From: Bacteroidota bacterium
GTDB taxonomy: Bacteria > Bacteroidota > Bacteroidia > Chitinophagales > Chitinophagaceae
DNA length: 64,000 bases
Reading direction: 5' to 3'
NCBI GenBank assembly: GCA_013286425.1
Contig: JABDFS010000004.1
Coordinates: 1-64,000 of the forward strand
Positions 1 through 64,000 of this stretch are shown here, piece after piece (positions within the stretch are counted from its first letter, which is position 1; each line of letters opens with the position of its first letter). A program made the translations under genes and the position numbers. Below the pieces are notes generated by a model that was not told the origin of the DNA, ran no database searches, and saw only the letters and a program-made list of their open reading frames with translations.

Positions 1-867
1 AGCTTTCGTCATGCCTAAAAAAGCACCGCGGCCATCCGGTGGCGTACCGGTTAAATGGTAAGCATCTGCGGCCATCCCTGTTCCTACAATCTCCGCAAAA
101 ATTGTTGCATTTCGTTTAATGGCATGTTCATATTCTTCCAGTATTAATGCAGCACCGCCTTCGCCCACAACAAAACCATCTCTCTCTTTATCAAAAGGCC
201 GCGAGGCAGCCTGTGGGTCATCATTCCGTTTTGATAAGGCCTGTGCAGCACTGAAGCCACCTACACTTGAAGGTGTTATTCCTGCTTCAGACCCACCGGC
301 AATCATCAAAATTGATTTTCCTATGCGTATGGTATCAAAAGCATTAATGATTGCCTGGTTTGAAGAAGCGCACGCAGATACCGGGCAATAATTCGGACCA
401 AACAATTGATAACGGATGGAAATTACACCGGCTGCTATATCTTCTATTTTTTTGGGAACGAAAAATGGCGAGAACCTTGGTATTCCATCTCCACGATAGA
501 ATTCGGCAGCCTGTTCTTCAAAAGTGCTTATACCGCCATTTCCTGAGGCCCATATCACACCCATGTCGGCACGTTCTTCATCAGAAAAAACAGTGAAATC
601 TATATTGCCGCTTGCTACTGCTTCTTCTGTTGCAGCCACTGCGTATTGAGAAAACAGGTCGTATTTACGGAGATCTTTTTTATCAAAATACTTTTCACCA
701 TTGAAATTTTTTACTTCGCAGGCAAACCTTGTCTTAAATTTTGTTGCGTCAAACTTTGTGATGGGTGCTGCAGCGCTTTTACCGGCTACTAAATTTTCCC
801 ATGAATCTTTAAGCGAATTACCAAGCGGCGTTACGGCACCGATGCCTGTTATAACTACTCTTCTCAT
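1..867 (-). CDS. fabF: 3-oxoacyl-ACP synthase II (KAS II), C-terminus cut by window edge
   Basis: Reverse strand from CAT at 865-867 reads MRRVVITGIGAVTPLGNSLKDSWENLVAGKSAAAP..., with CPVSACASSNQAIINAFD active-site Cys region and GGSEAGITP; open to the window edge. Confidence 0.93.
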   Translation of the reverse strand, partial: MRRVVITGIGAVTPLGNSLKDSWENLVAGKSAAAPITKFDATKFKTRFACEVKNFNGEKYFDKKDLRKYDLFSQYAVAATEEAVASGNIDFTVFSDEERADMGVIWASGNGGISTFEEQAAEFYRGDGIPRFSPFFVPKKIEDIAAGVISIRYQLFGPNYCPVSACASSNQAIINAFDTIRIGKSILMIAGGSEAGITPSSVGGFSAAQALSKRNDDPQAASRPFDKERDGFVVGEGGAALILEEYEHAIKRNATIFAEIVGTGMAADAYHLTGTPPDGRGAFLGMTKA

Positions 868-1047
868 GAAAATTTAATTTGAATTCATTATGGCTTATCA
901 AGATTGTCGTTTATAATCGGGCTTTTTATTTGCCAATTGTAAACTGGCCTATAGAATTGTTTGATCAATCAGGTAATAAAAAAAACAAATATCAAAATAA
1001 CTTTAGAAACCACAAATTTACTGTAGTTAATTTGATGTAATGCAATA

Positions 1048-1078
1048 AAAAAACCGCCAATGATGTTGGCGGTTTTTT
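1048..1078. terminator. Rho-independent (bidirectional) terminator
   Basis: AAAAAACCGCCAA-tgatg-TTGGCGGTTTTTT perfect stem with flanking A/T runs, just after the stop of the protease gene. Confidence 0.85.
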
Positions 1079-1094
1079 CTTATATCTTTTTTAA

Positions 1095-2606
1095 TTATGG
1101 ATTTGACCCATTATTGTTGCTATCATTATTCAACGATAGCGGATAACCGTATGTACCATCATAACCAGGATAAACACCTTCAAGCCTTACTGTACCATTT
1201 GCACTGCTGAGAATGCTGTTAAGGTCTTCTACAGAATTTACATCTTGTCCATCAACACTTGTAATAATAAATCCTTCCTGTATACGTGTATTCTTCAATA
1301 AGCCGTTTCCAAGTTTCTGTACCTGCACACCTCCTGTAACATCATTCTTTTTTGCCGTTGCTTTATCAATGGTAACCAAAGTGCCGCCAAGCTGGTCAGT
1401 TACAGTTTCAGATTTAACCACTTCATAATTGCCGGACTTATTTTTCAGGGTTAAGCTGGTTGTATTTTCTTTTCCGTTTCTTATATATGTTACAGAAATT
1501 TTATCACCGGGTTTATAACTTGCTACCTGTTCCTGCAATTCTGAACTGCTGTTGATCTCAGTATTATTTATTTTAGTTATGAAATCGCCTTTTTCTATGC
1601 CGGCAGATTTTGCTGCACCGTCTGTAGCAACACCGGTTACATATATTCCGGGTCCGTCTTTAATGCCCATTGCTTTTTTCTGTTCATCTGACGCACCATC
1701 GGGTATGTAATTGATGCCTATATAACCTCTTTGTACTGCACCGAATTTAATAAGATCGTTCACCGCCTTCTTTACAATGTTTACAGGAATTGCGTATGAA
1801 TACCCTGCATATGAACCTGTTGGCGAAGCAATAGCTGAATTAATGCCTATCAACTGGCCTTCTGTGTTTATCAATGCACCACCACTGTTACCCGGGTTAA
1901 CAGCAGCATCTGTTTGAATAAAAGATTCAATAGCACGATCACTTTTATTTATGCCGATGCTTCTTGACTTAGCGCTTACTATACCTGCAGTAACTGTAAC
2001 ATCAAGGTTAAGCGGATAACCAACAGCTAATACCCATTGGCCAAGCTTAACATCATCACTGTTACCAAACATCATGTAAGGAAGATTAGTGGCATCAATT
2101 TTAATTACTGCCAGATCAGTATTCGGATCAGCCCCAACTACAGTTGCCTTGTAAGACTTACGATCACTGAGCGTAACATTTATATCACTCGCTCCATCAA
2201 TTACGTGATTATTGGTGATGATATAACCATCGGCAGTAGTAATTACACCACTTCCGCTTGCCTGCTGGTCAGGCATTGAACGCGGACCGCCAAAGAATTG
2301 AAAGAAAGGATCATCATCTCCAAACATATCGCCGAAAGGAGACCTGCTTTTATTAGAAACAGTTGAACCTTTGATCTTGGTCTTTATATGAACAACTGCC
2401 GGAGTTGCAGATGTAGCAGCAGCAGTAAAATCCGGAATACCGGAAGGGGCATCTTTATCAAAAAAGCCCGCATAATTCACAGGTAATTTTCCATCGTTCT
2501 GAATTGTTACAGTTTGTTTACGCAACCAGGTGCCATAACCCCAAACGCTCAGCAATGAAGTTGCAATGCTGATGGCAACAATCAGGAAAACATTTTTTAA
2601 TTTCAT
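1095..2606 (-). CDS. Do/DegQ (HtrA) family periplasmic serine protease with PDZ domains
   Basis: GSGVITTADGYIITNNHVI, NTDLAVIKI, TDAAVNPGNSGGALIN catalytic motifs plus PDZ-like C-terminus. Confidence 0.95.
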   Translation of the reverse strand: MKLKNVFLIVAISIATSLLSVWGYGTWLRKQTVTIQNDGKLPVNYAGFFDKDAPSGIPDFTAAATSATPAVVHIKTKIKGSTVSNKSRSPFGDMFGDDDPFFQFFGGPRSMPDQQASGSGVITTADGYIITNNHVIDGASDINVTLSDRKSYKATVVGADPNTDLAVIKIDATNLPYMMFGNSDDVKLGQWVLAVGYPLNLDVTVTAGIVSAKSRSIGINKSDRAIESFIQTDAAVNPGNSGGALINTEGQLIGINSAIASPTGSYAGYSYAIPVNIVKKAVNDLIKFGAVQRGYIGINYIPDGASDEQKKAMGIKDGPGIYVTGVATDGAAKSAGIEKGDFITKINNTEINSSSELQEQVASYKPGDKISVTYIRNGKENTTSLTLKNKSGNYEVVKSETVTDQLGGTLVTIDKATAKKNDVTGGVQVQKLGNGLLKNTRIQEGFIITSVDGQDVNSVEDLNSILSSANGTVRLEGVYPGYDGTYGYPLSLNNDSNNNGSNP

Positions 2607-2806
2607 CTCTATAAAATTTTTGAATTAAAGTCTAAAGACGCTAACAAGCGTGCCATTGTGATAGCAAAGTAACAAACCTGTTTAAACGTCAGCTCATAAC
2701 AAAAAACCATTTAACAAAGATTTGACGAAGGTTATCGTAGCTCTGAAATTATTACATAACTACAACCACTCTTCTAAGTTAATACGTATATCTGAAACCG
2801 AAGTAT

Positions 2807-3283
2807 ATGCAAAACAATTATTACAAATTTATTACGCACTGGCAAATTAAAGCGCCTTTAAATGATGTGTGGTTTGCCATATATGAATCTGCTGAATGGC
2901 CTGCATGGTGGAAGGGTGTACAAGCTGTAGAAATTATAAAAGAAAATGATGCCGGTGGCATTAACGGTGTACGCAGGTACACATGGAAAAGTGCTTTGCC
3001 TTATACGTTATCATTCAATATGCAGCTTACTGAAAAAGAAGATTTCAGCCTTTTAAAAGGTATTGCATTTGGTGAGCTGGAAGGCGATGGCACCTGGCAT
3101 TTTAGTTATGATAACGGTACAACAAAAGTGCAATACAACTGGAACGTAAAAACCAATAAAGCCTGGATGAATTACCTGTCTTTTATTCTAAAGCCTTTGT
3201 TCAAACTGAACCATGATGTAGTGATGAAATGGGGCGCCGAATGCCTTGCAAAAAAACTAAATGCTGAGTTGATAAGCGTTTAA
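2807..3283 (+). CDS. SRPBCC (START-like/polyketide cyclase) family protein
   Basis: N-terminal HWQIKAPLNDVWFAIYESAEWPAWWKGV typical of SRPBCC proteins. Confidence 0.75.
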   Translation: MQNNYYKFITHWQIKAPLNDVWFAIYESAEWPAWWKGVQAVEIIKENDAGGINGVRRYTWKSALPYTLSFNMQLTEKEDFSLLKGIAFGELEGDGTWHFSYDNGTTKVQYNWNVKTNKAWMNYLSFILKPLFKLNHDVVMKWGAECLAKKLNAELISV

Positions 3284-3723
3284 TATTTTACTGAACGGCT
3301 TAGCTCGCGCTTGATGTCTTTTTCTTTTATTGATTCACGTTTATCGTGTGTTTTTTTGCCTCTTGCCAAACCAATCTCAACCTTTACAAAGTTCTTCTCG
3401 TTGAAGAAAAGACGCAACGGTATAAGCGTAAAACCTTTTTCTTTCATCTTCGTCTGCAGGCGTTTCAGTTCTCTTTGCGTAAGCAGCAATTTTCTGTCGT
3501 GAACTGCAATATGATTATTTACAGTGCCTAATTTATATTCAGCGATATATAAGCCGCGCAGCCACAATTCATTCTTATCAAACAAACAAAAAGCATCATT
3601 AAAGCTAACCTTACTTTCCCTTATTGATTTTATTTCTGTGCCAAGCAATACAATTCCCGCCACATATTTATCTTCTATCTGGTAATGAAAATAAGCCTGC
3701 CTGTTGTTCATTTCTTTTGCCAT
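3280..3723 (-). CDS. smpB: SsrA-binding protein; start placed at internal ATG 3723
   Basis: NRQAYFHYQIEDKYVAGIVLLGTEIKSIRESKVSFNDAF...ARGKKTHDKRESIKEKD; classic SmpB. Confidence 0.95.
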   Translation of the reverse strand: MAKEMNNRQAYFHYQIEDKYVAGIVLLGTEIKSIRESKVSFNDAFCLFDKNELWLRGLYIAEYKLGTVNNHIAVHDRKLLLTQRELKRLQTKMKEKGFTLIPLRLFFNEKNFVKVEIGLARGKKTHDKRESIKEKDIKRELSRSVKY

Positions 3724-3813
3724 ATATCTTGTTTCAAAGTTCCATAGTTCCAAAGTTCCATTGAATATTTTTCAACTCTGAAACTTTTGAAACGCTGAAA
3801 CTTCTAAACTGTA

Positions 3814-4744
3814 TCAATGCTGTAATAAAGTGATAAGTGTGGTGAGTTTGTTTTTTAAAACTTTACGGTCAACAATAAAATCGAGAAAGCCATGCTCCAG
3901 TAAAAAATTCGCTGCGCTGAAAACCTTCGGGCAAATCTTTTTTAATGGTTTCTTTAATCACGCGCGGGCCTGCGAAACCAATTAATGCTCCGGGCTCTGC
4001 AATATTAAAATCGCCGAGCATGCCAAAGCTTGCGGAAATACCACCAAAAGTAGGATCGGTTAACAGGGAAATATATGGTAATCCTGCATCACTCAGCTGT
4101 GAGAGTTTGCCACTTGTTTTTGCAAGCTGCATTAAACTGAAAGCGCTTTCCATCATACGCGCACCACCGCTTTTGCTTATTACAAGAAAAGGCAATTTAT
4201 TTTGAATGCAATAATCTACAGCGCGACTAAATTTTTCACCCATCACACTTCCGAGAGAACCACCTATAAATTCAAAATCCATACAGGCAATAACTATTTC
4301 AGCATTGCTCATTTCCCCCACTGCTACACGCATACTGTCTTTAAGATCTGTTTTGGCGTGAATTTCATCCAGCCTTTTCTGGTAAGGTTTAAGATCGGTA
4401 AAGCCGAGAAAATCTATGCTTTCAATGTTATCAAACAGTTCTGTGTATTTGTTATTTTCAAACAGTATTTCAAAATAATCTTCGCTGCCAATGCGGTGAT
4501 GATAATTGCATTTAGGGCATACGTATAAATTCTCTTTTAATTCGCTGGTGGTGCAGATATAGTGGCACTCAGGGCATTTGCTCCACAAGCCCTCAGGCAT
4601 TTCTCTTTTTTCAGAAGTTGTAGTAGTAATGCCTTTGCGTAACCGTTTATACCACTTTGCTTTTGAATCTCCACTTCCCGCAATTTCTTTCGACGAATTT
4701 TCACCGGAAAGCGATTCGCTTAATTCATCTTCTTGTTCTGCCAT
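3814..4744 (-). CDS. accD: Acetyl-CoA carboxylase carboxyltransferase subunit beta; reading frame broken near the 3' end
   Basis: Zn-finger [23 protein letters not shown] and [22 protein letters not shown]. The annotated ORF ends abnormally ([14 protein letters not shown]). Removing one A from the A6 run at 3902-3907 restores [32 protein letters not shown] and a stop at 3814. Confidence 0.92.
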
Positions 4745-4821
4745 AAATCATCAATAAGAGTAAAAATGGCGAACGGCTTATAATACAATAAGCTGTCCGC
4801 CATGCAATTTATGTTTTTTAA

Positions 4822-5880
4822 CTAAGCAATGGTAATGCTTTCATCAAGGTAAACATCAATAATTTGCTGCAGCATATCAATACCTTCATTCATCGGGCGC
4901 TGGAAAGCTTTACGGCCAAGAATTAAACCCATGCCTCCTGCGCGCTTGTTTATAACAGCTGTAGTAACTGCATCTGCAAGATCAGATGCACCTTTACTTT
5001 CACCGCCGGAGTTTATCAACCCAACCCTGCCTGAATAGCAATTTAATGCCTGGTAACGGCAAAGGTCGATAGGATGATCCGTAGTTAATTTAGAATATAC
5101 CAACGGGCTCGTTTTGCCAAATTTTACGGCATTATAACCACCGTTGTTGGTAGGTAATTTTTGTTTGATGATGTCTGCCTGTATAGTTACACCCAAATGG
5201 TTTGCCTGACCGGTAAGATCGGCAGAAGTATGATAATCCACGCCATCAACTTTGAAAGCATTGTTTCTTGTATAACACCAGAGAATGGTCATCATGCCCA
5301 ACTCATGTGCATATTCAAATGCTTCTGCAATCTCTTTTAATTGTTTGCGGCTTTCTTCGCTTCCCCAATAAATAGTAGCACCAATGCCAACGGCACCCAT
5401 ATTCCACGCACTTTTAACGGTGCCGAATAAAGTCTGGTCGTATGTATTCGGGTAGCTTAAAAATTCGTTGTGGTTTATCTTAACTATGAAAGGAATTTTA
5501 TGCGCATACTTGCGGCTCATTATTCCCAACACACCAAATGTAGATGCAACGCCATTACAGCCTGCTTCTATGGCAAGCTTAATAATATTTTCAGGATCAA
5601 AATAAACAGGGTTGATTGCAAATGAGGCGCCGGCGCTGTGTTCAATGCCCTGGTCAACAGGAAAAATGTTGCAATAGCCGCTATTTGCCAAACGGCCGCT
5701 GCCCAACAATTGCTGCATGCTGCGCAATACCTGGTTGCTGCGGTTGCTTTCTTTCCAGACTCTGTCTAAATGATCCGGCCCGGGAAGATGAAGCGTTGAT
5801 TTATCAATCGCGGGTGTATTATAATTTAAAAAGTATTCGGCTTTATCGCCAAGCAGTTCTGTTATTTTGGAGTTTGCCAT
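4822..5880 (-). CDS. Class I fructose-bisphosphate aldolase (FbaB type)
   Basis: [47 protein letters not shown] and [19 protein letters not shown]. Confidence 0.9.
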
Positions 5881-6127
5881 GTAAATTATTTAGAGGTAAT
5901 AAATGAAAATGTATATAGTACACTTTAAACAGGGCAGCAAATATAGGCAGTAAATTTTTAAACATTTTTTATCTGCAAAAAATTGATGCTGCCAATATAA
6001 TTAAGAGGCATTTTAAAACAAGAGTGTGCGTTTCGCCGCAACATTTTTTGTTTTAATCGAATTTGTATCTTTTGCATGCAGCACAAGTATAAAGTTTGTA
6101 TTCATATTCCAATATTAAATGTGAACT

Positions 6128-9052
6128 ATGAGGCATAAACTATTACTTTTTGCCATTTTACTTTCCCTGTTCGCACATTCATCCGCACAAAATAATGGTT
6201 CAATAAAAGGTGTACTGAGAGACAGCACTGAACACAGAACACTTAAACAGGCAACTGTAAGCATATTGCACAGCAAAGATTCATCAGTAGCTACTCAAGC
6301 TGTATCAGATAATACCGGCAGCTTTAATATCATCAATATCCCCGAAGGAAAATATATTTTAAAGCTGAGTTATACAGGATATGAAACACGCTTCAGCAAT
6401 TTCAATATTGATAGCACAAACAAAACATTGAATGCGGGAATTATTTATTTGTACATGAGCGCACATGAACTGCAGGATGTGGTAGTACAAACTTCACCCA
6501 TAACTATAAAAAAAGATACGTTTGAATACAATGCCAATGCCTTTGCAACAAAACCCAATGCTACTGCAGAAGACCTGCTCCAAAAATTACCGGGTGTGGA
6601 TGTTGATAACAGCGGTAATGTAAAAGCGCAGGGAGAAACCGTACAGCGTGTATTGGTAAATGGTAAAAGGTTTTTTGGTGATGATCCTAAAACAGCCACA
6701 CAAAATTTACCTGCAGATGTAATTGATAAAATACAGGTGTTCGATGACCAGAGCGATCAAAGCGCATTCACCGGTTTTGATGATGGCAACCGCGTAAAAA
6801 CAATCAACATCATCACCAAAAAGAATTCAGGCTATTTTGGAAAGTTTGTGGCAGGCGCGGGTGATAAAGATTTATACAACGTAGCGGCAAGTGCAAATAG
6901 TTTTAAAGGCGATCAGCAGATAAGTTTTATCGGCCAGTTAAATAACACCAACAAACAGAATTTTACAGTGCAGGATATATTCGGTTCAGGTGGAGGTGGT
7001 GGTTCCCGTAGCGGCGGTAGCAGCAAAAGTGGCGGCAGCGGCAATTTTCGCGGAGGCGGTGGCGGTGGTTCTCAAATGCAGCAATTACAAAGCCTGAGTG
7101 CAAACAGCAATAACAACAATGGCATTGTAACCACGAGCGCTGCGGGTTTAAATTACCGTGATGTTTGGGGAAAGAATACCAATGTTTCAGGAAGCTATTT
7201 CTACAATAACCTTTTAACGTCAAAAGATCAGAAAACAAACACCGAAAACTTTATTCCGAATGACAGTTCTATATTTAAAAACCAGGATCAGTCTTCATTA
7301 AGAAGAAGCGTTAATCAGCGCATAAACCTGAATATTGAAACACAATTTGATTCATCAAATTCATTGATCATCCGCCCGAATGTTTCTTACCAGGAAACCA
7401 CCGCTTCATCAAACACAATTACAAATACAACAAAGGGAGAATCTGTTCCGCTTAATAATTCCAACGCAAATGCAGACAGTTATAATGCGGGTTACAATGG
7501 CAATATTGATATGCTTTTCCGTCATAAGTTTCATAAAAAAGGAAGAACGTTTTCTTTGGATGTAAATGGAAGCGGCAGTTCAAATAACGGCAACGGCGAT
7601 AATTATTCATTAACTGATTATATAAACGATGGCGTTGATTCCGTCAATAAAATAAACCAGCATTACACTTCAAACTCAAAGGCATCGGGCATAAACACTA
7701 CAGCAGCTTACACTGAACCTGTTGGCCTGCATTCCCAGCTTCAGTTTGATTATAATTACAACTACAACAAAAACACTACGGATAAAATAACATACGACTT
7801 TGATTCTGCAACACAGAAGTTCACATCAATTGATTCTTTGCTTACCAATAATTATGAGAACACTTATATATCGAACAGGGTTACGCTGAATTACCTCTAT
7901 CAAAAAGATAAAGTGAATTTTAGTATAGGCAATGGTGTTCAATTCGGCGATCTTACCAGCATCAACAATACAAAAGACCTTACGCTGACGCAGCATTACA
8001 CAAACTTATATCCTACGGCAAATTTTACATACAGGTTTACGAAAAGTTCTAACCTGCGTTTTAATTATTCCGGCAGAACCAATCAGCCAAGTGTTTACCA
8101 GTTGCAACCTGTGATTGACAACAGTGATCCGTTGAATGTACAAATTGGTAATCCAACGCTTAAACAATCATTCACACATTCGTTCAGGGCTTTGTATAAT
8201 ATGTTTGACGTTACGCATTTCAGAAACATTTTTGCAACGGTTAATGCAAGCTTTATTCAAAACAATATTGTAAGCGCTGTGAGAGCAGATCCAAATACAG
8301 GTGCAGACACGATCACCTATGTTAACCTCAACGGCGCATATAATATTTCTGCTTTTTTTAATTATGGATTTCCGTTAAAGAAGCCCAAATCAAACTTAAA
8401 CTTTACAACAAACTTTACTGATAACAGGAGTGTAAGTTTAATAAATAAAGAAGTGAATTATACCGATAATTATACCATTGGTGAAACAGCAAAATTTACA
8501 ACGAATCTTAAGAAGAATTTCGATATGAATTTTTCTGCAACGCCAACATACAATATAGCCCGTTATTCCGTACAACCAGATCAGAATGAAAATTATTTTT
8601 CTCAGATATTAAGCGTAAGCGCAACATATTATTCAGCTTCAGGATGGATACTGGAAAGCGATTTTAATTACACTGCGTATGAAGGCCGTGCGGAAGGTTA
8701 TAACACTTCTGTGCCTTTATTGAATGCAGCAGTTGCAAAACAGTTTCTTAAAAACAAAAGAGGGGAATTAAGGTTTAGTGTGTTTGACCTGTTGAATCAA
8801 AATGTAAGCATTACAAGAAACGTTACTGAAAATTATATACAGGATGTGCAGACAAAAGTTTTAACGCGTTACTTCATGTTAACCTTTACGTATAACCTGC
8901 GCAGTTTTTCAGGCCAGCAAAAACAAATGCCCTCATTCAATAAACGTGATGGCGATATGCCGCCGCCAATGATGCCTCCGCCAGGTGGTAGTAATGATGG
9001 CAACAATACACCTCCGCCACCGGGTGCGGGCGGTCCGCCACCACAGCCGTAG
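6128..9052 (+). CDS. Outer membrane beta-barrel protein (TonB-dependent-receptor-like, carboxypeptidase-regulatory N-domain)
   Basis: Signal peptide, GSIKGVLRDSTEHRTLKQATVSIL CarboxypepD-reg-like domain, plug-like region LLQKLPGVDVDNSGNVKAQGETVQRVLVNGKRFFGDDPK, long barrel. Confidence 0.88.
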   Translation: MRHKLLLFAILLSLFAHSSAQNNGSIKGVLRDSTEHRTLKQATVSILHSKDSSVATQAVSDNTGSFNIINIPEGKYILKLSYTGYETRFSNFNIDSTNKTLNAGIIYLYMSAHELQDVVVQTSPITIKKDTFEYNANAFATKPNATAEDLLQKLPGVDVDNSGNVKAQGETVQRVLVNGKRFFGDDPKTATQNLPADVIDKIQVFDDQSDQSAFTGFDDGNRVKTINIITKKNSGYFGKFVAGAGDKDLYNVAASANSFKGDQQISFIGQLNNTNKQNFTVQDIFGSGGGGGSRSGGSSKSGGSGNFRGGGGGGSQMQQLQSLSANSNNNNGIVTTSAAGLNYRDVWGKNTNVSGSYFYNNLLTSKDQKTNTENFIPNDSSIFKNQDQSSLRRSVNQRINLNIETQFDSSNSLIIRPNVSYQETTASSNTITNTTKGESVPLNNSNANADSYNAGYNGNIDMLFRHKFHKKGRTFSLDVNGSGSSNNGNGDNYSLTDYINDGVDSVNKINQHYTSNSKASGINTTAAYTEPVGLHSQLQFDYNYNYNKNTTDKITYDFDSATQKFTSIDSLLTNNYENTYISNRVTLNYLYQKDKVNFSIGNGVQFGDLTSINNTKDLTLTQHYTNLYPTANFTYRFTKSSNLRFNYSGRTNQPSVYQLQPVIDNSDPLNVQIGNPTLKQSFTHSFRALYNMFDVTHFRNIFATVNASFIQNNIVSAVRADPNTGADTITYVNLNGAYNISAFFNYGFPLKKPKSNLNFTTNFTDNRSVSLINKEVNYTDNYTIGETAKFTTNLKKNFDMNFSATPTYNIARYSVQPDQNENYFSQILSVSATYYSASGWILESDFNYTAYEGRAEGYNTSVPLLNAAVAKQFLKNKRGELRFSVFDLLNQNVSITRNVTENYIQDVQTKVLTRYFMLTFTYNLRSFSGQQKQMPSFNKRDGDMPPPMMPPPGGSNDGNNTPPPPGAGGPPPQP

Positions 9053-9299
9053 TTGCCCCCATCCCCTAAGGGGAGAAAAGGGTTCTTTATTCCTTTACAA
9101 ACTGTTTTGTCGGGCAGGGAACAGGTAAAGCGGTTGTGGTTTGCTATTGCTTTATCAACGATTAAGAATAAAAACGCACGCTCCCGCACGTCCTTTAGCT
9201 TTGTTTTCATAATAGTTCATAGATACTACTACTATTATTACTTTTTCTTTTTTGGTTCTTTTTTCTTTTAAAAATGCACATTAAGTTGTGAATAAACTA

Positions 9300-10740
9300 A
9301 CCGGCAGCAAGGGCTCATTAACCGTTCGTCAAAGCTTTTTAATGCTTAAGACATGATAAAATCCCCTGCTGCTTTTTCCCTTAGTGTTCATATAGCAATT
9401 AGGGTTTTAATACCCATTATTAAGGACTATGAACGATGGGGCAAAATGGTTAGTTGACTTTAAAAAAATCACTGTAAAACTATGAAAGAAAGCAAACAGT
9501 TTTTTATTGGAATGGATGTATCCAAATTATGGTTTGATGTGTCATTAATGATTGTAATTAATTATCAAAAGCAAGCCATCCTAACCCAGCGGTTTAATAA
9601 CACCATACAAGGTCTTCAGCAGCTGCATCAATGGCTTCAACAACACCAGGTATGTTTTAATGAAAACAGTATGATAGTAATAGAAAATACTGGCGTATAT
9701 CACCGGCTTATCTGGCAATATTGCAGTACACATAATTTACCCTTACACATAGGAAATGCAGCAGCAATAAAATGGAGCCTTGGTATTACACGCGGTAAAA
9801 ACGATAAAATAGACAGTCAGCGTTTATGCATGTATGCTGCAAGACAGGCAGATGAGCTGAAAGCCACGCCTGCGCTTGATCCTGTATTTATGCAGCTTAA
9901 AGATCTGATGACATCCAGAACCCGTTTGGTAAAGCAATTGCATAGTATTAAAACTTATCTTAAAGAGTTACACAGTGGCCCTGAAACAAGCCTGCTTACA
10001 ATTATAGAACAAAGCCATAAGCAAGCCATTGAAGGCATTAAAAAATCTATTCATAAAATTGAAGAACATATTGCCGATACTATTGCAAACAATGCAGGCA
10101 TAAAAAGAAACTATGAGCTGTTGCTTACGGTGCCGGGTATAGGTCGCTTTACTGCTGTATATCTTATATGCTGCACCAATAATTTTGCTGCTAAGCATAC
10201 AGGTAAACAATTAGCCAGTTATGCCGGTGTAGTGCCGTTCGATCATACCAGCGGTACAAGCATAAAAGGAAAAAACAGGGTGCATAAAATGGCAAATAAA
10301 GATTTGAAAAAGATGTTGCATCTGTGTGCACTTACTGCCATAAAATATTATCCGGAATTTACTGAGTACTTTAATCGAAAGAAGGCAGAAGGCAAAAATG
10401 GAATGAGTGTATTAAATGCTATTAGAAATAAACTTATATTACGTGCAGTGGCTGTTGTGAATAAACAAACGTCCTATGTGGATTATACAAAGCAGGTCGC
10501 TTAAATTGATTTGATTTTTTTATTTTTTTTCCATAGCAATCATTTCCGCGAAGGCGGAAATCTCATCATCAACCGCTCAAAGCTTTTAATAATGAGATGC
10601 TCAATCAAGTTGAGCAGGACGGGCAAGTGGTTGTGATTTATACTTAAAGGCTTAAGTTTTTTAGAATTAATCAACCAGACTGCGAGTCTTTCCCACGACC
10701 TGTCCCGCTATTCGGGAAAGTGGGAATCTCATAATAAAGC
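9300..10740 (+). mobile_element. IS110-family insertion sequence (ends not determined)
   Basis: IS110 transposase flanked by structured non-coding DNA on both sides; exact element ends cannot be set without comparison copies. Confidence 0.6.
9482..10504 (+). CDS. IS110-family transposase (DEDD)
   Basis: FIGMDVSKLWFDVSL, VIENTGVYHRLIWQY, RGKNDKIDSQRLCMYAARQADEL, C-terminal LLTVPGIGRFTAVYLI and YAGVVPFDHTSGTSIKGK. Confidence 0.95.
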   Translation: MKESKQFFIGMDVSKLWFDVSLMIVINYQKQAILTQRFNNTIQGLQQLHQWLQQHQVCFNENSMIVIENTGVYHRLIWQYCSTHNLPLHIGNAAAIKWSLGITRGKNDKIDSQRLCMYAARQADELKATPALDPVFMQLKDLMTSRTRLVKQLHSIKTYLKELHSGPETSLLTIIEQSHKQAIEGIKKSIHKIEEHIADTIANNAGIKRNYELLLTVPGIGRFTAVYLICCTNNFAAKHTGKQLASYAGVVPFDHTSGTSIKGKNRVHKMANKDLKKMLHLCALTAIKYYPEFTEYFNRKKAEGKNGMSVLNAIRNKLILRAVAVVNKQTSYVDYTKQVA

Positions 10741-10754
10741 TTTAAATAATTCTA

Positions 10755-12302
10755 TTACTCTTTCACAAACTGCTTTGTAACCACTTCATCATTTGTTTCA
10801 ATCTTCAGCAGATAATTACCTGCATATAATGAAGAAATGTTAAGATCATATGAAGAGTTCATAGCTGATAGTTCATGGCTCATGACTATGTTACCATTAA
10901 AATCAATGATAATAAGTTTTGTGTATTGTATTGATGATAAACCTTCCACATGCAATACATTTTGTGCAGGATTTGGATAGATGGAAATAGTATTTAATGT
11001 TGTTGCCTGCGCATTATTGTGTGTTTGTATGTGGTGTTTGATCTTTTGAACGATGATTTGTTTTTGGCTTTTATCATCATTGAGATACCGGGCAAAAGCA
11101 AAATTATTGGTATAAGTTCCGCCGGCAAGTAAAATTTTTCCATCATTTTGCAGTAGCGCGTCGGTGCAATACAACATAATTTTTGAACTTGTTGTGGTGC
11201 TGCCTTCTGTTCCAAAAGATGTATCAATATCGCCGGCTGGCAGGTAACGAACTATTTGAAAACTTGGATCATCCAGGCTTGGGTTTAAGGTGCCTGCTGC
11301 AACTATTTTCCCATCATTTTGAATCAGCAGTTTGTCCACTTCTGCATCTTCCTCAAATTGAGTTAATACTACTCCGTCTTTTCCAAAAGAAGAATCAACC
11401 ACTCCTTTGTTTGTAAAACGCACTAATTTCATGGGGCCGGGTGCCTCAAAAGCGCCCTGGTAACCACCCGTTACAATGCTTCCATCTTTTTGAATGGCTA
11501 TCGTTTTTAATTCATCGCTGTATTCTGCCTCTTTTGCTATGCCCGATGTTCCAAAGCTGCTTTCAGTAAGGCCATTTGGCAAATATCTTAATACCATAAA
11601 TTTTGAATCAGTAAGGTAATCGTATGTGCCGCCTACTAAAATTTTGCCATCGTTTTGAAGGATAATATTTGAAATGAGTACATCGTCAAGATTTGTAAAA
11701 ACTGTTCCACCAGTGCCAAATTCCTTATCAATGCTGCCGTCATTATTAAATCTTGTTATAAAAGCCTGTTGCGAAGCGCCTTTTCCTTTATCATCAGTGC
11801 CTGCTACAAGAATTTTTCCATCCGTTTGCAGTACCATATCCTGTGTATAAGCATTCACTTCTTCTTCTATACTATAATCAACAAGCCCATTTATTCCAAA
11901 AGACAGATCAAGGCTGCCATCCGTATTGTAACGTGCCAAAGCAATATGGCGGTATGGTATATCGTAAACCAAACCGCCGGCAATTATTTTGCCATCCGGC
12001 TGCACAGCAACTGAATTATTATAACCTCCTCCGGATGGAAAATTTGTGATTACAATACCTTGCTTTCCAAATGAAGAATCAATGCTTCCATCAATGTTAT
12101 ACCGGGCAAGAAGAAATTGACCATTGGTGCCTCCACCTGCAACATATTTACCATCTTTTTGTATTGCTACGCTCGTATTAGCGGCAGGATAGTTTCCTAT
12201 AACAACTCCGGTATCTCCAAAGGTTTTATCCAGCGTACCCGCTTTTTGCGCCATCAATTCAAGAGAAAAACATAAAACAATAAGTGTAAAGGTTAGTTTC
12301 AT
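10755..12302 (-). CDS. Delta-60 repeat protein with T9SS C-terminal sorting domain
   Basis: Repeated (I/L)QNDGKI(L/V)(V/A)GGT...RYLxxGxxDxSFGxxG units; C-terminal SIYPNPAQNVLHVEGL...LLKIETNDEVVTKQFVKE; signal peptide from internal ATG at 12302. Confidence 0.9.
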   Translation of the reverse strand: MKLTFTLIVLCFSLELMAQKAGTLDKTFGDTGVVIGNYPAANTSVAIQKDGKYVAGGGTNGQFLLARYNIDGSIDSSFGKQGIVITNFPSGGGYNNSVAVQPDGKIIAGGLVYDIPYRHIALARYNTDGSLDLSFGINGLVDYSIEEEVNAYTQDMVLQTDGKILVAGTDDKGKGASQQAFITRFNNDGSIDKEFGTGGTVFTNLDDVLISNIILQNDGKILVGGTYDYLTDSKFMVLRYLPNGLTESSFGTSGIAKEAEYSDELKTIAIQKDGSIVTGGYQGAFEAPGPMKLVRFTNKGVVDSSFGKDGVVLTQFEEDAEVDKLLIQNDGKIVAAGTLNPSLDDPSFQIVRYLPAGDIDTSFGTEGSTTTSSKIMLYCTDALLQNDGKILLAGGTYTNNFAFARYLNDDKSQKQIIVQKIKHHIQTHNNAQATTLNTISIYPNPAQNVLHVEGLSSIQYTKLIIIDFNGNIVMSHELSAMNSSYDLNISSLYAGNYLLKIETNDEVVTKQFVKE

Positions 12303-12457
12303 AGTAAAAGAGTTTGGTGTTTTGAAGATAGGCTTATTTTCTAAAGAGATAATATCCTTTGAAGGAATGCCATCCCTGTAACTGTAAAGTTCATTCAGCA
12401 ACATCCCCTGATCTGTAAAGTCTTTTGAGATAAGACACTATGATCAACAAGCTTATT

Positions 12458-12501
12458 TGTTCGATAGTTGTTCGATACTTCTTCGATAGTTGTTCGATCT
12501 A
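12458..12501. repeat. 4 x 11-bp tandem repeat (TGTTCGATAGT), followed by an inverted partial copy
   Basis: tgttcgatagt|tgttcgatact|tcttcgatagt|tgttcgatcta then ...accgaacaactaccgaag. Confidence 0.9.
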
Positions 12502-12906
12502 TAAGACCGAACAACTACCGAAGTTATATCGTCGTTTTTTCGAATAAATGAGCTTCCTGCTCCCTTCCAGCATACTGTTGGTTAGCAGGATGTATTTGTG
12601 CAATAGTGTAGGCAAACCATGGTTTGTTGTTGCTTGTCACTAAGGTCTCTAAAGTCCCTGGAGATGATTAAAATTCAAAGGGATAAAAGCGACATCAGGC
12701 GACTTTTGCAGCGTATATTTTTATTAAGAGCAAATACAATGCTATCTGTGTTTTTCGTTTTTGCGCATCCTTTTAATGTACAAGGGGTAGATGACTACTT
12801 TTTTTTACAGTTATAAGCTTGTATTCAGACAGTTGCTGTAAACATTGTGCATTTGTTATAATTTGAGCCTTTTTATTTTCTGTGCAGAAGAATTATTTAT
12901 ACTAAA

Positions 12907-15843
12907 ATGAAACTAAAAAACATTGCTTTTGTTATACTCAGCCATTGCTGCTTTTTCCAGGTACAGGCACAGCGATTTTATAAACAAACAGATGCATCGA
13001 AATATTGGGTTGACAGCGTGTTTAATTCATTAACGCCGCAACAACGCATTGCACAATTGATGGTAGTGAGAGAAAGCGGCTTGTCATCCGGAATGACTGT
13101 TTTTTATGCTGATAAAGTTGAACAGCTGATTCGCACTTATAACATCGGCTCGATATGTTTATTCCAGGGCGGACCGGTAAAGCAGGCAAACTATATCAAT
13201 TATTTTCAACAGATAGCGCAAACACCTTTGATGGTTTGTATTGATGGTGAAACAGGTTTAGGCATGCGCATGACAGACAGCGTGTTTAAATTTCCTGACC
13301 AGCTAACCATTGGTGCAGTACAGGATGCAGCGATTGCACGCGAAGTGGGAAGAGCAATTGGCGCGCAATGCAAACGCGAAGGCATACAGGTTAATTATGC
13401 GCCGGTGATAGATGTAAATAATAATCCCAATAATCCTGTTATCAACTTTCGTTCGTTTGGTGAAGACAAGTATAAAGTGGCTTTGTTTGGAACACAAATA
13501 ATGCGTGGCATACAGGAAAACAATGTAATGGCTTGTGCAAAACATTTTCCCGGCCATGGTGATGTAAGTGTTGATTCACATCTTGATCTTCCTGTCATCA
13601 GTAAGTCTTACAGTGCGCTTGATTCATTGGAATTATATCCTTTCAAAACTTTATTTAAAGAAGGCATCGGCAGCGTGATGATCGCGCATTTAAGTATTCC
13701 TGCAATTGATAACACGCCGCATCTTCCAACATCATTATCAAAAAAAAATGTAACAGATCTTTTAAGAGATACGCTCGGCTTTAATGGTATTTCATTTACA
13801 GATGCTTTAGAAATGCAGGGCGTTGCAAAATATTATCCGCAGGGCGATGCTGCGGTGCAATCGTTGGTGGCTGGCAATGATATGTTGTGTTTACCCGGTG
13901 ATGTACCGCAGGCTATAGCAAAAATTCAAACAGCAATTGCTAATAAAATTCTTGATTCAGCTGACATTGCCAATCGCATTAAAAAAGTATTACTTGTAAA
14001 ATATAATTTGGGATTGAACAATGTTGGTTACATCAATCCGCAAAATTTATATACTGAACTAAACAAAGATGTATTGCCTTTGAGAAGAAAGGTCGCAAGA
14101 AGTGCGATCACCGTTTTACGTTTAAAAGACACTGCGTTATTTCCATTAAAAGAAAATAAAAAAGTCGCTTATGTTGGTATCGGCCTTTACGATACAACTG
14201 CATTATCTACTTTTTTAAACATTGAGAAGAACGTTGATGTTTATTTAATGAATTACACTGATGGCGCTGCAGTTGCTGATTCAATTTTTAAACGCGTTGA
14301 TAGTAATTACGACGCTGTAATTATCGGTGTGCACCAGTTCAATAAATATCCTGCAAAAAATTTTGGGTTCACTGCTAATGCAATTGGCCTTATAAAAAAT
14401 TTACAGTCATCAACGCATGCGCTTACAATGGTTTTCGGCAACCCTTATGCATTAAAGAATTTTTGCGATGCAGATAATCTGATTGAATGTTATGAGGATG
14501 ATGCCATCTTCCAGGAAGCTGCATTTAACTGGTTGAATGGCGAGTTTGTTGCTTCAGGAAAATTGCCTGTTACAGTTTGTGATGCTTTTCATTATGGTGA
14601 TGGTATTGCTGATCTGGGCCTTCAAAAAATTCCTGGAGTAAGTGCCTCTGCTGTTGGAATTGACAGCGTAAAACTTTCAGCAATTGATAGCCTTGCAAAC
14701 GATGCCATTGCAGAACATGCAACGCCGGGTTGTGTTGTTCTGGTTGAAAAAGATAATAAGATAGTATTGGATAAAGCGTATGGTAATTTGACATACAACA
14801 GCAATCAGCCTGTAACCATTCAGACAGTATACGACCTCGCATCGGTAACAAAAATTTCTTCTACACTGCTTGCAGTAATGAAGTTGTATGAACAGGGAAA
14901 ACTTGACATCAGCAAAACGCTTGGCTATTATTTGCCCTGGGTGCGTGGCAGTAATAAAAGCAATTTACTGTTGCAGGATGTATTGATGCACCAGGCTGGT
15001 ATGGTTGCATTTATTCCTTTTTACAAAGAGATAATTGATGCATTCGGCAAACCTTTTCCCGGTTTTTTTAAAACGGATGAAGACTCAGGTTATGATGTTC
15101 ATGTTGCAGCAAATATGTATATGCGCAATGATTGGGTTGATACGATGTTCGCGCGCATATTGCAAAGCAACGTGTCGCACAAAAAAGAATATGTTTACAG
15201 CGATAATGATTTTATTTTTTTAGGCAAGATTGTAGAGCAGATAACAGGCCAGCCATTGAATGAATTTGTTGCTGATTCATTTTACAAACCCATGCACTTG
15301 TACAACACAACGTTTAAGCCAACTGATCATATTGCCATTAATAACATTGCGCCAACAGAAGATGAAAAACAATTTCGTTTACAGTTATTAAGAGGTTATG
15401 TGCATGATCCCGGCGCTGCCATGTTTGGCGGTGTTGCAGGCCACGCAGGTTTATTCAGCAATGCGCATGACCTTGCCATTTTATATACTATGTTGTTGAA
15501 CGGCGGAGTATGGGATGGCAGACGTTACCTGAAAAAAGAAACCATTGATTACTTCACAGCGTATCACAGCAACATCAGCAGGCGAGGTTTTGGTTATGAT
15601 AAGCCTGAAAAAGATAATGCAACACGCGCAGATCCTTATCCATGTATAAGCGCGTCGCCACAGGCATTCGGGCATTCAGGTTTTACAGGCATTTGGGTTT
15701 GGGTTGATCCGAAATATAATCTTGTTTTTATCTTTTTATCCAATCGCGTTAATCCTGATGGTGGTGATAACTCAAGGTTGATTTCATTAAACGTTCGCGG
15801 TAAAATACTGCAGGCTGTTTATGATGCCATGAAAACTAATTGA
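12907..15843 (+). CDS. GH3 (NagZ-like) beta-N-acetylhexosaminidase fused to a C-terminal serine beta-lactamase-like domain
   Basis: KHFPGHGDVSVDSHLDLPVI GH3 motif in the N-half; DLASVTKISSTLLAVMKLYEQGKLDI (SxxK) and GGVAGHAGLFSNAHDLA in the C-half. Confidence 0.92.
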   Translation: MKLKNIAFVILSHCCFFQVQAQRFYKQTDASKYWVDSVFNSLTPQQRIAQLMVVRESGLSSGMTVFYADKVEQLIRTYNIGSICLFQGGPVKQANYINYFQQIAQTPLMVCIDGETGLGMRMTDSVFKFPDQLTIGAVQDAAIAREVGRAIGAQCKREGIQVNYAPVIDVNNNPNNPVINFRSFGEDKYKVALFGTQIMRGIQENNVMACAKHFPGHGDVSVDSHLDLPVISKSYSALDSLELYPFKTLFKEGIGSVMIAHLSIPAIDNTPHLPTSLSKKNVTDLLRDTLGFNGISFTDALEMQGVAKYYPQGDAAVQSLVAGNDMLCLPGDVPQAIAKIQTAIANKILDSADIANRIKKVLLVKYNLGLNNVGYINPQNLYTELNKDVLPLRRKVARSAITVLRLKDTALFPLKENKKVAYVGIGLYDTTALSTFLNIEKNVDVYLMNYTDGAAVADSIFKRVDSNYDAVIIGVHQFNKYPAKNFGFTANAIGLIKNLQSSTHALTMVFGNPYALKNFCDADNLIECYEDDAIFQEAAFNWLNGEFVASGKLPVTVCDAFHYGDGIADLGLQKIPGVSASAVGIDSVKLSAIDSLANDAIAEHATPGCVVLVEKDNKIVLDKAYGNLTYNSNQPVTIQTVYDLASVTKISSTLLAVMKLYEQGKLDISKTLGYYLPWVRGSNKSNLLLQDVLMHQAGMVAFIPFYKEIIDAFGKPFPGFFKTDEDSGYDVHVAANMYMRNDWVDTMFARILQSNVSHKKEYVYSDNDFIFLGKIVEQITGQPLNEFVADSFYKPMHLYNTTFKPTDHIAINNIAPTEDEKQFRLQLLRGYVHDPGAAMFGGVAGHAGLFSNAHDLAILYTMLLNGGVWDGRRYLKKETIDYFTAYHSNISRRGFGYDKPEKDNATRADPYPCISASPQAFGHSGFTGIWVWVDPKYNLVFIFLSNRVNPDGGDNSRLISLNVRGKILQAVYDAMKTN

Positions 15844-15899
15844 GTTCACTACAGGCATTCATATTATCTTTATTTTCCTGATAAAATAGTTTAGTAATT

Positions 15900-16538
15900 A
15901 TGAATTTAAGCTTGCAAAACAAGATCATTCCGGTATCATACGGGGCGAAAGGAACGGGACAAGCCATCACAAAACTATTAGCTGCCGAAGGTGCAATACC
16001 GGTTATTATTGGCAGCAATGAAGAAGATAATCTTAAAACTGTTGATGAAATAAAATCTGCAGGCGGGCAATGCGCATATATAGTTGCAGAGCTTACAAAT
16101 ACTGATGAATGTAAAAATGCAATCGACCAGGTAATGCAATCATTTGGAAGGATTGACGGGCTTGTTAACAATGCTGATATTAATGGTGAAATTGAATCAG
16201 GGCAAAATGAGTATGTGAAATTTGTTGAGTCGCTATATAAAAACCTTGTGCCTTATTATTTACTGGCACATTATGCTTTACCTGCACTAAAAATTTCAAA
16301 AGGTGCGATCGTAAATATTGCTTCTCAAACAACAGATAGCGGCGGTAAAAATGCATTGGCAAGAGAATGGTCAGTTGAATTATTAAAATACAGCATACGG
16401 GTAAATGCAGTTGTAGCTGATAACCATACAACCACCGCAGATGAGATTGCCAATATGGTAGCATTTTTATTGTCGGAGAGAGCGAGTCATACAACCGGGC
16501 AGATCATACATTTAGACCGCGCTTTGGCAAATGCTTAG
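15900..16538 (+). CDS. SDR-fold protein, apparently lacking the catalytic Tyr-x3-Lys segment
   Basis: Similar to the SDR at 49632 (FGRIDGLVNNADINGEIESG, ALKISKGAIVNIAS); region after IAS is shortened. Confidence 0.65.
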   Translation: MNLSLQNKIIPVSYGAKGTGQAITKLLAAEGAIPVIIGSNEEDNLKTVDEIKSAGGQCAYIVAELTNTDECKNAIDQVMQSFGRIDGLVNNADINGEIESGQNEYVKFVESLYKNLVPYYLLAHYALPALKISKGAIVNIASQTTDSGGKNALAREWSVELLKYSIRVNAVVADNHTTTADEIANMVAFLLSERASHTTGQIIHLDRALANA

Positions 16539-16616
16539 TTATAATTCCGGGAAGATTTTAAATGAATTTGGTTTTTTCCCTTTTAAACTTATTTTTGCCG
16601 TCCTTTTAAAAGGAAC

Positions 16617-16705
16617 GGTGAGGTGGGTGAGTGGCTCAAACCAGTAGTTTGCTAAACTGCCGTACGGGTTAAACTGTACCGAGGGTTCGAATCCCTCCCT
16701 CACCG
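16617..16705 (+). tRNA. tRNA-Ser (anticodon GCU)
   Basis: GGTGAGG/CCTCACC acceptor; anticodon arm GTAGT-TTGCTAA-ACTGC; long variable arm; T-arm GAGGG-TTCGAAT-CCCTC; discriminator G. Confidence 0.95.
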
Positions 16706-16862
16706 CAAAACAAAAACAAAGCCTTCGCACAAGCGGGGGCATTTTTATTTACGGGGCGTACGAAGCTTGCTTTGTTAAGCACTGGAAATAAAAATACCCA
16801 CGGGCACGAACAGTGCCGGCTTGTTTTTGTTTTGACTACCCACTAACAGGATCAGTGTAGCT

Positions 16863-16879
16863 AATCCCTCCCTCACCGC
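16863..16879 (+). repeat. 17-bp direct repeat of the tRNA-Ser 3' end (att-like)
   Basis: aatccctccctcaccgc identical at 16690-16706 and 16863-16879. Confidence 0.8.
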
Positions 16880-16915
16880 TGGAAGCGGTTTTATACACTT
16901 CAATTAATTAAAGAA

Positions 16916-16949
16916 AGCTCGTGAAACGTAAGTGGGACGGGCTTTTTTG
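16916..16949 (+). terminator. Probable Rho-independent terminator
   Basis: AGCTCGT...ACGGGCT stem (one G-U pair) followed by TTTTTT. Confidence 0.6.
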
Positions 16950-17105
16950 CATTTTTAGCACTTCCTGCTTAAAGCGAGTTTATTTCAATTTTCGTGTAAT
17001 TTTTATGCGATATATGTAGCTGATAACAACAGCAATAATCTCCGGGAAGAAAAAAATAAATTAAAATATTGCCTATGAAATTGAATACGATGATGCTGCA
17101 AACAC

Positions 17106-17300
17106 TTACCCTACCTGTCGCATATAACTTTCCAGGTATTCTTTAGGCGATTTTTTTACAACGCTCTTAAAAACGCGGTTAAAATTTGTTATACTGTTGA
17201 AGCCGGTATTGTAAGCAATACATGCCATGGTGTCGTTGCTGTTTTCCATGAGTTTTTTACAAGCTTCATTAACTCTTATTTGGTTTATAAAGCTAACCAA
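17106..17300 (-). pseudogene. Fragment of an AraC-family regulator (C-terminal HTH only)
   Basis: RVNEACKKLMENSNDTMACIAYNTGFNSITNFNRVFKSVVKKSPKEYLE; no N-terminal part in frame upstream. Confidence 0.75.
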
Positions 17301-17573
17301 AGTGTTTTAAAGATCAATCATTCCAAAGTCATTACCGAATGAAGAAGCAGCTAAACAACAATATAAACGGGCGTGTAAAAACTACAATCGAGCTGGGTGC
17401 TTTTTTAAAAAGTTTTATGATTGCAAGCTTCTGATCGATGCGTTAAGGAAGAAGAGTATTTTACTTTCAGGCATGTAAACCAGCCACAGGGTATATTATA
17501 AAGTTGAAAGCACTATCCTCATGCCTTACGTTACCGGTTTTTAAATTATGATAAAATTTTTATAAAAAAATTT

Positions 17574-17589
17574 GCTTAAACGATTAAAT
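17574..17589 (+). promoter_or_regulatory. LacI-type operator 1
   Basis: GCTTAAACGATTAAAT; pseudopalindrome centred on CG (TTAAACGATTAA / TTAATCGTTTAA). Confidence 0.75.
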
Positions 17590-17636
17590 GCTCATATTTT
17601 CGTTTTTCACTTTTTGAATAGTTGTTATAATTAATT

Positions 17637-17652
17637 GCTTAAACGATTAAAC
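17637..17652 (+). promoter_or_regulatory. LacI-type operator 2
   Basis: GCTTAAACGATTAAAC. Confidence 0.75.
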
Positions 17653-17703
17653 AATAGTAAACACTGACTGGATTTATTTTAAGAACGATTGAAGAACCCA
17701 ATT

Positions 17704-17719
17704 GCTTAAACGATTAAAT
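17704..17719 (+). promoter_or_regulatory. LacI-type operator 3
   Basis: GCTTAAACGATTAAAT. Confidence 0.75.
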
Positions 17720-17725
17720 GAAAAA

Positions 17726-17827
17726 CTTGCTATGCCTTTTCCTGTAACGGTTGAAAATGATCCCTGTCAATCTGCTTTGCTGCGGCCTGAAATATATTTC
17801 AGCGGGCTGCTGGTATTAAAAAAATAA
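17726..17827 (+). promoter_or_regulatory. Conserved susC leader (copy 1)
   Basis: About 100 nt nearly identical to 34496-34597, including palindrome CTGAAATATATTTCAG. Confidence 0.7.
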
Positions 17828-17952
17828 TTACCGAAGTGTCGATTGATTCCTGCTGTTAAATGAAGAAGTGCAAAGTGGCACATCTTATACTTATTCTCTC
17901 TTTAAAAAGAGGGTACAAACTCCTTTTGTCTTTAATGCAAAACAAAATAGCC

Positions 17953-20900
17953 ATGAATCTAAATTTTATTGAACTGCATCCTGCGCTGCTTGTTACACGA
18001 TGCTTAAAGCCGTTCATGCAAATGCGAAAAAAAATAACCGCATTGCTGCTTACAATGTTCTTATTAAACAGTTTTCTTTTTGCCCAGCAATCACCCGTTA
18101 CGGGAAAAATAACCGATGAAAAATCAAATCCATTGATTGGTGTCGCTGTTAAAGTATCCGGTAGTCATACCGGTGTTATTACTGATGTAAATGGTAACTT
18201 TTCCATCAATGCATCCAAAGGGCAAACACTGGAAATAAGTTATGTTGGAAAGATGAATGAAAAAGTTATTGTTGGTGACAATTCTCTTATCAACATCACA
18301 CTTAAAGACCAAACCGGATCTGACCTAAATGAAGTGGTTGTTACTGGTTACATGACACAAAAGAAGGCAGACCTTACAGGTGCTGTTGCTGTTGTTTCTG
18401 CAAAAGATCTAAGCAAAGATCATGGCACCACTAACATTATGCAATCATTGCAAGGTGTTGTGCCTGGTTTGCATATATCAACAGATGGTAATCCAACCGG
18501 CAATGTAGATGTTCAGATAAGAGGCCTTACATCATTAAATGGTGGCTCGCCTTTAATTGTAATTGATGGTGTGCCGAGCTATATGAACCTGCGCGATATT
18601 AATCCCGATAATATTGCTTCCATGCAGATTTTAAAAGATGCTTATTCTGCAAGTATTTATGGTACACAAGGTGGCGCCGGTGTTATATTAATTCAAACTA
18701 AAAAAGGCCAGGCAGGAAAAGCAAAAATTTCTTATGATGGTTCTGTAGGATTTGCTTCCTGGAATAATAAGCCGGCCATGTTAAATACCATGCAATACGG
18801 ACAGGCATTGTGGCAGGCTGCCGTTAACGATGGACAAGATCCTAATGCAGTTACACAGATATATGATTATGACTGGCACAAAGATGCTAGCGGTATTCCT
18901 GTATTAGATAAAGCAACACCTATTGCATATTTAAATGCTGATTCAACAATGCCATCTGCCAATACAAATTGGTTAGATGCTATTTCGCAAAACGGCATTC
19001 AGCAAAATCATCAGCTTACTATCTCCGGTGGTAATGATAAATCAACTTCGTTACTGTCATTAAATTATATGGAGAACCAGGGCACACAGATATATACAGG
19101 ATATAAAAGATTTACGCTACGTGTAAATACTGATTATAAAGTGATCAATGATCATTTTTCTATCGGTGAAAATGTGGAAGCATCGCATATGCTTGTAAAT
19201 GATCAAAACGTAATGCATGATGCATTGGTTGAACCACCAATCATTCCTGTGCATACAACAGATGGTGGCTGGGGTGGTTCTGCCGTTGCTTTAGGAATGG
19301 ACGATTACTGGAATCCTGTCAGAGAACTTACATTGAATAAAGACAATGGCGATAAATACAATAAACTTTATGGCGATGTACATGCCAATGTTTATCTCAA
19401 AAACTTCACTTTGCATTCACAGTTAGGGATGATCTATACTGATGGTTATCACCGCAACATTCAGTTCACATTTGAAGAAGGTGGTGGCAAGTTCAACCCG
19501 ATTAGCAGTGTTGACCAATGGTATTGGAGAGAAACAACGCTTGATCTTACCAATACAATCGATTATAAATACAACAAAGGCAAACACAATCTTGATGTGT
19601 TGGGCGGTATGGAAGCTAATAAATATGTTACTGAAACAATGGATGCCAACAGGCAGGATATTGCTTTTCAAAATTATGATTATGCATATTTATCAACTGC
19701 AACCGGTAACATGTCAATGAGTGGAGGAGGCGATAAATATAACCTGATGTCTTACTTTGGTAAATTCAACTATTCTTATAACTCAAAATATCTTTTATCA
19801 GGTTCTTTAAGATATGATGGTTCATCAAAATTCGGATCTGATAACAGGTTCGCATTATTCCCGGCAATATCCGGCGGATGGCGTATAAGCCAGGAAGATT
19901 TTCTTGCAAACAATAATGTGATCTCAGATCTAAAATTAAGGGCAAGCTGGGGTAAGAACGGAAGCCTTGCAAATATTAATTCATTAAATGCACAAACATT
20001 CTTTGCCCCTGATTATAATGTTACTTCATATAGCATCGATGGTTCTGAAACCGGTAGTTTGCCTTCAGGATTTTATAAAGTACAAACAGGTAATCAGGAT
20101 TTAAGATGGGAAGGAACAACGCAAACAAATATTGGTATAGACTTTGGCTTCTTCAAACAGGCACTATCCGGTTCGCTGGATTTTTATAAAAAGTATACAG
20201 ACGGCATGTTGGTTTCACCTCCTTATCCAGGAGCTGAAGGTGAAGGTGCTAACCAATTCATCAACGCTGCTGATATGACGGATAAAGGTGTTGAACTTTC
20301 TGTTACTTATTCATCCAGATCGCACAAAGATTTTAATTACCAGATCAGCGGTAATATTGCTTATAATAAAAATGTTGTAGATGACCTGCCTGCTTCCGTT
20401 CAATATTCATGGGGCGGAAGCGCGTTGAAGGGTGATGGTATTGATGGGCATCCATGGGGTTCTTATTATGGATTTATTGCTGATGGAATTTATCAAAATC
20501 AACAACAGGTTGATGCTGGTCCTGATCAGCCCGGCAAAGGTATAGGCAGAATTCGCTATATGGATATTTCAGGCCCTGATGGAAAACCAGATGGGAAAAT
20601 TGATTATGATTACGATCGTACCTGGATTGGTAATAACGTAGTAATACAAAATGGTGGCTTAGCGACTGTAGTTCCTAAAGTGGAATATGGTTTCTCAATC
20701 AATCTTTCTTATAAAAGTTTTGATCTCTCTATGTCATGGCAGGGTGTTGCCGGAATTGAAGAATACGATGGCTGGAAATCATACAGCGATTTCTGGAATG
20801 TTTGGGTACAAAATGGCTTCAATCATCCTACACGCGTGTTGGATGCATGGACGCCAACTAATACAAGTTCTACTATTCCTGCTTTATCATTAAACAATGT

Positions 20901-21171
20901 GAATGATGAATTAAGAATGTCAACTTATCTTATTGAACCGGGACAATATTTAAAACTTAGAAATATTCAGTTAGGGTATAATCTGCCAAAATCATTCAGC
21001 ACAAGATTAGGCATGGAAAGGTTCTATATCTATGTAGTGGCTGAAAACCTTCTCATGTTTAAGAGCAGCCAATTCACCGGCCCTGATCCTGAAAATGCAG
21101 ATGGCCAATCATACGCAAATCCTTACGTAAGGCCACAGGTATTTAAAACAGGTATAGAAGTTTCGTTCTAA
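17953..21171 (+). CDS. SusC/RagA-type TonB-linked outer membrane transporter 1
   Basis: CarboxypepD-reg domain, TonB plug, GTQGGAGVILIQTKKG, C-terminal ...FKTGIEVSF. Start at 17953 preferred because it aligns with the second copy (MYLNLIKLHPALL...). Confidence 0.95.
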   Translation: MNLNFIELHPALLVTRCLKPFMQMRKKITALLLTMFLLNSFLFAQQSPVTGKITDEKSNPLIGVAVKVSGSHTGVITDVNGNFSINASKGQTLEISYVGKMNEKVIVGDNSLINITLKDQTGSDLNEVVVTGYMTQKKADLTGAVAVVSAKDLSKDHGTTNIMQSLQGVVPGLHISTDGNPTGNVDVQIRGLTSLNGGSPLIVIDGVPSYMNLRDINPDNIASMQILKDAYSASIYGTQGGAGVILIQTKKGQAGKAKISYDGSVGFASWNNKPAMLNTMQYGQALWQAAVNDGQDPNAVTQIYDYDWHKDASGIPVLDKATPIAYLNADSTMPSANTNWLDAISQNGIQQNHQLTISGGNDKSTSLLSLNYMENQGTQIYTGYKRFTLRVNTDYKVINDHFSIGENVEASHMLVNDQNVMHDALVEPPIIPVHTTDGGWGGSAVALGMDDYWNPVRELTLNKDNGDKYNKLYGDVHANVYLKNFTLHSQLGMIYTDGYHRNIQFTFEEGGGKFNPISSVDQWYWRETTLDLTNTIDYKYNKGKHNLDVLGGMEANKYVTETMDANRQDIAFQNYDYAYLSTATGNMSMSGGGDKYNLMSYFGKFNYSYNSKYLLSGSLRYDGSSKFGSDNRFALFPAISGGWRISQEDFLANNNVISDLKLRASWGKNGSLANINSLNAQTFFAPDYNVTSYSIDGSETGSLPSGFYKVQTGNQDLRWEGTTQTNIGIDFGFFKQALSGSLDFYKKYTDGMLVSPPYPGAEGEGANQFINAADMTDKGVELSVTYSSRSHKDFNYQISGNIAYNKNVVDDLPASVQYSWGGSALKGDGIDGHPWGSYYGFIADGIYQNQQQVDAGPDQPGKGIGRIRYMDISGPDGKPDGKIDYDYDRTWIGNNVVIQNGGLATVVPKVEYGFSINLSYKSFDLSMSWQGVAGIEEYDGWKSYSDFWNVWVQNGFNHPTRVLDAWTPTNTSSTIPALSLNNVNDELRMSTYLIEPGQYLKLRNIQLGYNLPKSFSTRLGMERFYIYVVAENLLMFKSSQFTGPDPENADGQSYANPYVRPQVFKTGIEVSF

Positions 21172-21232
21172 TCATTACACAAAAATCACAGCGTTTAAAA
21201 TTACATGTGACGAAAAAATAAAAAGCATACAC

Positions 21233-22972
21233 ATGAAAAAGATATTAAGTTATATTCTGTTGCCGGGAATTATTCTTACGATAGCAAGCTGTCATAAGTT
21301 CCTGGATGTTAACCCGCAAGGAGTAGTTACAGAAGGAAATGTAAGCACACCTGATAATGTTGACGGGCTTGTAATTGCAGCTTATGCATGGTTGCCGCAT
21401 GAAGGTATCCTTAATCAAAAAATGAGCCCCTGGTTAGCTGATATAAAATCAGATGATTCTTACAAAGGTGGTGGTGGTATCGGCGACCAGGAGCCATGGT
21501 ATCAATGGGAAGTATTTTCACTCAATAATGCAAGCATTGGTAATAATGATGGTATATGGTATGCAGAGTATGAAGGTATTTCAAGGTGTAACACTGCACT
21601 AAGAGCATTGACCACGCTGGATGTCTCAACTTATCCTGATAAAGATCAAAGAATTGCGGAAATGAAATTCTTAAGAGGTTATTTCTTTTTAGATCTTAAG
21701 AGATGGTATAAATGGGTTCCTTACTTTGATGAAAATGTACCGAACGATTCAATTGCTAAAATTCCAAACCGCCCTGATACTGCGCAAAGTGATTTGTACC
21801 TCTGGCAAAATATTTATAATGATTTTTCTGCTGCCGCAGATGTTTTGCCGGTTACACAATCTGATGCCGGTCGCCCAACAAAATATGCTGCAGAAGGAGA
21901 AATGTTAGAGTGTTTAATGTGGATGTCTTATGAGCAGGATCTTAATAACAAAGTAATCAATGTTAATACTTCAAGATTGTCACAGGCATTAACGCTTGCA
22001 GATGACATCATCAACAGCGGTAAATACAGTTTGGCTCCGGATTATGCAGAAAACTTTTTGTATTCGTACGATAACAAATCACCTGAATCAATTTTTGAAT
22101 GGCAGTACTCACATGATGATGGAACACCCAATGGTAATCTGAACGGCGGTACGCCTTTGAATGCACCATGGTGGCCGCCATATTTCAGTTGCTGCGATTT
22201 TCATAAAGCATCATACAACTTAGTAAATGCATTTAAAGTTGATGCGAATGGTATACCTGAGTTTACTACTTTCAATGATGAAGAAATAACTGATAAGAAC
22301 ACTTATTTCTCTCATAATACCTGGGACCCACGTTTTGGACATACAGTTGCTGTTCCGGGCATGCCATGGAAATACCAGCAGGATCTTTTATTTGATAGCA
22401 GCGGAGCAAGAGATCCTAACAACTTCGGTTATATGAATTCATTAAAAGAAAATGTTGAATCAGATTGCCCTGGCCTTGTAAATCTTTTCTGGATGTTTAA
22501 TTCTAAAAATGAAATTGCCATTCGTTATGACAGAATCCTGTTGCAAAAAGCAGAAATTCTTATCAAGCTTAACAGGGAAAAAGAAGCGTTGCCTATAATC
22601 AACGACATTCGTCAGCGTGCAGCAAACAGTACAGCCCGTTTAAAATTTGCAAACGGCACATCCACATTAAACTATAAAATTAGTTTATACCAGGATGGTA
22701 TTAACTGCACATGGACAAATGCTTTTGCATGGCAGGCTTTGATGTGGGAAGACCGTTTAGAGTTTGCAATGGAAGGTGTAAGATGGTATGATCTTGTTCG
22801 TTGGGGAATTGCAGAGCCTACACTTAATGCATACTTTGCAAAAGAATATCCACGCAACAGGCCATGGATGAAAGACGGGCATTTTACCGCAGGCCGCGAT
22901 GAATTTATGCCAATACCTCAACCACAAATGAACTATTCATTTGGTGTGTATAAACAAAATCCTGGTTATTAA
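21233..22972 (+). CDS. SusD/RagB-type outer membrane lipoprotein 1
   Basis: Lipoprotein signal ILTIASCHKFLDVNPQG; EMKFLRGYFFLDLKRWYK; C-terminal EFMPIPQPQMNYSFGVYKQNPGY. Confidence 0.95.
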   Translation: MKKILSYILLPGIILTIASCHKFLDVNPQGVVTEGNVSTPDNVDGLVIAAYAWLPHEGILNQKMSPWLADIKSDDSYKGGGGIGDQEPWYQWEVFSLNNASIGNNDGIWYAEYEGISRCNTALRALTTLDVSTYPDKDQRIAEMKFLRGYFFLDLKRWYKWVPYFDENVPNDSIAKIPNRPDTAQSDLYLWQNIYNDFSAAADVLPVTQSDAGRPTKYAAEGEMLECLMWMSYEQDLNNKVINVNTSRLSQALTLADDIINSGKYSLAPDYAENFLYSYDNKSPESIFEWQYSHDDGTPNGNLNGGTPLNAPWWPPYFSCCDFHKASYNLVNAFKVDANGIPEFTTFNDEEITDKNTYFSHNTWDPRFGHTVAVPGMPWKYQQDLLFDSSGARDPNNFGYMNSLKENVESDCPGLVNLFWMFNSKNEIAIRYDRILLQKAEILIKLNREKEALPIINDIRQRAANSTARLKFANGTSTLNYKISLYQDGINCTWTNAFAWQALMWEDRLEFAMEGVRWYDLVRWGIAEPTLNAYFAKEYPRNRPWMKDGHFTAGRDEFMPIPQPQMNYSFGVYKQNPGY

Positions 22973-23051
22973 TCAAACAAAAAATTAGTACACTTCCAGC
23001 GCATTCACTTTATATTTTGTAAATTAAACAGCCATTCCTGAAAACAAAAAT

Positions 23052-24215
23052 ATGCATATGAAAAAAATAGTATTGATTGCTTTAGCCAGTTGTTTATCGG
23101 CAGTAATTTTTGCTCAAACATTTAACGGCATTAATTCAGACATGAGTAATATATACATGTTGTCTGATGCTAAATCACGTTCCATCAGCCCGGAAAATTT
23201 CAACGGTGAGAAAGGAAAAGGCGGTATGGCAACAACAGGCACAGGTCAAAGTGCAGCAAGAGATTTAGGCAAAGGCTGGAAGGTAAGTCCAAGCGTTGTG
23301 ATTAAAGCACACACAACATTTACGGTTGCAGAAATTACAGGTTCCGGTTCTATTCAACATATATGGATGACACCAACCGGTAACTGGCGTTTTTCAATAT
23401 TGCGTTTTTATTGGGATGATGAAACAACACCTTCTGTTGAAGTGCCCGCTGGTGATTTCTTCGGCCAGGGCTGGGGCAAGTTTGCTCAAATAAATTCATT
23501 GGCAATATGCGCTAACCCGGGCAGTGGTTTTAATTGTTACTGGCCAATGCCTTTCAGAAAAAAATGCAGGATCACTATGGAAAATATAGACGATGAAGAC
23601 ATGGTTTTATATTACCAGGTTGATTATATACAAACTGGTGTTCCAAAAGATGCGGCTTATTTTCATGCACAATTCCGTCGTACAAATCCATTGCCATACA
23701 AACAAAATTATGTGTTGGTTGATAGCATAAAAGGTAAAGGCCAGTATGTTGGTACTTATATGGCGTATGGTTCTCATAACAATGGTTGGTGGGGTGAAGG
23801 AGAAATTAAATTCTTTATCGATGGCGATACTGATTATCCAACAATAAACGGTACAGGAACAGAAGATTATTTTTGCGGTGCATATGATTTCGATACACGC
23901 AAGAAAAATGCTCAGGGTATAGATGAAGTGAACTACACAGAATTTTCATCACCCTATACAGGATTACCACAGGTTATTGGAGGTGACGGTCACTACACTG
24001 TTGCCCAACGTTTCGGTTTATATCGCTGGCATCTGAAAGATCCTATTCGTTTTGATAAAGATTTAAAAGTAACAATACAGGCATTGGGCTGGCGCGATGG
24101 TGGGCGTTATCTTCCTTTGCAGGATGATATTGCAACAACTGTTTTCTGGTATCAGACAGAACCGCACAATCCTTTTCCGCCATTGCCTGATAAAGATCAT
24201 CTTGAAGTGAACTAA
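23052..24215 (+). CDS. DUF2961 / GH172-type protein 1
   Basis: GSGSIQHIWMTPTGNWRFSILRFYWDDETTPSVEVPAGDFFGQGWG, GTGTEDYFCGAYDF. Confidence 0.88.
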   Translation: MHMKKIVLIALASCLSAVIFAQTFNGINSDMSNIYMLSDAKSRSISPENFNGEKGKGGMATTGTGQSAARDLGKGWKVSPSVVIKAHTTFTVAEITGSGSIQHIWMTPTGNWRFSILRFYWDDETTPSVEVPAGDFFGQGWGKFAQINSLAICANPGSGFNCYWPMPFRKKCRITMENIDDEDMVLYYQVDYIQTGVPKDAAYFHAQFRRTNPLPYKQNYVLVDSIKGKGQYVGTYMAYGSHNNGWWGEGEIKFFIDGDTDYPTINGTGTEDYFCGAYDFDTRKKNAQGIDEVNYTEFSSPYTGLPQVIGGDGHYTVAQRFGLYRWHLKDPIRFDKDLKVTIQALGWRDGGRYLPLQDDIATTVFWYQTEPHNPFPPLPDKDHLEVN

Positions 24216-24280
24216 AATTTATAATCCATACAGAATAAATTTCTAAATTGATTTGCAAAATGTTTTACAGTAAAGTTTAG

Positions 24281-24574
24281 ATGGTATCGAAAATAGTTGT
24301 GATAATAGTTTTAATTGGTTTAGTTTCATATATACAAGCAGGTGCACAAAGGAGCAATGCTAATATTGCTCCTTTTAAAATAAAACTAACTAATGAGGAA
24401 TGATATATTTATCAGCAATTGTAAAAGAATAAGCCTGTTATATTGATTTATTTTTCGCCAACCTGCGATCATTGTAAAACATTTACTGAAGCTATGTTGA
24501 GACGCATAAGCAGTTTGTGCAATGATCAATTGGTATTGATTTCTTATGAAAACATTAAAGAAGTAAAAGCCTGA
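24281..24574 (+). pseudogene. Thioredoxin-like protein pseudogene with two in-frame stops
   Basis: One frame reads MVSKIVVIIVLIGLVSYIQAGAQRSNANIAPFKIKLTNEE*YIYQQL*KNKPVILIYFSPTCDHCKTFTEAMLRRISSLCNDQLVLISYENIKEVKA*, with a CxxC active-site-like motif. Confidence 0.7.
24348..24376 (+). promoter_or_regulatory. Hairpin upstream of lacI (copy 1), possible terminator
   Basis: AAAGGAGCAAT...ATTGCTCCTTT; same stem conserved upstream of the second lacI-like ORF. Confidence 0.6.
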
Positions 24575-24631
24575 AGCAATAGCCAATCAATTATAAAAAT
24601 TTATTTTAAAGCGCAGCTTAATATTTAACCA

Positions 24632-25651
24632 TTGGAAAAGAAAGTAGCACTTAAAGATGTAGCACAACATATCGGCGTGTCGGCGGCACTTGTTTCTTAT
24701 GTATTGAATGGCAAAGAAAAAGAAGCAAGAGTAGGCGCTGAGATGGCGAAGAGAATTAAGAAAGCTGCTGCGGAATTAAACTATCAGCCCAACTTGATTG
24801 CGAAAAGTTTAAAGATGGGTAAAACAAAAACCATTGGTTTAATTGTAGCAGATATTTCAAACCCGTTCTTTTCAACCATTGCAAGAATTATAGAAGATGA
24901 AGCAAAGAAGCATGGTTATGTTGTAATATTTGGCAGCAGCGATGAAAGTGCAGACAAACAACTGGATCTGATCGATGTGTTTTCAACAAGATTGGTTGAT
25001 GCATTTATAATTGCACCTGCTGCAGGCACAGAAGAACAAATTCAAAACATCATCAATCGCGGTGTGCCTGTTGTATTGATGGACCGTTTCTTTCCTAATC
25101 TTAAAGTTGATTGTGTACACATCAATAATCTGAATGCATCGGGTAAAGCGGTAAAGCAATTGATAAAGAATGGCCGCAAAAAGATAGGGATGTTGGCTTA
25201 TGATACAACGCAATCGCACATGCAGGATAGAAAGCAGGGTTATAAAGCAGCATTAAAGGAAAAAAATATAAGGTTCAAAAAAGAATGGTTGATTGAAGCA
25301 AGCTATCAGCATCTTGAAAAAGATGTTGCAGATAAAATAAAACCATTATTAAAACCATTACAAATTGATGCATTGTTTTTTGCAACCAACTCATTGGCAG
25401 TTGCAGGTTTAAAAGAGATCAACAAACTTGGTATAAAAGTACCAGATGATCTGGCGATCATTTCTTTTGATGAAAGCGATGCATTCGATTTCTTTTATTC
25501 ACCGGTTACTTATGTAAGTCAATCGTTGGCAGACATTGGTAAAGAAGCTATTAAACTTGTAATAAACAGGTTGCATAGTAAGAGCAAGAAAAATACAAAC
25601 GTTATTGTTGAAGCAAAATTAATTGTGCGCGAAAGTTGTGGCAGTTTATAA
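24632..25651 (+). CDS. LacI-family transcriptional regulator
   Basis: TTG start; VALKDVAQHIGVSAALVSYVLNGKEKEARV HTH, hinge helix YQPNLIAKSLKMGKTKTIGLIVADISNPFFSTI, periplasmic-binding-like C-domain. Confidence 0.95.
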   Translation: MEKKVALKDVAQHIGVSAALVSYVLNGKEKEARVGAEMAKRIKKAAAELNYQPNLIAKSLKMGKTKTIGLIVADISNPFFSTIARIIEDEAKKHGYVVIFGSSDESADKQLDLIDVFSTRLVDAFIIAPAAGTEEQIQNIINRGVPVVLMDRFFPNLKVDCVHINNLNASGKAVKQLIKNGRKKIGMLAYDTTQSHMQDRKQGYKAALKEKNIRFKKEWLIEASYQHLEKDVADKIKPLLKPLQIDALFFATNSLAVAGLKEINKLGIKVPDDLAIISFDESDAFDFFYSPVTYVSQSLADIGKEAIKLVINRLHSKSKKNTNVIVEAKLIVRESCGSL

Positions 25652-25692
25652 TTGCTTACAATGATGATTATAAATAAACTGATTGGATTTGC

Positions 25693-27693
25693 ATGTTCAA
25701 TAGAATACGATATATGTTGAGTGTTAGAAGCTGGTTGCCAGTTTTAATATTGATGATCTCTGTTCAGGTTCATGCACAAAAGAAGATAGAGCTTTCATCA
25801 CCGGACGGAAATATTCAATTCAAATTTTTGTTTACAGACAGTTTGCCTGTTTACAGTGTTGCATACAACGGAAACACGATCATCGAACCATCATCATTAA
25901 GCTTATCATTTAATCAATCAGGAATATTTGGTAAGGCATTAAAAATTGGTAAAGCATTACATAGTTCCGGTGTTGATGATTACGAACTGGTTGTTGGCAA
26001 AACAAAAAAAGTTTATGATAATTATAATGAAGTTTCTATTCCTTTAGAAGAAAGCACTGGCGATAAAAGATTGATCAATTTAGTTGTAAGAGCTTTTAAT
26101 GATGGTGTTGCTTTCAGATATGAAATGCCTCAGCAAAAAAACTGGTCTTCGTGTGAATTAACTTCAGAAAACACAACCTTTCATTTCAACGGCAATCCAA
26201 TGGTGTTAACAGGTTTTTTACCTGATTATACATCGGCGCATGAATCACGTCATACATGGCTTTCATTAAATGATATCAAAGAAGATACATTAATGGATAT
26301 GCCAACATTGATTGAGTTTCCGGGTAAAGTTTATATGGCAATCACGGAAGCCGAGCTGGTTGACTATGCAGGCATGTATTTGATAAAAAAAGATGGCATA
26401 TTTGAAAGCAGTCTATCACCACTTCCGGATCAACCCAACATAAAGGTAAAAGCAACATTACCGCATAAATCTCCATGGCGTGTTATGTTGATAAGCAACA
26501 GGCCTGGTGCATTGATCGAATCAAACATCATCACCAGTTTAAATGAACCTTGCGCAATAAAAGATGTATCATGGATCAAGCCCGGCACATCAGATTTTCA
26601 TTGGTGGAATGGCGATATATTGCCCGATACAACTTTTCCGCCGCAGGAAGATTTTTTATTCAATAAATACTATATAGATTTTTGTTCGCGCAATCACATC
26701 ACCTATCATTCTGTAATTGGTTATGGTGGTTATCCCTGGTATACAAGTGATGCTGAAGGTTATGGTGTTATTGGTCTGCACACCGATGTTACCAAGCCAA
26801 TTCCAACAATTGATATGGACCAGATTTGCGAATATGCAAAAAGTAAAAATGTTGATATAAGATTTTGGGTGCATTGGCAGGCGATCTATCCTGATCTTGA
26901 AAGATCATTTTCGCAATTTGAAAAATGGGGCGTAAAAGGAATGATGGTTGATTTTTTAAATCGCGATGACCAGGAAATGGTGAACATTCAAACAGAAATA
27001 TTACAGGTTGCTGCTAAACATCATTTACATATTCAGTTTCATGGCGCATACAAACCAACGGGTTTAAGCAGAACATATCCAAATGAATTTACACGTGAAG
27101 GAACATTAAATTATGAGAACGATAAATGGGGCAATGTAATAACGCCTGATGATGATTTAGGCGTTGTGTTTACAAGAATGTTGTCAGGCCCAACAGATTA
27201 TCATCTTGGTGGTTTCAGAGCTGTGTCGCCATCAAAATATAAAATTCAATATACAAAGCCATTGGTGGTTGGTACGCGTTGCCACATGCTGGCCATGTAT
27301 GTTGTACTGGAAAGCTATTTACAAATGATCTGCGATTACCCGGCAGCTTATGAAGGGCAACCAGGTTTTGAGTTTTTAAAAGATATTCCCACAACTTGGG
27401 ATGAAACAAAAGTGCTGGATGCAGAAGTAAATAATTATGTAGTTATCGCGCGCAGAAAAGATAATGATTGGTATGTTGGATCAATTACAAATCATGATAC
27501 GAGAGCCCTAAAGATCAATTTTAATTTTTTATCTGAAGGAAAGTATAGAGCAGAAATTTATACAGATGCTGATGACACAGATGTGAATGCAAATGACCTG
27601 AACAAAAAAACTATAAACATTACAAATAAAGATGTAACCACCATAAAACTTTCAGCCGGTGGCGGTATGGTAATGCATATTTATAAAAGTTAG
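25693..27693 (+). CDS. Glycoside hydrolase family 97
   Basis: IELSSPDGNIQFKF, GVKGMMVDFLNRDDQEMVN, HFHGAYKPTGLSRTYPNEFTREGTLNYE. Confidence 0.9.
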   Translation: MFNRIRYMLSVRSWLPVLILMISVQVHAQKKIELSSPDGNIQFKFLFTDSLPVYSVAYNGNTIIEPSSLSLSFNQSGIFGKALKIGKALHSSGVDDYELVVGKTKKVYDNYNEVSIPLEESTGDKRLINLVVRAFNDGVAFRYEMPQQKNWSSCELTSENTTFHFNGNPMVLTGFLPDYTSAHESRHTWLSLNDIKEDTLMDMPTLIEFPGKVYMAITEAELVDYAGMYLIKKDGIFESSLSPLPDQPNIKVKATLPHKSPWRVMLISNRPGALIESNIITSLNEPCAIKDVSWIKPGTSDFHWWNGDILPDTTFPPQEDFLFNKYYIDFCSRNHITYHSVIGYGGYPWYTSDAEGYGVIGLHTDVTKPIPTIDMDQICEYAKSKNVDIRFWVHWQAIYPDLERSFSQFEKWGVKGMMVDFLNRDDQEMVNIQTEILQVAAKHHLHIQFHGAYKPTGLSRTYPNEFTREGTLNYENDKWGNVITPDDDLGVVFTRMLSGPTDYHLGGFRAVSPSKYKIQYTKPLVVGTRCHMLAMYVVLESYLQMICDYPAAYEGQPGFEFLKDIPTTWDETKVLDAEVNNYVVIARRKDNDWYVGSITNHDTRALKINFNFLSEGKYRAEIYTDADDTDVNANDLNKKTINITNKDVTTIKLSAGGGMVMHIYKS

Positions 27694-27738
27694 TTTGATG
27701 ATAAAATCATAAATTTTTAAATAATACAATCAATCATA

Positions 27739-27754
27739 GCTTAAACGATTAAAT
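27739..27754 (+). promoter_or_regulatory. LacI-type operator 4 (internal, abutting a start codon)
   Basis: GCTTAAACGATTAAAT ending 1 nt before ATG at 27756. Confidence 0.7.
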
Positions 27755-27755
27755 T

Positions 27756-29078
27756 ATGAACTTTAAAAAAACAAGCTTGTTATTAGTTTATCCAAAGAAG
27801 CAGAACAAACTCTTTAGCCTTTCAACCATCATCTTCACTTCAATTATTATAATTATTATGACGACAATACCTTCATGCACAACTACTGAAAAGAAACAGG
27901 CAACAAGTGATAATGATTCAACTGTATCATCAAATTTTGAAAAAGGAACTTTTGGTTACGATCTTAATTTTCTTCAGCAACATGACAGTGTTCTCGTTTT
28001 AAAATCCAATAATGATAACGCACAGATTATTGTATCACCAAAATACCAGGCGAAAGTTTTTACATCAACTGCAAATGGCAATGATGGTTTTAGTTTTGGC
28101 TGGGTAAACTACAAGGCATTTACCGGCCCCGAAGACGCGCACATGAACGCATACGGAGGTGAGAATCGTTTGTGGCTTGGTCCTGAAGGAGGCCGGTTTT
28201 CTTTGTTCTTTAAACCCGGCGATTCAATGGTATTTAATCATTGGAAAACACCTGCAGCATTTGATTCAGAACCATGGAAAGTAACTGCACAAACAAGCAG
28301 TTCTGTAACCATGCAAAAAGATATGCAGTTGATCAATTATCATAATACACAACTGCAATTATCTGTAACAAGAGCCATTGATATTTTGAGTAATGATGAT
28401 ATCAGCAGAAACACCGGTTTAACTTTGGATACAAGCATAAAAGTTGTCGGTTATCAAACGACAAATACATTAGCTAATACCGGTAAAGATGAATGGACAG
28501 AAACAACAGGAATGCCCTGCATCTGGATTTTAGACATGATGAAAAACACACCGTCAACTGTTATTGTTGTGCCGTATAAAAATGCTGCGGGCGCTAACTT
28601 TAATGATGTTGCTACAACAAATTATTTTGGTGAAATTTCTGTAGACAGGTTAAAGCATGATGACAATAAATTATTATTTAAAGCTGATGGAAAAAGCCGT
28701 GGAAAATTGGGCATCAAGCCAAAATTTGCAAAGCCTGTTTTAGGCAGTTATGATGCGCAGAATAAAGTATTAACCATTGCGATGTTTGAACCTGATGCAT
28801 CGGCAAAATATTTAAACCAGGAATGGAACACAACCAAACCATCGTTCTCTGGTGATGCAGTGAATGCATACAATGATGGCCCATTAGCAGATGGTTCACA
28901 AATGGGACCATTCTATGAAATTGAAAGCGTATCACCTGCTGCATTTTTAAAACCCAATCAATCAATCGTACATAAACAGTCCGTATATCATTTCACAGGC
29001 GATGAAAAAGCATTGGATGCAATCAGTCAAAAAATATTAGGTGTTACATTAAACGAAGTGCAAACAACATTTAAATAG
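27756..29078 (+). CDS. Putative lipoprotein, possibly DUF6786-like
   Basis: TTIPSCTTTEKKQ lipobox-like region; body recalls PUL-associated DUF6786 proteins (family call from memory, not searched). Confidence 0.55.
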   Translation: MNFKKTSLLLVYPKKQNKLFSLSTIIFTSIIIIIMTTIPSCTTTEKKQATSDNDSTVSSNFEKGTFGYDLNFLQQHDSVLVLKSNNDNAQIIVSPKYQAKVFTSTANGNDGFSFGWVNYKAFTGPEDAHMNAYGGENRLWLGPEGGRFSLFFKPGDSMVFNHWKTPAAFDSEPWKVTAQTSSSVTMQKDMQLINYHNTQLQLSVTRAIDILSNDDISRNTGLTLDTSIKVVGYQTTNTLANTGKDEWTETTGMPCIWILDMMKNTPSTVIVVPYKNAAGANFNDVATTNYFGEISVDRLKHDDNKLLFKADGKSRGKLGIKPKFAKPVLGSYDAQNKVLTIAMFEPDASAKYLNQEWNTTKPSFSGDAVNAYNDGPLADGSQMGPFYEIESVSPAAFLKPNQSIVHKQSVYHFTGDEKALDAISQKILGVTLNEVQTTFK

Positions 29079-29160
29079 TGAATGGTGAATATTCAATTAG
29101 TGAATATCAACCATTCACTATTCATCATTGATTATTCACTACTCACAACTCACCATTCAC
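29078..29160 (+). repeat. Intercistronic inverted repeat upstream of fucI-like gene
   Basis: GTGAATGGTGA (29078-29088) / TCACCATTCAC (29150-29160), with internal AGTGAATA / TATTCACT. Confidence 0.8.
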
Positions 29161-29170
29161 AAATTTAATT

Positions 29171-30946
29171 ATGAGTCAACAAACAGATTATCCAAAGATT
29201 GGCATTCGCCCGATTATCGACGGGCGTTTAGGTGGCATTCGTGAATCGTTGGAAGAAACTACAATGAAGATGGCGCAGAATGTTGCCGCCTTATACGAAA
29301 AAGAATTACGCTATCCTGATGGCTCTCCGGTGCAATGTGTTATTGCAGATACATGCATTGGCGGTGTGTATGAAGCTTCGCAATGTGCAAAGAAATTCGA
29401 AAGTAATAACGTCGGTGTGTCGTTGTCTGTTACACCTTGCTGGTGTTATGGAAGTGAAACAATGGATATGAATCCTTTGTTGCCAAAAGCAATCTGGGGC
29501 TTTAACGGAACAGAAAGACCGGGCGCTGTTTATCTTGCAGCAACGCTTGCAGCGCATAACCAGTTTGGTTTACCTGCATTTGGAATTTATGGAAGAGATG
29601 TGCAGGATCTGGGTGATGAAGCAATTCCTGCAGACGTAAAAGACCGCCTATTAAATTTTGCACAAGCTGGTTTAGCAGTAGCTATCATGCGCGGTAAATC
29701 TTATCTCGCAATTGGTTCTGTTTCGATGGGAATTGCAGGTTCTATTGTTGTGCCTGATTTCTTTCGCGAATATCTCGGCATGCGCAATGAATATGTTGAT
29801 TCATCTGAAGTGTTGCGCCGTGTTGAAAAGAAAATTTATGATGAAACAGAATTTGAAAAAGCGTTAGACTGGGTTAAGAAAAATTGTAAAGAAGGTGATG
29901 ACCTTGCGAATGAATCGAATAAACAATCATCAAGAGAACAAAAAGATAATGACTGGCAATTTGTTGTTAAGATGACATTGATCATGCGTGATCTTATGCA
30001 GGGAAATGCGCAGTTAAAAAATAAAGGTTTTGGTGAAGAAGCATTAGGGCATAATGCAATTGTATCGGGCTTCCAGGGGCAACGTCAATGGACAGATTTT
30101 TTGCCCAACGGTGATTTCTCTGAGGCCATATTGAATTCTTCTTTTGACTGGAATGGCATTCGCGCGCCATACATGGTAGCGACAGAAAATGATTGCTTTA
30201 ATGGCATCAGCATGTTGTTTGGTTATTTGCTTACCAACACTGCACAAATATTTGCTGATGTAAGAACATACTGGAGTCCAGAGGCTGTTGAAAGGGTTAC
30301 AGGATGGCAGCCTGATTCAGCAGCAGCCAATGGATTCATTCATCTTATCAACTCAGGTTCTGCAACATTAGATGGGACAGGACAGCAACAAAAAGATGGT
30401 AAGCCAGTTATGAAACCTTTCTGGGAAATTAATGCAGATGAAGCGGATGCTTGTTTGCAGGCAACAACATGGTATCCCGGTAACAAAGGTTATTTCAGAG
30501 GCGGTGGTTATTCATCAAAATTTGTAACAAAAGGTGGTATGCCTGTAACCATGTGCCGCATCAATTTAGTAAGAGGTGTTGGCCCTGTGTTGCAAATTGC
30601 AGAAGGTGAAACGATCGATCTTCCGCAAAATGTTCACGACACATTGGATAAACGAACAGATATTACATGGCCAACAACATGGTTTGTGCCACGTATAACA
30701 GGCAAAGGCGCGTTCACTGATGTATATAATGTGATGTTGCATTGGGGCTCAAATCATGGCGCTATAAGTTATGGTCATGTTGGCGATAAATTAATAACAT
30801 TGGCTTCTATGTTACGCATTCCTGTTTGTATGCATAATGTAGATGACGAAAAAGTATTTCGCCCTTCTGCATGGAATGCATTTGGTTCAGAAACAGAAGG
30901 CGCAGATTATCGTGCCTGCAATAACTATGGAGCATTGTATAAATAA
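29171..30946 (+). CDS. fucI: L-fucose isomerase / D-arabinose isomerase
   Basis: [65 protein letters not shown]. Confidence 0.95.
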
Positions 30947-30961
30947 AAAAGTATCACCAAA

Positions 30962-32251
30962 ATGAACAATAAAAGACCATCACTCTTTGTAAAAGACGGC
31001 ATTAATTACCTTGGACCATTTGCAGCAATCAGCGCATTATTTTTTTTGTGGGGAATAGCGCATGGCATGCTCGATACACTGGATAAAAATTTTCAAATGA
31101 TGCTGCATTTGCAAAAATGGCAATCCAGCTTTATCCAGTTTTCTTTGTATGGTGCTTATTTTGGTATGGCTATACCTGCAGGTATTTTTATAAAAAAATA
31201 CGGCTATAAAAAAGGAATAATTTTCGGGCTTTCTCTTTTTGCAGCCGGTGCACTTATTGCTGCAGGAACGGCCACGCTTCAATCATTCATTTTATTTTTG
31301 TTTTGCCTGTTAATTATTGGTGCAGGATTGGCAACACTTGAAACAGCTGCTAATCCATATACAACAAAATTGGGTCCTCCTGAAACAGCGGAAAGAAGAA
31401 TTAATTTTTCCCAATCTTTTAACGGGCTTGCCTGGATGATCGGCCCGCTGATCGCCTTGTATATTTATGGTAATCAGAGTCATGAAGAAGGTAAAAAAAT
31501 GATTTCAATTATTTTACCTTTTGCTATAATCGGGCTGGTTGTTTTAGCGATTGCATTTGTTTTCATGCGCATAAAATTGCCTGAGATAACGGAAGCGGAT
31601 GAAAATGCAGCACATGGCGCTATAGTAACACAAACTTCAGAAACAGGAATAGTTACAAGTGTTGACGATCCCGGATATATATCTCCAAAGCCATTATGGA
31701 AGAACCAGCATTTTACATTAGGTTTTGCTGCACAGGCTTGCTACGTAGCTGCACAAACCGGCGTGTTTAGTTACCTGATAAATTTTGTTACGGATCATGA
31801 CATGCATCCTCGTTTTGATGTGGAATATGCTCCGTATTTTTTATCACTTGGGTTTTTATTATTTATGATAGGGCGATTTTCCGGCAGCAATTTGATGCGA
31901 TTTTTTAAGCCTTCAAAAATGCTTGCTCTTTATTCACTTGCGGTTTGCATTCTTTTGCCCATAGTTTCTTTGGAACTTGGCTGGGCTTCACTTATAGCTT
32001 TGTATGGTGTTTTCTTTTTTATGTCGATTATGTTTCCTACGATTTTTGCACTGGCTATTAAATCGCTGGGATATAATACTAAAGAAGCTTCATCTTTTTT
32101 AGTGATGGCTGTTGCCGGTGGAGCAGTGTTTCCACCGTTAATGGGAGCTGTCGCTGATCACTATGGTATGGCAACAGGGTTTCTTGTGCCCATACCTTTA
32201 TTTTTATTCATATTATACTATGCACTTAAGGGATATAAAATAACAGCGTGA
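30962..32251 (+). CDS. FucP-type MFS sugar:H+ symporter
   Basis: FFLWGIAHGMLDTLDKNFQ, LETAANPYTTKLGPPETAERRINFSQSFNGLAWMIGPLIA, FPTIFALAIKSLG. Confidence 0.9.
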   Translation: MNNKRPSLFVKDGINYLGPFAAISALFFLWGIAHGMLDTLDKNFQMMLHLQKWQSSFIQFSLYGAYFGMAIPAGIFIKKYGYKKGIIFGLSLFAAGALIAAGTATLQSFILFLFCLLIIGAGLATLETAANPYTTKLGPPETAERRINFSQSFNGLAWMIGPLIALYIYGNQSHEEGKKMISIILPFAIIGLVVLAIAFVFMRIKLPEITEADENAAHGAIVTQTSETGIVTSVDDPGYISPKPLWKNQHFTLGFAAQACYVAAQTGVFSYLINFVTDHDMHPRFDVEYAPYFLSLGFLLFMIGRFSGSNLMRFFKPSKMLALYSLAVCILLPIVSLELGWASLIALYGVFFFMSIMFPTIFALAIKSLGYNTKEASSFLVMAVAGGAVFPPLMGAVADHYGMATGFLVPIPLFLFILYYALKGYKITA

Positions 32252-32354
32252 CGGAATCAAATGGAAAGTGTAATAGATGATGGGTATGTGATTAATAGCA
32301 GAGAGTTATCATACTGAAATCAGAGTAAAACTTTTACAAATAATATTCTCCATA

Positions 32355-34310
32355 ATGAAATCGCCTTTTTTATGCATGATCTTTTTATGCATTACAACAT
32401 GCATGTATGCACAAAAAACAATTACTGTTGTTGATGAACTGAAACAGTTTTATAACATTAGTGATTTACCGGCATATCGCTCAAACACTTACTCCGCTGA
32501 GGTTTCAAGCTATGATACAACAGGAGGCAACAACGATGGCTTTGGTGGCGAGTATTCTTTTATAAAAAGAAATGCCGACAGCTCTCTTGTAATTTTTGAT
32601 GTAAAAGGCGCAGGTGTTGTAAATCGAATCTGGACACCAACACCAACACATGATACACTTGATTTTTATATTGATGATGCGAAGCAACCAACACTATCCA
32701 TTAATTACATGGACCTTTTTTCCGGTAAAGTCTATCCGTTTGTTCAACCTATTTGTGGTAACCAGTTAGGTGGCTATTATTGTTACTATCCAATACTTTT
32801 TCAAAAGCATTGTGTTATCATAAGTCGTGGCAAGAAGATGATGTTTCACCAGATCGGTTATCGCTTATATGGCAAAGGAACAATTGTTCAGCCGTTCACA
32901 ACAAACATCAACAATGATGTAAAAAATGCATTGGCTTTCATCAGCAGCTTATGGAACAACAGTGAAGTGAATAAAGCAAAAGCAATTGCATTAAACAATG
33001 TTGATGCAAAAGCTACAGATACAGTTTTTTCAATAAAGCCGGGTGATATGAAACAAGCATTTAAGTTGAATACTGGCGGAAGAATTACCGGAATTGAGAT
33101 CAGTCCTTCAAGCAGTTTTGCATCGTTGTATAAGAACATTATCATACAGGTTTTTTGGGATGATGAAACAACTCCGGCAATTGATTGTCCTGTTGCAGAT
33201 TTTTTTGGTTTCGCATTCGGAAAACCTTCTATGCAAGGCTTATTGATCGGTTCAGAAAATAATATTTGTTATAGTTTTTTACCAATGCCTTTTGACAAAA
33301 AAGCAAGAATAGAATTCAGTTATTTGAATGCAAAAGATAGTGTGCTACCCAAGATTGATCTGCATGCAAAAGTTTATTACACACTTCAACCACGCAATGC
33401 AGATAAAGAAGGAAAGTTTTATGCTTACAGAAACAGCAAAAGAACAAAAGATGGCGAGCCGCATGTGTTTTTAAATATACAAGGCAAAGGCCATTATGTG
33501 GGTTCTGCGTTGCAGGCACAAGGCGTAAAAACAGGCATGACAATATTTTTTGAAGGCGATGATTCAACCGTTATTGATAACGAAATGCGTTTTCATGGTA
33601 CGGGCTCTGAAGATTATTTTAATGGTGGCTGGTATGCATTGTTAAATCGTTGGGATTCTAAACTGAGTTTGCCTTTGCATGGCGCGCTGGATTATTCATT
33701 GGCATTTGCAAGAACAGGTGGTTACCGTTTTTATATTACAGATAAAATGTCTTTTGAGAAAAGTATTTATCAAAGTATTGAACACGGCGGCGAACATAAT
33801 GCTGTTCCTGCTTTATATACTTCTGTGAGTTATTTCTATTGCGACAGATCTCCTCAATTAGCATTATCAAACACAACTGAAAACACTAGGGTCTATATAC
33901 CTGATACAATCAATATCTATCCGCAGTTTTCAAATGTTGTATTAGGTGAAGATATCGATGTAAAAACAGTTTGGGACAATACTGATGAAGGTCAAAGCTT
34001 TGATATAACTGCAATCGATAACAGCCTGTTGAAAGTTGTGCTGGGCGATATACCTGCCGGTAATTATAAGTTATTTATCTCTTATGCAAAACAACCGCAC
34101 GGTTGTGATTTTTCTTTGTGGCAAAGGCAGACACAATTATCAGAGTGGCAATCATCTTCTACGACTGATAAACAAAAAATAAAAGAAATGTTTGTTGGAA
34201 ATATTCATATAACTGAGTTGAACAATGCTGCTACTATTCAATTTAAAACAACAGCAGACAACAATAAATTTCTGTGGACTAAACTGATGCTTGTAAAGGC
34301 AATTGAGTAA
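32355..34310 (+). CDS. DUF2961 / GH172-type protein 2 (long form)
   Basis: KGAGVVNRIWTPTPT, IIQVFWDDETTPAIDCPVADFFGFAFG, GTGSEDYFNGGWYALLNRW. Confidence 0.88.
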   Translation: MKSPFLCMIFLCITTCMYAQKTITVVDELKQFYNISDLPAYRSNTYSAEVSSYDTTGGNNDGFGGEYSFIKRNADSSLVIFDVKGAGVVNRIWTPTPTHDTLDFYIDDAKQPTLSINYMDLFSGKVYPFVQPICGNQLGGYYCYYPILFQKHCVIISRGKKMMFHQIGYRLYGKGTIVQPFTTNINNDVKNALAFISSLWNNSEVNKAKAIALNNVDAKATDTVFSIKPGDMKQAFKLNTGGRITGIEISPSSSFASLYKNIIIQVFWDDETTPAIDCPVADFFGFAFGKPSMQGLLIGSENNICYSFLPMPFDKKARIEFSYLNAKDSVLPKIDLHAKVYYTLQPRNADKEGKFYAYRNSKRTKDGEPHVFLNIQGKGHYVGSALQAQGVKTGMTIFFEGDDSTVIDNEMRFHGTGSEDYFNGGWYALLNRWDSKLSLPLHGALDYSLAFARTGGYRFYITDKMSFEKSIYQSIEHGGEHNAVPALYTSVSYFYCDRSPQLALSNTTENTRVYIPDTINIYPQFSNVVLGEDIDVKTVWDNTDEGQSFDITAIDNSLLKVVLGDIPAGNYKLFISYAKQPHGCDFSLWQRQTQLSEWQSSSTTDKQKIKEMFVGNIHITELNNAATIQFKTTADNNKFLWTKLMLVKAIE

Positions 34311-34348
34311 TGTAATTCAAAATTGTCTTGATCTAATGAAGTTTTTTT

Positions 34349-34364
34349 GCTTAAACGATTAAAT
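34349..34364 (+). promoter_or_regulatory. LacI-type operator 5
   Basis: GCTTAAACGATTAAAT. Confidence 0.75.
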
Positions 34365-34409
34365 AACCATATTTTCGTCAGGCTTTCTTTGAAATTGCTA
34401 CTTATCATT

Positions 34410-34425
34410 GCTTAAACGATTAAAC
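34410..34425 (+). promoter_or_regulatory. LacI-type operator 6
   Basis: GCTTAAACGATTAAAC. Confidence 0.75.
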
Positions 34426-34476
34426 AAATAAATATAGGTAGTAATTTATTATTAAACCGATTGAAGAATCCAAATT

Positions 34477-34492
34477 GCTTAAACGATTAAAT
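34477..34492 (+). promoter_or_regulatory. LacI-type operator 7
   Basis: GCTTAAACGATTAAAT. Confidence 0.75.
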
Positions 34493-34495
34493 GGA

Positions 34496-34597
34496 CCTTG
34501 CTATGCCTTTTCTTGTAACAGTTGAAAATGATTCCTGTCAATCAGCTTTGTTGCGGCCTGAAATATATTTCAGCGGGCTGCTGGTATTAAAAAAATA
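34496..34597 (+). promoter_or_regulatory. Conserved susC leader (copy 2)
   Basis: Near-identical to 17726-17827. Confidence 0.7.
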
Positions 34598-34722
34598 AGT
34601 ACCAAAAGTATTGACTGAATTTCTTATTAAACAATGATGTGCAGTGCGGCGCATCCTAATTTATTTTCTTTATAAAAGGAGAGTACAATATTCTGTTGTT
34701 CTTAATTCAAAACAAAATAACC

Positions 34723-37700
34723 ATGTATCTGAATTTAATCAAACTGCATCCGGCACTGCTTGCTGCGCGATGCTTAAAGCCTATCACGCAAATGCGAAAA
34801 AAAATAATCGCAGTGTTGCTTACGATGTTTTTATTAAACAGCTTTCTCTTTGCACAACAGCCAGGTGTTATGGGAAAAGTGACAGACGAAAAAGGTAATT
34901 CACTTACCGGGGCATCTGTTAAAATATCCGGCAGCCATGGAGGTGTAATTACAAATTCCGATGGTAGCTTTTCTATTAAAGCAGCTAAAGGACAGGTTTT
35001 AGAAATATCATATGTCGGTAAGACTGATGAAAGAGTTGTTGTTGGTGATAATACTACTATAAACATCATTTTAAAAGATCAAACTACATCTGGTTTAAAT
35101 GATGTAGTGGTAGTAGGATATGGAACACAAGCGAAAAAAGACTTGACCGGATCAATAGGCGTCGTATCTCAAACCAAGATGGATAACCAGGCAACTGTGG
35201 GAATAGGGCAAAATCTTCAGGGTAAACTAGCCGGTGTCCAGGTGATTCAAAATGATGGAACACCATACAGCGGTACTTCAATCAGGATAAGAGGAACGGG
35301 CTCGTTTGGAGCATCAAGTGACCCGCTTGTTGTAATTGATGGTATGATCACCAATGATGGATTAACAAATCTTAATCCCAATGATGTTGAAAATATAACA
35401 GTGCTTAAAGATGCAGCTTCCGCTGCGATTTACGGTTCAAGAGGTGCTAACGGTGTAGTGATCGTAACAACTAAAAAAGGAAATTTTGAACAACCATTGC
35501 AGGTAAATTTCTCCACGTATGCCGGTGTTGATCAAATACGCTATAAGATACCAACATTAACTGCAAAGCAATATGCAGTTCAGATAAATGATTATTACGG
35601 TGCAGCTAATCTGCCTGTGCCTTTTACACAAGATGAGATTAATTCATATGGGCAAGGAACAAATTGGGTTGATGAAATAACACAGTCCGGAATGAAACAG
35701 AATTATTCTTTATCAATTTATGGCGGCACAAAAACTAATGCATTTGCTATAACTGCAAATTATTTTGATGGGAAAGGGGTTATAAAAAATACAGATTTTC
35801 AGCGCGGCAATATTAAGATAAGCAATGATACCCGTCTTTTACCAAATTTGAAATTAGGAATAAGCCTGAATGTAAATTATGGCGTTTCAAATAATACGGA
35901 TTGGGGCCAGGCAATTGACCGCGCGTTGATATTTCCTCCTACAGAACCTGTTTATGATGCAAATGGCGATTACAGTGCTGCAATACATAATGGAGAGCCT
36001 GTTACTATGTTGAATCCGCTTATTGCAGTGAACTTATGGACATATAAACAAACCTGGAAAAAATTATTAGGAACAACTTATTTAGAATGGAACATTTTTA
36101 AAGATCTCACATTCAAAACTTCTTTCAATGCAGAATACTATGGATGGAATCAGGATCATTTTATACCTTCTTATACTTTCGGACCTAAAGGATTAATAGG
36201 TGATCATCCGATTGCAGAGCTTTATGAAGATGGGAATGATAACATCAATTGGGAATTTGATAATATCCTTACTTATTCGAAGCGCTTCAACAACGTTCAT
36301 AACTTAACGGTTATGGCGGGTTATACATTCCAGGAAACCAATGGATCTAATATAAGCGGATCGAGGAATGATTTTTTGAATAATGATCCAAACATGCAGG
36401 TGTTGGATGCAGGTAACAGCAACATCAGTAATGGCGGTTCTAAATATTCGTGGGCCATACAATCTTATCTTGGTCGTATAAACTATAGTTATAAAGACAA
36501 ATACTTATTGAGCAGCAGTTTAAGAGTTGATCAGACTTCACGTATCTCAAGCGATAACAGAACCGGAGTATTTCCTGGAGCATCAGCTGGCTGGGTTATT
36601 TCAAAGGAAAAATTTTTTGACAAAGTGCCTTTTATAAGCAATTTAAAACTTCGTGCAAGCTGGGGAATATTAGGAAACCAGGATATTGGAACATATCCTT
36701 ACCAAACCACATTAAATTCTACTGGTTTGTATTATCCGTTTGGTGCCGGTGGCGAAGGAACAACATATACAGGTGTGGGTCCGACAAGTTTGGGCAACCC
36801 AAATATTCGCTGGGAAAAAACAACAACATATGGAGCAGGCCTGGAAGCTTCATTCTTAAACAACAGGTTAACTTTTATTGCTGATTACTATAAAAGAAAT
36901 ACTTCCGATATTCTTGTTCAGGTTCCTTTGCTTGCCACTTCAGGAGTTGATAATGCTCCTTATCAAAATGCAGGTAGTGTATCAAACAACGGTATAGAAT
37001 TAACGTTAGGTTATTCTGATCAGATCGGCAAATCTTTTAAATATGATGTTAGCGTTAACTGGACTCACAATACAAACATTGTTACAAAAGTTCCATCACC
37101 TATAGTATATGATTTTAGCCAGACTGCAGAAGGTCAATCTATAAATGAATGGTACGGATATGTTCAGCAAGGTATTTTTCAAACCCAGGACGAGATTAAT
37201 AAAGCTCCAACACAACCTAATGCCGCACCCGGCGATATAAGATTTAAAGATCTAAACAAAGATGGTGTTATTGATGCTAATGACCGAACTTTTTTAGGTG
37301 CTTCAGTAGCTCCGGATTATTACGGAGGCAATATTTCTTTAGCGTATAAAGGCTTTGATCTGGTTACAAGTTTTTATGGACAAATAGGCGCACTCAGAAG
37401 CATAGACCAGGTTGGTTTTGCAATCACTCGTGGTGGAGAACAAACTTCAGCATGGATGTATGATCAAAGATGGACCGGCCCAGGAACAAGCAATTATGTA
37501 CCAAGAGTAGTTGCAGGTGATCCAAATGATAATTACCGCAGGTCTACTTTCTGGCTTCGCTCATCTGATTTTTTCAGGCTGCAAAATTTGCAGGTCGGTT
37601 ATGATTTCCAGGGTTTATTAAATGGCTCAGCGGCAAGAACTATAAACAAGTTGCGTTTTTATGTTGCAGCTCAAAATTTGTTTTGTATCAATTCTTATCC

Positions 37701-37782
37701 TGGTTGGGATCCTGAACAAAGTATTAATGAAGGATATCCAATGCCCCGATCTTTTTATGCCGGTGTTAATGTAGGATTCTAA
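34723..37782 (+). CDS. SusC/RagA-type TonB-linked outer membrane transporter 2
   Basis: GLNDVVVVGYGTQAKKDLTGSIGVVSQ TonB plug, GSRGANGVVIVTTKKG; start aligned with copy 1. Confidence 0.96.
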   Translation: MYLNLIKLHPALLAARCLKPITQMRKKIIAVLLTMFLLNSFLFAQQPGVMGKVTDEKGNSLTGASVKISGSHGGVITNSDGSFSIKAAKGQVLEISYVGKTDERVVVGDNTTINIILKDQTTSGLNDVVVVGYGTQAKKDLTGSIGVVSQTKMDNQATVGIGQNLQGKLAGVQVIQNDGTPYSGTSIRIRGTGSFGASSDPLVVIDGMITNDGLTNLNPNDVENITVLKDAASAAIYGSRGANGVVIVTTKKGNFEQPLQVNFSTYAGVDQIRYKIPTLTAKQYAVQINDYYGAANLPVPFTQDEINSYGQGTNWVDEITQSGMKQNYSLSIYGGTKTNAFAITANYFDGKGVIKNTDFQRGNIKISNDTRLLPNLKLGISLNVNYGVSNNTDWGQAIDRALIFPPTEPVYDANGDYSAAIHNGEPVTMLNPLIAVNLWTYKQTWKKLLGTTYLEWNIFKDLTFKTSFNAEYYGWNQDHFIPSYTFGPKGLIGDHPIAELYEDGNDNINWEFDNILTYSKRFNNVHNLTVMAGYTFQETNGSNISGSRNDFLNNDPNMQVLDAGNSNISNGGSKYSWAIQSYLGRINYSYKDKYLLSSSLRVDQTSRISSDNRTGVFPGASAGWVISKEKFFDKVPFISNLKLRASWGILGNQDIGTYPYQTTLNSTGLYYPFGAGGEGTTYTGVGPTSLGNPNIRWEKTTTYGAGLEASFLNNRLTFIADYYKRNTSDILVQVPLLATSGVDNAPYQNAGSVSNNGIELTLGYSDQIGKSFKYDVSVNWTHNTNIVTKVPSPIVYDFSQTAEGQSINEWYGYVQQGIFQTQDEINKAPTQPNAAPGDIRFKDLNKDGVIDANDRTFLGASVAPDYYGGNISLAYKGFDLVTSFYGQIGALRSIDQVGFAITRGGEQTSAWMYDQRWTGPGTSNYVPRVVAGDPNDNYRRSTFWLRSSDFFRLQNLQVGYDFQGLLNGSAARTINKLRFYVAAQNLFCINSYPGWDPEQSINEGYPMPRSFYAGVNVGF

Positions 37783-37801
37783 AAAAGTAAAAATCATAAT
37801 T

Positions 37802-39397
37802 ATGAAAAAGACAATTTTCTTCTTAATATTTCTAATCCCATTTGCTTCATGTAACAAGCAATTAGATAAGCAACCTTATGGTGTTGTTTCTACTGACAAT
37901 TTTTATAAAACTGCAGATGATGCAGAAATGGCTGTTACAGCAGCTTATAAATCGTTCCAGATGTTAGATGGACAGAACGGGTGGAATACTCAGGCTGGTT
38001 ATACACCTATGGGAGATATAACTGGCCCTGATGTGCAGGCTCATCCTGATTTGGTTGTATACTATCAAATTCAGCAGTCGATTATTACTCCAAGTTCTGA
38101 TCAGATGGAAATGTTGTATCAACGTTGTTATAAAGCGCTTTTATTAGCTAATGAAGCAATAGAAAAGATACCTGCAATTGATATGGATGAAACTCTAAAA
38201 TCCAGGTATATGGGAGAGCTTTATTTTATCAGGGGATTTTGGATGTTTCGTTTGGGATATATGTTTGGTACAGCACCTTTGGTTACTGGACCATTGGATA
38301 TATCAGAATTAAATATTCCTAATTCTGTAAGAACAGCTGAATTCGATAATGGTAAAAACGTTAATAATTATAAGATCACAAAAAGCGATTTGTTTGACCA
38401 GGCTGAAGCTGATTTCAAACTGGCATTGCAATCACCAATTGCAGACAGGAATACCGGTGATTTAATGGGGAGAGCAGATAAAGGCGCTACAAGTGCGTAC
38501 CTAGCTCAGATATATTTATATGAGCATAGATGGAGTGATGCCAAGCCTTTGTTGGAAAATATAATTTCTTATGGTTATGCATTGCTTCCTGATTATAACG
38601 ATGTATTTAACGGCAGCCATGATAACAGTACTGAAGCAGTTTTTGAAGTGCAATACACAGCTTTAAATCAAAAAGGAACAGACAATTTTGGTACAGTGTT
38701 GAATGCGCCAAACGGGGAAGGATATGTTGCTGGTGGCGGTTGGGGATGGACGCGCCCAACACCGGATTTAGAGTGGGAATATGAAGCAGGTGATCCGCGC
38801 TTAACAGCTTCTATTTTCCGTAAAGGCCAGGACGATTTTTTCGGACAGATCTTTATGGATAAAGTAAACGGAACAGGCCTCGGAATCAGGAAATGGTGTA
38901 TTGGTAATCCACCAAATAATGATGGCACTACGGTTGACCAGGTTAGCTGGAATAATTCAAGCAATTACACTTTGGTAAGATATGCTGAAGTATTGTTGTG
39001 GTATGCTGAAGTTATGAACGAGTTAGGAGACCAGGCAACAGCAGCAGCTTATGTAAATAAAGTAAGAGCACGTACAGGTACAACTACGGATCCTAATACT
39101 GTCAATAAAAATGATATCAAACAATTGTCTCCAATTTCTTCAACATTAAGCTATGAAGATATGTTTTGGGCTATTGTGCACGAGCGTAGAGTTGAATTTG
39201 CTTTTGAAGGAAAATTTGGTTGGGATTTAAGAAGATGGGGAATAGCAAGCGAATATCTTACTGATCCAAAAAGATGGCAAAACCAGGTAACACCAGGTTA
39301 CTTCAAATATAAAGTTGGAAAGGATGAAATTTTTCCATTGCCACAAATTGAGATCGATAGATCAGCTGGTACTTTAAAACAAAATCCAGGATATTAA
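37802..39397 (+). CDS. SusD/RagB-type outer membrane lipoprotein 2
   Basis: Lipobox PFASCNKQLDKQP; ELYFIRGFWMFRLGYMFG; EIFPLPQIEIDRSAGTLKQNPGY. Confidence 0.95.
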   Translation: MKKTIFFLIFLIPFASCNKQLDKQPYGVVSTDNFYKTADDAEMAVTAAYKSFQMLDGQNGWNTQAGYTPMGDITGPDVQAHPDLVVYYQIQQSIITPSSDQMEMLYQRCYKALLLANEAIEKIPAIDMDETLKSRYMGELYFIRGFWMFRLGYMFGTAPLVTGPLDISELNIPNSVRTAEFDNGKNVNNYKITKSDLFDQAEADFKLALQSPIADRNTGDLMGRADKGATSAYLAQIYLYEHRWSDAKPLLENIISYGYALLPDYNDVFNGSHDNSTEAVFEVQYTALNQKGTDNFGTVLNAPNGEGYVAGGGWGWTRPTPDLEWEYEAGDPRLTASIFRKGQDDFFGQIFMDKVNGTGLGIRKWCIGNPPNNDGTTVDQVSWNNSSNYTLVRYAEVLLWYAEVMNELGDQATAAAYVNKVRARTGTTTDPNTVNKNDIKQLSPISSTLSYEDMFWAIVHERRVEFAFEGKFGWDLRRWGIASEYLTDPKRWQNQVTPGYFKYKVGKDEIFPLPQIEIDRSAGTLKQNPGY

Positions 39398-39497
39398 ATT
39401 CAGAATAAAATAATTCATCCCGCTTATTATTACAAGCGTTGAAGATTAATTAAGCATTAGAAATAGTATCACTTTAGTTTAAACAAGCAGTTCTAAT

Positions 39498-39525
39498 AAA
39501 GGAGCAATGCTCACATTGCTCCTTT
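39498..39525 (+). promoter_or_regulatory. Hairpin upstream of truncated lacI (copy 2)
   Basis: AAAGGAGCAATG-CTCA-CATTGCTCCTTT, 12-bp perfect stem. Confidence 0.6.
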
Positions 39526-39620
39526 CAAACAGAAGTGTTAGGTGAAACTATAATGATTAATACATCGGATCAGCAATAGTAACTGTTTGTTTTGTTAGAA
39601 AATGGATTAAAGTCAGACCA

Positions 39621-39872
39621 TTGGAAAAGAAAGTAGCACTTAAGGATGTAGCACAACATATCGGCGTATCGGCAGCGCTTGTTTCTTACGTGCTCAACGG
39701 CAAAGAAAAGGAAGCAAGAGTAGGTGCAGATATGGCGAAGAGAATAAAGAAAGCTGCTGCGGAATTAAACTATCAGCCCAACTTGATTGCGAAGAGTTTA
39801 AAGATGGGTAAAACAAAAACGATCGGTTTAATTGTAGCAGTAATTAATGATGCATGCTTTGCATCACGTTAA
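39621..39872 (+). CDS. Truncated LacI paralogue, DNA-binding domain plus hinge only (83 aa)
   Basis: First 77 aa match the LacI at 24632 with one E/D substitution, then diverge to VINDACFASR* and stop. Confidence 0.8.
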   Translation: MEKKVALKDVAQHIGVSAALVSYVLNGKEKEARVGADMAKRIKKAAAELNYQPNLIAKSLKMGKTKTIGLIVAVINDACFASR

Positions 39873-39893
39873 TCTAAATTCAAAAAATAGAGC

Positions 39894-42800
39894 ATGAAAG
39901 AATCTTTTCTTGTTATAAGTTTTCTTGTTAGCGCAGTCATTACATTTTCACAGCCTGTTGATTCATCTCATCATGTTCCGGAAAATAAAAATCTTCCTGC
40001 GTCATGGAAAGCATCTTTATACAGCGATCAAAAAAAAAATTTTAAAGGGGATGAATTGTTAACCATTGGCATGCCTTGCGGTGGCATTGCTGCAGGCCAG
40101 TTGTATGTTAGAGGCGACGGAACTTTAGCAAACTGGTGGATCTACAATAATGCATACAATACAGGTTATGGTATTGATTCATTAACGCATTTTAATACAG
40201 CGCTTGGTCCATGGACTGTTTGTTATAATACATTCGAACCAAAAAGTTATATCGACCAGGGATTCAACGTCAAGATCAAACAGGATGGAAAAACAATAAG
40301 CGCTAATTTGAACAAGAAAGATTTTGATGATATATCATTCATTGGTGAGTATCCGATCGCTACCATCAACTATAATTCAACAACAAAAAAATTACCGGTA
40401 ACAGTTTCATCAGAAGTGTATTCACCATTCATTCCAATGAATGCAAAAGAATCTGCAACACCGGGAACAATTTTAAAATATACAATTAAGAACACATCCG
40501 CAAAACCAATGCAGGTAAGCCTTTCAGGCTGGCTGCAAAATTTTGTTTGTTTAGATATTGAAGGTGGTATTCTTGCTGATCGCCGCAACAGGATCATTCA
40601 TCATGATGGCATTACTTCTTTGGTAATGGATCTTACTCAAACCAATGCAAGCAATGCAGAAAAGAAACCAACCATACAAATGTTTGATGATTTTGAAAAT
40701 GGTTATGGTAAATGGAAAGTAACAGGCACTGCATTTGGTACGACGCCTGCATCAGGAAGTTTTGGTGGTGATCAAAGCAGGCTTACAGGTTTTACCGGTA
40801 ATGGTGTTGTCAATTCTTTTTTAAATGGTGATGGTTCAACCGGTAAAATGGTGTCTGATAATTTCACCATCAAAGACGATTATATCATTTTTAAAATTGG
40901 TGGTGGCAGGCATGCAACAACAACTTGTTTCAATCTTATAGCTGATAACAATATTGTAAGAACCATGACTGGTTCAAACACTGAAATACTCGAACAAAAA
41001 TATTGGGATGTAAAAGATCTGAAAGGTAAGCAGGCACATTTTGAAATTGTTGATGCAGACAAAGGTGGCTGGGGCCATATTAATATGGATGATATTGGCT
41101 TTAGCGATATACCTGTTACAAAAGAAAAATATTATCCAATCAATCATCCGTATTTCGGTAATGGATCGTTGAGTGTTTTGTCAAACAATGCTTTTGCGGA
41201 TGCAGATTATAAAGGTGTTGATGACAGCAACAATGTTGATTCAGCATCCACAACAGCTATTGATAAATTAACAGGCAGTGTTGGCGAATCATTCAATCTT
41301 AATCCCGGCGAAACAAAAGAAGTTACATTCCTGCTTACATGGTATTTTCCTAACCGTCCTTCTTATTATTTTGGAAGTGATGTTACCGATGTTATTCCAA
41401 ACGATTGGAACCAGGCATTGCCAACAGACGGTGCAACAATCATCGGAAACATGTACAGCAACTGGTTCAACAGTTCAGAAGATGTTGCTTTATATCTTCA
41501 AAAAAATTATGATCGTCTTTCAAAAGCCACGCATCTTTTTCATGATACTTATTACAACAACACAACAGTTCCTTACTGGCTCACACAGCGTTTGCTGATG
41601 CCGCTTTCAACACTCGCAACGGAAACATGCGAATGGTGGGCGAATGATAAATTCTGGGCCTGGGAAGGTGTTGGCTCATGTGTTGGAACCTGTACGCATG
41701 TCTGGAATTATGAGCAGGCAATGTCACACTTCTTTCCTGAACTCGAGCGCAATGTGAGAGAGTGTACCGACTTTGGTACATCATTTCAAAAAGATGGTAG
41801 CGTACTCGCGCGTAATGGTTGGGGTGGTGTTTTAATTGATGGGCATGCTGGTGCTATTTTAAAAGCGTATCGTGAGTATCTCAATTCAAAAGATGATATT
41901 TTTTTAAACCGTAACTGGGACAGAATAAAACGTGCAACTGAATTTATTATTCATGAAGACAGCAACAACGATGGTTTGATTGAAAAAGTACAGGCCAACA
42001 CATACGACATTGCATTTTATGGTGCGAATACTTATGTTGGCTCATTGTATCTCGCTTCATTAAAAGCCGCTTCAGCTATGGCAATTATTATGAATGACAC
42101 TGCATTTGCAGAGCGCTGTTTAAAGATTGCACAGGCGGGAGAAGATAACACGGTAAAAAGATTATGGAACGGTGAATATTTTGTGCAGGATGTTGATCTG
42201 AAAGCGCATCCGGAATATCAATATAAAGATGGTTGTTTAAGTGATCAGCTGTTTGGGCAAACATGGAATCATCTAAATAATCTCGGCTACATTTATCCTG
42301 AAGAAAAAGTGAAGCAAACATTGCAATCAATCTGGAAATATAACTGGGCGCCTGATGTTGCAACACAAAATAGAATTCATCCACCGGAAAGAACATATGC
42401 AAGTTTTGGTGAGCCGGGTTTATTGGTTTGCACGTGGCCAAAGAGTGAACACATGGGTGAGAAAGGTGTTCGTTATCGTGATGAAGTTTGGACAGGACAG
42501 GAGTACCAGGTTGCAACGAATATGATCTATGATGATATGGTTGATGAAGGCTTGTCAATTGTAAAAGGAATTGATGAAAGATATAGTCCGCAAAAACATA
42601 ATCCATGGAATGAGATCGAATGCGGCGATCACTATGCAAGAGCGATGGCTTCATGGGGTGTGATGCTGGCATTGGAAGATTATTTTTATGACGGTCCGCA
42701 AGGCATCATCAGTTTTAATCCAAAAATTCAGGCATCACATTTTGAAGGATTTTTTACAAGTGCCGAAGCTTGGGGAAACATTAAACAGGATCAGGCAAAT

Positions 42801-43016
42801 AATCAGCAAAAAAATTCTATCGTTGTAAAGTATGGCAATGTTTGGTTACAACAAATACAATTGCATTGCGATAAAGAACCAAACAGTATAAAGCTGTTCA
42901 TTAATAACAAGCAAATAAAAAATAGTTATGTTTTTAATGATAACATGGCTTCAATTATGTTTGATAAAACTACATTGAATGCAAATGATGTTATTGATGT
43001 AACAATTGCTTATTGA
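39894..43016 (+). CDS. GH116-type glycoside hydrolase with inserted beta-sandwich module
   Basis: GMPCGGIAAGQLYVRGDGTLANWWIYNN, GTCTHVWNYEQAMSHFFPELERNVRE, ANTYDIAFYGANTYVGSLYLASL, GCLSDQLFGQ; insert MFDDFENGYGKWKVTGTAFG...GWGHINMDDIGFSD. Confidence 0.88.
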   Translation: MKESFLVISFLVSAVITFSQPVDSSHHVPENKNLPASWKASLYSDQKKNFKGDELLTIGMPCGGIAAGQLYVRGDGTLANWWIYNNAYNTGYGIDSLTHFNTALGPWTVCYNTFEPKSYIDQGFNVKIKQDGKTISANLNKKDFDDISFIGEYPIATINYNSTTKKLPVTVSSEVYSPFIPMNAKESATPGTILKYTIKNTSAKPMQVSLSGWLQNFVCLDIEGGILADRRNRIIHHDGITSLVMDLTQTNASNAEKKPTIQMFDDFENGYGKWKVTGTAFGTTPASGSFGGDQSRLTGFTGNGVVNSFLNGDGSTGKMVSDNFTIKDDYIIFKIGGGRHATTTCFNLIADNNIVRTMTGSNTEILEQKYWDVKDLKGKQAHFEIVDADKGGWGHINMDDIGFSDIPVTKEKYYPINHPYFGNGSLSVLSNNAFADADYKGVDDSNNVDSASTTAIDKLTGSVGESFNLNPGETKEVTFLLTWYFPNRPSYYFGSDVTDVIPNDWNQALPTDGATIIGNMYSNWFNSSEDVALYLQKNYDRLSKATHLFHDTYYNNTTVPYWLTQRLLMPLSTLATETCEWWANDKFWAWEGVGSCVGTCTHVWNYEQAMSHFFPELERNVRECTDFGTSFQKDGSVLARNGWGGVLIDGHAGAILKAYREYLNSKDDIFLNRNWDRIKRATEFIIHEDSNNDGLIEKVQANTYDIAFYGANTYVGSLYLASLKAASAMAIIMNDTAFAERCLKIAQAGEDNTVKRLWNGEYFVQDVDLKAHPEYQYKDGCLSDQLFGQTWNHLNNLGYIYPEEKVKQTLQSIWKYNWAPDVATQNRIHPPERTYASFGEPGLLVCTWPKSEHMGEKGVRYRDEVWTGQEYQVATNMIYDDMVDEGLSIVKGIDERYSPQKHNPWNEIECGDHYARAMASWGVMLALEDYFYDGPQGIISFNPKIQASHFEGFFTSAEAWGNIKQDQANNQQKNSIVVKYGNVWLQQIQLHCDKEPNSIKLFINNKQIKNSYVFNDNMASIMFDKTTLNANDVIDVTIAY

Positions 43017-43046
43017 TAATTTTGGCCTTGATAAAACAATATTGAA

Positions 43047-44717
43047 ATGAATGAAGCTTATGTAATTGGTGTTGATTACGGAACTGATTCTGTAAGATCA
43101 ATCATCGTGAACGCGCACAACGGTGAAGAAATTGCAGCTTCTGTTTTTGCTTACCCAAGATGGAAAAAACAATTGTATTGCAATGCAGAAACAAACCAGT
43201 TTCGTCAGCACCCTTTGGATTATATAGAAGGTTTTCAATACACTATAAAAGATTGTTTGCAAAATGTTGATGATACTGTACGCAGTAATATCAAAGCAAT
43301 TTCTATTGATACAACAGGTTCATCGCCTGTTGCTGTTGATGAAACAGGAACACCGTTGGCATTGCATGAAAATTTTGCAAATGATCCTGATGCAATGTTT
43401 GTTTTATGGAAAGATCATTCATCTGCGCAGGAAGCAGAAGAGATCAATCAGCATGCAAAAAAATTCGACGTTAATTATTTAAAATATGTTGGTGGCGTAT
43501 ATTCTTCTGAATGGTACTGGAGCAAATTATTACATGTGTTGCGCAATAACAAACAAGTAAAAGAAGCTTGTTATAATTGGGTTGAACATGCAGACTGGAT
43601 GCCGTTCTTGTTAACCGGCGGCAAACATATAAGTGAAATGAAACGTGGTGTTTGCACGGCTGGTCATAAAGGTTTGTGGGCAGAAGAATGGAATGGTTTT
43701 CCGCCTGAAGATTTTTTTACATCGTTAGACACCTCGCTTGCTGGTTATGCATCTGCGTTACCTTCCCAAACATATACTGCAGATAAAGCTGCAGGAAGTC
43801 TTTCGCACGAATGGGCTGACAAACTCGGTTTATCAACAAATGTTATTGTTGGCATTGGTGCAATGGATGCACACATGGGTGCTGTTGGTGGACAAATAGA
43901 ACCTTATTATTTAAGTAAAGTGATGGGCACATCAACATGCGATATGTTGGTAGCACCTGTTGAAGACATACAAAGCAAATATGTGCAGGGTATTTGCGGT
44001 TTGGTGAATGGTTCTGTTATTCCAAATATGATCGGTATGGAAGCCGGTCAGTCCGCATTTGGTGATGTGTATGCATGGTTTAAAAATTTAATTGCATGGC
44101 CGTTGGAAAATATTGCACGCGGTGTGGTGGATGAAGAAATGATAAGATCGGTTACTGATAAAATTATTCCTGAATTAAACAAGCAAGCCGCTGCAGCGCC
44201 TTTCCATGAAAAAGATGAATTGAGCATGGATTGGTTCAATGGCCGTCGAACACCTAACGCGAATGCTTATTTAAAAAGTACTATCACAGGTTTGGATTTA
44301 GGCAGTGATGCAGTGAAAGTTTTTCGTTCATTGGCTGAAGCAACATGCTTTGGTGCAAAAGCAATCGTTGAATGTTTCATCAATCAGAATATTCCTGTTA
44401 AAGGTTTGATCGGTATTGGTGGCGTTGCAAAAAAATCTCCGTTCATTATGCAAATGATGGCAGATGTAATGAACATGCCGATCAAAATAAATAAGTCGGA
44501 GCAAACATGCGCATTAGGTGCGGCCATGTTTGCCGCAACGGCTGCAGGTATTTATGATAAAGTTGAAGATGCCATGCAGGCAATGGGCCAGGGTTTTGAT
44601 GTTGAATATTATCCTGATGAGAACAAAGTATCAATGTATCAACATCGTTATAAAAAATATCTTGAATTAGGTAATTATATTGAAAGTAATGTGGCATCAT
44701 CTATTAAAAACAAATGA
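43047..44717 (+). CDS. Ribulokinase (FGGY family)
   Basis: YVIGVDYGTDSVRSIIVNAHNGEEIAASVFAYPRWKKQLYCNAETNQFRQHPLDYIEG; GAMDAHMGAVGGQIEPYYLSKVMGTSTCDML. Confidence 0.92.
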   Translation: MNEAYVIGVDYGTDSVRSIIVNAHNGEEIAASVFAYPRWKKQLYCNAETNQFRQHPLDYIEGFQYTIKDCLQNVDDTVRSNIKAISIDTTGSSPVAVDETGTPLALHENFANDPDAMFVLWKDHSSAQEAEEINQHAKKFDVNYLKYVGGVYSSEWYWSKLLHVLRNNKQVKEACYNWVEHADWMPFLLTGGKHISEMKRGVCTAGHKGLWAEEWNGFPPEDFFTSLDTSLAGYASALPSQTYTADKAAGSLSHEWADKLGLSTNVIVGIGAMDAHMGAVGGQIEPYYLSKVMGTSTCDMLVAPVEDIQSKYVQGICGLVNGSVIPNMIGMEAGQSAFGDVYAWFKNLIAWPLENIARGVVDEEMIRSVTDKIIPELNKQAAAAPFHEKDELSMDWFNGRRTPNANAYLKSTITGLDLGSDAVKVFRSLAEATCFGAKAIVECFINQNIPVKGLIGIGGVAKKSPFIMQMMADVMNMPIKINKSEQTCALGAAMFAATAAGIYDKVEDAMQAMGQGFDVEYYPDENKVSMYQHRYKKYLELGNYIESNVASSIKNK

Positions 44718-44737
44718 TAAACGCATAATTTTTTACT

Positions 44738-47368
44738 ATGGACAAGACACAAAAACGCAGATCATTTTTAAAATCAGTTATGTTAGGTGGCACAGGTGTT
44801 GCCATCAGTCCGGCAATTTTAAAAGCAGGAACAACTGCAGATAATATTGATACAAAAAATAATGCTCAGCAAAAAGCACCAATAACAACAAGAAAATATA
44901 ATAGTCCATATACAGGAGAGTATTTAACCCGTGTTGCGTTTCCTGTTGGTGGTTTGGGTGCAGGCATGTTTTGTCTGGAAGGAAGCGGAGCCATATCACA
45001 CATGAGTGTGCGCAACAGGCCGGATATTTACAATGAACCTTCTTTGTTTTCGGCTATTGCAATAAAAGGCATACCAAATGGTGTGAAAGTATTGGAAGGA
45101 CAAGTTCCTGACTGGAAAATGTTTGGCGCAAGAGGAACCGGGAATGGTGCTGCAGGAACTACTTACGGCCTGCCCCGTTTTCAAAATGCGACATTCAAAA
45201 CACATTTTCCATTTGCAAGCCTTGAGTTGCAGGATAACGATATCCCTTTGCAAATAACAGTGAAGGGATGGAGCCCTTTTGTGCCAACAGATGAAGATAA
45301 CAGCAGCCTTCCTGTTGGTGCGTTGGAATATACTTTTACCAATAAGACAACGCGCAGTGTTGAAGCTATCTTTTCATTCAACACAAAAAATTTTATTGCG
45401 GATACAGATGGCGCTGTAAATAAAATTGCAGGTACTAAAAATGGGTTTGTATTGAGGCAGGATGCTGTAAAAGATAAGCCTGAAACGGAAGGCAGCTTTG
45501 CTGTATTTACAAATGATGATAATACAATTGTTGATCATTGCTGGTTTCGTGGCGGTTGGTGGGATCCATTAACGATGGCATGGAATACAGTGCGTGATGG
45601 TAAAACAAGAGCCACTGATCCTGTTGAAAAAGATGCACCGGGTGCATCGTTGTTTGTTCCGTTTACATTGGCTGCAGGTGCATCAAAAACGGTGAAGCTG
45701 ATGATGACCTGGTATATTCCTGAAAGCAATATTCATATTGGTGATGTGGTGATGGATGAAAAAAAAGATTGCAGCCCTGACAGTGGTTGTTGTGCTGCGC
45801 CGGAAGATTTAGGTGTTGCAAATGGAAAGAAAAGTCCATCGCCAAATTATAAACCATGGTACAGCAGCAGTTATGGAAATGTTGATGAAGTTGCAGATTA
45901 CTGGCGAAAAAATTATGACGATCTGTATGCAAAAAGCAAATTGTTTTCAGATACATTTTATAATTCAACATTGCCTGCAGAAGTTATAGAAGCAGTCGCT
46001 GCTAATCTTACCATATTAAAATCGCCTACTGTTTTACGTCAGTATGATGGCAGGTTATGGAGCTGGGAAGGTTGTGGTGATGATGGCGGTTGTTGTCATG
46101 GCTCGTGCACCCATGTCTGGAATTATGCACAGGCAATGTCGCATCTTTTTCCAACGCTGGAAAAAACATTGCGGAATACAGAATTTTGCGAAAACCAAAA
46201 TAAGGCAGGCCACCAGGGTTTCAGGGCAAATATGCCGATTAGTCCATTGAAACATGATTTTCATGCAGCATCAGATGGACAGCTTGGTGGCATCATGAAA
46301 GTGTATAGAGAGTGGCGCATCAGCGGCGATAATGAATGGTTGCGCAGAATATACCCTGTTGTTGTAACAAGCATGGATTATTGCATTGCTACGTGGGATC
46401 CGAAAAGCAAAGGCGTTGTTGAAGAGCCGCACCATAACACATACGATATTGAATTCTGGGGACCTGATGGAATGATCACTTCATTTTATTTAGGTGCCTT
46501 AACTGCCATTACTTTAATGGGTAAACATCTGGATAAAGATGTAAGTAAATATGAAGATCTATATACAAAAGGCAAGGTGCAGCTTGAAACAAATTTGTAT
46601 GATGGTGAATATTTTTTCCAGGACATTGAATATAAGAATCTGAAAGCGCAGAATCCTGCTACAGCAAAATCTTTTGGCGGTGATTATTCTGCTGAAGCCA
46701 TTGATATTTTAAAAGAAGAAGGACCTAAATATCAATATGGAAAAGGTTGTTTGAGTGATGGTATTTTAGGTGCATGGATTGGCAGCATGTGTGCATTGCC
46801 AACATTTGTTGATGATAAAAAAGTAAGCAGTCATTTGCTTGCTGTACATAAATACAATTTGAAAACAACATTGAAAGAACATGCTAACCCGCAGCGTCCT
46901 GCTTATGCTTTGAGTGATGAAGGTGGTTTGTTGTTATGCACATGGCCAAAAGGTGGCAAGTTATCCTTGCCTTTTGTTTATAGTGATGAAGTGTGGACCG
47001 GCATTGAGTACCAGGTTGCAGCGCATTTGATGGAGATGGGTCACGTGCAGCAGGGTTTGGATATTGTAAGGCTTTGCCGCAATCGTTATGATGGCAGAAT
47101 CCGCAATCCTTTTAATGAGTATGAATGTGGTCATTGGTATGCACGTGCCATGAGCAGTTATGGCATGTTACAGGCATTAACCGGTGCGCGTTATGATGCA
47201 GTTGATAGATCATTACATATTGATTCCAAGGTTGGAGATTTTACATCTTTTCTTTCAACAGCAACCGGTTTTGGAACGGTCAGTTTTAAATCTGGCAAGC
47301 CTTCTGTGAAAGTGGTGTATGGTAAGATTGATATTGATAAAACTTTTATTGGTAATAAGGAAATATAA
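44738..47368 (+). CDS. GH116-type glycoside hydrolase with Tat-like signal
   Basis: KRRSFLKSVMLGGTGVAISPA twin-arginine-like signal; GSCTHVWNYAQAMSHLFPTLEKTLR; HNTYDIEFWGPDGMITSFYLGAL; GCLSDGILGAW. Confidence 0.88.
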   Translation: MDKTQKRRSFLKSVMLGGTGVAISPAILKAGTTADNIDTKNNAQQKAPITTRKYNSPYTGEYLTRVAFPVGGLGAGMFCLEGSGAISHMSVRNRPDIYNEPSLFSAIAIKGIPNGVKVLEGQVPDWKMFGARGTGNGAAGTTYGLPRFQNATFKTHFPFASLELQDNDIPLQITVKGWSPFVPTDEDNSSLPVGALEYTFTNKTTRSVEAIFSFNTKNFIADTDGAVNKIAGTKNGFVLRQDAVKDKPETEGSFAVFTNDDNTIVDHCWFRGGWWDPLTMAWNTVRDGKTRATDPVEKDAPGASLFVPFTLAAGASKTVKLMMTWYIPESNIHIGDVVMDEKKDCSPDSGCCAAPEDLGVANGKKSPSPNYKPWYSSSYGNVDEVADYWRKNYDDLYAKSKLFSDTFYNSTLPAEVIEAVAANLTILKSPTVLRQYDGRLWSWEGCGDDGGCCHGSCTHVWNYAQAMSHLFPTLEKTLRNTEFCENQNKAGHQGFRANMPISPLKHDFHAASDGQLGGIMKVYREWRISGDNEWLRRIYPVVVTSMDYCIATWDPKSKGVVEEPHHNTYDIEFWGPDGMITSFYLGALTAITLMGKHLDKDVSKYEDLYTKGKVQLETNLYDGEYFFQDIEYKNLKAQNPATAKSFGGDYSAEAIDILKEEGPKYQYGKGCLSDGILGAWIGSMCALPTFVDDKKVSSHLLAVHKYNLKTTLKEHANPQRPAYALSDEGGLLLCTWPKGGKLSLPFVYSDEVWTGIEYQVAAHLMEMGHVQQGLDIVRLCRNRYDGRIRNPFNEYECGHWYARAMSSYGMLQALTGARYDAVDRSLHIDSKVGDFTSFLSTATGFGTVSFKSGKPSVKVVYGKIDIDKTFIGNKEI

Positions 47369-47374
47369 ATACAA

Positions 47375-47725
47375 ATGGCTTGTGTAGATAAAAATATGGT
47401 GGTGGCTTTGCGTTACACTATGCGTAATGGAAAAGGGGAAGTATTGGAAGATATGATGCAATCAACGCCGGTAAATTATTTACATGGATCAGATGGTATT
47501 TTGTCTTTGTTGCAGGATCAATTGCGAGGTTTAAAAGCCGGTGATAAGAAGCAGGTTTTTTTATCAAAACAGAACAGCGAAGCTGATGATGATTTTGTTT
47601 TCGATGTTATGATTGATAATGTGCGTGAAGCAATTGATGAAGAAATTATTTTAGGTTATCCTGTACAAATAACAACAGCTATTTGTAATGATGATTGTTA
47701 TTGTTACGAGGAAAGTCAAAGGTAA
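47375..47725 (+). CDS. FKBP/SlyD-type peptidyl-prolyl isomerase
   Basis: MVVALRYTMRNGKGEVLEDMMQSTPVNYLHGSDGILSLLQDQLRGLKAGDKKQV; Cys/acidic C-terminus CNDDCYCYEESQR. Confidence 0.75.
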   Translation: MACVDKNMVVALRYTMRNGKGEVLEDMMQSTPVNYLHGSDGILSLLQDQLRGLKAGDKKQVFLSKQNSEADDDFVFDVMIDNVREAIDEEIILGYPVQITTAICNDDCYCYEESQR

Positions 47726-47799
47726 AAATTCAAAATTCGAAAAGTCAAGCACGTCAATTTACGAGCAACCAATTTTTACCTTTTAAATTTTGACTTATT

Positions 47800-48876
47800 A
47801 TGCAGATACATTTAATCAGCGGCTTTCTTGGCAGCGGAAAAACCACAGCTATTCAAACTGCATGTAAAGTATTAATAACAGAAAGTTTGAAAGTTGGTGT
47901 TATTACAAACGACCAGGGAATTAAATTGGTTGATACCGGTTATTTTGAAAGCAACGCAATTCCAAACAGGCAGGTTATTAATGGTTGCTTTTGTTGCAAC
48001 TATAATTCACTGGATGAAAATATTCAATCGTTAATTGCAACAAACAATCCTGATGTAATTTTTGCTGAATCTGTTGGTTCATGTACGGATATTGTTGCAA
48101 CTGTAATGAAGCCTTTGCTTCAATTTAAAAAAGATGTTGCAGTAACTGTTTCAACTTTTGCGGATGCACGTTTATTGCAAATGTTGTTTATTGAAAACAA
48201 GCAGTTGTTTAACGATGAAGTGAATTACATCTATACGAAACAACTGGAAGAAGCGGAAATAATTGTGGTGTCGAAAATTGATTTGATAACGCGGGAAACG
48301 CAAGATTCGGTTCAACAGTTTTTGCAAGCAAAATATCGAGGCAAGGAAATCATTTTTATTAATGGAACTGATGATGCAAGCATTTTGCAATGGTTAAACA
48401 TCATTCAACAAACAAACAAACAAAGCAACACATCTTCATTAAATATCGACTATGATATTTATGGCGCGGGAGAAGCTGCGCTTGCATGGTTAGATGATGA
48501 ATTTGAACTATACAATGATAAAGGCAATGCTGTTGAAGATGCACTTGTATTGGCGAATAATATTTTTCAGCAATTACAAAATAATAATCTTCCTATAGGG
48601 CATCTTAAGCTGTTGATCAACCAACAATTGAAAATAAGTTATACGGAACTACAAACACCGGATACTCCTGTAACAATATCATCCGCTGCAAAGGCACATG
48701 TTATTCTGAATGCAAGAGTTCAAACTGATCCTGTAACGTTAAGGAAGATCATTTCAGACGCTATGAATCATTTGCAAAAAGAAAAGAATTGTAGCATCAA
48801 CATTATTGATTCTACTGCTTTTATACCAGGATATCCAAGACCAACGCACCGTATCACTGATAATATAAGTGCATGA
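47800..48876 (+). CDS. CobW/G3E-family GTPase
   Basis: HLISGFLGSGKTTAI P-loop, INGCFCCNYNSLDENI (CxCC), DVIFAESVGSCTDIV. Confidence 0.88.
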   Translation: MQIHLISGFLGSGKTTAIQTACKVLITESLKVGVITNDQGIKLVDTGYFESNAIPNRQVINGCFCCNYNSLDENIQSLIATNNPDVIFAESVGSCTDIVATVMKPLLQFKKDVAVTVSTFADARLLQMLFIENKQLFNDEVNYIYTKQLEEAEIIVVSKIDLITRETQDSVQQFLQAKYRGKEIIFINGTDDASILQWLNIIQQTNKQSNTSSLNIDYDIYGAGEAALAWLDDEFELYNDKGNAVEDALVLANNIFQQLQNNNLPIGHLKLLINQQLKISYTELQTPDTPVTISSAAKAHVILNARVQTDPVTLRKIISDAMNHLQKEKNCSINIIDSTAFIPGYPRPTHRITDNISA

Positions 48877-49526
48877 AAAAATATTTAGCTGAAATGATGG
48901 GCACTTTCGCTGTTGTCTTTTGCGGAACCGGCGCTATTATTATAGATGGATTAACCAACGGAAGTATTACACATGCCGGTGTTGCAATTACATTTGGATT
49001 GATAGTTATGACGATGATCTATACATTTGGCAGCAATTCCGGCGCTCATTTTAATCCTGCCGTAAGTATTGCATTTGCATTAGCGAACAGGTTTCCGTAC
49101 CGATCATTGTTACCATATATTATTAGCCAATGCGCAGGCGCTATTGCAGCGAGTGTGTTATTAAGAATATTATTTCCAAACGACATTTTACTTGGCGCAA
49201 CATTACCTGCAGGCTCTGCTATGCAATCATTCATACTGGAATTGTTTTTATCATTTTTATTAATGCTGGTTATTTTACATGCCGCATGCGGCAGTAAAGA
49301 AAAAGGATTGTTTAGCGGAATAGTTATAGGCGGCGTGGTAGGTTTGGAAGCGATGTTTGCGGGACCTGTTTGTGGTGCTTCCATGAATCCGGCACGTTCA
49401 CTTGGACCAGCTATTTTATCAGGCCATACAGAATTTTTATGGCTGTATTTACTTGCTCCATTAACCGGGATGGCGTTAGCAGTGCCGCTGTTTAAATTCA
49501 TGAAAGAAGAAGTAGTGATTGGTTAA
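48873..49526 (+). CDS. MIP-family aquaporin
   Basis: Two NPA boxes: SGAHFNPAVSIAFA and CGASMNPARSLGPA. Confidence 0.95.
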   Translation: MKKYLAEMMGTFAVVFCGTGAIIIDGLTNGSITHAGVAITFGLIVMTMIYTFGSNSGAHFNPAVSIAFALANRFPYRSLLPYIISQCAGAIAASVLLRILFPNDILLGATLPAGSAMQSFILELFLSFLLMLVILHAACGSKEKGLFSGIVIGGVVGLEAMFAGPVCGASMNPARSLGPAILSGHTEFLWLYLLAPLTGMALAVPLFKFMKEEVVIG

Positions 49527-49631
49527 AAAGTCAACTATCAATATGGATTTTTGCATCATCTAAGCAATTACATTGTTGCAATCATTTTAAATTAAATAAT
49601 TTATATTGGTGCACCATAATTAATTGTAAAC

Positions 49632-50411
49632 ATGGATTTAAACCTGGAGGATAAAGTAATAATTGTAACGGGTGGCGCAAGAGGAATAGGTGAAAGTATA
49701 GTAAGAAAACTTGCGGACGAAAATGCGATTCCATGTATTATTGATATTAATCAACAACTTGCTGATCAGCTTGTAAAAGCCTTGCATCAAAATAATAAGC
49801 GATGTTTTGCGGTTGTAGCAGACCTTACAAAACCTGATAAATGCGAAAACGCCGCTAATAAAATTCTCGCTGAATTCGGAAGCATTGATGGACTGGTAAA
49901 CAACGCAGGTTTAAATGATGGTGTTGGTCTTGAAAACGGCAGCTATGAAAAATTTATTCAGTCGCTGCATATTAATGCTGTGCACTATTTTACTATTACA
50001 CATTTTGCTTTAAGTGCATTAAAAAACAGCAAAGGAAATATTGTAAATATTTGTTCAAAGGTTGCACAAACAGGCCAGGGAAATACATCTGGTTATGCTG
50101 CGGCCAATGGCATAAGGCTTCAACTAATAACTCAATGGGCAAATGAATTGAACGGGTACGGTATTCGTTCCAATGCAATTGTTGTTGCTGAATGCTATAC
50201 ACCACAATATGAATGGTGGATCAATCAGCAGGCTGATCCGCAGGAAAAACTTAATGAGATCAACGCAAAAATCCCCTTAGAAAGAAGAATGACAAAATCA
50301 GATGAAATTGCAGATACCGCCATCTTCTTATTATCGTCAAAATCAAATCCGGTCAGTGGAGAATTTTTCTACGTTGATGGTGGTTATGTGCATTTGGATA
50401 GAAGTATTTGA
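49632..50411 (+). CDS. SDR family oxidoreductase with Lys-to-Asn in the YxxxK motif
   Basis: VTGGARGIGESIV, GLVNNAGLNDG, SGYAAANG, VSGEFFYVDGGYVHLDR. Confidence 0.88.
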   Translation: MDLNLEDKVIIVTGGARGIGESIVRKLADENAIPCIIDINQQLADQLVKALHQNNKRCFAVVADLTKPDKCENAANKILAEFGSIDGLVNNAGLNDGVGLENGSYEKFIQSLHINAVHYFTITHFALSALKNSKGNIVNICSKVAQTGQGNTSGYAAANGIRLQLITQWANELNGYGIRSNAIVVAECYTPQYEWWINQQADPQEKLNEINAKIPLERRMTKSDEIADTAIFLLSSKSNPVSGEFFYVDGGYVHLDRSI

Positions 50412-50574
50412 TAACTTGTTACATCTTTTTGCGTTGCTTAATGTAGTCCTAACCATTGGTACATACATCATCCAAACACTTTCAAACTGTTTTAAAAAGA
50501 GAAGTGATGTGTAGCTGCATCATCAAAATATTACCCATGCTTATGACTTCTATACATGTATTAAAAGCTATCAA

Positions 50575-52482
50575 TTAATATTCATGATGCCCTTCATCAA
50601 GCCTGTCATCCAACACATCTTTTGGTATATTGATTTGCTTACCGATAGGTTTGCCATTACGATAGGCAATTACGTTTAAGTAGGTTGCTCCAACGGGAAA
50701 CACAATTGGTTTGCCATCAAACTTTGCAGAGAAGTTATCAGGATTTGTATTATCAAATGTGTAGTAAATATCAAGACCTTTTACTTCTGTTGTAAGTGTT
50801 ACGCCGAAATCGCTGTTCTTAATGCGTTCCGGTTTAAATACAACATTGTACATGCTTGTTGAATATTTTATATTAGCTGCATCCAGTCTCGGAAATTGTT
50901 TCTCCAACCTTGTTATAAAATCATTCCAGTTCTTGTTTGTTTTTGAGCTCCAGTACACTTCAGCCAATGCCATGCCTCTTGGCCATGTCATATATTCTGC
51001 ATGTCTGAATGTTGGAATAGATTCACTCCATAAATTTCCTTGTCCGCCTAAAATCAATTTCTCGTCAACACTATCAGGAACCGGTTCATAATTATAAGAA
51101 TCTGAAAGACGGCATAAGCCATACGTTGGTGGTTCGCCGATTGGTTCTGCCTGGTATAAATCAATGTAACAATAATCCCATGGTGTCATCACAACTTTGT
51201 GATTCATCTTTGCAGCAGCAATGCCGCCACTCATTCCGCGCCAGCTCATTACCGTTGCGTTTGGTGCAAGTCCGCCTTCTAAAATTTCGTCCCATCCAAT
51301 TAATTTCTTTCCTTTTGATTCAACAATCTCCTCCACTCTTTTCACAAAATAACTTTGCAGTTCATCAACATTTTTCAAATGTTCATCCGCCATTCGCTTT
51401 TGGCATTTCGGGCATGCATCCCAAAAACCTTTGTATGCTTCATCTCCGCCAACGTGTATATATGGATTGGGGAACAGCGCTGCTATTTCTGTAAATATTT
51501 TATCAAGGATACTGAAAGTTGAATCATTACCCACACACAAAACATTGTCGTTTCGTTTATAACCTTTGCCACCAACGCTAACAGAATATTGTAATTGTGT
51601 ACAGCTTAAGTTTGGATAAGAAGTGATAAGCGCAAGGCTGTGTGCAGGCACATCAATTTCAGGAAGGATAGTGATGAAACGATCCTGTGCGTACTTAATA
51701 ATTTCTCTCATATCATCCTGCGTATAAAAGCCACCTTCTGTTGTTGGCTCGCCTGCGAAAGCAGGCATAAAAGTTCCCCAGCGACCAGTGCGTTTAACGC
51801 GCCATGCACCTGTTTGTGTAAGCTGTGGCAAACTCTTTATTTCTATGCGCCAGCCTTCATCATCTGCAAGATGTAAATGCAGTGTATTGAATTTATAGCG
51901 CGCCATTTGATCAATATATGCTTCTACTTCCTGCTTTGTGAAAAAATGGCGGCTAACATCAAGCATTAAACCACGCCATCCAAAACGTGGCACATCTTTT
52001 ATATCAACACAAGGCATTGTCCATTGCATGTTTTGTATTGTTGTTACACTTTCAATTGAAGGCGGAAGCAATTGCAGCACTGTTTGCAAACCATAAAAAA
52101 GCCCGGCCGCTTTGTTTGCTGTGATTATTATGTTTGATTGTGCAACTTTTAAAGTATAACCTTCATCATGCAGTGAGGTATCTAGCTGTTTATTCAATAG
52201 TAAGCGTATTGAATTTCTAGATGACTGATTAGTTGAAAGATGAAAGCCCGTTGAAGTTGCGATCTTATTATTAAACCATTGAATGGTTTGTTGTATCGAT
52301 GCATCAGAAGAAGAACTTGTTATGCTTGTTGCGTTTGTCAGCATGAAATGCCCATCATGCACCTGCATGCTCAACGGCTTTGGAATAATAGCGATTGAAT
52401 CTGCTGCATTTACTTGTAATGCAGATACTAAAAAGAAAACAATAAAACAGATAAGCCTGTGCTTGGAAAGAAAATTTTTCAT
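50575..52482 (-). CDS. GH20 beta-N-acetylhexosaminidase
   Basis: GWRGLMLDVSRHFFTKQEVEAYIDQMARYKFNTLHLHLADDEGWRIEI, PYIHVGGDEAYKGFW. Confidence 0.95.
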   Translation of the reverse strand: MKNFLSKHRLICFIVFFLVSALQVNAADSIAIIPKPLSMQVHDGHFMLTNATSITSSSSDASIQQTIQWFNNKIATSTGFHLSTNQSSRNSIRLLLNKQLDTSLHDEGYTLKVAQSNIIITANKAAGLFYGLQTVLQLLPPSIESVTTIQNMQWTMPCVDIKDVPRFGWRGLMLDVSRHFFTKQEVEAYIDQMARYKFNTLHLHLADDEGWRIEIKSLPQLTQTGAWRVKRTGRWGTFMPAFAGEPTTEGGFYTQDDMREIIKYAQDRFITILPEIDVPAHSLALITSYPNLSCTQLQYSVSVGGKGYKRNDNVLCVGNDSTFSILDKIFTEIAALFPNPYIHVGGDEAYKGFWDACPKCQKRMADEHLKNVDELQSYFVKRVEEIVESKGKKLIGWDEILEGGLAPNATVMSWRGMSGGIAAAKMNHKVVMTPWDYCYIDLYQAEPIGEPPTYGLCRLSDSYNYEPVPDSVDEKLILGGQGNLWSESIPTFRHAEYMTWPRGMALAEVYWSSKTNKNWNDFITRLEKQFPRLDAANIKYSTSMYNVVFKPERIKNSDFGVTLTTEVKGLDIYYTFDNTNPDNFSAKFDGKPIVFPVGATYLNVIAYRNGKPIGKQINIPKDVLDDRLDEGHHEY

Positions 52483-52605
52483 GTAATGGCATTTGGTGTG
52501 AGGATTCTAAGATAAAGATTAGTGATGAGTTTGAAAAGTTTGCAGAGTGAAGTCATAACTAAATCCAAAACCATGCAACCAAACTGGCAATAAAATTATT
52601 CGTAT

Positions 52606-53238
52606 TTATCGCTTTAGCATCCTGTCTTTTACTATTTCCTTCATTACAGCCTCGTGCATGTTTTGGCTGATGATAACTTTTGCACTGCTCATATCAATAA
52701 TGTTGCCTTCAATGCTTTTTATTTTACTGATATTAATGATGGTTGATTTGTGGATCTTTAAAAATAATTTTCCGGGCAATTGTTCTGCAATGCTTTTAAT
52801 GGTGAGATAAACGATCATCTTTTTATCAGCAGTATGTAACACAATATAATTAAGCATAGCTTCTACATAAATCAAATCATCATACAAAACCTTTTCAATT
52901 TTACCATTGCACTTAACGAAGAAATAATTATTTGACTGATCAATTTGAACTGTTGCAGGTTTGTTTTGCAGTTCTATGTATTCTTTTGCTTTAGTTGCTG
53001 ATTTTAAAAATCTTTCGAATGAAAATGGCTTCACCAAATAATCCAACACATTTAATTCAAAACCTTCAACTGCATATTCGCTGTAAGCAGTAGTAAGTAT
53101 TGTTGCCGGAAGTTTTGATGCACTTCGTAAAAAATCAATGCCGCTCATGCGCGGCATATTTATATCGAGGAACATCAAATCAACTTTATTAGCCAAACAG
53201 AAAAATACATCTGCTGTTTTGAAGATAGAAATAAACAA
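52606..53238 (-). pseudogene. LytTR response regulator with truncated receiver domain
   Basis: VDLMFLDINMPRMSGIDFLRS...DYLVKPFSFERFLKS + LytTR domain KCNGKIEKVLYDDLIYVEAMLNYIVLHT. N-terminal acidic-pair segment absent; only ~95 bp separates it from the ABC gene stop. Confidence 0.7.
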
Positions 53239-53275
53239 TGCTGTTTCCGCCTGATAAATTATTTAAGTATTGTCA

Positions 53276-53305
53276 GGATGAATTGATTTAATTATTAATT
53301 CATCC
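53276..53305 (-). terminator. Hairpin downstream of ABC exporter gene
   Basis: GGATGAATT...AATTCATCC inverted repeat. Confidence 0.45.
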
Positions 53306-53332
53306 TTTACATATAAATAGAATGCTGAAATT

Positions 53333-55279
53333 TTACCTGTAACCAGCCGCCTGCAGTTGAAACAATTCTGCATAACGCCCATTCAACGCCAGTAATTCTT
53401 CGTGCGTTCCGATTTCAAGCAACTGGCCTTTATCTAAAACAAGAATACGATTTGCCATACGCACTGTTGAAAAACGATGTGATATTAATACTGCTGTTTT
53501 ACCTTTTGTTAATTCAGCGAAACGTTGAAATACTTCATACTCGGCACGCGCGTCCAATGCACTTGTTGGCTCATCAAGAATTAGTAGCTGTGCATCCTTC
53601 ATGTAGGCTCTTGCCAACGCAACTTTTTGCCATTCGCCCCCACTTAATTCAACGCCATTATTAAATCTTCTGCCCAAAGCCTGGTCGTATTGATTGGGTA
53701 ATTTTTGTGCAAGTAAACTGGCCAGACTTTTTTCTGCGGATTGTTTAATTAATTCACGGTTATTCAATTCATCAATATTACCTACTGCAATGTTTTGCGC
53801 AAAACTCATTTGATAACGCAAATAGTCCTGGAAGATGATACCGATGTTACGGCGCAGTTCAAACAAATCATACTCACGCAGATCAATCCCATCTAATAAA
53901 ATTCTTCCTTCTGTTGGTTCATATAAACGCGCTAACAATTTCACCAATGTTGTTTTGCCTGCACCGTTTTCGCCTACGAGTGCCAACTTTTCACCGGCCT
54001 TTAGTGTAAAACTTAAGTGACGATTTGCCCAGTTATCACTATTATGATATTTAAAACCAACGTCTTCAAAAACAAAACCTTGCTGAACAGGTTTTGGAAA
54101 AGGCAAAGGATATTTTGGTGTGATGATGTTAGGCTGTATCTCGAAAAAATCAAAGAAATCTTTTAAGTAAATAGCGCCTTGCGAAACAGAAGTAAAGCGA
54201 GATAAAATTCCCTCCAGCAAACTTCTCAGCTGCCTGAATGAACCTGCTAAAAATGTAAGCGTACCGATCGTTATTGCACCACCGATCGCCTGGATAATGA
54301 TAGTTACGTAAGCTGCATAATAACCGGCGCTTCCGATCAAAGCAAACAGCGTTCCCCATGATGCGCGTTTAATGGAAAGCTTTTTATTGTCTTCATAAAA
54401 CTTATTGCTGAGCATTTTAAATCGATCGATAATAAATCCTGAAAGATTAAACAGCTTTACTTCTTTCGCTGTTTCATCGCTGGCGCCGATGTATCGCAGA
54501 TAATCCAGTTCACGGCGCTCCGGTGTTTGTCCGCGTGTTAATGCATACGTTCTGTCGTTGAAATATGATTCGCCCAAAAAAGCAGGTACAATTGCGATCA
54601 ATAATAATAAAATCAACCAGGGATTAAATGCCATCAGACCTGCCGCCAGAAATCCCATCGTTATTAAATCCTGCACCTGTGCAAATACCTGTGATAACAA
54701 AACTGTGCGGCCAATAGTTTGTTGTCTTGCGCGTTCCAGTTTATCATAAAATTCAGAGTCTTCAAACTGGTCAAGATCAAGCGTGGCAGCATGTTCCATA
54801 ATTCTTACCGAAGTATAGTTGCTGAACAGATCACCCAACAAACTATCTACCAGCAATGTTGCCCTGCCCAATGCATCAGATAAAACAGCCAGCGCAAATT
54901 CTGCTGCCACCAATTGCCATAAAAAAGTATGATCTGCTGCACGTGTTTTGCTGATGGAAACAACAGCATCAATAATTAATTTACCAACATACAAAATGGA
55001 AACCGGCAATGCTGAACGTATAAGCCGGAGCAATGCATCTAAAATAGTGTAGCCTTTATGCGTTTGCCAAACAAGCTTAAAAAATTTTGGAAGGTTACCA
55101 AGCGCATCAAACTTTTCTTTGAATGTAGGTTTATCAATTGTGTTGAATAATGCCCGTCGCGTTTCACCAGCCATGCCATTGCTTTTGCTCATAGCACACG
55201 AAGGTAGCCCGATAAATAAAATGCCTTTAATGTGCTTATTCATATAAGATGAATAAAGCAGGCAGACTTTTTCATGCAC
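53333..55279 (-). CDS. ABC exporter, fused transmembrane and ATPase domains; start likely downstream of the listed one
   Basis: Walker A LVGENGAGKTTLVKLLARLYEPTEG, LSGGEWQKVALARA, LLILDEPTSALD. Confidence 0.93.
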   Translation of the reverse strand: MHEKVCLLYSSYMNKHIKGILFIGLPSCAMSKSNGMAGETRRALFNTIDKPTFKEKFDALGNLPKFFKLVWQTHKGYTILDALLRLIRSALPVSILYVGKLIIDAVVSISKTRAADHTFLWQLVAAEFALAVLSDALGRATLLVDSLLGDLFSNYTSVRIMEHAATLDLDQFEDSEFYDKLERARQQTIGRTVLLSQVFAQVQDLITMGFLAAGLMAFNPWLILLLLIAIVPAFLGESYFNDRTYALTRGQTPERRELDYLRYIGASDETAKEVKLFNLSGFIIDRFKMLSNKFYEDNKKLSIKRASWGTLFALIGSAGYYAAYVTIIIQAIGGAITIGTLTFLAGSFRQLRSLLEGILSRFTSVSQGAIYLKDFFDFFEIQPNIITPKYPLPFPKPVQQGFVFEDVGFKYHNSDNWANRHLSFTLKAGEKLALVGENGAGKTTLVKLLARLYEPTEGRILLDGIDLREYDLFELRRNIGIIFQDYLRYQMSFAQNIAVGNIDELNNRELIKQSAEKSLASLLAQKLPNQYDQALGRRFNNGVELSGGEWQKVALARAYMKDAQLLILDEPTSALDARAEYEVFQRFAELTKGKTAVLISHRFSTVRMANRILVLDKGQLLEIGTHEELLALNGRYAELFQLQAAGYR

Positions 55280-55385
55280 AGCATGGCTGCATAATTATAA
55301 TCGTTCCTGGTAGTCGTAATAATGTATCGGTACCGCTTAGCAGACTGTTAAACGCCTTTGGCAGGGATTTGACAGCCTGTAACAT

Positions 55386-55451
55386 CTCTATAAGGTCTCT
55401 GTAAGGTCTCTATAAAGTCTCTATAAGGTCTCTATAAGGTCTCTATAAGGT
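55386..55451. repeat. 6 x 11-bp tandem repeat (CTCTATAAGGT)
   Basis: ctctataaggt|ctctgtaaggt|ctctataaagt|ctctataaggt|ctctataaggt|ctctataaggt. Confidence 0.95.
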
Positions 55452-55626
55452 CAGTGGAATTCAGGCAGCCTGTATATTTTAAAAGCGATAATAATGTATG
55501 ATTAAAAGTACTAAAAAAATTACAATTGCAGATACCTGGTACTGGTTTCCGGCAATTATAATGATCTTTTAAACAAAGCAAAATAGGTCTTATAAACAAA
55601 GTATATTTTATATATGCTTATGAAAT

Positions 55627-56676
55627 TTGCCCATTAAATCAATAAAACGATTAATGATAGAAACGAAAATTAAAACAATGCAACAACCGATTCATTCAGG
55701 CTTCAATGCGTATACGACTGCGGAAGAAGTAATTAAAGGCATTGATTTAACAGGTAAAATTGTTATTGTAACAGGTGGTTATTCGGGGCTTGGAAAAGAA
55801 ACGGTGCGTGTTATTCGCAATGCAGGTGCAACAGTAATTGTTCCAACAAGAGATATTAATAAAGCGACAGAAACTTTAAAAGACATTAACGGCATTGAAA
55901 TAGAATACATGGACCTGTTGAATCCAACATCTATCGATGCATTTGCCGAAAAATTTTTAGCAAGTAACCGGCCTTTGCATTTGTTGATTAACAGTGCAGG
56001 CATCATGGCTAATCCTTTTACAAAAGACACACGTGGCTTTGAAAGCCAGTTTGCAACCAATCACCTAGGCCATTTTCAATTAACGGCAAAATTATTTCCT
56101 GCACTTGAAAAAGCGAAAGGGGCAAGAGTTGTGGCGCTTACTTCATGGGGCCATCACTTCTCACCAATCATATTTGGTGACATTAATTTTGAACATCGCG
56201 ATTATAACAAATGGAAAGCATACGGGCAATCTAAAACTGCCAACAGTTTATTTGCGGTTGAACTGGATAAACGTGCAAAAAGTAAAAATGTTCGTGCTTA
56301 TGCAGTACATCCGGGTGGTATTCTTGATACCAATTTGAACAAATATCTTGCAAAGGAAGAATTACAATCTGCGGGTGTTGTTGATGATGAAGGCAACATC
56401 ATTCACGATCCTTCAAGAAATCGCAAAAATATACAGCAGGGTGCGGCTACTACAGTTTGGTGTGCAGTTAGCCCGCAATTAAAAAACATTGGTGGCGTGT
56501 ATTGCGAGAATTGCGATATAGCAATTGTGTCTGATGGTGAAGGTGCGCATTCCATTACGGATAAAAGCATTCATGATAAAGTATTAGCCTATGCAGTTGA
56601 TGAAGATGAAGCTACCCGTTTATGGAATGTTACTGAAGAGATGACCGGCGTGAAGTTCCCTATAAGTGAGAAGTGA
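55627..56676 (+). CDS. SDR family NAD(P)-dependent oxidoreductase (retinol-dehydrogenase-like)
   Basis: GKIVIVTGGYSGLGKETVRVI, LLINSAGIMANPFTKDTRGFESQFATNHLGHF, YGQSKTAN. Confidence 0.92.
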   Translation: MPIKSIKRLMIETKIKTMQQPIHSGFNAYTTAEEVIKGIDLTGKIVIVTGGYSGLGKETVRVIRNAGATVIVPTRDINKATETLKDINGIEIEYMDLLNPTSIDAFAEKFLASNRPLHLLINSAGIMANPFTKDTRGFESQFATNHLGHFQLTAKLFPALEKAKGARVVALTSWGHHFSPIIFGDINFEHRDYNKWKAYGQSKTANSLFAVELDKRAKSKNVRAYAVHPGGILDTNLNKYLAKEELQSAGVVDDEGNIIHDPSRNRKNIQQGAATTVWCAVSPQLKNIGGVYCENCDIAIVSDGEGAHSITDKSIHDKVLAYAVDEDEATRLWNVTEEMTGVKFPISEK

Positions 56677-56762
56677 AAAGCGGGAAGTGAAAGGCCTCGA
56701 TGTTGCTTTGATGAATAGTGATATGAATGTAAGTACCTGCCTGGCAGCAGGCAGACAAATGA

Positions 56763-57914
56763 GTGACACAAGAGACAATGCCACCAGTACAAAAGCTGGC
56801 CAACAAAAAAATTAAAAACATTATGTCATTACAATCTTATAAAATTTTAGGAAGATCCGGACTCAGAGTCAGCCCTTTATGTTTGGGCTCAATGACCTTT
56901 GGTGAAGATTGGGGCTGGGGCGCCAGCGTTGATGAATCAACAAAAATGATCAACACCTACGTTGAGCGGGGTGGCAATTTTATTGATACGGCAAATATTT
57001 ATACCAACAATCATTCAGAAAAAATTATTGGTGATGTTATTGGCAGGAATTCATCATTAAGAACACAATTGGTAATTGCAACAAAGTTTGCGAACAATGC
57101 ATTTCCGGGCAATCCAAACACAGGTGGTACAGGAAATAAATCCTTACTGGCAAACCTTGAGCATTCATTAAGAAGATTGCAAACTGACCATATTGATCTG
57201 TACTGGATTCATTCATGGGATTTTTTAACGCCTGTTGAAGAAACCATGCGTTCATTAGATAATGCTGTGAAGAGTGGAAAAGTCCGTTATATCGGTGTCA
57301 GCGATGCGCCTGCATGGAAAGTAGCACAGGCCCAGACCATGGCCTGGCTTAAAGACTGGACGCCATTTATTGGTTTGCAAATTGAATATTCGTTATTACA
57401 AAGAACAGTGGAAGATGAATTAGTGCCTATGGCGTTGGAATCAGGTTTAGGCATTACACCCTGGGGGCCGTTAAAAGGCGGGTTGTTATCGGGAAAATAT
57501 AACCGCGCAAATAACGGTAAAGTAAGTGGTACAAGAATAGCAGCAAGAGGCGGAGATTTTTCATTAACAGGAAAGCAATTAAGCATTATTGATGAACTGG
57601 AGCGTATAGCACAATTGCATAACACAACACCGGCAGCCATTGCTTTATCATGGGTGAATAATAAGCCCGGTGTAACATCAACCATTATTGGTGTAAGAAG
57701 TGTAAAGCAACTGGAAGATAATATTGCTGCGGTTAAGGTGCATTTAACTACTGATGAAATGGCATTACTGGATAAGCTATCAACGCCGCCATTAAGTTTT
57801 TTAAATGAGTACAAAGATTTAATTCCAACGATGCAACATGGTGGTATCGAGATCAATGGATTTAAACCGGAAGCAGCACCGCAGCTTGCAAATATGCACC
57901 CGGGTAAATATTGA
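56763..57914 (+). CDS. Aldo/keto reductase
   Basis: YKILGRSGLRVSPLCLGSMTFGEDWGWG, GGNFIDTANIYTNNHSEKIIGDVI, GVRSVKQLEDNIAAV. Confidence 0.93.
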   Translation: MTQETMPPVQKLANKKIKNIMSLQSYKILGRSGLRVSPLCLGSMTFGEDWGWGASVDESTKMINTYVERGGNFIDTANIYTNNHSEKIIGDVIGRNSSLRTQLVIATKFANNAFPGNPNTGGTGNKSLLANLEHSLRRLQTDHIDLYWIHSWDFLTPVEETMRSLDNAVKSGKVRYIGVSDAPAWKVAQAQTMAWLKDWTPFIGLQIEYSLLQRTVEDELVPMALESGLGITPWGPLKGGLLSGKYNRANNGKVSGTRIAARGGDFSLTGKQLSIIDELERIAQLHNTTPAAIALSWVNNKPGVTSTIIGVRSVKQLEDNIAAVKVHLTTDEMALLDKLSTPPLSFLNEYKDLIPTMQHGGIEINGFKPEAAPQLANMHPGKY

Positions 57915-57934
57915 TTAAGCTTTAATTTTGACGC

Positions 57935-58753
57935 ATGATATCGCATACATCACAGCCTGTTGCGAAAGCCAGTATTTTTCTTACCTGCACAGAAGAAAAA
58001 TATTACAGCAATGAGTTGGTTGTTGATAAGAATACATTGATAAGAATGATATCAGGCGAAATGAAAATCATCCTGCCTGATATTACTTATGTTTTGGGTG
58101 CCGGTGATACCATTTTCTTTCCACGCAATGAGCTGGCCAAAGTGATGAAGTCATCCAAAGATGGAAGGCCCTATAAATCTGTTGCAATCTATTTTACAAC
58201 AGAAGCTGTACAACAATATTTTTTAAAGCATGATGCCAGGCCAAAGCATCATCAAAATAAAGCATCTATAAAAGTGTTGAATGAACACCCGTTGCTGGAA
58301 AGCTTATTCAATTCTTTGCTGCCTTATTTCAATTTAAAAAATGATTTGCCTTTGAGCATTGCGGATGGCAAAGTAGATGAAGCAATAACTATTCTTAAAA
58401 CTATTGATGAAGAGCTGTTTAACACGATCGGCAATTTTGAAGAACCGGGAAAAATGAATTTAGCTGAGTTCATGGAGAAGAATTTTATGTTTAATATGCC
58501 AATGGAAAAGTTTGGCTATTTAACCGGCAGAAGCTTAACAACTTTTAAGCGTGATTTTAAGAAAGCATTTAATACCACGCCTCAAAAATGGTTAACACAA
58601 AAACGTTTGGCACTGGCGTATCATCAAATAAACGATCTTAATAAAAAACCTGTTGATGTATATTATGAAGCAGGTTTTGAAAACTTATCCCACTTCTCTT
58701 TTGCATTTAAGAAACAGTTTGGATACAGTCCAAGCTTATTGCCTTTAAATTGA
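57935..58753 (+). CDS. AraC-family transcriptional regulator
   Basis: C-terminal GRSLTTFKRDFKKAFNTTPQKWLTQKRLALAYHQI...VYYEAGFENLSHFSFAFKKQFGYSPS. Confidence 0.92.
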   Translation: MISHTSQPVAKASIFLTCTEEKYYSNELVVDKNTLIRMISGEMKIILPDITYVLGAGDTIFFPRNELAKVMKSSKDGRPYKSVAIYFTTEAVQQYFLKHDARPKHHQNKASIKVLNEHPLLESLFNSLLPYFNLKNDLPLSIADGKVDEAITILKTIDEELFNTIGNFEEPGKMNLAEFMEKNFMFNMPMEKFGYLTGRSLTTFKRDFKKAFNTTPQKWLTQKRLALAYHQINDLNKKPVDVYYEAGFENLSHFSFAFKKQFGYSPSLLPLN

Positions 58754-58779
58754 TTTTTATAAAAATGATTAAGGTAATG

Positions 58780-59092
58780 TTACCATCCATATTTCACAGA
58801 GATAAGGTTTTGTTCTTTCCCGTTAGTTTATACTTTATCAAAGCCTGTCCAGCCATTACCATTACGTGCGCTTATTTATAATTCGTTGCAGCAGCAAAAA
58901 CTCCCCGCCTATATATAAAAAAGGGTTACGCCATTGTTTCGCGGGAATTGACATTGCTCTACCATCAACAAAAGAAAAAAATATTACACTGTGTGCATAG
59001 GTTTTCGTATCCTGCAAGGCACAATCAGCCGGGCAGAAAGCATAGCGACCTATACTTACGGCAGCATGAATAATGCTGATAAATAAAGCCAT
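58780..59092 (-). pseudogene. Degenerate paralogue of the protein at 59678-60118
   Basis: TYAHSVIFFSFVDGRAMSIPA versus QPYSVILISTVDGKAITIPA; DNA similarity continues (tttatcaaagcctgtccagccattacc vs ttcatcaaagcttgtccaaccattatc) but the frame is broken. Confidence 0.65.
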
Positions 59093-59190
59093 TTTAAGAT
59101 GCTTATCAATATAAAGGATAAACCACGTTAAACTTTTTCAACTACAACATAGCGGCATAATTATGGTTTTATATTTTTAAAATAAAAGAT

Positions 59191-59571
59191 ATGGATACAA
59201 TCATTCAGCATCTCGGTTTTGAAACAAGTGAAACACTTGATCAATTTATTCGTGAGAAAGTAAATACATTAAAAAGTGATAAGATCGTTCGTGCCAATGT
59301 GGCCCTGTATTTAGCATCGGAAGGTAACCCTGAAAACCAGGTTTGCGAAATAAGGCTTGAAGTTCCGGGCAATGACCTGTTTGTTAAAAAAGGCGCTGTA
59401 CATTTTGAAACAGCTGTTACAGAATGTGTGGATATTTTGCAAAACAAATTGAAGAAGCAACATGATAAGAATATTGATCACCGTCATGCAAATGAAGATA
59501 TGATCCAGGACGAATTAATTGCAGGCGAAGATGATGAAGAAGAAACAGAGCTGGAAGATGTGGTAAAATAA
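59191..59571 (+). CDS. HPF/RaiA-like ribosome-associated protein
   Basis: HLGFETSETLDQFIREKVNTLKS...CEIRLEVPGNDLFVKKGAVHFETAVTECVDILQNKLKKQHDK. Confidence 0.8.
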   Translation: MDTIIQHLGFETSETLDQFIREKVNTLKSDKIVRANVALYLASEGNPENQVCEIRLEVPGNDLFVKKGAVHFETAVTECVDILQNKLKKQHDKNIDHRHANEDMIQDELIAGEDDEEETELEDVVK

Positions 59572-59591
59572 TTGAGAGGATTGAGCTTTGC

Positions 59592-59624
59592 AAAACCGCC
59601 GGATCATTTGTCTGACGGTTTTTG
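59592..59624 (+). terminator. Probable terminator after HPF-like gene
   Basis: AAAACCG...CGGTTTTTG stem with T run. Confidence 0.5.
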
Positions 59625-59677
59625 TTTTAGGTAATGATGAATACTCGATACACTAACAATCTAATCTAATGATCAAA

Positions 59678-60118
59678 TTATGGTTGCTTATAGAAATGCA
59701 TTGATGCAGCAACCAACTTCCATTCGCCGTTAATTTTTTCAACCATCCACACTTCATAAGAATAAGTTTTTGTTCCGTCTTTAGCGGTTGATATTTCATC
59801 AAAGCTTGTCCAACCATTATCGCTGTGTATGCTCATCCTGTAGTTTGATACTGTAACATAACCACCGTGGCCCATCGCTGAAGAAGATTTACCCAGTGCC
59901 TCCGCAGGTATTGTTATTGCTTTTCCATCAACAGTTGAAATAAGTATAACACTGTATGGTTGCACATGCCAGCAATCGGCATATGCTTTTGCATCACCTG
60001 ATCTGAAGGTAGTGGCTGCTTTGTCCAAAAGGTTTACAATGGCTATAGAATCATTGTTGGTTTGGCTATGAGCAAATGTGTATGTTAGAAACAGGCAAAG
60101 TGTTAGTGTAAACTTCAT
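59678..60118 (-). CDS. Secreted SnoaL/DUF4440-like protein
   Basis: Signal peptide MKFTLTLCLFLTYTFAHSQ; AATTFRSGDAKAYADCW...EVWMVEKINGEWKLVAASMHF. Confidence 0.6.
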   Translation of the reverse strand: MKFTLTLCLFLTYTFAHSQTNNDSIAIVNLLDKAATTFRSGDAKAYADCWHVQPYSVILISTVDGKAITIPAEALGKSSSAMGHGGYVTVSNYRMSIHSDNGWTSFDEISTAKDGTKTYSYEVWMVEKINGEWKLVAASMHFYKQP

Positions 60119-60333
60119 GTTGGTTTTGTTTTGATTGAAGATATGTAATGTAAACCGTTGTACGATTAATCATCTTTTTACGATCACTGATATGTGTGAC
60201 CTGGCAGCTTACAGGGCAAACGTCAGCGCAGGTTGTAGAAGACAATGTGGTTTAGTTTCAACCCGGAACATTCAAAACTTGCCTTACCTGTTCATTTGCC
60301 ATGGGTATGCCTGCCTTTACCACGGGAATTAAT

Positions 60334-60377
60334 TAGCTATAAGTTAGTTATAACTTAGCTATATGTTGGCTATAAGT
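60334..60377. repeat. 4 x 11-bp tandem repeat (TAGCTATAAGT)
   Basis: tagctataagt|tagttataact|tagctatatgt|tggctataagt. Confidence 0.9.
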
Positions 60378-60686
60378 AAGCTTTAGAGGATAGGATATTC
60401 AAAGTCTTTTCTCAAAAAAGCCAGATAAGATAAATTCGCTTCTTTTAAACCTGCTTTGCTTAATTTAAGAAATTTATTTTAGTTACAAAGGCACAAGTAT
60501 TACCAGCTCACAAGCTATGCTACCAAACCTGCACCGGCATATCTTTGATATACCTGCCCCATCAGCCTTTCGTAACAGCACAAAGCAATAATTTTTCTCC
60601 CAAAAATAAATGCCGGATATTCGTTTGTACTTTTTTATTAAAACCTGATAGTTATTAAAAAGAGTACAATACTCCAAATTGCCATC

Positions 60687-62463
60687 ATGATACTGAGTAC
60701 CGGAATGGGTATTTATGCCCAACCTGATGCCGGCCACCAACCATCTGTAAACAAGCCTGTAAACTATCAATATGTATTTACCACTCCTTTTCCCAAACAA
60801 TACCAGGTAGCAGATTCGGTTTTTTTTTGAACTCGCAAAAACAGACACTGCAATTGCTACCCGGGCCATTGATGAAATGCATTCCGTTGCAATGCAGAGC
60901 GGCGATGAGCAGACGCAGCTCAATTTTGCACGATCGCTCATCAGGTACAGGTATATGAGGTATTACTATTCACAGGACAGCGTTGCCATTAAGAAGCTTA
61001 TCAGTGATGCGGAAACGCTGCTGAAATCAGTTGATGAAAAAAGATACCCCGTTATTGCCGCACTTATTCACACAACGCTGGGAAACACGCTTAATTATAA
61101 AACGTACAGATACAATGATGCATTTGCGCATTACCTGAAAGCGTACAACCTGTATAAAAACATACCTGTAGAACAATATCCTGACAGGCAATATTCACAA
61201 TATTCCATAGCCCTGGCGTATTACCAGTTTGGCGATTATGAAAATGCTTTGAAGCTCGGGAAGGAAATAAACAGCCTGTATACCGAAAAAAATCACACCA
61301 CTGTTTTTATTGTGGATTTAATTGGTATGTGTTACCTCAGAATGGAAAATTTTACCGATGCGATTCCCTATTTCCAATGGATACTCGATAACTATCAAAA
61401 ATGCGAAGTTTCTGCTTCGTGGGAAGGTATTGCCCTGGGTAATATCGGGAATGCCCTGTATTTACAAGGGAGAAGTGATGAAGCTATTAATTATCTCAAA
61501 AGGGCGGTAACGATAACCATGAAAGGCAACGTTCCTGATAATGCGGCAAATTTTGCAGCATTGCTTTCGTCGATATATATGAGGCAAAAAAACATGCCGG
61601 CGGCAAAACTGTATGTGAAAATTGCCTTGGACGAGGCATACAAATCGAATGATGTTTCAAATTACCAGGTTGTATATACTGCACTGGCATCTTATTATAA
61701 AGAAACGGGAAATGCACAAAAAGCGTTGCATTACCAGGATTCTGCCATTGTTTATAAAGACAGCCTGCAGAAAATGAATGATGTGCGTTTAAAGTACCGG
61801 GGTGAAATGGCAGTTGAAAGAGAGCGGTTGATACACCAGCAACAGGTTTTTGAAGCCGAGAGCTCAAGGAATATACTAATAAGGAACACCTCCATTTTAT
61901 TTGCAGCATTAATAATATTAATTATTTTATTGGTTTTTAACAGCAGGAGGTCAAAATTTAAATACGAAAAGCAGAAAATGCTTATTCAGCAGCAACTGGC
62001 AGAATCTGAATTGAATATTGCAAGGGAACAACTGAATAGTTTTACAAAATCTATCATAGAAAAAAATGAGCTGATAGATAAGGCCAATGCCGAAATTCTG
62101 CGGATTACAAATGATTTTTATCAGCTACAAAACAAACAGGAGGCAACAGGAGTTGCAGATAATGGGAAACTAAAACACTTGTATGAATCTGTTATATTAA
62201 CAGACCTTGACTGGGACAACTTTACTTCATTATTTGACAAAGTGTATCCTGAATTTTTTATCCGCCTCAAATACAAATTCCCCCAGTTATCCCTTTCAGA
62301 AAAAAAATTTATCGCCCTTTCCAAATTAAAACTGGATAACAAAGAAATGGCAGCTATGCTTGGTGTAGGCACCGATGCCATTCGGCAAAACCGTAGCCGG
62401 TTGAAAAAGAAGCTAAATTTTACCGAAGAAGTTTTCCTCGAAGAAATTATTGATCAAATCTAA
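60687..62463 (+). CDS. TPR sensor/regulator with TM segment and LuxR-like C-terminal HTH; frameshifted near the 5' end
   Basis: TPR-like repeats, NILIRNTSILFAALIILIILLVF TM, LSEKKFIALSKLKLDNKEMAAMLGVGTDAIRQNRSRLKKKL HTH. T9 run at 60820-60828 breaks the frame; T8 would join ...QVADSVFF to ELAKTDTAIATRAIDEMHSVAMQSG. Confidence 0.8.
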
Positions 62464-62694
62464 AATCCCTACTCTTATGAAATTGTTTTTGGTATCAGCC
62501 GAACCAAAGCTGGTATAAAAAATTTACACCCCTAAAGCTTTTATTACCCTATTATGCCTGCATTTTTAAAGGTGTCACATTTGTGTCACGGTAATAATTT
62601 GGTTCCTCTTTACTCATCATATTACATTTAATTCTTCTGCTGTAGGCTCATTTAATCATTAATAAATTAATTTATCAAAACTTAATTCGCTGAC

Positions 62695-64000
62695 ATGAAA
62701 GCTACAATTTCAAAAGCTATCAATTATTACATTTTTTTGATTATAGCAGTTGCTTGTCATTTTGCATTTCTTACAAAGACAATTGCACAGAACAAGTCTA
62801 TTGCTTTTAATATTTCATCCTATTTGAGCGCTATTACCAAACAACAGGCTTATTCACAATCTTATTCATCAAATACACCACACACCTTAACAGCCACCAC
62901 CACGTCTTTAGTCTCCAGCATGAATCCATCATCAATTGAACAGAATGTTACTTTTACTGCAACCGTAACTGGTCAGTCGCAAAGTATGCCACCTCCAACA
63001 GGATCTGTTGACTTTTTCGACCAGACTACAGGTATCGATCTTGGTATGATAAGTTTGGATAATGACGGCAATGCATCTGTCAGCATCGCTACACTAACAA
63101 TGGGTACACACCTCATCAATGCTGTTTATAGCGGAGATTCCAATTACGATGCCAGTATAGGACAGTTAGATAACCTTAATCAAGTTGTGACCGACTTTCC
63201 TACAAGAATTACTACTACTTCTGTGGGTTCTGATGCGATTGATAAAAGCATAGCCCTTGGACAGAATGTTACTTTTACTGCTACGGTAAGTTTTCCGTCA
63301 TATGTTGCCCCTTGGCCGACAGGATCTGTTGACTTTTTCGACCAGAGTACAGGTATCGACCTTGGCATGGCAAGTTTGGATAATCAAGAACATGCATCTA
63401 TTAATATTAGTACACTTGCGTTAGGTACGCATATCATCGCGGCTCATTATAGCGGGGATGCAAATTTTGATACCAGTACAGGATATTATAGTAATCCGGG
63501 GCTTGGCGTGTACCAGGCTACAGTTACATCTGTCGGCTCCGACCTCAATCCATCGATCTTTGGGCATAGTGTTACTTTTACTGCAACCGTAACTGTTCCA
63601 CCACCTGGTACAGGTACACCGACCGGGTCCGTTGACTTTTTTTGATCAAAGTACCGGTGGCGACCTTGGTGTGGTAAGTTTGGATAATGAAGGCCACGCA
63701 TCTGTTAGTATTGCTACCCTTACAGAAGGTACGCATATTATTGAGGCTCGTTATAGCGGGGATGCCAACTATATATTTACCACAGGATATTACGACAATC
63801 CGGGGCAGGTTGTAACAAAATTAGCCACCACTACATTTGTCAGCTCCAGCATGAACCCATCGCCCGTTGGGCAGAACGTTACTTTTACTGCTACCGTAAC
63901 TGCTCAGTCGCAAGATACACCCGGCCCAACGGGAATCGTTACCTTTTATGACATGAGCACAAGTACGTATGTTGGTAAAGTAAGTTTGGATAATAACGGT
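62695..64000 (+). CDS. Ig-like (Big_3-type) repeat surface/secreted protein, frameshifted and cut by window edge
   Basis: Repeated NVTFTATV...PTGSVDFFDQ(T/S)TGIDLG..SLDN...HxIxAxYSGDxNxD units; frame broken at T7 63637-63643 and open again in the +1 frame to 64000. Confidence 0.85.

Follow-up and report, generated by a model that had tools for sequence, protein, structure and literature searches.

The open reading frame at 39621..39872 (+ strand), with a TTG start and 83 codons, is in our judgement (probability about 0.7) what is left of the 5′ end of a second gene for a LacI repressor in the sugar-utilisation locus where it lies. It is the only short form of its DNA-binding domain (DBD) in the genomes searched, it lies where two relatives suggest that a second LacI gene would begin, and its domain was under purifying selection for nearly all its separate history.

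The stub and its locus

The window, the whole stretch of 64,000 nucleotides that was analysed, corresponds to contig C4 in an assembly of 3.45 Mb (64% complete), and no named relative nearer than Parafilimonas terrae (Chitinophagaceae) was found. The genes of the locus form a sugar-utilisation cluster with the order SusC1-SusD1-DUF2961-(redoxin pseudogene)-LacI-GH97-DUF6786-fucose isomerase-transporter-DUF2961 in its first half, continuing after the second DUF2961 gene with SusC2-SusD2-stub-GH116-FGGY kinase-GH116. In the window, the GH97 gene (25693-27693) stands as an insertion between LacI and DUF6786, and P. terrae, SZAS-21 and Foetidibacter lack it at that place. Between DUF2961 and LacI, a redoxin/thioredoxin-like pseudogene (24281-24580) contains two in-frame stops and is missing its 3′ half; the redoxin gene is intact and open in P. 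terrae and SZAS-21, and the pseudogene represents decay of sequence neighbouring the stub in the same locus.

Coordinates of the stub, its paralogue and the surrounding features in the window
Feature	Position	Strand	Remarks
LacI HTH, hinge and first core strand of the stub	39621..39839	+	73 codons homologous to full-length LacI
Non-homologous tail of the stub	39840..39872	+	VINDACFASR and stop
Full-length LacI-family repressor	24632..25651	+	intact paralogue; TTG start, 339 aa
SusD2	37802..39397	+	upstream of the stub; in Foetidibacter luteolus, full-length LacI directly follows SusD2
GH116-family gene	39894..43016	+	directly 3′ of the stub; 21 bp gap to its ATG
Three putative LacI operators GCTTAAACGATTAAA	17574..17718	+	in front of SusC1
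One putative LacI operator	27739..27753	+	in front of the DUF6786 gene
Three putative LacI operators	34349..34491	+	in front of SusC2
Perfect 12-bp hairpin	39498..39525	+	3′ of SusD2, before the stub

The stub and the full-length LacI gene align without gaps and differ at 17 bases in 16 of the 73 codons, 15 of these codons being synonymous and the remaining one encoding E37D (D in the stub, E in the full-length protein). The first-pass annotation had arrived at the same 15 synonymous differences and one E/D exchange, but over about 77 codons, which overstates the aligned stretch. Similarity ends at GTA GCA, after which ten unrelated codons lead to the stop; from about 39845 onward the sequence resembles the spacer that precedes GH116a in P. 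terrae. A blastn comparison of the two copies yields 224 bp at 92.4% identity (E 3e-91), with the left edge of similarity 4 bases 5′ of the start codon, a proximity that would be coincidental if the sequences upstream had not been different from the outset, and one that counts against the reading favoured here. Pfam places an N-terminal LacI HTH in the stub (PF00356, 46.1 bits against a gathering cut-off of 27). Peripla_BP domains are present in the full-length gene, and no periplasmic-binding-protein-like ligand/dimerisation core is detected by Pfam in the 83-aa frame, which departs after codon 73. The recognition helix, the DBD and the hinge are the same in both copies except for E37D, and a third close copy of the LacI DBD was not found in the assembly. 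The first-pass description of a frame that retains the HTH and hinge of LacI and then ends, without the sensor/dimerisation domain, is thus confirmed.

Relatives and origin of the two copies

The DBD was searched for in 399 Chitinophagaceae genomes, one per species, and the search was repeated at the DNA level on the same genomes. All other close matches belong to open frames of about 340-390 codons, and the stub is the sole short one. At the level of species, this answers the question, raised in the first-pass annotation, of whether related genomes carry the full-length or the truncated form: every other close relative is full length. As is the case for a gene relic, an intact homologue exists and the truncated form occurs in one lineage only.

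In the tree, the stub and the full-length LacI are sisters (support 99/98). They have the TTG start in common, which is GTG in the four nearest relatives (P. terrae, SZAS-21, Foetidibacter and Ilyomonas). The dS between the two copies is 0.40, against 1.37 to P. terrae, and the copies therefore parted, or were last homogenised, within this lineage after the split from P. terrae. The 5′ parts of the two SusC genes (promoter, leader and 5′ coding sequence; SusC1 17571-18341, SusC2 34346-35111) share 77% identity across 775 bp, and some stretches approach 90%; the same comparison in P. terrae gives only 119 bp at 71%. This likeness suggests copying or gene conversion inside the locus, so that copying between its halves would have happened more than once or as a larger event.

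Regarding gene order, Foetidibacter has the arrangement SusC2-SusD2-LacI, with the full-length LacI 36 bp behind SusD2. In genome G089, one contig (C5) ends with SusC2-SusD2-DUF2961a and another (C4) starts with DUF2961a-LacI-DUF6786-FucI-FucP-DUF2961b-GH116a, DUF2961b lying directly before GH116a; the two contigs presumably join. In the window and in P. terrae, the SusC2-SusD2 pair is found between that second DUF2961 gene (b) and GH116. Since LacI stands behind SusC2-SusD2 in two relatives, either directly or one gene later, the stub sits where a second LacI would begin. P. terrae, which has the same gene order, contains no LacI between SusD2 and GH116a, only 325 bp. That spacer contains 11 bases that match the LacI start, a match reached by 7 of 2000 base shuffles and no more than suggestive of a relic of a LacI start there.

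The sequence between SusD2 and the stub contains a perfect hairpin that may mark a transcript end or a processing site. Near-identical perfect hairpins, AAAGGAGCAATG..CATTGCTCCTTT, are found there and at 24348-24375, within the redoxin pseudogene, and these are the only two copies of the pattern in the whole assembly. A relic of a second redoxin gene may precede the stub: the pseudogene and the spacer have in common a 50-bp block (82%) that includes the hairpin, and the spacer alignment beats 300 shuffles. However, on either side of the hairpin the likeness is weak when taken alone (equalled by 7 of 300 shuffles before it and by 50 of 300 after it), and P. terrae has a similar hairpin in the same place behind SusD2. 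Around the stop codon of the stub, hairpins are no better than in shuffled sequence.

Selection on the domain and the probable loss of the 3′ part

A codon model was applied to the stub, the full-length LacI and four outgroups (72 codons, with saturated outgroups), and yielded an omega near 0 for the stub branch. Forcing an omega of 1 on this branch costs 4.2 log units, and all change then shifts to the other copy; neutrality throughout the stub branch, with equal time on both branches (clock), costs 14.4 log units. Under the clock assumption, the log-likelihood drops by about 1.9 (interpolated) at a stub-branch neutral fraction near 0.08, the neutral share of the stub's separate time being at most about 8% and selection being strong during at least about 92% of it. 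With the neutral model rejected and the neutral fraction so low, selection acted on the domain at the protein level throughout nearly all its separate history, and the purifying selection proposed for the DNA-binding part in the first-pass annotation is upheld. When changes are polarised by parsimony with P. terrae and SZAS-21, nine codons come out as derived on the stub, all of them synonymous, an outcome with a probability of about 5e-6 if neutral. Position 37 is D in P. terrae, SZAS-21 and Foetidibacter; by this comparison D37 is the ancestral residue, kept by the stub, and E is a change in the full-length gene. The selection signal is silent on whether the selected protein was already short, and it can predate the truncation.

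All nine derived codons of the stub (39621-39839) changed to G/C-ending ones. The GC3 is 0.39 in the stub, 0.33 in the full-length LacI and 0.28-0.32 in the locus. This shift, which may come from a bias in the polarisation or from time spent in a genome richer in GC, is not accounted for by a simple local history and counts against the course of events proposed below.

In the sequence of events that we favour, a second copy of the SusC2-SusD2-LacI module would have been placed upstream of GH116a, whether through partial tandem duplication, fusion of two loci or import from a related strain. Its LacI would have stayed a working full-length repressor, here or in another genome, during the greater part of its separate existence, until a deletion fused codon 73 to the spacer before GH116a and created the 83-codon frame. 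No trace of the missing 3′ part of LacI remains, and we therefore infer the truncation, which is preferred because the short form occurs in one genome only, the relatives are full length and have LacI at or near the site of the stub, and neighbouring sequence is decaying. As the frame is intact and carries no derived amino-acid change, the truncation would have to be young, as this reading requires; a domain selected until recently is what a young truncation would lead one to expect. The product would now most likely be functionless, or amount to a short headpiece, monomeric for the most part and of little effect; regulation would fall to the intact LacI at 24632 through the seven putative operators.

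Putative operators, a possible role for the stub and known systems

The seven operators mentioned in the first-pass annotation are real as a pattern: perfect GCTTAAACGATTAAA sites start at 17574, 17637, 17704, 27739, 34349, 34410 and 34477, and no further perfect copy is present elsewhere in the 3.45 Mb assembly. They surfaced when the assembly sequence of the window was scanned for the 14-base palindrome CTTAAACGTTTAAG, at most two mismatches being allowed (chance level, 0.36 per window), and are likely LacI operators; the same motif core is found at corresponding places in P. terrae and SZAS-21. LacI/GalR regulators recognise a partly palindromic operator that has a central CG and lies close to the promoters they control, and by their pattern the seven are candidates for such sites. 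The motif has drifted (17574-34491): this lineage has the asymmetric CTTAAACGATTAAA, several other genomes of the family have the perfect palindrome TTAAACGTTTAA near LacI genes, and TTAAACGTTTAA is absent here. An operon that includes the stub would probably have its promoter in the region upstream of SusC2. No GCTTAAACGATTAAA site is found at the stub itself, which hence could be transcribed, at most, by read-through from the SusC2 promoter across the strong 12-bp hairpin.

This arrangement, with an intact frame downstream of three of the seven putative operators, is compatible with a selected, DBD-only mini-regulator that would be expressed as part of the SusC2 operon after LacI has left its operators and would compete weakly for them. 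The near identity of the short and full-length proteins in DBD, recognition helix and hinge and the nine derived codons without an amino-acid change would also agree with such a role, as would the predicted structure, which resembles the LacI headpieces 1l1m and 1cjg (TM normalised by target, 0.71-0.75). However, the mean pLDDT of the model is 62.7, with residues 55-83 below 50 and low confidence for the hinge and tail; the hairpin precedes the frame, and the selection signal can be older than the truncation. Tight operator binding in the LacI family needs dimerisation through the core domain, and its loss weakens the case for competition by the stub; a headpiece that stays monomeric would be a poor competitor at ordinary levels. 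In the NMR work on the isolated LacI domain described in PMC10539797, headpiece dimers on full operators were used, and strong operator binding is linked to a covalent headpiece dimer in the title of Kalodimos 2001, a reference in PMC13069688. The cysteine in the new tail of the stub could in principle link two copies. Given that a single genome carries the stub, a gene relic is preferred and the mini-regulator is unlikely. Of the two possibilities put forward in the first-pass annotation, recent truncation is accordingly the better fit, and competition for the operators has lost ground with the dimerisation domain. Gene conversion from the full-length LacI, by which a stub with no role of its own would borrow its selection signal from the donor, would suit the sharp edges of similarity and the likeness of the two SusC promoter-leader regions (775 bp, 77%), but it is improbable, as the stub has derived synonymous changes of its own, keeps D37 against E, and would be expected to gain amino-acid changes neutrally after the last conversion, whereas neutrality is rejected.

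A natural, selected LacI headpiece-only protein, encoded in the operon that it reads and acting as a ligand-blind competitor of its full-length paralogue, is an improbable prospect; a literature search found no DBD-only LacI paralogues named as such, a weak negative. If active, the short protein would be a naturally occurring competitor from the LacI family that senses no ligand. If instead the stub is what remains of a lost repressor, it is a small example of repressor duplication and loss during rearrangement of a sugar-utilisation locus, and a caution that the low dN/dS of a truncated copy can go back to selection that acted while the gene was still whole.

Compared with the LacI/GalR repressors (PF00356 plus Peripla_BP_3; closest solved structures CcpA, RbsR, PurR and LacI), the stub has a complete HTH, YxPN motif and hinge, but it is without the ligand-binding/dimerisation core and has its own unrelated tail of ten residues. 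In extent it equals the isolated LacI headpiece constructs (1l1m, 1cjg), comprising the DBD and the hinge, and the predicted fold matches; those are laboratory constructs on operator DNA, whereas the stub is genomic and its product putative. Finally, like bacterial pseudogenes and deletion stumps, it occurs in a single genome, has lost the 3′ three quarters of the gene, is fused to spacer sequence and has another pseudogene nearby; unlike them, its frame is intact and free of derived amino-acid changes.
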